This document shows positions 1 to 25,907 of a stretch of 25,907 bases of DNA, one piece after another. The translations under genes and the position numbers were made by a program. The stretch is from Thermoproteota archaeon (lineage in GTDB: Archaea > Korarchaeota > Korarchaeia > B14-G2). The notes under the pieces were generated by a model. That model ran no database searches. It had not been told where the DNA came from and saw only the letters and a program-made list of their open reading frames with translations. The DNA lies in NCBI GenBank assembly GCA_003661385.1, contig QMWA01000008.1:1-25907 (forward strand), given 5' to 3'. Within the stretch, counting starts at the first letter, position 1. Each line of letters starts with the position of its first letter.

Positions 1-354
1 GAATTAAGGAACGCTCTTGAGATAATGGAAGCTAAAGACGGCTGGAGGCCTCCTGTAATTAAGGTGTCGGCTAGAACAGGAGAGGGGCTAGGTGAGCTTG
101 TTGAGTGGATAGAGAAGCACAGAGAGTTCATGAAGGCTATGCCACCTGAGAGAGCTAGGCAGAAGGCTATGGATGTCATAGAGAGCATAGCTCTCAGCAG
201 GCTCTTGAACCTCATGAGAAGAGAGCTTGAGGGAAGCCATGTGCTGGAAAGCCTTGCTGAGGAGGTTGTTGAGAGGAAGGTAGACCCGTATACAGCTGCA
301 TCTAGGCTGGAGAAGCTTATGGTAAGGAGGATAAGGGAGAAGAAGGATGCCTAG
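1..354 (+). CDS. meaB: MeaB/ArgK-type G3E GTPase, C-terminal part (partial)
   Basis: The reading frame is open from base 1 and leaves 117 residues, so the N-terminal P-loop and most of the G domain lie outside the window. What remains holds the end of the G domain, with an SARTGEGLGEL segment (the G5-type SA motif seen in this family), then the helical C-terminal tail that in MeaB/MMAA proteins mediates dimerisation. MeaB GTPases chaperone B12-dependent acyl-CoA mutases, gating cofactor loading and protecting the radical enzyme. The stop codon lies inside the next gene, whose start overlaps by 8 bases. That gene encodes a corrinoid adenosyltransferase, which supports the B12 assignment. The mutase subunits are probably upstream, out of view. 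The alternative is another G3E GTPase, which I think is unlikely. Confidence 0.85.
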   Translation, partial: ELRNALEIMEAKDGWRPPVIKVSARTGEGLGELVEWIEKHREFMKAMPPERARQKAMDVIESIALSRLLNLMRRELEGSHVLESLAEEVVERKVDPYTAASRLEKLMVRRIREKKDA

Positions 355-877
355 GCTCGACAAGGGGCTTGTGGAGGTCTACACTGGCAATGGGAAGGGG
401 AAGACCACAGCTGCATTTGGGCTTGCGCTAAGAGCAGCAGGACATGGATTGAAAGTGCTTATCGTCCAGTTCATGAAGGGATGGGAGGGCTATGGTGAGG
501 TAGAGGCCTGTAAGAAGATAGAGAACATAGAGGTCGTGAGGTTTGGGACACCAGAGTTCGTTAACCCAGCTAGCCCAAAGCCCATTGACATCGAGGAAGC
601 TAGAAGAGCCCTGGAATATGCTAGGGAAGCTGTGCTGAGCGGTAAATACGATATCGTAGTTCTAGATGAAGTGAACGTGGCACTCCACTTCAAGCTGATA
701 GAGCTGGGTGACATACTCGACTTGATCGAGAAGAAGCCTTCTCACGTGGAGCTTGTTTTGACAGGCAGGTATGCTCCGCCAGAGCTGGTAAAGGCAGCTG
801 ACCTAGTTACGGTGATGGAGGAGGTTAAGCACCCATTTAGGCAGGGCGTTGTATCAAGGAGGGGAATAGACTACTAG
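347..877 (+). CDS. Cob(I)yrinic acid a,c-diamide adenosyltransferase, BtuR/CobA/CobO type
   Basis: This 176-residue protein starts with a short N-terminus and then YTGNGKGKTTAA, the P-loop (GNGKGKT, residues 14-20) typical of the BtuR/CobA/CobO adenosyltransferase family; its length also fits that family. A Walker-B-like VVLDEVN follows near residues 103-109, and LVLTGRYAPPEL near 137-148 is another family segment. These enzymes transfer the adenosyl group of ATP to reduced corrinoid, making the coenzyme used by methylmalonyl-CoA mutase. The ATG overlaps the end of the MeaB gene by 8 bases, so the two are probably translationally coupled. Together they form a cofactor making and loading pair for a B12-dependent mutase. 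Confidence 0.9.
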   Translation: MPRLDKGLVEVYTGNGKGKTTAAFGLALRAAGHGLKVLIVQFMKGWEGYGEVEACKKIENIEVVRFGTPEFVNPASPKPIDIEEARRALEYAREAVLSGKYDIVVLDEVNVALHFKLIELGDILDLIEKKPSHVELVLTGRYAPPELVKAADLVTVMEEVKHPFRQGVVSRRGIDY

Positions 878-884
878 GAGGTGA
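876..884 (+). promoter_or_regulatory. Strong Shine-Dalgarno before a TTG start
   Basis: The run AGGAGGTGA overlaps the stop codon of the adenosyltransferase gene and ends 4 bases before the TTG at 889. It is close to a full match to the archaeal 16S anti-SD. It decides the unusual TTG start of the phosphodiesterase gene and shows that this gene is read from the same transcript as its upstream neighbour. Confidence 0.75.
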
Positions 885-888
885 GCTC

Positions 889-1458
889 TTGAAGATCCTT
901 GCAATAGGAGACCTGCACATACCTAGCAGAGCCAACAAGGTCCCTGATAAGCTAGCTGAGGGGCTTAAGAGGGAATTCGATGTCGTAGCTGCGACAGGAG
1001 ACTACACCACTAGGGAAGTACTGTCCTGGATATGCAGCCTCGGAAAGAAGTGCATTGCAGTCAGAGGGAACATGGACTACATCACAGACCTCCCTACATA
1101 TGGCAAGTTCACTGTTGGAGAGCTGGAAGTGGGGGTATACCATGGTACAGGAGTGCATCCGAGAGGAAATCCAGCACAGCTGAGCGCGATAGCTAAGAGG
1201 ATAGGTGTAGCCATCTTGATAACCGGGCACACCCACAAGCAGGAAGACCTGCTCTATGAAGGTGTGCTGATAGTGAACCCAGGTAGTGCAACCGGCGTTT
1301 GGGGTGGTTCAGCGTCCTATAGCATACCAAGCTTTACAGTAATTGAGATATGTGAAGGCGAGGTTGTACTGGAGCACATAAGGCTGGAGGAGGAGCTAAC
1401 TACCGAAATCAAGGTCTATGAGTTATCTGCTAGGGGATCCAGGGGATATGGTCCTTAG
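889..1458 (+). CDS. YfcE/MJ0936-type metallophosphoesterase
   Basis: This 189-residue calcineurin-like phosphoesterase has all the family metal-binding motifs in order: GDLH (residues 7-10), TGD (36-38), RGNMD (59-63), a histidine in YHGTG, and TGHTHK near residues 110-115. The short single domain matches the YfcE/MJ0936 group of cytosolic metal-dependent phosphodiesterases, whose physiological substrates are mostly unknown. It is not Mre11, which is about twice as long with a capping domain. The start is TTG, chosen because a near-perfect Shine-Dalgarno lies just upstream. It is the third gene of the MeaB-adenosyltransferase transcript. A link to B12 metabolism is possible but nothing in the protein shows it. 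Confidence 0.88.
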   Translation: MKILAIGDLHIPSRANKVPDKLAEGLKREFDVVAATGDYTTREVLSWICSLGKKCIAVRGNMDYITDLPTYGKFTVGELEVGVYHGTGVHPRGNPAQLSAIAKRIGVAILITGHTHKQEDLLYEGVLIVNPGSATGVWGGSASYSIPSFTVIEICEGEVVLEHIRLEEELTTEIKVYELSARGSRGYGP

Positions 1459-1509
1459 AACAGCAGCATTAGCCTCAGCTGCAGCGCCTCAGGCTGCATA
1501 GTGGCCCCT

Positions 1510-2379
1510 TCAGCTAGGTGGCTGCATGGAACACCTCCTGGAGTAGAGGGAGGCTGCTGTAAGCATCATTATGAGGCATATTATGGATGAAGCTGAGAAC
1601 TCAAGCAGAGTTGGGTCCACTATCCTTCCGCCAGTGTACACACGAAGTGGGTAGCCTGTGTTCTCTAACCCATGCATCACAGCACACGCTATGATGTTGA
1701 GGTCTGTGGCAAAGTAGAGAGAGCCCGCTGCCAGTGAGAAGGAGAAGGTGTAGCCTAGGTGGGTTGCTATGGCGTAAGGGGGAAGCTTCCTCACGAATAC
1801 ATCTATCGGTATGTGTAGAAGCGAGAAGAAAAAGCCGGTTGCAACAATAGACAGGATTAAGCCGAGTATGCCTGCCTTTCTTCTAGCTGATACGGCTATG
1901 TTGGTTTGGATGAAGCCTCTATCGAGAAGCTCCTCAAACACCCCAACGACAGCTAGCATGTAAGCCATGTTCAGGACACTATAGTGTGAGATCGAGAGCT
2001 CTATCCTTACATCTCCGCTCCAGTCTGCAGCTAGCTTCAGGGCAATAGCTGTTGCATTGTAGAGAAGGTGAGCGAGGGTACCTATAGCAACACCTGGTGG
2101 GATAGCCTTAAGTTTCAACCCTATTTTCGCAAGCACACCTCTGATGCTACCCAGCTTAAAGACTCTGGCAGAGAGAGCTATAACAGCAAGCGTCACAGAA
2201 GGCTTGACCACCATGTCAACGTACATCAGAGCGTGATAGGAGAACCTCGAGGCTATAGCTCCGGATAGAAGCCTATACGGAGCCCATATCGCAGAGAACA
2301 GGGCTAAAGCTAGGAAAGCAGGCTTCCAGCCCCAGCCATCAGATTCCTTAAAAGCTAGTAGGCTTGGAGCTATTGACAT
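1510..2379 (-). CDS. CPBP family intramembrane metalloprotease (Abi/Rce1-like)
   Basis: This 289-residue hydrophobic protein has several predicted membrane helices. The CPBP signature EExxxR appears as EELLDRG (E149, E150, R154), followed by a membrane-embedded histidine in SLLHIPID (H189) and a second in VMHGLEN (H236), the expected order for the glutamate/histidine active site of Rce1-type proteases. Such proteins cleave or process substrates within the membrane; the archaeal substrate is unknown. I place the start at the ATG whose first base is 2379. The frame stays open far upstream, but that extension is antisense to the PfkB gene and has no membrane or protease character. The start codon overlaps the divergent PfkB start codon by two bases. 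Confidence 0.82.
   Translation of the reverse strand: MSIAPSLLAFKESDGWGWKPAFLALALFSAIWAPYRLLSGAIASRFSYHALMYVDMVVKPSVTLAVIALSARVFKLGSIRGVLAKIGLKLKAIPPGVAIGTLAHLLYNATAIALKLAADWSGDVRIELSISHYSVLNMAYMLAVVGVFEELLDRGFIQTNIAVSARRKAGILGLILSIVATGFFFSLLHIPIDVFVRKLPPYAIATHLGYTFSFSLAAGSLYFATDLNIIACAVMHGLENTGYPLRVYTGGRIVDPTLLEFSASSIICLIMMLTAASLYSRRCSMQPPS
2348..2353 (+). promoter_or_regulatory. TATA-like box for the PfkB gene
   Basis: TTAAAA is centred about 27 bases before the ATG at 2378, the spacing expected for a leaderless archaeal transcript. It lies inside the N-terminal coding sequence of the divergent CPBP gene. Inferred from spacing and composition only. Confidence 0.45.
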
Positions 2380-3505
2380 GCAACCCACTGAGCCGCACGA
2401 GTTAAAAGAGTGGCGTAGAGAAGCTGATCTCAGCGAGCTGGCTGAAAAGCTCAGCAAGACAGCTCCAAGAGGCACTGTCGCAGCGCTTCCAGACTTCTTC
2501 ATCGATAGGCTCGTGATAGTAGATGAAGACCTAGACACCTTCATCAGTAAGCTCCAGAAGGTTGCCAGAAAGGGAGGAGGAGTGCTACATGTTGGAAGCC
2601 AAACCATCATAAGAGGAGGGAACGCCTCGAACTTCGCTTCAGCAATAGCGTCCCTCGGGGTAAGAGTGATGCTTGTAGCCTGTGTGAGTGAGCTAGGTGA
2701 GCTTCTGCTGAGATACTTCATGAGAAGGCTTCCAGTTGAAGTCCATGCTGCACATGCTGCAAGAGACAGCCTGACTGTAGCCCTGGAGCTACGGCAGGAT
2801 GGCATGCGAAGCAACGTGATGCTGGGGTATAGGGGTAGCTTAGCTGAAGCTAAGCCAGAGCATTTCAGCAGCATTATAAGTAAAGTAGCTTCAGCTGATA
2901 TCGTTGGCTTCTTTAACTGGGCTGCCATCAAGAGGGGAACAGAGCTAGCGGAGTACGTGTTGGAGAAGGCGAAGAGCCGAGGTAGAATGACCTACATGGA
3001 CCCATCTGATGTAACAGTCAGGAGCTTGAAAGAGGTTAAGGAGCTTGTAAGCAGAGCGCTCTCATCTGGACTTGTGGATGTGATATCGCTAAATGAGAAT
3101 GAGGCTCTATGGGTTTCCAAGGCTATGGGGATTGATTGCAGCAGTGGGCTGAGAGGGGCGCTAGAAGCTGCATACACTATCTCGAGAAAGATCCCTACTA
3201 GGATAGATCTGCATACGAGCTTATTCTCGGCTTCAGCCTCAGAAGGGGAAGTGACCATAGCTCCCTGTTTCAAGGTGGATGTTAAGTTTGCTACTGGAGC
3301 CGGTGACGCGTGGAATGCTGGAAACGTCTTCGGTGAGCTTATTGGGCTCAGCTCAGCTAACAGGCTTCTCCTAGCAAACGCAGTAGCTGCAAGCTACATC
3401 TCTAGAAGTGAAGGCGTGCACCCAAGCCTTGCTGATGTATCTAAATTTATAGCCGAGTACTGCAGGGATGATAGACTGCAAGAATACAGCGGTGAACTGT
3501 TTTGA
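2378..3505 (+). CDS. PfkB/ribokinase-family carbohydrate kinase
   Basis: The 375-residue protein carries both PfkB signatures: IRGGNASNFASAIASLG (GGNA at 80-83) for substrate binding and TGAGDAWNAGN (about 305-315) with the catalytic aspartate and anion hole. These kinases phosphorylate sugars or nucleosides with ATP; the substrate cannot be read from the sequence. About 35 residues precede the usual first strand, making it a little longer than average. The C-terminal end is coupled to the next gene: its TGA stop overlaps a TTG start (TTGA), and that gene encodes a multi-HTH protein. Such coupling suggests joint production of kinase and DNA-binding partner, although a functional link is inference. 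Confidence 0.85.
   Translation: MQPTEPHELKEWRREADLSELAEKLSKTAPRGTVAALPDFFIDRLVIVDEDLDTFISKLQKVARKGGGVLHVGSQTIIRGGNASNFASAIASLGVRVMLVACVSELGELLLRYFMRRLPVEVHAAHAARDSLTVALELRQDGMRSNVMLGYRGSLAEAKPEHFSSIISKVASADIVGFFNWAAIKRGTELAEYVLEKAKSRGRMTYMDPSDVTVRSLKEVKELVSRALSSGLVDVISLNENEALWVSKAMGIDCSSGLRGALEAAYTISRKIPTRIDLHTSLFSASASEGEVTIAPCFKVDVKFATGAGDAWNAGNVFGELIGLSSANRLLLANAVAASYISRSEGVHPSLADVSKFIAEYCRDDRLQEYSGELF
2402..2407 (-). promoter_or_regulatory. TATA-like box for the CPBP gene
   Basis: The run TTAAAA on the plus strand (TTTTAA on the minus strand) is centred about 26 bases upstream of the minus-strand start at 2379, again fitting a leaderless transcript. It lies inside the first codons of the PfkB gene and mirrors the box at 2348-2353. 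Confidence 0.42.
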
Positions 3506-4686
3506 GGACAGCAGACAGCAAGGTGCTTGAGAAGGTAAGGGAGTGGGCTCTTGAAGGGATGTCTATCCGTGAGATCAGAGAGCTACTGGCTGAAAAGCTG
3601 GGTTTTAAGGCTAGCTCTGACAGGGAGGTGAAGAAGCTCCTCAGAGAGGCTTCAGTGGACCCTAGAGAGCACTGGCGAGCTGTCATAAAGAGAGTAAATG
3701 CTAGAAGGAGGACCTTAACGGAGGATGAGGAAGAGCAGGTGGTTAAGTGGGTACTAGAAGATCAGCTGACCTACAGTGAGGTCATAGAGAGGGTGTATAG
3801 GGAGTTCGGCAAGAAGGTTTCTCCTAGCGTAATATTTAGGGTACTAAGAAGCCGGGGAGTGAAGGTAAGCGAGCTAGACAGAGAGAGAGTTAAGGAGAAG
3901 AGGAGGAAGATAGCTCAGACGCTAAAGATATTCAGTGAAGAGGAGGAGAAGAGGATAGCTGAGCTCTATGAGAAAGGGTATAGTGTAAGCGAGATAGTCA
4001 AGTACTGTGAGGAGAAGCTGGGCAAGAAGGCCAGCAAGTACACAGTGCTGAGAGCTCTGAAGAAGAGGGGAGTCAAGCTTAGGGAGAAGTCTAAGGTAAA
4101 GATGCTCCTCGAGAAGGGTAGGGAGGAAATGGTTAAGATGGCCATGGCAGGCGCAAGTGCTAGGGAGATAGCTGAAGCGATGTCTGAGAGGCTTGGGGTG
4201 AGAGTGTCTAAGACAACAGTGACTAGAGCTCTGAGGAAAGCTGGGGTCAGAAAGAGTAAGCAGGACAGCTATGAGGAGATGGCTAGGAAGCTTATCTCAG
4301 CGCTTAAGCTGGAAGCCTCTGAGAAGAGCAGAGTGAAGCCTCTTACGGCTACTGAACTTATTGACGTGAAGAACACAGTAGCTACGTTAGCGAAGTGGGC
4401 TAGGGAGATGGAGGAGCTTGAGGAGAGCCAGGACTTTTACATGGTTATTTTCGCCCTCCAGAACATGGACTCTGAGGGGAAGATGGTTGACCTTTCCTCT
4501 GTTGAGAAGGAGAGAGTCTTCTGTGTGAGAATACCTCTCAAAGATGGTAGGATAGTGTATTATGTGCGGATAGGGATGCTGCATATCGCAGCACATCCAT
4601 ATACAGGTGATGTTTACTCAGAAGTTGAGGAAGAGCCGACAGCAGGAGCAGAGAAGGTGCTGAGCAGGATAATATCTCAGAGTTAA
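3502..4686 (+). CDS. Protein with four tandem helix-turn-helix units and an unknown C-terminal domain
   Basis: I do not recognise a named family for this 394-residue protein. The N-terminal two thirds consist of four diverged copies of a roughly 45-residue homeodomain-like HTH, at about residues 8-50, 76-121, 147-192 and 207-251. Each has the pattern of a helix, a turn with S-x-x-E-I, a G-K-K-x-S-type loop and a recognition helix ending in V-x-R-A-L-R-K-x-G-V, and they are joined by Lys/Arg/Glu-rich linkers. Residues 255-310 are helical. Residues 311-394 form a beta-rich region (DFYMVIFALQ, RVFCVRIPL, IVYYVRIG) of unknown function, with an aromatic and His-rich patch. The TTG start overlaps the PfkB stop. 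A role in binding repeated or long DNA sites is likely; the target is unknown. Confidence 0.7.
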   Translation: MRTADSKVLEKVREWALEGMSIREIRELLAEKLGFKASSDREVKKLLREASVDPREHWRAVIKRVNARRRTLTEDEEEQVVKWVLEDQLTYSEVIERVYREFGKKVSPSVIFRVLRSRGVKVSELDRERVKEKRRKIAQTLKIFSEEEEKRIAELYEKGYSVSEIVKYCEEKLGKKASKYTVLRALKKRGVKLREKSKVKMLLEKGREEMVKMAMAGASAREIAEAMSERLGVRVSKTTVTRALRKAGVRKSKQDSYEEMARKLISALKLEASEKSRVKPLTATELIDVKNTVATLAKWAREMEELEESQDFYMVIFALQNMDSEGKMVDLSSVEKERVFCVRIPLKDGRIVYYVRIGMLHIAAHPYTGDVYSEVEEEPTAGAEKVLSRIISQS

Positions 4687-4721
4687 AAAGGAGATTTCAA
4701 GATATTCACCTAGAGGTTACC

Positions 4722-4731
4722 TTTTTAAATA
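4722..4731 (+). promoter_or_regulatory. TATA box upstream of a KaiC-like gene
   Basis: TTTTTAAATA sits in the 87-base gap after the multi-HTH gene, with purine-rich sequence just before it. Its centre is about 47 bases before the TTG at 4774, predicting a start site near 4753 and a leader of about 20 bases. The rest of the gap shows nothing further. Confidence 0.6.
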
Positions 4732-4773
4732 AGGCTAAACAGACTATTTGCTAGAAGCTGCTGGGGTATAGTC

Positions 4774-5496
4774 TTGGCCAAGATAGCTCGTGTACCAACG
4801 GGTATACCGAACTTAGACGGTTTAATTGACGGGGGGTTTCCTCGAGGTAGCGTTATACTGCTGACAGGGGATCCTGGAGTCGGAAAAACCATATTCGGCC
4901 TCCAGTACCTGTATGTCGGTGCCCTCGAGTACGGTGAGCCTGGGCTCTACCTAACAGCAGAGGAGTTCCCTGAAGAACTCAAGCTCACAGCCCAGCAGTT
5001 CAACTGGGACGTGATGTCTCTAGAGGAGAGCGGGAAATTCTACTTCCTTGACCTAGCAAGCGGGAGAATAAGGCTCCCCTCCAAGGCCCTCACAAGCAAG
5101 GCCCCATTTGACCCAGATACAGTCCTAGTTGAGCTACTTGATGCAGTAAGGAAGATGGGGATACAGAGAGTTGTTGTAGACTCTCTTCCAGGTGTGCTCC
5201 TGACCATAGATGATGCTAGGGTAGCAAGAAGATTTCTACACAGGATGATTTCAGCCATGAAAATCCTCAGGACTACTACTCTGCTCATATCTGAATCCTA
5301 TGACGGAGCCACCAACGCCTACCCACACCTTCTGAGCGGTGAGTTCCTTTCATCTGGCCTCATACGGATGTACTTTGAGAGAGAGGGAGAAAAGCTAGTC
5401 AGGAAGATGCTCATACAAAAAATGAGATATACACCACTGAACCTCAGGCCGTATACTGTTGAGATCACTAGCCACGGCCTTGTTGTCATAGTCTAG
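4774..5496 (+). CDS. KaiC-like single-domain RecA-superfamily ATPase
   Basis: This 240-residue protein is one KaiC/RadA-type ATPase domain. The N-terminus PTGIPNLDGLIDGGFPRGS is the usual lead-in, followed by Walker A GDPGVGKT (32-39), TAEEFPEEL as the KaiC-type catalytic glutamate region (61-69), and Walker B VVVDS (133-137). It ends with the KMRYTPLNLRPYTVEI segment found at the end of KaiC domains. Archaea carry many such single-domain proteins, and most have no proven function; roles in signalling, motility and DNA repair have been suggested. It starts with TTG behind its own TATA box and overlaps the convergent GcvT gene by 11 bases. A second KaiC-like gene lies at 16587-17369. A circadian role is not implied. 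Confidence 0.85.
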   Translation: MAKIARVPTGIPNLDGLIDGGFPRGSVILLTGDPGVGKTIFGLQYLYVGALEYGEPGLYLTAEEFPEELKLTAQQFNWDVMSLEESGKFYFLDLASGRIRLPSKALTSKAPFDPDTVLVELLDAVRKMGIQRVVVDSLPGVLLTIDDARVARRFLHRMISAMKILRTTTLLISESYDGATNAYPHLLSGEFLSSGLIRMYFEREGEKLVRKMLIQKMRYTPLNLRPYTVEITSHGLVVIV

Positions 5497-6679
5497 CTTC
5501 TGGCTTAGTAGACCTCCTCAGGCCGTATACCGAGGTATCGTAGAATGGAGGAGATGTAGTTAGGGCTTCTCCGACTCCAGCTCTTGTCTCTACCTCGACT
5601 TTAACACCTGGCCTAGCATACTCTGGCTTCAGGTAACCCATTGCGATCCCTGTTCCGACGGTCGGGCTGTGATTTCCGCTCGTTACAAAGCCTACTTCCT
5701 CTCCGCCAACCATGACCCTGTTCCCCTTCCGGGGTATGTGGGGGGTTATCATCTTAATGCCTATCCTCTTCCTGGAGATCCCCCTTGCTAGCTGTGTTTC
5801 AATAGCCTCTCTTCCTATAAAGGAGCCCTTGTCTAACTTTACAAACCTCATCAGATCTGCTTCAACTGGCGTGATGCCCTCATCTACGTCGTTTCCGTAG
5901 AGGACGAAGCCTGCTTCAAGCCTGAGTACGTCTCTTGCAGCTAGCCCACATGGCTTCGCTTTAACAGCTTCCCCGATCTCCAGCATCTTCTTAAAGACCT
6001 CAACTGCGTTCTCAGGTTCCTCTGCGGACACGTTGAAGACATAGAGCTCGAAGCCGTCTTCTCCGGTGTATCCGGTCCTGGTAGCAAATACCTTTATACC
6101 GCTTATTTCCATCCACACTGCACTGAATCTACTTACATTGCTTAGGTTTAAGCCGGAGGCCTTCTCGACTGCTCTTGGAGCTAAAGGGCCCTGAACCGCT
6201 ATGCTCGCACTGCTGAATGTTATGTCAGTGATCTGCACGCTTAGATCCATGTCGGCAGCCACCTTAGCAAGCCATTCTCCTATCTTCACTCTGTTAGCTG
6301 CATTCACTACAAGAAAGTACTTATCCTTGCCCATGCAGGTCAGGATACAGTCATCTTTGAAGCCTCCCTTCTCGTTTGTGATGAACGTGTAATGCCCTTT
6401 AAGAGGCTGCAGCTTTGATACATCATTTGTCGTCGACATCTGCATGAGCTCTAGTGCTCCCTCACCTTCTATGAAGAACCTTCCCATGTGTGAGACATCA
6501 AAGAGCCCATATGAGTTTCGGACTGCTAGAACCTCCTCAGTGACCTTAGTGTATCTTAGAGGCATGCTCCATCCTGCAAACTCAAACATCTTAGCTCCAA
6601 GCTCCTGATGAAGCGAGTATAGCGGGGTTTTATCCAGCTTCAAACTGAGCCACCCAGCTTCTTTGAGCACCTTCTTCAA
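5486..6679 (-). CDS. gcvT: Aminomethyltransferase, glycine cleavage system T protein
   Basis: This 397-residue protein is a full-length T protein. The N-terminus has TPLYSLHQELGAKMFEFAGW followed by MPLRYTKV and SYGLFDVSHMGRF, all characteristic of GcvT, and the GARD-like CGLAARDVLRLEAGF segment is present in the middle. It transfers the methylene group from lipoyl-bound aminomethyl on the H protein to tetrahydrofolate or an archaeal pterin, releasing ammonia. No H, P or L protein gene is visible here, so the system is scattered. The start is TTG (CAA on the plus strand at 6677-6679). Upstream it shares an A/T-rich region with the divergent FAD oxidase gene. Confidence 0.93.
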   Translation of the reverse strand: MKKVLKEAGWLSLKLDKTPLYSLHQELGAKMFEFAGWSMPLRYTKVTEEVLAVRNSYGLFDVSHMGRFFIEGEGALELMQMSTTNDVSKLQPLKGHYTFITNEKGGFKDDCILTCMGKDKYFLVVNAANRVKIGEWLAKVAADMDLSVQITDITFSSASIAVQGPLAPRAVEKASGLNLSNVSRFSAVWMEISGIKVFATRTGYTGEDGFELYVFNVSAEEPENAVEVFKKMLEIGEAVKAKPCGLAARDVLRLEAGFVLYGNDVDEGITPVEADLMRFVKLDKGSFIGREAIETQLARGISRKRIGIKMITPHIPRKGNRVMVGGEEVGFVTSGNHSPTVGTGIAMGYLKPEYARPGVKVEVETRAGVGEALTTSPPFYDTSVYGLRRSTKPEARL

Positions 6680-6689
6680 ACGCTAATTT

Positions 6690-6701
6690 AATATCTTTAT
6701 A
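6690..6701. promoter_or_regulatory. A/T-rich core shared by gcvT and the FAD oxidase operon
   Basis: In the 47-base gap between two TTG starts, the A/T-rich run AATATCTTTATA contains TTTATA. It lies about 20 bases from the gcvT start and about 28 from the oxidase start. It could serve both directions with leaderless or near-leaderless transcripts. Confidence 0.5.
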
Positions 6702-6726
6702 CTGATGAAGGGTATAGGGCGTTAGG

Positions 6727-8085
6727 TTGAGCAGTAGCATAGTTAAGAGGCTTACTGAGATTGTCGGCGAGGAAAACGCGATAACGGATCCCCTGACTCT
6801 GATGGCCTACTCCTTTGACGCCAGCGAGAACGGGGAAGCACCGTCGATTGTCGTCAGACCTGGGTCAACAGAGGAGGTTGCTAAAGTCATGCAGGCAGCT
6901 AACGCATCAGGTACACCTGTCATCCCAAGAGGAGGAGGGACCTCGCTTGCTGGAGCAGCGCTCCCCCTTAAGGGGAGTATAGTGCTTGACATGACTAGGA
7001 TGAATAGAGTCATCGAGGTAAGCAGAGAGAACCTCACTGCGCTGGTTGAAGCGGGGCTGAAGCTCAAGAGCTTAAACGACTCGCTAGGAGAAGGCCTCTT
7101 CTTCCCGATAGACATAGGCAGCCCTGAGGCAGCTACAATAGGAGGCATGATAGCTACCAACGCCTCAGGGATACACTCTCCGATGTATGGGTCTACTGGA
7201 GACAGGGTGCTAGGGCTGGAGGTGGTTCTCCCTAGTGGCGAGGTAGTTCAGGTCGGATCTAGGACTTATAAGACGGTCTCTGGCCTGGATCTCAAGAGGA
7301 TATTCATAGGAAGCGAAGGGACTCTTGGCGTGATAACTAAGGCCTTCATCAAGCTTGCTAAGAAACCTAGCAGGTATGTCCTCCTAGTTGGGTTCTTTGA
7401 GAGCGACTCTGACGCTGCTAGAGCAGCATCCAAGATAATAGCTTCAGGCCTCAGGTTTTCAGCCATGGAGTTCATGGACAAAGACACTGTCGAGGTTGCC
7501 TCTGCAAACGGGCCTGCCAAGTCTCCTGACACCGGAGCTGCCCTCTTCGTCGAGTTCATAGGTGAGACTGAAGAGGGGGACGCTGCTAGAGAGGCTGAGA
7601 ACGCTATGGTGGAGTGTAGAGCTAAGAGGGTCATCGTAGCATCTGGTGAGAAGGCTGACAACCTGTGGAAGGTCAGAACCAGCGTCTATGAGGCTATAAG
7701 CAGGATATACCCGCCGTTCATGCAGCTTGACCCATCGATCCCTGTATCTAGGATTCCAGAGTTCCTCTCAGCCCTAAGAAGAATATCGAGAATGCACCGG
7801 ATAAACATACTCGTATACGGGCACATAGGTGAGGGAGTACTTCACCCGACTATAATAGCAGACAAGAGAGACCAGAAGGAGATTATGAGAGCAAGAGCTG
7901 CTGTGAGAGAGATACTTAAGGAAGCTCTTAAGCTTGGGGGAAGCCTCACTGGCGAACACGGGATAGGGGCTTTAAAGAGCAAGTACGTGAAGATGGAGTT
8001 CACACCATATGAGCTTGAGTTCATGAAGAAGCTTAAGCAGATACTAGACCCCAAGGGGATCTTAAACCCAGGCAAGCTGGTGTAG
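6727..8085 (+). CDS. FAD-linked oxidase, GlcD / D-lactate dehydrogenase family
   Basis: The 452-residue protein is a vanillyl-alcohol-oxidase-fold flavoenzyme. An FAD_binding_4 domain covers about the first 210 residues, with PRGGGTSLAGAA (67-78) as the pyrophosphate-binding loop and PEAATIGGMIATNASG following it. The C-terminal FAD-oxidase domain has YGHIGEG (about 364-370) and TGEHGIGALKSKY (GEHGIG about 409-414), conserved in GlcD, Dld and related 2-hydroxy acid dehydrogenases. The likely substrate is D-lactate, glycolate or another D-2-hydroxy acid. The TTG start is the first in-frame start after the promoter. Only 3 bases separate it from the Fe-S gene downstream, which would act as its electron-accepting partner. 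Confidence 0.9.
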   Translation: MSSSIVKRLTEIVGEENAITDPLTLMAYSFDASENGEAPSIVVRPGSTEEVAKVMQAANASGTPVIPRGGGTSLAGAALPLKGSIVLDMTRMNRVIEVSRENLTALVEAGLKLKSLNDSLGEGLFFPIDIGSPEAATIGGMIATNASGIHSPMYGSTGDRVLGLEVVLPSGEVVQVGSRTYKTVSGLDLKRIFIGSEGTLGVITKAFIKLAKKPSRYVLLVGFFESDSDAARAASKIIASGLRFSAMEFMDKDTVEVASANGPAKSPDTGAALFVEFIGETEEGDAAREAENAMVECRAKRVIVASGEKADNLWKVRTSVYEAISRIYPPFMQLDPSIPVSRIPEFLSALRRISRMHRINILVYGHIGEGVLHPTIIADKRDQKEIMRARAAVREILKEALKLGGSLTGEHGIGALKSKYVKMEFTPYELEFMKKLKQILDPKGILNPGKLV

Positions 8086-8088
8086 CAG

Positions 8089-9195
8089 ATGAAGCTTGGT
8101 GAAGAATGGCATATAGCAGCAACATACTGTAATAGGTGTGGAAGGTGCAACACCAACTGCCCAGTGTTCCAGGCGATGGACGGCTTAGAGACGTACTCTC
8201 CTAGGGGGTGGATAGAGCTCATCAAGCTGATGGAGCAGGGGAAGATAGAGATAAACGTGGATACCATAAAGTACGTGTTCATATGCCCACTGTGCTATAG
8301 CTGTGATGCTAGCTGCCCAACTGGAGTAGAGGTCACTAAGCTGATCAAGGACGCTAGAAGAGCTGTGGTGAGCGAAGGATATGTGCCACCAGGCAACATA
8401 TCAGGTAGGATAACGAACATAAACAGGTGGGGGAACCTGTTTGGTACCCCATCCCAGGGGAAGTGGGTCCCAAGAAGGTACGAGAGCAAGGAGAAGGCTG
8501 AGAGCATATACTTCCCGGGGTGCTTGTCCTCACATGTCTACACTGAGATAGCGCTGAGCAGCTTTGGGCTGCTACATGGCCTTGGCTATGAGCTGCTTAA
8601 GGAAGTCAGCTTAAATGGGTGCTGTGGAGAGTACGCTGAGTACTGTGGACATGAGGGAGTTAGGAGCATAGTTCTAGAGGAGCTCTCGAAGAAGCTTGAC
8701 AAAGCTGGTGTAAGCAGAATAGCATCTAGCTGCCCACACTGCGTCATGTCGATGAGAGACCTAGATGGAATAGAAGTGCTGCATGTAGCTCAGGTTTTAA
8801 GCGAAGCTGCCAAGAGAAAGAAGCTGAGGTTCAGGAGGTTTAGGAAAGCAGCGGTTTACCACGACCCCTGTGTGATGTCTAGGAAGCTAGGGGTCATCGA
8901 CGAGCCTAGGGAGCTCCTCCAGATGATTCCTGGCCTGAAGCTGCTTGAGTTCGAGAAGCATGGAGTGGAAAGCTTCTGCTGCGGCAGTGGAGGAGGCGTC
9001 GCGCCTGGAGCTGACCCCTCTATCTCGCTGAAGGTCACTGCATTCAGGATAAAGGAGGCAGTTGAGATGAAAGCTAGCGTCCTGATCACATCATGCCCAC
9101 ACTGCTATGGGCAGTTCCTTGAAGCAAACAGCGAGCTTAATGCCCCAATTAAAATATGGGATATAGCACACTTTGTGGACACGCTAGCTAAGTAG
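8089..9195 (+). CDS. GlcF/HdrD-like iron-sulfur protein with two CCG domains
   Basis: This 368-residue protein has two ferredoxin-type 4Fe-4S motifs, C14/C17/C20/C24 followed by P, and C66/C69/C72/C76 followed by P. Two CCG domains follow: one with PGCL (about 142), NGCCG (about 177) and SCPHC (about 213), and one with DPCV (about 260), FCCGSGG (about 296) and SCPHCYG (about 336). Domain order and length match GlcF, the Fe-S subunit of glycolate oxidase, and the HdrD/LldE-type proteins. It would carry electrons from the flavoprotein encoded just upstream to a membrane quinone or another acceptor. It has no membrane helices. Its 3' end overlaps the convergent aminotransferase gene by 12 bases. 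Confidence 0.9.
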   Translation: MKLGEEWHIAATYCNRCGRCNTNCPVFQAMDGLETYSPRGWIELIKLMEQGKIEINVDTIKYVFICPLCYSCDASCPTGVEVTKLIKDARRAVVSEGYVPPGNISGRITNINRWGNLFGTPSQGKWVPRRYESKEKAESIYFPGCLSSHVYTEIALSSFGLLHGLGYELLKEVSLNGCCGEYAEYCGHEGVRSIVLEELSKKLDKAGVSRIASSCPHCVMSMRDLDGIEVLHVAQVLSEAAKRKKLRFRRFRKAAVYHDPCVMSRKLGVIDEPRELLQMIPGLKLLEFEKHGVESFCCGSGGGVAPGADPSISLKVTAFRIKEAVEMKASVLITSCPHCYGQFLEANSELNAPIKIWDIAHFVDTLAK

Positions 9196-10506
9196 CTGCT
9201 TTATCGACTCCTCTATGATGTTGCAGCCTGCTTCAGCCTCCTCCTCCGTTATGTTCAGTGGCGGAGCTATTCTGAAGCTGCTTAACCCGCATGGGAGCAG
9301 TATCAGCCCCCTCTTGAGGCACTCCCATAGAAGCTTCTTCCTCTCCTCTACTCCAGGCGTCTTCCTGGCCTTATCTGAGACCACCTCCACCCCGATCATG
9401 AGGCCTAGCCCTCTAGCATCTCCGATTAGTGGATACTGCTCAACCCATTCCCTAGCTCGCTTCAGTATGTACTCTCCTATTCTCCTGGCGTTGTCGTGAA
9501 GCTTGTCTCTGAGTATGACCTCTATAGTCTTTAAGGCAACTGCACAAGCCAGTATGTTCCCTCCGAAGGTATTCGAGTGAGCTCCTTCATCCTTGAAGCT
9601 GTATTCCTCTCTTAGGACTGTAGCCCCCATCGGGATGCCGCTAGCCAGAGCCTTGGCGAGCGTGTAGACATCAGGTGTGATATTGAAGTTCATTATTCCG
9701 AGGAACTCTCCTGTCCTGAACATTCCAGCCTGAACCTCGTCATCGATTAAAGCTATCTTGTTCCTATCGCAGATCTTCTTGATCTCCTGGTAGAACTCAG
9801 GTGGGCCAACTACATAGCCTCCCTCGCCTTGAACTGGCTCTAGTGCCATGAAGGCCACGTCATCTGGGCTGACTACGGTGCTTAAGAGGACTTCCTCTAT
9901 GTACTTTGCGCACCAAATGTCACAGTCTGGGTATGTGAGCTTGAACCTACACCTGTAGCAGTACGCGTAGGGGGTGTGTATGACTGGCCTTAGAGGATGG
10001 TATCCCTTCCTGTGGACTATCTTGCTGCATGTTAAGCTTAGTGACCCAAGTGTCCTGCCGTGAAATGCCCCTATGAATGATATTGCTACAGGCTTCCCTG
10101 TCGACCTGACTACTGCCTTATAAGCTGCTTCAACGGATTCTGTCCCGCTGTTCGACAGGAACACCTTTACTGGCTTCATGCCAGCCGGTGAAAGCTCAGC
10201 CAGCTTCTCAGCTAGCTGAAGCTGCTCTGGGTTATAGTAGTCTTGCCCAGCGAAGTGTACTAGGCTGCTTGAGTACTCCCTAATGGTCTCAGCTATCTCA
10301 GGGTGGGCATACCCTAGGTTCATTACAGCTATTGCTGAGGAGAAGTCTAGGAACGTGTTTCCATCTATGTCCTTTATGTAGCAGCCTTCTCCGCCAACTC
10401 CAACTAGGGGGTAGAGCCTAGTGCTCTTTGCAAGCACCTTCTCAGATCTCTCAACAATCTCCCTAGCCTTAGGGCCAGGGAAGCCTGGGGATACGCTAGG
10501 CTTCAT
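9184..10506 (-). CDS. Class III PLP aminotransferase (archaeal GabT/ArgD-like, with Cys-rich insert)
   Basis: The 440-residue protein is a fold-type I, class III aminotransferase. SNSGTESVEAAYKA (118-131) is the cofactor phosphate region, EPVQGEGG (223-230) and IDDEVQAG (254-261) are active-site segments, and TLAKALASGIPMGA places the PLP lysine at K285. A four-cysteine insert with C183, C186, C195 and C199 resembles the insert in archaeal proteins annotated as 4-aminobutyrate aminotransferase, some of which have turned out to be amino acid racemases. The substrate is therefore open: GABA, ornithine or an amino acid racemisation. Whether the cysteines bind metal is not known. The ATG start sits behind a TATA-like box shared with S17e. 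Confidence 0.87.
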   Translation of the reverse strand: MKPSVSPGFPGPKAREIVERSEKVLAKSTRLYPLVGVGGEGCYIKDIDGNTFLDFSSAIAVMNLGYAHPEIAETIREYSSSLVHFAGQDYYNPEQLQLAEKLAELSPAGMKPVKVFLSNSGTESVEAAYKAVVRSTGKPVAISFIGAFHGRTLGSLSLTCSKIVHRKGYHPLRPVIHTPYAYCYRCRFKLTYPDCDIWCAKYIEEVLLSTVVSPDDVAFMALEPVQGEGGYVVGPPEFYQEIKKICDRNKIALIDDEVQAGMFRTGEFLGIMNFNITPDVYTLAKALASGIPMGATVLREEYSFKDEGAHSNTFGGNILACAVALKTIEVILRDKLHDNARRIGEYILKRAREWVEQYPLIGDARGLGLMIGVEVVSDKARKTPGVEERKKLLWECLKRGLILLPCGLSSFRIAPPLNITEEEAEAGCNIIEESIKQLLS

Positions 10507-10535
10507 GCTGTCACATGAGGCTGCAGCGTGTATGA

Positions 10536-10544
10536 TTTAAAAAA
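10536..10544. promoter_or_regulatory. TATA box of S17e, probably shared with the aminotransferase
   Basis: TTTAAAAAA lies in an 86-base gap between divergent starts. Rightward it predicts a start near 10566 and a 27-base leader containing a GGTGA Shine-Dalgarno (10582-10586) before the S17e ATG. Leftward it lies about 33 bases from the aminotransferase ATG, giving a leader of only a few bases. Confidence 0.6.
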
Positions 10545-10592
10545 GTGAGGCAAGCAGGTATGTGGAGCTGAGGAGAGCTCTGGTGAGCGAAC

Positions 10593-10799
10593 ATGGGGCG
10601 AGTAAGAACTAAGCTCGTGAAGAGGCTTGGAATGACCCTGTTTAAGCAGTACGAGGGGATGTTCACAAGGGACTTCGAGCACAACAAGCAGATTGTAGGG
10701 CAGATTCTCAGGCATGCACCGAAGAAGATCAGGAACCAGGTTGCTGGCTACATAACTAGGCTAGTCCGCAGGAGAGAGGAGGGGACTCTGATAATATAA
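10593..10799 (+). CDS. rps17e: Small-subunit ribosomal protein eS17 (S17e)
   Basis: The 68-residue basic protein begins MGRVRTKLVKRLG and continues with FTRDFEHNKQIV and RNQVAGYITRLVRR, the diagnostic core of archaeal and eukaryotic S17e. Archaeal copies are about this length, lacking the eukaryotic C-terminal extension. It is a component of the 30S subunit with no bacterial counterpart, so it anchors the window as archaeal. It has its own TATA box and a Shine-Dalgarno. The stop codon directly abuts the stop codon of the convergent small unknown gene, with no base between them. Confidence 0.97.
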   Translation: MGRVRTKLVKRLGMTLFKQYEGMFTRDFEHNKQIVGQILRHAPKKIRNQVAGYITRLVRRREEGTLII

Positions 10800-11213
10800 T
10801 CAGATTAGATCTTCGAGCTGCGTCTTTAGAGGAGCTAGCGAGAACTTCTCGTCTACCCTCCTCACTAAAGATGGGTCTACTCTCTTGGCTTCTCTCCTGG
10901 CTTCCCTCTTCCTTCTTCTGATATATGCTACTATCCTCCTAACCCCGTCAGCGGTTATGAGTTCTCTGCTGCCAGCCTTGCGGGTGCACTCACTCCAAGC
11001 TGGTGCTCCTGGGGCAGGGAAGCCCCTGAACGTGTAGAATACTGCCAGCGCAAACTTTACCTCAAAGAGGTCTAGCTCACTTAGCCTTATTGGAAGCTTC
11101 TCGAACACCAGCTCCTGAGCCTCCTTGTCTAGGATCTGCTTCAGCATGCTGTCTAATAGCCAGGGCTCCTCAGAGTACCTGTCAACTAAGTGGTCCAGGT
11201 CAACTACACTCAT
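10800..11213 (-). CDS. Unknown 137-residue protein
   Basis: I do not recognise this protein. It is soluble and looks mostly helical. The first 65 residues are acidic and leucine-rich; residues 60-85 hold an aromatic and proline-rich stretch (FYTFRGFPAPGAPAW) with a lone cysteine. Residues 90-125 are strongly basic (IRRRKREARREAKR), suggesting contact with nucleic acid. The frame is supported by an ATG preceded at short distance by a G-rich Shine-Dalgarno-like run (GGGGGGTG on the minus strand) and by a TATA-like element. It occupies the whole space between S17e and the sugar dehydrogenase, and no better frame exists there. A role near the ribosome or RNA is speculation from charge and location. 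Confidence 0.65.
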   Translation of the reverse strand: MSVVDLDHLVDRYSEEPWLLDSMLKQILDKEAQELVFEKLPIRLSELDLFEVKFALAVFYTFRGFPAPGAPAWSECTRKAGSRELITADGVRRIVAYIRRRKREARREAKRVDPSLVRRVDEKFSLAPLKTQLEDLI

Positions 11214-11229
11214 CTAACACCCCCCAATG

Positions 11230-11237
11230 GTTTAAGG
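11230..11237. promoter_or_regulatory. TATA-like core between the unknown gene and the NDP-sugar dehydrogenase
   Basis: GTTTAAGG is centred about 27 bases before the ATG at 11260, fitting a leaderless transcript to the right. It is about 20 bases from the opposite ATG at 11213, so it could also serve the leftward gene. Confidence 0.45.
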
Positions 11238-11259
11238 TCTGATCACCCTGCCCCTATGT

Positions 11260-12576
11260 ATGAAGCTGAGGAGGCTTATTTTAAGCAGAGCAGCACGCGT
11301 ATCCGTACACGGGCTTGGTGTCATAGGGCTTCCACTGGCGTTACTGCTATGCAGGTCTGGTTTTAGGGTTGTTGGGGTGGATACTAGTGAGAGGAGACTT
11401 GAGGAGATCGAGGAGAAGAGAGCTGCAGCGAGAGAGAAGGGGGTCCCTGAGCTCCTTGAGGAGGCATTGTCTAGCAAGAGACTTCAGCTGGTGAGGAGCC
11501 TCAGCGAAGCAGATGAGACCCAGATCCATGTGATATGCGTTCCAACCCCAATAGAGGAGGGGAGAGCTGACTTAAGCTACGTCAGGCAGGCCATGGCTGA
11601 GATATGTGGGCACATGAGTGAGGGAGAGCTTATAGTAGTTGAAAGCACTCTGCCACCGCTATCCTCGGAGAGAATCCTCATACCGCTAGCTGAGGAGCTC
11701 ACTGGGCTAGCTGAGGGGGAGGGGTTCTACTACGCTTACTGCCCGGAGAGAGCTTACCCTGGCAAGCTGATTGAGGAGCTAGTTGAGAACAGTAGGGTTA
11801 TTGGGTGCAGAAGCAGGGAAGCAGGGGAGCTAGCTAGCCTCCTGTACAGGGCGTTCGTGAGGGGAGAGATAGCTGTGACATCGCTCAGAGTAGCTGAAGC
11901 AGTCAAGCTCGCTGAAAACGCGTACAGGGACTTGAACATAGCCTTTGCAAATGAGCTTGCTCTGATCTGCGAGGAGATCAAGGCCCCAGTTAACGAGGTC
12001 ATTAAGCTAGCAAACATGCATCCTCGAGTAAGCATACTGAAACCTGGGATAGGAGTTGGTGGCACATGCCTCACCAAGGACCCTCTTTTCCTTGCATCCT
12101 TCAGCAGGCAAAGCGTGATCAGAGCTGGGAGAGAGATCAACTCCCGGATGCCAGAGCACGCAGCTGCAGCCTTGCTTGAGAGCTTAACTCAGCTAGGGCT
12201 TGAGCTGAAGATAGCAGTGCTAGGAGTCACTTACAGGGGAGATGTTGACGTGGCCGTTGAGACTCCTGTCAGGCCTCTGGTGGAGAAGCTGATTGAGGCT
12301 GGAGCTGAGGTTAAAGTCTACGATCCTTATGTGAGTGAAGGCTTTGGGGCTCAGGTAGCCTCTTCTCTGCGTGAAGCAGTCAGAGGAGCTAACTGCATAG
12401 TCATCGGAGCAGACCACGCTGTGTTTAGGGAAATGGACCTTAGGAAGCTCAGGAGTATGGTGGAGAGGCAGGGACCTGTCGTCTTCTTCGACGGGAAGCT
12501 GGCATTTGACAGGAAGACTGTAGAGGAAAGCGGGTTTATCTACAGGGCGCCCGGCGTCCCACTGGGGATAGCATGA
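11260..12576 (+). CDS. UDP-glucose/GDP-mannose dehydrogenase family protein (WecC-like)
   Basis: The 438-residue protein has an N-terminal Rossmann fold with VHGLGVIGLPLA (dinucleotide loop at 18-23), a CVPTP segment and ESTLPP near 130. The central domain includes KLAENAYRDLNIAFANE and the catalytic cysteine in GVGGTCLTKDP (C270). The C-terminal UDP-binding domain contains VLGVTYRGDVDVAVETP. These NAD-dependent enzymes oxidise the C6 hydroxyl of a nucleotide sugar twice to give a uronic acid; UDP-N-acetylmannosamine is the usual substrate of this archaeal subgroup, but the exact sugar is not certain. The downstream ATP-grasp gene starts within its stop (ATGA), so the two are translationally coupled. 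Confidence 0.88.
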   Translation: MKLRRLILSRAARVSVHGLGVIGLPLALLLCRSGFRVVGVDTSERRLEEIEEKRAAAREKGVPELLEEALSSKRLQLVRSLSEADETQIHVICVPTPIEEGRADLSYVRQAMAEICGHMSEGELIVVESTLPPLSSERILIPLAEELTGLAEGEGFYYAYCPERAYPGKLIEELVENSRVIGCRSREAGELASLLYRAFVRGEIAVTSLRVAEAVKLAENAYRDLNIAFANELALICEEIKAPVNEVIKLANMHPRVSILKPGIGVGGTCLTKDPLFLASFSRQSVIRAGREINSRMPEHAAAALLESLTQLGLELKIAVLGVTYRGDVDVAVETPVRPLVEKLIEAGAEVKVYDPYVSEGFGAQVASSLREAVRGANCIVIGADHAVFREMDLRKLRSMVERQGPVVFFDGKLAFDRKTVEESGFIYRAPGVPLGIA

Positions 12577-13454
12577 GAGTTGGGATAATAAGCCGTAGAG
12601 AGGATGCTTGGCATACAGCTGAGCTGTCTAAGGAGCTGAGGAGGAGGAGTGCTGAGCCCTTCGTTTTCGACTTCCCAGATATGGTGGCTAGGGTCGGCTT
12701 TGGAGCCCCGATATCAGCTAGGGGAGTAGACCTCCTGAGCGAGGTAGCTAGCATCATAGTCAGGCCTATCGGGAGGGGTTCTCTTGAGGAGATAATATTC
12801 TCGATGGATATGCTGCTGACACTGAGCAGAAGAGGGCTTCCAATAGTGAATGAGCCTAGGGCCATCGAGAAGTGTGTTGACAAGTACTATGCTCTTGTGA
12901 CCCTGGAGGAGGCTGGGCTCCCTGTGCCTAGGACTGTGGTGTGCAGGAGCGTTGAGAGAGCGCTGCGAGCTTTCGATGAGCTTGGTGGAGACGTCGTTGT
13001 TAAGCCTATATTCGGGAGCAGGGGAATGGGCATGACTAGGGTGTCTGATAGAGAGGTCGCATGGAGAGTGTTTTCTGCGCTAGCCTTCGGTAGGATGGTC
13101 CTGTACATCCAGGAGTTTGTGGAACATGGTAACAGAGACATCAGAGCGCTGGTCTTAGATGGGGAGGTTATTTCATCCATGTATAGGGTGGGAGGAAGCT
13201 GGAAGACGAACATAGCTCAGGGAGCTAGGCCTGTTACTGTGAGGCTGCCAGAGGAGCTCCAGGAGCTCGCTGTGAGGGCCTGTGAGGCTGTAGGCTGTAA
13301 GCTAGCTGGAGTGGACATGATCGAAGCTAAGGATGGGAGGGTGCTCATCGTTGAGGTGAATAGCCAGCCTGGATGGGAAGGGCTTCAGAGGGTGACGGAG
13401 TTCAGCATAGCTGGGAGGATAGCTGAGTACCTTATCAGGATTGGTAGACGCTAG
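12573..13454 (+). CDS. RimK-family ATP-grasp ligase
   Basis: This 293-residue protein has the ATP-grasp layout: an N-terminal preATP-grasp domain (MRVGIISRREDAWHTAEL), EKCVDKYYALVTLEEAGLPVP leading into the ATP-binding region, the VVKPIFGSRGMGM glycine-rich loop near 142-155, and VEVNSQPGWEGLQ (about 260-272) as the metal-binding E-x-N end. Relatives include RimK, LysX and MptN/CofF, which add glutamate or other amino acids to a carboxylate through an acyl-phosphate. The substrate here is unknown. MptN-like glutamylation of a pterin is one option; joining an amino acid to the uronic acid made by the coupled upstream enzyme is another, supported only by the ATGA overlap. It overlaps the convergent PUA gene by 4 bases. 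Confidence 0.82.
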   Translation: MRVGIISRREDAWHTAELSKELRRRSAEPFVFDFPDMVARVGFGAPISARGVDLLSEVASIIVRPIGRGSLEEIIFSMDMLLTLSRRGLPIVNEPRAIEKCVDKYYALVTLEEAGLPVPRTVVCRSVERALRAFDELGGDVVVKPIFGSRGMGMTRVSDREVAWRVFSALAFGRMVLYIQEFVEHGNRDIRALVLDGEVISSMYRVGGSWKTNIAQGARPVTVRLPEELQELAVRACEAVGCKLAGVDMIEAKDGRVLIVEVNSQPGWEGLQRVTEFSIAGRIAEYLIRIGRR

Positions 13455-13948
13455 AGCTTCGAGTAGAGCTTCCATAGCTTGTCTCCAACGTGATGTATGT
13501 TCTTTATGGCTCTCCCCTTGCTGCTCAGCTTTATCTCATCTGAGCTCATCAGAGCTATCCCAACTGCAATTATGCTACCGAGCTTCTCTTCAGCTACAGC
13601 TACGCCAGCTCCCTCCTTGAAGTCCCTGCTGAGCGAAACTATGCCAGGGACCATGACGTGAGCTCCCTTCGCGATATAGGGGACTGCACCGACGTCTACA
13701 GTCACCTTAGGGAGGTCTATGCTGAACTTCTCTAGGCCTGTTATAGCCGGTATAGGCTCTCCACCAGCTAATAGCAGCACTGGCGTCCTATCTACTAGAA
13801 GAACTTGTGCCTCCTCTGCGTGTGCTAGCTCAAACTCAGAGTCTCTTGCTGATGAGATGAAGTCTGCTAGCTCAGGCCACCTCTCTGAGGCTATGGCAGC
13901 TATCCTCCTGGCCTCCTTCCTCTTTATCCTGTGTCTACGCACACCCAA
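13451..13948 (-). CDS. PUA-domain RNA-binding protein, MCT-1/Tma20-like
   Basis: The 165-residue protein begins with a basic RRHRIKRKEARRIA stretch, continues with a short alpha/beta pre-PUA region (to about residue 75), and ends with a PUA domain at about 77-155, including VDVGAVPYIAKGAHVMVPGI and AVGIALMSSDEI. The order and size match archaeal relatives of eukaryotic MCT-1/Tma20 and the N-terminal part of eIF2D, which bind the small ribosomal subunit. A ribosome or RNA-associated function is therefore likely. The start is TTG at 13948; a GTG two codons later is also possible. It is convergent with the ATP-grasp gene and divergent from the SMC-like gene. Confidence 0.82.
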   Translation of the reverse strand: MGVRRHRIKRKEARRIAAIASERWPELADFISSARDSEFELAHAEEAQVLLVDRTPVLLLAGGEPIPAITGLEKFSIDLPKVTVDVGAVPYIAKGAHVMVPGIVSLSRDFKEGAGVAVAEEKLGSIIAVGIALMSSDEIKLSSKGRAIKNIHHVGDKLWKLYSKL

Positions 13949-13976
13949 GTGACCACCAGGTTTGTAAGTTGATGTT

Positions 13977-13986
13977 CTAATAATTT
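13977..13986. promoter_or_regulatory. A/T-rich core between the PUA and SMC-like genes
   Basis: CTAATAATTT lies in the middle of the 65-base gap, about 33 bases from each start codon. It is the only A/T-rich run in the gap and could act as a TATA element in both directions with leaders of several bases. Confidence 0.4.
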
Positions 13987-14013
13987 GTCAGGAGTACTAG
14001 GCTGGGGCCTACA

Positions 14014-15900
14014 GTGATACTAGAGGTCAGGCTAAGAGACTTCATGACATTCGAGGGAGATGTCTTAGTCCCCTTTAGGCCTGGGCTGAACATCATAGCT
14101 GGGCCAAATGGCGCTGGGAAGACCTCTATAGTCTCTGCTATACAGCTCTGCCTTGGCTCCCTGGCTAGAGAGAGGAAGTCTAGGATATCAGACTTCATCA
14201 GGAGGGGGAAGAGGGAGGCTGTGATCTCTACTGTCATAGACAACAGGCCTAGAGGAGGAAGGAGAGCCATACCATCAATCAACTCCGACAAGGTGGAGTT
14301 CACTAGAGTGATAATGCAGAGGGGGAGAGGATCTGAGTACTACGTGAACGGGGTGTATAGGCAGTACCGTGAGGTTAAGGCGATACTAGATGAGTCTATG
14401 ATCTCAGTTGACAACCCGCTTGTCGTCATGCCTCAGGGGAAGGTCAACGCGTGGATAGACTCTAAGCCTAGAGAGAGACTCCTGTACTTCGAGGAGCTTT
14501 TAGGGCTTGATAAGCTGCATGCTGCAATAGCAGCCATGGACAAGGGCGTCGAAGAGCTTGGTAGCAAGCTATCTGAGCTGGACGCCAAGCTTAAGGAGCT
14601 GAGGGCTGAGGTTGAAGGCAGGAGGAGGGAAGCTGAGCTCCTGGAGAGGAAGGAGGAGGCTCAGAGGAGGCTTGTAGAGCTGGAGAGGATGAAGATAGCT
14701 GCTGAGGCACTAGAACTTAAGGAGAGAATAGAGGAGGCCCTTAAGCAGGTACACGCGCTGGAGAGCGAGGCCTCTAGGGCTAGAGCTAAGATAGAGGAGA
14801 AGAGGGCGCTTGAGAGGGGGGCTCTCAGCAGGATCGAGCAGCTCACAATGGAGGAGGCAGCTGTCAGAGAGAAGCTTACTAGAGCTAGGGAGATGAGGCA
14901 AGCAGCTAGGAGGAGGATGGAGGAGGCTATAGGCCAGCTTTCAGACGCCCTCTCAAGCCTAGATGTGAGCTCGGCTAGGCTAGCGCTATCCAAGCTGCGA
15001 GAGGCTGTGAGAAGCTTCGAGAAGGCCGTTGACGAGGTTTTGTCAGGAGAGCTTAGGCTCAGAGAGATACAGGTAGAGAGGGAGATCAATGAGAGAAGCA
15101 TGCAGCAGGCCAAGGCCTCAGCTCAGAGGTGGGCTAGGAGAGTAGATGAGCTGGAGCAGCAGATAGGCGGCATTGAAGTAGAGGTGGCAGAGCTTAAAAG
15201 GCTTCTAGATGACAGAAGCAGAGTCGTCACTGAGGAGGAGATCTCAAGAGCTCCACCTGTGAGCGAGGTTGAAGCTGAGCTTGAGAGAATTCGAGGTGAA
15301 CTCGAAGCTCTGAAGTCTGTAGACCCTCTTGCAAGAGAGAAGCTTAGGGAAGCTACTTCAGTGCTTGAGAGGCTGACAGAGGAGAGGAGGAAGATAGCTG
15401 AGGAAAGGGATTCCATCCTAGAAAGGAGGAAGGAGGCAGCCAGCAGGTGGCGTAGCACGCTAGAGCAGGCAGTCCGCGACGTGAACACCCACTTCCAAGA
15501 GCTTATCAGCAAAGTTGGTGGAGAAGGGTATGTCGCACTGGAGGGAGCTGACCCGTATGAGGCTGGCCTCGAGATATATGTCGGCTTCGATGGCGCTCCA
15601 CCTGAGGCTGTGAGCAGCATGGCCCACTCCGGTGGCGAGAGGACGCTTTCTACAGTGGGGCTGCTGCTTGCAGTCCAGAAAATGAAGCCCTCCCCGTTCA
15701 GGATACTAGACGAGTTTGAGATACATCTGGACCCTGAGAACTTCGAGAGGGTTTCTCTCCTCCTCAAGGAGGCGTCCAGAGACACCCAGTACATAGTGGT
15801 CACGCCAGCTAGGCTGAGGATCCCGCCTCACGCGGATAGAGTAGTCTTCATATCGAAGTATGAGGGGGCTGTGAGTGTACAGTTCAGAGACAAAGGTTAG
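14014..15900 (+). CDS. Short SMC-family ATPase with SMC5-like heads
   Basis: The 628-residue protein has split ABC heads. The N-terminal head (1-165) has Walker A GPNGAGKT (30-37) and a Q-loop in VVMPQGKVNAWI, near-identical in plan to the LPQDKV of eukaryotic SMC5. The C-terminal head (500-628) has signature HSGGERT (538-544), Walker B FRILDEFE with D566/E567, D-loop LDPEN and an ending QYIVVTPARL that parallels the SMC5 QYFFITPKLL. Between them lie two coiled-coil arms of about 130-150 residues (about 168-305 and 343-495) joined by a roughly 35-residue helical linker. There is no hinge-sized domain and no Rad50 CxxC hook. Start is GTG. It overlaps the kleisin-like gene by 26 bases. The family is firm; the SMC5 subtype rests on motif likeness. 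Confidence 0.88.
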   Translation: MILEVRLRDFMTFEGDVLVPFRPGLNIIAGPNGAGKTSIVSAIQLCLGSLARERKSRISDFIRRGKREAVISTVIDNRPRGGRRAIPSINSDKVEFTRVIMQRGRGSEYYVNGVYRQYREVKAILDESMISVDNPLVVMPQGKVNAWIDSKPRERLLYFEELLGLDKLHAAIAAMDKGVEELGSKLSELDAKLKELRAEVEGRRREAELLERKEEAQRRLVELERMKIAAEALELKERIEEALKQVHALESEASRARAKIEEKRALERGALSRIEQLTMEEAAVREKLTRAREMRQAARRRMEEAIGQLSDALSSLDVSSARLALSKLREAVRSFEKAVDEVLSGELRLREIQVEREINERSMQQAKASAQRWARRVDELEQQIGGIEVEVAELKRLLDDRSRVVTEEEISRAPPVSEVEAELERIRGELEALKSVDPLAREKLREATSVLERLTEERRKIAEERDSILERRKEAASRWRSTLEQAVRDVNTHFQELISKVGGEGYVALEGADPYEAGLEIYVGFDGAPPEAVSSMAHSGGERTLSTVGLLLAVQKMKPSPFRILDEFEIHLDPENFERVSLLLKEASRDTQYIVVTPARLRIPPHADRVVFISKYEGAVSVQFRDKG

Positions 15901-16600
15901 AGCTTCCCTCAGGAGGGCTATACAGAGGTGTGAGATGGCTCTCCAAGGGAAGATAGATATAAGCGATGTGCCTACCAGCAGGTACCTTAGGCTTGCCGGG
16001 CAAGCTATTCAGATCGGCAGCCCCATGCTCCTCAGGCTTGTTGGAGAGCTTCTGCCGAAGGTCATCAGGATACTGCTAGCTAGAGTTGAGAGGAGCATTG
16101 CAGCTGCCTCAGCAGCACTCACCCCTGCAGGAGCCATAAGAGAGGGGCTTAAGCTGGCTAGCAGGATGAGGATAGCTGAGATTGTGGCTTTAGCCTGGCG
16201 GCCACTAGCTTCGGTTGACGGGCCCCTCAGCGCTGAGGTCATAGCCAAGCTAGCTAGAGCCTTCCTAGAGCAGCCGGATAGAAGACTGGCGCCCCCTGAG
16301 CTGCAAGCGCCTAGGCCTTCTACAGCTGAGCCCAGCAGCATGCTGTTCAGCGACGTAGTAGAGGCAGCCAGGGAAGCTGCTCAGCAGCTGGCTGGAAGGG
16401 AGGTAGACCTCAGCGAGCTAGCAAGCTCGTGGGAGGAGCTCCTCTCTATGCTTCAGGCTCTAGCTCACCTACAGCAGAAAGGGGAGATAGCTGTTGAGAA
16501 GAAGGGGAGGCTTCTGAGTGTTTCTCTAAGCCCACCTGAAAGAGGAGCTCACGTGTTTTGGGTTGATAGAGAGGAGTGGGGGGAGGATGAAGAGAGTTAA
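15875..16600 (+). CDS. Kleisin (ScpA-like) candidate
   Basis: The 241-residue protein carries segments resembling both ends of ScpA. Near the N-terminus, GKIDISDVPTSRYLRLA (25-41) parallels the ScpA motif K-I-D-I-x-D-I-P-I...Y-L, followed by a helical stretch rich in Leu and Arg (48-75). A flexible proline-rich linker (130-155) comes next. The C-terminal region (157-218), with EELLSMLQALAHLQQKGEI, matches the helix and wing of the ScpA winged helix that binds the SMC head. A kleisin bridges SMC heads and recruits KITE proteins. The GTG start follows GAGGGGG with a 6-base spacer and lies inside the SMC-like gene, as expected for an obligate partner. The assignment comes from motif reading, not a search. 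Confidence 0.68.
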   Translation: MYSSETKVRASLRRAIQRCEMALQGKIDISDVPTSRYLRLAGQAIQIGSPMLLRLVGELLPKVIRILLARVERSIAAASAALTPAGAIREGLKLASRMRIAEIVALAWRPLASVDGPLSAEVIAKLARAFLEQPDRRLAPPELQAPRPSTAEPSSMLFSDVVEAAREAAQQLAGREVDLSELASSWEELLSMLQALAHLQQKGEIAVEKKGRLLSVSLSPPERGAHVFWVDREEWGEDEES

Positions 16601-17369
16601 GACTGGAGTTGAGGGCATAGACCGCATGCTGTCAGGAGGGATCCCAAGAGGCTTCCTGGTGTGCGTGTCAGGTGAGCCTGGGACTGGGAAAACGGTGTTC
16701 TGCCTTCACTTTGCGTGGGCAGGCATAAGGAGCGGGGAGAAGGCCATATACGTGACTACAGAGGAGTCCAGCAGCTCCATCATAGAGCAAGCCTACCAGT
16801 TCAACATGGACTTCAAGCTGGCTGTAGACGGGGGGATGCTGATACTGATCGACACATTCGGGCGTGGTGAGTGGACTCTGTCAACGCTGAGTGTCGAGGA
16901 CCTCGTCAGGAAGATCGTTGAAGCGAAGAAGAGGCTAGGGCGTGGTGAAGCTAGGTGCATAATAGACTCGCTCTCAGCATTCTGGCTTGACAAGCCCGCA
17001 ATGGCCAGAAACTACTCGTACTACATAAAGAAGACCCTAGCTCCATGGAAGCTCACGACCCTCGCAGTCACGCAGTATGCAGTGACGACATCGCAGGCCT
17101 TCGGCTTCGGGCTGGAGCACGTCAGCGACGGGATAATTAGGTTCATGAGAGCTGTGAGGAGGGGGGTGCTTCAGAGGTATGTCTTGATTGAGAAGATGAG
17201 AAACACCCCTCACGACCTTAGGCTGCATAGAGTAGACATAGTTGACGGGGTGGGCATGGTTGTGACACCGCTGAAGGAGCCTCTTAGGAGAGAGGATGTA
17301 GCTCTCCCTAGGGAAGTGGCTGAGAGAATCATAGAGGCGAAAGCTAGAAGGGAAGCTGAGATCCCGTGA
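16587..17369 (+). CDS. KaiC-like RecA-superfamily ATPase in the SMC/kleisin operon
   Basis: The protein is 260 residues from the ATG at 16587. It has the KaiC lead-in VKTGVEGIDRMLSGGIPRG, Walker A GEPGTGKT (29-36), the TTEES catalytic-glutamate region (57-61), and Walker B CIIDS (124-128). A C-terminal KMRNTPHDLRLHRVDIVDG segment completes the domain. An in-frame TTG at 16563 would add eight residues, but the ATG fits the family start better and has GAGGAG ten bases upstream. It overlaps the end of the kleisin-like gene by 14 bases and the convergent primase-like gene by 26. The overlap implies joint translation with SMC and kleisin; whether it acts on the same DNA structures, like Rad55-type proteins, is inference. 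Confidence 0.85.
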   Translation: MKRVKTGVEGIDRMLSGGIPRGFLVCVSGEPGTGKTVFCLHFAWAGIRSGEKAIYVTTEESSSSIIEQAYQFNMDFKLAVDGGMLILIDTFGRGEWTLSTLSVEDLVRKIVEAKKRLGRGEARCIIDSLSAFWLDKPAMARNYSYYIKKTLAPWKLTTLAVTQYAVTTSQAFGFGLEHVSDGIIRFMRAVRRGVLQRYVLIEKMRNTPHDLRLHRVDIVDGVGMVVTPLKEPLRREDVALPREVAERIIEAKARREAEIP

Positions 17370-18240
17370 GCTCCCTGAGCGCCCTCTTTATCATCTCATC
17401 TAGCTTCGGGGTCTTCCTCCTTCTCCTCGCTTTGGGGTAGGGCATTCCCCCCACTACCTCATATGCCCTCTTAGCTAGGTGGTCTGCTTCACCCTCTACA
17501 TACCTTGTCTTCCACCTCCTATCATGCCTGTACTCCTTGGGTAGAGCCCAGCTCAGCTCAAAGCTGTCTATGTCATCTGGAGTAAAGCATATGCAGCAGA
17601 AGTCTAGTAGCCTGTGAAGTGAGAGCGGTGCTGTGAAGACTCTCTGAAGGTCTATCTTGTTCTCCACTCTGAGCCCTCTGGCCTCATATCTCTTAGATAA
17701 CTCGTGGATGCGGCTCTCTACCCTGAGCTTCACGTACTCTACTATCGAGTAGGCTATGTCAGCTGGGTGTATTTTCCGGAGGAGCTCACGTGAGAAGGCT
17801 AATGGGTTTAAGTGGACGTGTACTCCTCTACCAGACCACTTCAGGAACACCGACTTCACTACACCAAGCCTCTCCAGCTCATCGACTACGGCTCTGGCAG
17901 CCTCTAGTGTGGCCTTGTAGAGGCTTGGAGTGCTATCAATGTCCCATACTGGAGCTGACCTGGCTATGTTGCTGAGAGGGGCTGTGTCCTCTTCTCTAGC
18001 TAGAGCATGGTACTCGTGTATGGTAGCGTAGACTGACCTGGCATTAAGCTTCTCCACGAGCGTAGCTAGGTCCTCTGGGCTGGAGATGGTGATTGGGACC
18101 TTAGTTTTGCCTACTCGAAGGTATCTTGTAAACACCAGCCTGCTACCCAGGGTAGAGTGAACTGCAACCCAGCGGCGCCTACAGTAGCTGGAGATTTCCT
18201 CCGCAACGCTCCTCCTCTTGTAGTAGCTGATAGGATCCAA
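17344..18240 (-). CDS. Archaeo-eukaryotic primase (AEP) superfamily protein
   Basis: The 298-residue protein shows the three AEP motifs in order: VWDID with D100 and D102 (motif I, metal ligands), SGRGVHVH (136-143, motif II with the S-x-H nucleotide site), and KIDLQRVFTAPLSLHR, with D197 (motif III) followed by P-L-S-L-H as in PriS. The region between has the expected helices. It differs from a canonical PriS in its length (usually about 330-400 residues) and in lacking a clear four-Cys/His zinc stem; the cysteines present (C20 and the C-C-I-C cluster near 215) do not form one. It could be this lineage's PriS in divergent form, or a second AEP for repair. The start is TTG. No PriL is adjacent. 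Confidence 0.75.
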   Translation of the reverse strand: MDPISYYKRRSVAEEISSYCRRRWVAVHSTLGSRLVFTRYLRVGKTKVPITISSPEDLATLVEKLNARSVYATIHEYHALAREEDTAPLSNIARSAPVWDIDSTPSLYKATLEAARAVVDELERLGVVKSVFLKWSGRGVHVHLNPLAFSRELLRKIHPADIAYSIVEYVKLRVESRIHELSKRYEARGLRVENKIDLQRVFTAPLSLHRLLDFCCICFTPDDIDSFELSWALPKEYRHDRRWKTRYVEGEADHLAKRAYEVVGGMPYPKARRRRKTPKLDEMIKRALRELTGSQLPF

Positions 18241-18262
18241 GCTTCTAGTGGATGGCAGTCAC

Positions 18263-18271
18263 TTTCTTAAG
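18263..18271. promoter_or_regulatory. Palindromic CTTAAG-containing core between the primase-like and KITE-like genes
   Basis: TTTCTTAAG contains the palindrome CTTAAG (18266-18271). Its centre is about 28 bases from the TTG at 18240 on the left and about 24-27 bases from the TTG/GTG at 18292/18295 on the right. Both distances fit leaderless starts from one shared element. Confidence 0.42.
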
Positions 18272-18291
18272 CGTTTAGTGCTCCTATAGGT

Positions 18292-18807
18292 TTGGTGCCT
18301 GAGTTGGTTAGCAGCGATGCAAAGAGGCTTCTTCTCATGGTGCTCTATAGGTCTGGCAGAAAGCCTGGAGCTAGCATAGCAGAGCTTAGGAAGGAGTTTG
18401 GGGACAGGCTTGAGGAGCTAGTGGAGGAGCTGAACGAGAAGCTAGCTGAGCTTGGGCTTAGGCTTCACCTGCTTGAGGAGGAGGGGCTTGCTGTAATAGC
18501 TCCATCTGAGCCTGTAGGAGACATCAAGCTTTCACCGCTCGACTCGAATGCTGTAGCCTGCCTTGGAATACTAGTTGGGCTCTTTACGGCAGGTAGGGGA
18601 GTCGTTAAGAGAAGTGAGTTCTTAGAGGTTGCTTCGCGTAAGGTTGGAGAGGCTGAGGCCAAGATATGCCTTGGAGAGCTCGCTAGAGAAGGCTACGTGA
18701 AGGTGAAGGGGGATGAGATACAGCTCTCCTGGAGAGCTTTCTTCGAGCTCGATGTTGAGAAGCTAGCTGAGAGCCTGGCTAGGGAGGTGCTTAAGCTATC
18801 TGGGTAG
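18292..18807 (+). CDS. Tandem winged-helix protein, KITE (ScpB/Nse3-like) candidate
   Basis: The 171-residue protein looks like two winged helices in series. The first (8-70) contains DRLEELVEELNEKLAELGLR then LHLLEEEGLAVIAP, the same layout as the first ScpB winged helix. The second (84-150) reads LGILVGLFTAGRGVVKRSEF, then LGELAREGYVKVKGDEIQLSWRAF, which parallels the MAGE/Nse3 end in which a Y-L strand leads to a W-G-P-R-A-like turn. KITE proteins bind the kleisin linker of SMC complexes. The placement 1.7 kb from the kleisin-like gene supports this reading. Start is TTG at 18292, or GTG at 18295, at leaderless distance from the promoter. It is followed directly by Lhr. A plain winged-helix regulator is the alternative. 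Confidence 0.58.
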   Translation: MVPELVSSDAKRLLLMVLYRSGRKPGASIAELRKEFGDRLEELVEELNEKLAELGLRLHLLEEEGLAVIAPSEPVGDIKLSPLDSNAVACLGILVGLFTAGRGVVKRSEFLEVASRKVGEAEAKICLGELAREGYVKVKGDEIQLSWRAFFELDVEKLAESLAREVLKLSG

Positions 18808-21800
18808 TTGGTCTCCATGGGCGCCTTTAGCCTGCTGTGCAGAGAGCTCAGGGAGAAACTAGCTGAGGTTGGTGTCGAAAGGGAGACTGAGATCCAGGAG
18901 AAGGCTATACCGCTCATTCTTGAGGGGAGAAGTGTCCTGCTTATAGCCCCTGCAGGCTGGGGGAAGACAGAGGCAGCTGTCCTTCCTGTGCTCCACATGA
19001 TGCGTGAGGTCAAGGAGGCAGGCGTGAAGCTCCTCTATATAACCCCACTGAGGTCTCTTAACAGAGACCTCCTTAATAGAGTGGCTAGGTACGCTCATGC
19101 CCTGGGGTTTAGGGTAGGGGTTAGGCATGGTGATACCAGCTCAGGTGAGAGGGAAGCTCAAGCTAGGCATCCTCCAGATGTCTTGATAACCACCCCGGAG
19201 AGCCTTCAGGCCATCCTCCCAGGGAGGATGATGAGAGCTGCCTTAAGAGCTGTCAGGTGGGTTGTAGTAGATGAGGTGCATGAGTTCCTTGAGAGCAAGA
19301 GGGGAAGCCAGCTTGCAGTCCTCCTGGAGAGGGTCAGAGAGGTCTGTGGAGGCTTCCAGGTTATTGGGCTCTCTGCGACGATAGGGTCCCCGGAGTCTGT
19401 AGCTGAGTTCCTAGCTGGAGGAGGAGCTAAACCTGAGGTCGTATCCCTTGACATAGGTAAAAGGGTTGAAATCAGAGTTGAGTACCATGAGCCATCTGGG
19501 GAGGACGCTAGCAGTGCTGAGAAGGTTGGCGTCAACCCATGGCTTCTAGCTAGAGCTAGGAGGATAGTTGAGCTAGCTAAGGCCAGTGGCAGGGTGCTTG
19601 TTTTCACCAACACGAGGTCTACAGCTGAGCTCCTCTCGCGTGTGATAGCTGAGCTCTCTCCAGACGTGGAGTTTGGAACCCACCACAGCTCTCTCTCCAG
19701 AGATATTAGAGTCGAAGTTGAGTCCAGCTTGAAGTCTGGGTTCCTGCTTGGAGTAGTATGCACGTCATCTCTTCAGCTTGGCATAGACATAGGTGAGCTT
19801 GAGCTGGTAGTCCAGTATGGCTCACCTAGGACTGTAACCAACCTGCTTCAGAGAGTTGGTAGAGCTGGACATAGAGCTTGGAAGAAGTCTAGTGGAGTTG
19901 TGCTAGCTGAGACTCCCCTCGACGTAGCTGAAAGCCTAGCTATAGTTAGGCTAGCTAAGCGTGGCTGGCTTGAGAAGCCTAGGATTCCGGAGAAGCCTCT
20001 CGATGTGCTAGCTGTCCAGCTAGCGGGTTTGACGCTCGACGGAAGGCGTAGCCTGAGGGAGGTGTATGATGTCGTCAGGAGGGCATACCCGTATAGAAAG
20101 CTGACAGTGGACGAGCTTAAGGAGGTAGTTAAGGCGCTAGGGTGGAGTGAGCAGCATGGTAGACTTGTGGCTAAGAGGGGGGTATGGAGATACTACTATG
20201 AGAACCTGTCTGTGATAAGTGAGAGAGAGGAGGTGGAGGTGGTAGATGATAGGGGGCAGATCGTAGGGTACATGGATCCGCGGTTCGTGGCGCTCTACCT
20301 CAGTGAAGGGGAGGCTGTGGTGTTTCAGGGCAAGGTCTGGATTGTGGCTGAGATCTCTCGAGACAAGGTGAAGCTGGCGCCCTCTAGAGAGCACATGGGG
20401 GAGATACCGTGGTGGGAGGGAGAAACCATACCTGTGCCTAAGGAGGTCGCCGATGAAGTTTTCGAGGTGCTTAGAGAGGCTTCTGAGGAGCCTGGAGACT
20501 ACGCTAGGGCAGCTGAGAGCCTTGCTAGGTACGAGGCTGTAGACTACCAGGCAGCTCTATCCCTAATTAAGCTGGCGAGAGGCACCTTACAGGCTTTAGG
20601 AGTGCTTCCCAGCAGAGACATCATGGTAGCAGAGAAGGTCGGTGACTCGATAGCGTTCTACTATCCTCTGGGGAGGAGGGGCGCTGAGGCTCTTGGGAGA
20701 GCTGCAGCATTTAAGGCTGCATCGCTGGTAGGTAGGCCTGTTGGGCTCAGGATCAGCCCATATGGGTTTGTCATTGAGGGAGTTGAGGAGCTTTCCCCCA
20801 GGGAGGCTTTACCCTCTCCAGGAGAGTTTGAGGAAGCCCTCTCCAGCAGCTTGAGGTATACTCCTCTGCTTAAGCTTGCTGTCAGCGAGGTGGCAGGTAG
20901 GCTTGGAGCTAGGGAGGAGGCTGAGAAGCTCCTTGATCTCAGCCCGGAGCAGCTTGCTGCAGCCATAGATGGAACTGCACTGCTTAAGCAGGCTATAGGA
21001 GACATCCAGCACAAGTACTTAGATGCTGGGGTTGCTAAAGAGGTCCTGGAGAGGATCCATGATGGAAGCATCAGGCTTAGAGTTGCTGAGAGAGACGAGC
21101 CTACTCCACTTTTCACTGAGGTATCCTCTAGGTTCCCAGAGGTCGTCAGGCCGAGTTCTATCAGCTCACTGCCAGCCTCTGGCAGCTTAAGAGATAGGGT
21201 TGTCGCTGAGCTATCTAGGTCTCCTCTCTCAGCCTATGAGCTCTCTAGGAGGCTTGGCGCCCCGCTTAAGGACGTGCTTGATCTTCTGGTTCAGCTTAAG
21301 GATGAAGGAGCCGTTAGAGACGTCCTCGTGCCAGATGCTATGGCTAGGATTTGGGTTCTGAGGAAGAAGGGCATTGAAAGCGCCAGGGTGGCTGTATCAG
21401 AGCTCATTGAGCTGAGGTCTAAGATTAGAGCTGACAGGATAAGCTCTGTTAGCAGCCTGATCCGGGCGCTGGACATGCTAGGGGCGGTTTCTCCCAGAAG
21501 GCTTCTTAAGATGACAGGTAGCAGCAGTGAGGACTTTAGAGAAGCCCTTCAGAGAGCACTCGAGAGCAGGAGAGCAGTCTTAGTCCATACTTTAGCTGGG
21601 GGGCAGCTCATTCTCTTAAGCGAGCAGTTTAGCTCGTATGTGATGGGAGTTAAGCCATTTAAGATGAGTAAGCTGAGTGAGGTTACTGCTGAGCTCCTTA
21701 AGATCATGGGCGCCGCTACAGCTGAGGAGCTTGCTAGGAGGCTTGGGGAAAGCACCAGGTCTGTTAGAAGGAGCTTAGCTGAGCTTCAGGCTCTTGGGCA

Positions 21801-22086
21801 TGCGGTGTGCTATGGCAGGGAGTGGAAGTACAGGAGGAGAGTAGAGAGCTGGGAGTGGAGGCCTCATGGTCTTCTGCTGTTGCTCTTGAAGAGCGGCCCT
21901 AAGACCCTCGGGTACTTGGCTAGGGTATGCAATGCTAGCAGAGATGAGGTTCTTGAGGCTCTTGAGAGCACACGTCAGGTTGTTAAGCTTATTGTCAGAG
22001 GTAGAGGGGTGAGGAGGGTTCTCTACTGCTTGAGATCCCACTTCAATGCTATTCTTGAGGCTCGAGAGCGCAGCAGGCCTCGATGA
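18808..22086 (+). CDS. lhr: Lhr-type superfamily 2 DNA helicase with extra C-terminal winged helices
   Basis: The 1092-residue protein has a complete Lhr helicase core: Walker A APAGWGKTEAA, motif II DEVH in VVVDEVHEFLESKRG, SATIGSP (motif III), LVFTNTRSTAEL, and the QRVGRAGHR motif VI. The Lhr winged-helix and beta-rich regions follow to about residue 770. Lhr unwinds DNA and DNA:RNA forks and is linked to repair and replication restart. Beyond the core, residues from about 790 hold helical repeats that look like at least three more winged helices (about 794-850, 950-1010, 1018-1075). The annotated start is the TTG right after the previous stop; the ATG at 18817 (residue 4) is as likely. It overlaps the convergent radical SAM gene by 38 bases. 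Confidence 0.9.
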   Translation: MVSMGAFSLLCRELREKLAEVGVERETEIQEKAIPLILEGRSVLLIAPAGWGKTEAAVLPVLHMMREVKEAGVKLLYITPLRSLNRDLLNRVARYAHALGFRVGVRHGDTSSGEREAQARHPPDVLITTPESLQAILPGRMMRAALRAVRWVVVDEVHEFLESKRGSQLAVLLERVREVCGGFQVIGLSATIGSPESVAEFLAGGGAKPEVVSLDIGKRVEIRVEYHEPSGEDASSAEKVGVNPWLLARARRIVELAKASGRVLVFTNTRSTAELLSRVIAELSPDVEFGTHHSSLSRDIRVEVESSLKSGFLLGVVCTSSLQLGIDIGELELVVQYGSPRTVTNLLQRVGRAGHRAWKKSSGVVLAETPLDVAESLAIVRLAKRGWLEKPRIPEKPLDVLAVQLAGLTLDGRRSLREVYDVVRRAYPYRKLTVDELKEVVKALGWSEQHGRLVAKRGVWRYYYENLSVISEREEVEVVDDRGQIVGYMDPRFVALYLSEGEAVVFQGKVWIVAEISRDKVKLAPSREHMGEIPWWEGETIPVPKEVADEVFEVLREASEEPGDYARAAESLARYEAVDYQAALSLIKLARGTLQALGVLPSRDIMVAEKVGDSIAFYYPLGRRGAEALGRAAAFKAASLVGRPVGLRISPYGFVIEGVEELSPREALPSPGEFEEALSSSLRYTPLLKLAVSEVAGRLGAREEAEKLLDLSPEQLAAAIDGTALLKQAIGDIQHKYLDAGVAKEVLERIHDGSIRLRVAERDEPTPLFTEVSSRFPEVVRPSSISSLPASGSLRDRVVAELSRSPLSAYELSRRLGAPLKDVLDLLVQLKDEGAVRDVLVPDAMARIWVLRKKGIESARVAVSELIELRSKIRADRISSVSSLIRALDMLGAVSPRRLLKMTGSSSEDFREALQRALESRRAVLVHTLAGGQLILLSEQFSSYVMGVKPFKMSKLSEVTAELLKIMGAATAEELARRLGESTRSVRRSLAELQALGHAVCYGREWKYRRRVESWEWRPHGLLLLLLKSGPKTLGYLARVCNASRDEVLEALESTRQVVKLIVRGRGVRRVLYCLRSHFNAILEARERSRPR

Positions 22087-23011
22087 CGCTGTAGCTCCAC
22101 TTCACTGCAGGCTGGACTATCCCGTCTACCCCCAGCTTGACTGCAGCTTGGTCTACTGCCTTCCTGTACTGCCCTCCTGGCCTCATGCAGCCTAGTACCA
22201 GCCTTTTATCAGGGAACATGAGCCTTGCTGCCAGCATCACCTTAGCTACCTTGTCTACTGGCGGAGGAGAAGCCTCCTTCATTGGTATTCTTCTGCTGGT
22301 GACTAGAGCTAGTAGAACTAGCGTCTGGAAGCTTCTTCTTGAGAGAATTCTGAGAGCATTGACCTCCCCCTTGAGCCTCCCGTAGTACAGCCCTATACAG
22401 ATGTGGGGGGCGTATGGTACGCCTGCCTTCTCCAGGTTTTCTAGGGTCTTTTCGTAGTCTCCGTATGTTATTGATAGGTTTGTCAGCTCTTTGATCGCTG
22501 TGTTGCTTGCTATGAGATCTACGCTGGCTACGTCTACTCTGGCTTTAGCTATCTGCTTAGCTTCCTGGTAGCTGAGAACTCCCGTGTGTATGTTGAATGA
22601 GAGATCTAGCTCTTCTCTGAGCCTCTTTATTACTGGGAGGAACCTGAGGATTGGAACCTTGCCCTCTCTAGTATACCCTCCACTTATCAAGAAGCCCTTA
22701 GCTCCCCTCTCAGCTAACTTTGTGCATACCTCCCAGAGCCTCTCTGGCGACTTAGCTGGATGCATGTGCCTTAGGAAGTAGCCTCCACAGTACTTGCATC
22801 CAGCCTGGCACCATGTGCCTGTGACTGATATCGGCGGGAACTTCGGGTTGGGGAGCTTTACTGGGTAGAATGCATCTACCCTCTTGGGCTGTGCTGCTAG
22901 GGCATAGAGCTCCTCTATGCTGGTTTTGGAGCATATGATGGCTGACGCGGTCTTTAGCGATATGCAGCCCGTAGCCTGGATTTCTCTCCTAGCTTCATCT
23001 AGTAGGGGCAT
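22049..23011 (-). CDS. Radical SAM protein, LipS2/COG1856-like
   Basis: The protein is 320 residues from the ATG at 23011. The radical SAM cluster motif is C-x3-C-x2-C in SVTGTWCQAGCKYCGG (C68, C72, C75), followed by FLRHMHP and the GFLISGGYTREG segment, then NIHTGVLS. This series matches the archaeal COG1856 group, which includes LipS2, one of two radical SAM proteins that together insert sulfur to make lipoate. That fits the lipoate-dependent glycine cleavage T protein elsewhere in the window, but LipS1 is not seen. An upstream TTG at 23032 gives seven more residues; I prefer the ATG because the TATA element TTATAA is centred 26-27 bases before it. Confidence 0.72.
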   Translation of the reverse strand: MPLLDEARREIQATGCISLKTASAIICSKTSIEELYALAAQPKRVDAFYPVKLPNPKFPPISVTGTWCQAGCKYCGGYFLRHMHPAKSPERLWEVCTKLAERGAKGFLISGGYTREGKVPILRFLPVIKRLREELDLSFNIHTGVLSYQEAKQIAKARVDVASVDLIASNTAIKELTNLSITYGDYEKTLENLEKAGVPYAPHICIGLYYGRLKGEVNALRILSRRSFQTLVLLALVTSRRIPMKEASPPPVDKVAKVMLAARLMFPDKRLVLGCMRPGGQYRKAVDQAAVKLGVDGIVQPAVKWSYSVIEACCALEPQE

Positions 23012-23034
23012 TGCTACCGTGTAGCTAGTCAACC

Positions 23035-23040
23035 TTATAA
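23035..23040. promoter_or_regulatory. Palindromic TTATAA shared by the radical SAM and ligase genes
   Basis: TTATAA is its own reverse complement. Its centre lies about 26-27 bases before the ATG at 23011 (leftward) and about 35 bases before the TTG at 23073 (rightward). It predicts a leaderless transcript to the left and one with about a 9-base leader to the right. Confidence 0.55.
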
Positions 23041-23072
23041 CCCTGTGGTGGAGGCTTAAGCTGGGTGTCGAC

Positions 23073-24851
23073 TTGAAGTTCTCAGTAGTGGCCGAGTACT
23101 ACTCAAAGCTTGAGAAGACCACTAAGAGGCTTGAAATGACTGCTCTCTTAACCGACCTCTTCCTTAAGACCCCTCCTAGCGAGCTTCCTAAAGTAGTATA
23201 CCTGACTCAAGGTAAGCTGTACCCTGATTTCGTCGGCATTGAGATTGGGGTAGCTGAGAAGCTCTACCTTAGAGCGCTGTCTCTAGCTTCTGGTGTGAGT
23301 GTTAAGGAGCTTGATGAGCAGCTTAAGCAGGCTGGCGATGTAGGCGTGCTGACTGAGAGGGTGCTGTCTAAGAAGCCTAGCAGCTCTCTAGCAGCGTTCA
23401 TGGGGCTTGCTGAGGAGGAGCTCACCGTCAGCGAGGTGTATGGGACCTTAGATAAGATAGCTAAGGTCTCAGGCGAGGGAGCTCAAGAGACCAAGATAAG
23501 GTACATTGCTGGGCTCTTGAAGAAGGCTAGCCCTCTTGAAGGGAGGTACATCGCCAGGATAATCCTGGGTAAGCTTAGGCTAGGGATAGCTGACATGACT
23601 ATCCTCGATGCTCTCGCTGAAGCCTTTGCTGGAGGAAGGGAGAACAGGCCTATACTGGAGCACGCTTACAACATATCAAGCGACTTAGGGCTTATAGCTG
23701 AGGTTGTAGCTGAAAGGGGAGTTGAGGGGCTCAAGGGGATCAAGCCTAAGGTAGGTGTCCCCATAAGGCCTATGCTAGCTGAGAGACTTCCAACTGCTGA
23801 GGAGATCTTAGAGAGGATGGGGGGGAAGTGCATAGCAGAGTACAAGTATGATGGAGAGAGGATGCAGATACACAAGAGTGGAGACAGGGTTGTGATATTT
23901 TCTAGGAGGCTTGAGAACATAACCCACCACTACCCTGATGTCGTTGAGATGAGCAGGCGGCACATTAAGGCTAGGGAGGCAATAGTTGATGGCGAGTGTG
24001 TGGCTATAAACCTAGATACTGGCGAGATGCTGCCTTTCCAGGAGCTGATGCATAGAAGAAGGAAGTATGGCATCGAAAAGGCTATGGAAGAGTACCCGAC
24101 TGCAGTCTTCCTCTTCGACTGCCTCTATGTAGATGGAAGAAGCTTGCTTAACCTGCCTCTACTGGAGCGTAGGAGGGCTTTAAAGGAGATAGTGGATGAA
24201 AGCGATAGGTTTAGGCTAAGTGAGCACATAATAGCTAGCAGCATAGAGGAGCTTGAGGAGATGTTTGAGCGAGCCATAGCAGATGGATGCGAGGGGCTCA
24301 TAGCCAAGTCTATAGCAGAAGAATCCGTTTACCAGGCTGGTGCAAGAGGCTTCCTGTGGATAAAGTGGAAGAGGTCTTATCAGTCTAAGATGGTAGAGCC
24401 TGTTGACTTAGTCATAGTAGGAGCTTTCATGGGGCGAGGTAAGAGAGCGGGAACCTATGGTGCGCTCCTCCTGGCGGCTTATGACAGCGAGAAAGACCAG
24501 TTTGTGACTGTAGCCAAGTGTGGAACCGGCTTCACAGACGAGGAGCTATTCAGCCTGCCTAAGGTGCTTGAGCCCTATAAGAGGGATAGCAAGCATCCTA
24601 GAGTCTACTCTAAGCTGGAGGCGGATGTCTGGTTCACACCAGCTAAGGTTATAGAGGTTATTGGAGACGAGATAACTCTCTCACCAGTCCACACCTGTGG
24701 GCTAGATGTGGTCAGGAGAGGAGCTGGGCTAGCAATAAGGTTCCCTAGGTTTACGGGGAGGTGGCGAGAGGACAAGGGGCCTGAAGACGCTACTACTGTG
24801 AAGGAGATAGTGGAGATGTATAGGAGCCAGCTTAAGAAGGTCACTGAGTAG
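23073..24851 (+). CDS. lig: ATP-dependent DNA ligase
   Basis: The 592-residue protein is a full-length archaeal replicative ligase. The N-terminal DNA-binding domain takes up about 1-220 (GKLRLGIADMTILDALAEAF is conserved there). The adenylation domain carries motif I, AEYKYDGERMQIH, with nucleophile K258, and VDGECVAI (motif III) and EGLIAKS (motif IV) follow, with WIKWKRSY as motif V. The OB-fold domain ends the protein. It seals nicks during Okazaki fragment joining and repair, in the family of eukaryotic Lig1. The start is TTG; there is no Shine-Dalgarno, consistent with a very short leader from the TTATAA element. Confidence 0.96.
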   Translation: MKFSVVAEYYSKLEKTTKRLEMTALLTDLFLKTPPSELPKVVYLTQGKLYPDFVGIEIGVAEKLYLRALSLASGVSVKELDEQLKQAGDVGVLTERVLSKKPSSSLAAFMGLAEEELTVSEVYGTLDKIAKVSGEGAQETKIRYIAGLLKKASPLEGRYIARIILGKLRLGIADMTILDALAEAFAGGRENRPILEHAYNISSDLGLIAEVVAERGVEGLKGIKPKVGVPIRPMLAERLPTAEEILERMGGKCIAEYKYDGERMQIHKSGDRVVIFSRRLENITHHYPDVVEMSRRHIKAREAIVDGECVAINLDTGEMLPFQELMHRRRKYGIEKAMEEYPTAVFLFDCLYVDGRSLLNLPLLERRRALKEIVDESDRFRLSEHIIASSIEELEEMFERAIADGCEGLIAKSIAEESVYQAGARGFLWIKWKRSYQSKMVEPVDLVIVGAFMGRGKRAGTYGALLLAAYDSEKDQFVTVAKCGTGFTDEELFSLPKVLEPYKRDSKHPRVYSKLEADVWFTPAKVIEVIGDEITLSPVHTCGLDVVRRGAGLAIRFPRFTGRWREDKGPEDATTVKEIVEMYRSQLKKVTE

Positions 24852-24889
24852 CAGATAGCAAACAAGTTTAAGGCTTCTGTCTACTCACC

Positions 24890-24896
24890 TTTATAT
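24890..24896 (+). promoter_or_regulatory. TATA box of the secreted protein gene
   Basis: TTTATAT lies in the 76-base gap behind the ligase gene. It predicts a transcription start near 24919, leaving about 9 bases before the ATG at 24928. An AGGTGG run (24918-24923) lies close to the start codon. Confidence 0.55.
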
Positions 24897-24927
24897 CAGG
24901 GAGTTAGAGCTGCTATTAGGTGGCTGC

Positions 24928-25578
24928 ATGAAGCAGCTTACTGCCATGCTCGTCTTCCTGCTGCTTGCCTCCCAAGCTCTAGCAGCAGGCTACGAGGACA
25001 CCCTATGCCAGAGGTTTGAGCTGCTAGCAGGCCGTGAGATCGTAGTCGTAGCTAACCCTGAGTCGCCTGACTGGGAGTATGCGAGCAGTCTTGCTGAAGC
25101 GCTTACTTCAGCTGGCATGCCCTGTAGGCTCTCCTCAGATCTAGAGTTTGACGTGAGCATGCTTGGAGCTGTGAACATAATCCTCGTCGGAGGCCCTATA
25201 GCCAATAAAGCGACTAAAATGCTTCAGGACAACCTCTCTGTAGTGTTCTACTCTGAGAATGGCAGGATCTTCATGTACGCTGCAACTGTTAAGCTAACTG
25301 GAGCACAGTGGGGGGTAGTGAACATGGAGGAGATATCTGGGTCATGGGTGGTTCTGCTAGCTGGTATAACCAGGAATGGGACTAAAGCTGCTGTAAAGGC
25401 ATTCCTAGAGGCAAAGAACCTCCACCGTGAGGTGGCTATAATAAGGGCTAGAGACTCAGAGTACGGGGTTTACATATGCCTTCCAGCACTTAGCCAGGCT
25501 GAGAAGGAGAGCAGAAGGATAAAGCCTAGGGGAGCAGGTGTAGTTGCAGTAGGGCTGCTTGAGCTAGCTGACGGCTAG
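24928..25578 (+). CDS. Secreted S-layer-like protein
   Basis: The 216-residue protein starts with a clear signal peptide: K2, then a hydrophobic core (LTAMLVFLLLASQ) and the cleavage-like ALA-AGYED near residue 20. The mature part is an alpha/beta domain with REIVVVANPESPDWEYAS, then VNIILVGGPIANKAT (VGGPIAN 87-93). This VGGP-x-x-N segment is seen in archaeal surface-layer and cell-wall-binding-type domains. No second membrane segment is visible, so it is likely released or attached to another surface protein. It is short for an S-layer structural protein and may be a fragment-like or accessory member. It overlaps the convergent Orc1/Cdc6 gene by 4 bases. Confidence 0.68.
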   Translation: MKQLTAMLVFLLLASQALAAGYEDTLCQRFELLAGREIVVVANPESPDWEYASSLAEALTSAGMPCRLSSDLEFDVSMLGAVNIILVGGPIANKATKMLQDNLSVVFYSENGRIFMYAATVKLTGAQWGVVNMEEISGSWVVLLAGITRNGTKAAVKAFLEAKNLHREVAIIRARDSEYGVYICLPALSQAEKESRRIKPRGAGVVAVGLLELADG

Positions 25579-25907
25579 CGTGCCCTTAGAAGCAGCTCCT
25601 CCAAGTCTTTTGCTAGCCTCTCAGCAGGCACGCCATCTAAGTCTATAACCATGGTGTTCCCACGTGAACCTCCACGCTTAGCTACTATATACCTGCATTT
25701 CTCCAGGTACTGCAGCTCCCTCAAGAACTGGCTATAGGAAACCCTCCTCACCCCCATGACCTTGCACATTGTGTTGTACTGGCTCCAGACATCGCCTGTC
25801 TTCACATAAGGCTTCTCTCGGCTCTTCAGAAGGGAAGCTACTGCTAGCAGGATGGTAGCTTGCTCCGTAGTCAGCTCACTAATCCCCCAGCCGTCTCTTG
25901 GACAGAC
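25575..25907 (-). CDS. Orc1/Cdc6 origin-recognition protein, C-terminal part (partial)
   Basis: The frame runs open to the right edge of the window; the last 110 residues of the protein are in view. They include ELTTEQATILLAVASLL, then KPYVKTGDVWSQYNTMCKVMGVR, and YSQFLRELQYLEKCRYI, the winged-helix domain at the end of archaeal Orc1/Cdc6 proteins that binds origin DNA. The AAA+ domain with its Walker motifs lies beyond the edge. An internal GTG at 25805 is not the start, since coding character continues through it. Archaeal orc1/cdc6 genes often sit beside an origin, but no origin-like repeat is seen in this window; one could lie beyond the right end. Confidence 0.82.
   Translation of the reverse strand, partial: VCPRDGWGISELTTEQATILLAVASLLKSREKPYVKTGDVWSQYNTMCKVMGVRRVSYSQFLRELQYLEKCRYIVAKRGGSRGNTMVIDLDGVPAERLAKDLEELLLRAR

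Follow-up and report, generated by a model that had tools for sequence, protein, structure and literature searches.

The archaeal locus described here probably encodes a minimal SMC-kleisin-KITE complex with affinity to the eukaryotic SMC5/6 complex, its assembly being predicted from its parts. The locus lies in a window of 25,907 nucleotides, the whole stretch of DNA that was analysed, and comprises six open reading frames whose positions and gene assignments, as given in the original prediction, were confirmed by an ORF check, by profiles and by folds (Table 1). Each of the three subunits is homologous to its class and prefers SMC5, Nse4 or Nse1/Nse3, respectively, over its canonical counterpart. 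As originally proposed, SMC, kleisin and KITE represent the three subunit classes of a single SMC complex, and they are encoded by an operon that is conserved in relatives.

Among the eukaryotic SMC complexes, SMC5/6 is the one least understood, and where it came from is an open question. Archaeal SMCs designated 'SMC5/6-related' were known before; our literature search found no description of archaeal Nse4- or Nse1/3-like partners, nor of the operon presented here. The published SMCs group with SMC5/6 with a support of 100%/0.99, the searchable text of that report does not mention a kleisin, and they may or may not belong to the same family as the one presented here (PMC9389158). An archaeal operon with SMC5-, Nse4- and Nse1/3-like parts would be a simple system in which to study biochemistry and structure, and with such a complex the age of the SMC5/6 branch could be tested directly. 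The closest known counterparts of the three core parts are the matching subunits of eukaryotic SMC5/6, which may thus have an older form in archaea.

The genes of the window are tightly packed with overlapping ends, the kleisin gene overlapping the SMC gene by 26 bp and the Lhr gene starting directly after the KITE stop codon, and the AEP gene is opposite in strand to the other five. A distance of 1691 bp separates SMC-kleisin from KITE, which here lies outside the same operon.

Table 1. Genes of the SMC locus and its neighbours in the window, with the basis of each assignment
Gene product	Position	Strand	Length	Basis
Mini SMC ATPase	14014..15900	+	628 aa	Pfam SMC_N 3.4e-38, orthologs, C-lobe family profile, motifs
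Divergent kleisin	15875..16600	+	241 aa	Position, hhalign 36.8, AF2 model and Foldseek
KaiC-domain ATPase	16563..17369	+		TIGR03881
Divergent AEP, primase small-subunit-like	17344..18240	-		Family profile matches, motifs, pairing with KaiC
KITE, tandem winged-helix subunit	18292..18807	+	171 aa	Leave-one-out, AF2 model, Foldseek, VIA
Lhr-type superfamily 2 helicase	18808..22086	+	1092 aa	DEAD, Helicase_C, WH_Lhr, DEAD_assoc

The SMC ATPase and the affinity of its head

By its motifs, the first protein is an SMC-type ABC ATPase with an intact Walker A (GPNGAGKT at aa 30), signature (SGGER at aa 539) and Walker B, the latter located together with the D-loop around aa 566. Its coiled coil is short, with arms of about 150 residues each, and a motif check revealed no CxxC zinc hook, the entire protein containing a single Cys. 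SMC_hinge is absent both from the Pfam families reported for the window SMC and from the best 25 families listed for 22 mini-SMC members; the mid-region is short and unconserved across this family.

The designation of this ATPase as 'SMC5-like' in the original prediction could be upheld for one lobe of the head. The family profile of the C-lobe has its best match in human SMC5 (133 bits), followed by archaeal SMC (110), yeast Smc5 (108), human Smc6 (78) and SMC1-4 (at most 64). The N-lobe profile, in contrast, displays no SMC5 preference (SMC2 110-111 bits, archaeal SMC 106, Smc5 104), and the whole protein compared with the PDB does not separate archaeal SMC (228.4 bits) from Smc5 (229.3 bits). 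A tree of the heads, in which SMC5 is represented by two sequences only, SMC2 by its N-lobe only and SMC6 not at all, sets the mini-SMC family and SMC5 apart from canonical SMC and SMC2 with a support of 97/81. SMC5 is nested inside the mini-SMC family in the best tree (100/92), a placement that we do not claim because monophyly of the family apart from SMC5 obtains an AU p of 0.063. C-lobe and tree together lean toward a head of the SMC5/SMC6 type, while the N-lobe does not discriminate.

The kleisin and KITE subunits

The kleisin and KITE assignments of the original prediction passed profile and structural tests (hhalign against shuffles, leave-one-out searches, AF2 models with Foldseek). 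The window kleisin has no informative Pfam match, and a leave-one-out hmmsearch with the family of its relatives found nothing. With hhalign, it aligned to this family over its full length with the score given in Table 1, the controls reaching a mean of 13.7 and a maximum of 22.1 for 200 shuffles and at most 20.0 for every other window protein; we consider the assignment settled despite the hmmsearch miss since the score exceeds the shuffle maximum. Its AF2 model consists of an N-terminal helical domain, a disordered linker and a C-terminal winged helix, and the top Foldseek row for this model is Nse4 (7tve_G), a weak match (E 0.019). Compared with the PDB, the kleisin family has its best matches in EID3 (3.9e-5) and Nse4 (9e-4), with ScpA at 0.15. 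Pfam Nse4_C is matched by 15 of 22 family members and ScpA is absent among the Pfam families listed for them; a control profile of canonical archaeal ScpA matches ScpA and Rad21 and no Nse4. These comparisons lean toward an Nse4-type kleisin at the family level, the window member's own match being weak. In a sister genome that is 66% complete (G021), no kleisin was found beside the SMC.

The window KITE was recovered by the KITE family of its relatives in a leave-one-out search (61 bits, E 1e-17), and its AF2 model is a tandem winged helix with no extra domain. Rows 1-13 of the Foldseek search are all KITE-containing entries (MAGE/Nse1/Nse3, JetABC, MukE or ScpAB), and the top row in VIA is an Nse1-Nse3-Nse4 entry (Z 11.2, rmsd 4.0, 157 aligned). 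The family profile matches MAGE (0.0014) and Nse1 (0.19) in the PDB. Among 24 KITEs, Pfam identified MAGE in five, Nse1 in three and ScpB in one (E 0.055), and neither MAGE nor Nse1 occurs among the 25 families listed for canonical ScpB members. The KITE appears to resemble Nse1/Nse3, through weak sequence links of E 0.001 to 0.2.

The relationship to SMC5/6 that had been predicted is supported, all three subunit families leaning to SMC5/6. Like the eukaryotic core (Smc5, Smc6, Nse4, Nse1 and Nse3), the archaeal proteins combine an SMC5-like C-lobe carrying P-x-R-x-x-D-E and Q-Y-x-x-I/V-T-P stretches with an Nse4-like C-terminal region of the kleisin and a KITE fold of the Nse1/Nse3 (MAGE) kind. 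Unlike this core, the SMC is hinge-less and about half as long, and in the loci examined each operon has a single SMC gene and a single KITE gene, the product of the latter lacking a RING; because of the missing hinge and RING and the single KITE per operon, we do not file the system as an SMC5/6 complex. Canonical Smc-ScpA-ScpB shares the SMC, kleisin and KITE classes, and the kleisin described here is detectably related to archaeal ScpA, but the canonical complex has a hinge, the ScpA and ScpB Pfam families and an affinity to SMC1-4 and Rad21 instead of SMC5 and Nse4. Of its Pfam families, PF02616 (ScpA) is missing from the listings for 22 kleisins of the operon family and PF04079 (ScpB) appears for the one KITE mentioned above, and a profile search of the window's genome gave no match to either. 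Coalescin and the archaea-specific SMC-related proteins (ASRP) are likewise short archaeal SMC-superfamily ATPases, of about 70 kDa; the window SMC, however, scores 92 bits against an NCBIfam ASRP cut-off of 300 and has no zinc hook, a feature that coalescin appears to possess (PMC9764264).

The operon in relatives and its neighbours

A compact SMC-kleisin-KITE operon is conserved in 22 genomes and on three named MAG contigs, and the window's genome carries a second, diverged set of the three genes on contig C25. A profile search of genome contigs was dominated by bacterial SMCs, with three named true members among the matches listed. In relatives belonging to five families (f2, f4, f19, f34 and f110), the genes are contiguous and co-directional, and the distribution of the operon follows families. 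The order SMC-kleisin-KaiC/AEP/KITE-Lhr, on whose conservation the original prediction was conditional, is not conserved: KITE directly follows kleisin in the relatives. A conserved divergent gene of 234 aa is also observed upstream of SMC in relatives; neither Pfam nor the PDB offers an informative match for it, and the window's genome lacks this gene.

The KaiC protein matches TIGR03881 with 334 bits, above the model cut-off. The AEP family profile matches DNA_primase_S (3.9e-4), LigD Prim-Pol (0.0013) and solved PriS (0.005), and DxD and SGRGxH motifs are present. Elsewhere in related genomes, the two genes lie side by side as a conserved pair of their own, and none of the relative loci examined has them next to the SMC operon; in the window's lineage, this separate pair interrupts the operon. 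Lhr adjoins the operon or sits within 2 kb of it in 12 loci (about half), always convergent, and is not beside it in f19, f110 and most of f34. The window's genome has three Lhr-type genes, nine of the 12 Lhr proteins encoded near the operon obtain a better score with the C100 paralog than with the Lhr of the window, and the Lhr tree does not place the latter, which is not clearly their ortholog.

Alternative explanations and proposed mechanism

The locus could encode a shortened, fast-evolving canonical archaeal Smc-ScpA-ScpB whose SMC5/6 likeness arose from divergence, by long-branch attraction, but we find this unlikely. The same three subunit classes and the indifferent SMC N-lobe are in keeping with such an origin, as is the alignment of the kleisin family to ScpA over its length (profile-profile probability 97.6%); the kleisin profiles nevertheless diverge, toward Nse4 for the mini family and toward Rad21 for canonical ScpA. 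Short SMCs of canonical type (727-768 aa) are indeed present in these lineages, yet in the head tree they lie on the canonical side, and one genome (G042) holds both a canonical SMC(727)-ScpA-ScpB and the SMC5/6-like operon.

Less likely again is an SMC system directed against plasmids or phages, of the kind represented by Wadjet (JetABCD), MukBEF/MksBEFG or Lamassu. Wadjet JetABC and MukBEF have the same three-class plan and KITE fold, JetABC entries are among the leading Foldseek rows for the KITE model, and the SMC is matched by the PADLOC models mad3 (129 bits) and LmuB (65 bits), whereas JetC reaches only 35 bits over aa 141-403 and no JetA or JetB match was obtained for the kleisins and KITEs tested. 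Gene order, considered without a JetD profile, revealed no fourth co-directional gene recurring with the operon in the loci examined and no nuclease gene was seen in it; the family-wise distribution also speaks against defence. That all six genes of the window constitute a module acting jointly at stalled forks, as first envisaged, seems very improbable. The packing of the genes and the proximity of Lhr, directly behind KITE in the window and close to the operon in 12 loci of relatives, would suit such a module, but KaiC and AEP travel together elsewhere, AEP occupies the opposite strand, and Lhr is convergent in the relatives where it is not absent. The interleaved replication-repair module was rejected on synteny, and the arrangement is best read as a juxtaposition in the window's lineage.

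For the minimal SMC-kleisin-KITE complex that we favour, assembly, stoichiometry and DNA clamping can be predicted from the parts. Two hinge-less SMC copies would pair through their ATP-bound heads, bridged by the kleisin, whose helical N-domain would contact one head at its neck and whose winged helix would bind the second head. On the kleisin linker, a KITE dimer would, together with the heads, clamp DNA, and ATP hydrolysis would lead to opening, translocation or loop growth over the short arms. We propose that the complex works like a minimal SMC5/6 core and, by analogy with SMC5/6, has a putative role at recombination or replication intermediates. A hinge-less SMC with kleisin and KITE would also provide a test of which parts of an SMC machine DNA clamping or loop extrusion requires. 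The balance is even, in our judgement, on whether the SMC5/6 core, in the form of an SMC5-type ATPase, an Nse4-type kleisin and an Nse1/Nse3-type KITE, already existed in archaea as a three-gene operon beside canonical Smc-ScpA-ScpB, in which case the split between cohesin/condensin and SMC5/6 would predate eukaryotes at the level of whole complexes. With its two diverged sets, the window's genome may even give rise to a form comprising two SMC and two KITE subunits.

The SMC-kleisin-KITE operon and its neighbours

The six ORFs named in the original prediction were all found in the window at the coordinates given there, and the identities of the SMC, KaiC and Lhr proteins are plain. The AEP (primase small-subunit-like) assignment holds at family level, with matches to the DNA primase small subunit (3.9e-4), LigD Prim-Pol (0.0013) and a solved PriS (0.005). 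The KITE and kleisin assignments were the less certain ones, and the prediction had listed their failure among its refuting conditions; both were upheld. The KITE protein was recovered by a profile built from relatives only (61 bits, E 1e-17); its AlphaFold model (pLDDT 77) is a tandem winged-helix protein whose Foldseek rows 1-13 are entries of MAGE/Nse1/Nse3, JetABC, MukE and ScpAB. The kleisin was not retrieved by hmmsearch with the kleisin profile of its relatives; full-length profile alignment to them scored 36.8, above all 200 shuffles (maximum 22.1) and the other window proteins (maximum 20.0), and its model (pLDDT 75) has a kleisin layout, with Nse4 as a weak top Foldseek row (E 0.019).

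The three genes are contiguous and co-directional in relatives, with mostly overlapping ends (22 genomes). Strong KITE matches occur in 26 of the 297 archaeal genomes searched (families of genomes f1, f2, f3, f4, f5, f19, f34 and f110), 24 of which also have strong kleisin matches. The operon is present on three public MAG contigs labelled Thermofilales RSNS8, Thaumarchaeota UBA160 and Bathyarchaeota DRTY-6_2_bin_115. Contig C25 of the window's genome carries a second set, in which the kleisin bears an additional winged helix at its N-terminus; on contig C149 there is another SMC, truncated by the contig end. In another genome, G042, the SMC5/6-like operon coexists with canonical SMC-ScpA-ScpB genes.

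The wider order SMC-kleisin-KaiC/AEP/KITE-Lhr, proposed as a conserved module, is not kept in relatives according to the gene-neighbourhood check, because KaiC-AEP is a separate interrupting pair and the placement of Lhr is inconstant. KaiC (TIGR03881) and the divergent AEP, which in the window stand between SMC-kleisin and KITE, are also adjacent in L311-L316; the pair is conserved in six related genomes and possibly forms a two-gene module of its own. Lhr lies beside KITE or within 2 kb in twelve loci, convergently; the families f19 and f110 and most members of f34 show no such neighbour. The co-directional window Lhr is one of three Lhr-type genes in its genome and is not clearly an ortholog of the operon-adjacent Lhr.

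Location of the operon genes and surrounding features
Feature	Location	Remark
HTH-repeat protein, 394 aa	window 3502-4686	HTH_32, HTH_Tnp_Tc3_2, Clr5 matches
Second KaiC-domain ATPase	window 4774-5496	
PUA-domain gene	window 13451-13948	divergent from SMC
PUA-domain gene	L031:11469-11990	sister genome G021; divergent from SMC
SMC	window 14014-15900 (+)	628 aa
Kleisin	window 15875-16600 (+)	
KaiC-AEP pair	window 16563-18240	KaiC 16563-17369 (+), AEP 17344-18240 (-)
KITE	window 18292-18807 (+)	
Lhr	window 18808-22086 (+)	
LipS1-type lipoyl synthase	window 22049-23032	between Lhr and DNA ligase
ATP-dependent DNA ligase	window 23073-24851	~1 kb downstream of Lhr
Second SMC-kleisin-KITE set	contig C25, L106:2-2621	SMC cut by contig end
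Short canonical-side SMC loci	L122:4496-7837, L123:4975-8313	727-768 aa
~234-aa protein	L116:8305-9009, L109:10867-11586, L037:2276-2980, others	divergent from SMC

Affinities of the three subunits

Each single-subunit link to SMC5/6 is modest; the case for affinity is that all three subunits lean the same way and that the control leans elsewhere. The kleisin family profile matched EID3, a human Nse4 paralog (3.9e-5), and Nse4 (9e-4) best among solved structures, with ScpA at 0.15. Pfam Nse4_C matches were obtained for 15 of the 22 members. The control profile of canonical archaeal ScpA instead picked up ScpA, followed by Rad21 (1e-6) and, weakly, condensin; Nse4 was not among its matches. The two kleisin families are still related (97.6% probability in profile-profile comparison). 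The KITE family profile matched MAGE (0.0014) and Nse1 (0.19), and its 24 members gave Pfam matches to MAGE (5), Nse1 (3) and ScpB (1). MAGE and Nse1 are absent among the 25 families listed for canonical ScpB members; profile-profile comparison of the KITE family with canonical ScpB gives 55%.

For the SMC C-lobe, human SMC5 ranked first (133 bits), followed by archaeal SMC (110), yeast Smc5 (108), human Smc6 (78) and SMC1-4 (at most 64); N-lobe and whole-protein rankings did not discriminate between SMC5 and canonical SMC. A head tree, sampling SMC5 with two rows and SMC6 with none, separated the window SMC and its relatives (the mini-SMC family) together with SMC5 from canonical SMC and SMC2 (97/81). 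The best tree places SMC5 within the mini-SMC family, whose monophyly is still not rejected (AU p 0.063).

A putative minimal SMC complex

This variant of the SMC-kleisin-KITE kind would work like a minimal SMC5/6 core. The mechanism proposed for it goes further than homology shows: the heads would engage ATP-dependently and be bridged by the kleisin, a KITE dimer would sit on the kleisin linker, and DNA would be clamped between heads and KITE, the arms being roughly 150 residues each. SMC_hinge is not among the families listed for the mini SMCs, and the window SMC, having a single cysteine, cannot form a CxxC zinc hook. Dimerisation must therefore depend on the heads together with kleisin and KITE, or else on the tip of the coiled coil. 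Unlike the SMC5/6 complex, the archaeal operon lacks a hinge, a second KITE and a RING, and it is therefore not classed as one. By analogy with SMC5/6, it may act on intermediates of recombination or replication; it might also act against foreign DNA.

SMC5/6-related archaeal SMC proteins, which may or may not be the same as the mini-SMC family, have been published (Yoshinaga and Inagaki 2021, as cited in PMC9389158). No description of Nse4- or Nse1/Nse3-like partners, or of this operon, in archaea was found in the literature searched. Canonical archaeal Smc complexes have been argued to lack a kite subunit (PMC7055376), which makes the conserved KITE more notable.

Some further observations concern the surrounding genes. 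The N-terminal winged helix of the C25 kleisin resembles Csa3/CARF-type regulators in PADLOC. The canonical-side SMCs of L122 and L123 are unusually short and adjoin ScpA-like and ScpB genes. The conserved ~234-aa protein encoded beside SMC in most relatives, for which no informative Pfam or PDB match was found, occurs in 35 of the 297 genomes, every one in operon-carrying families. It was not found in the window's genome; there and in G021, the PUA-domain gene occupies its spot.
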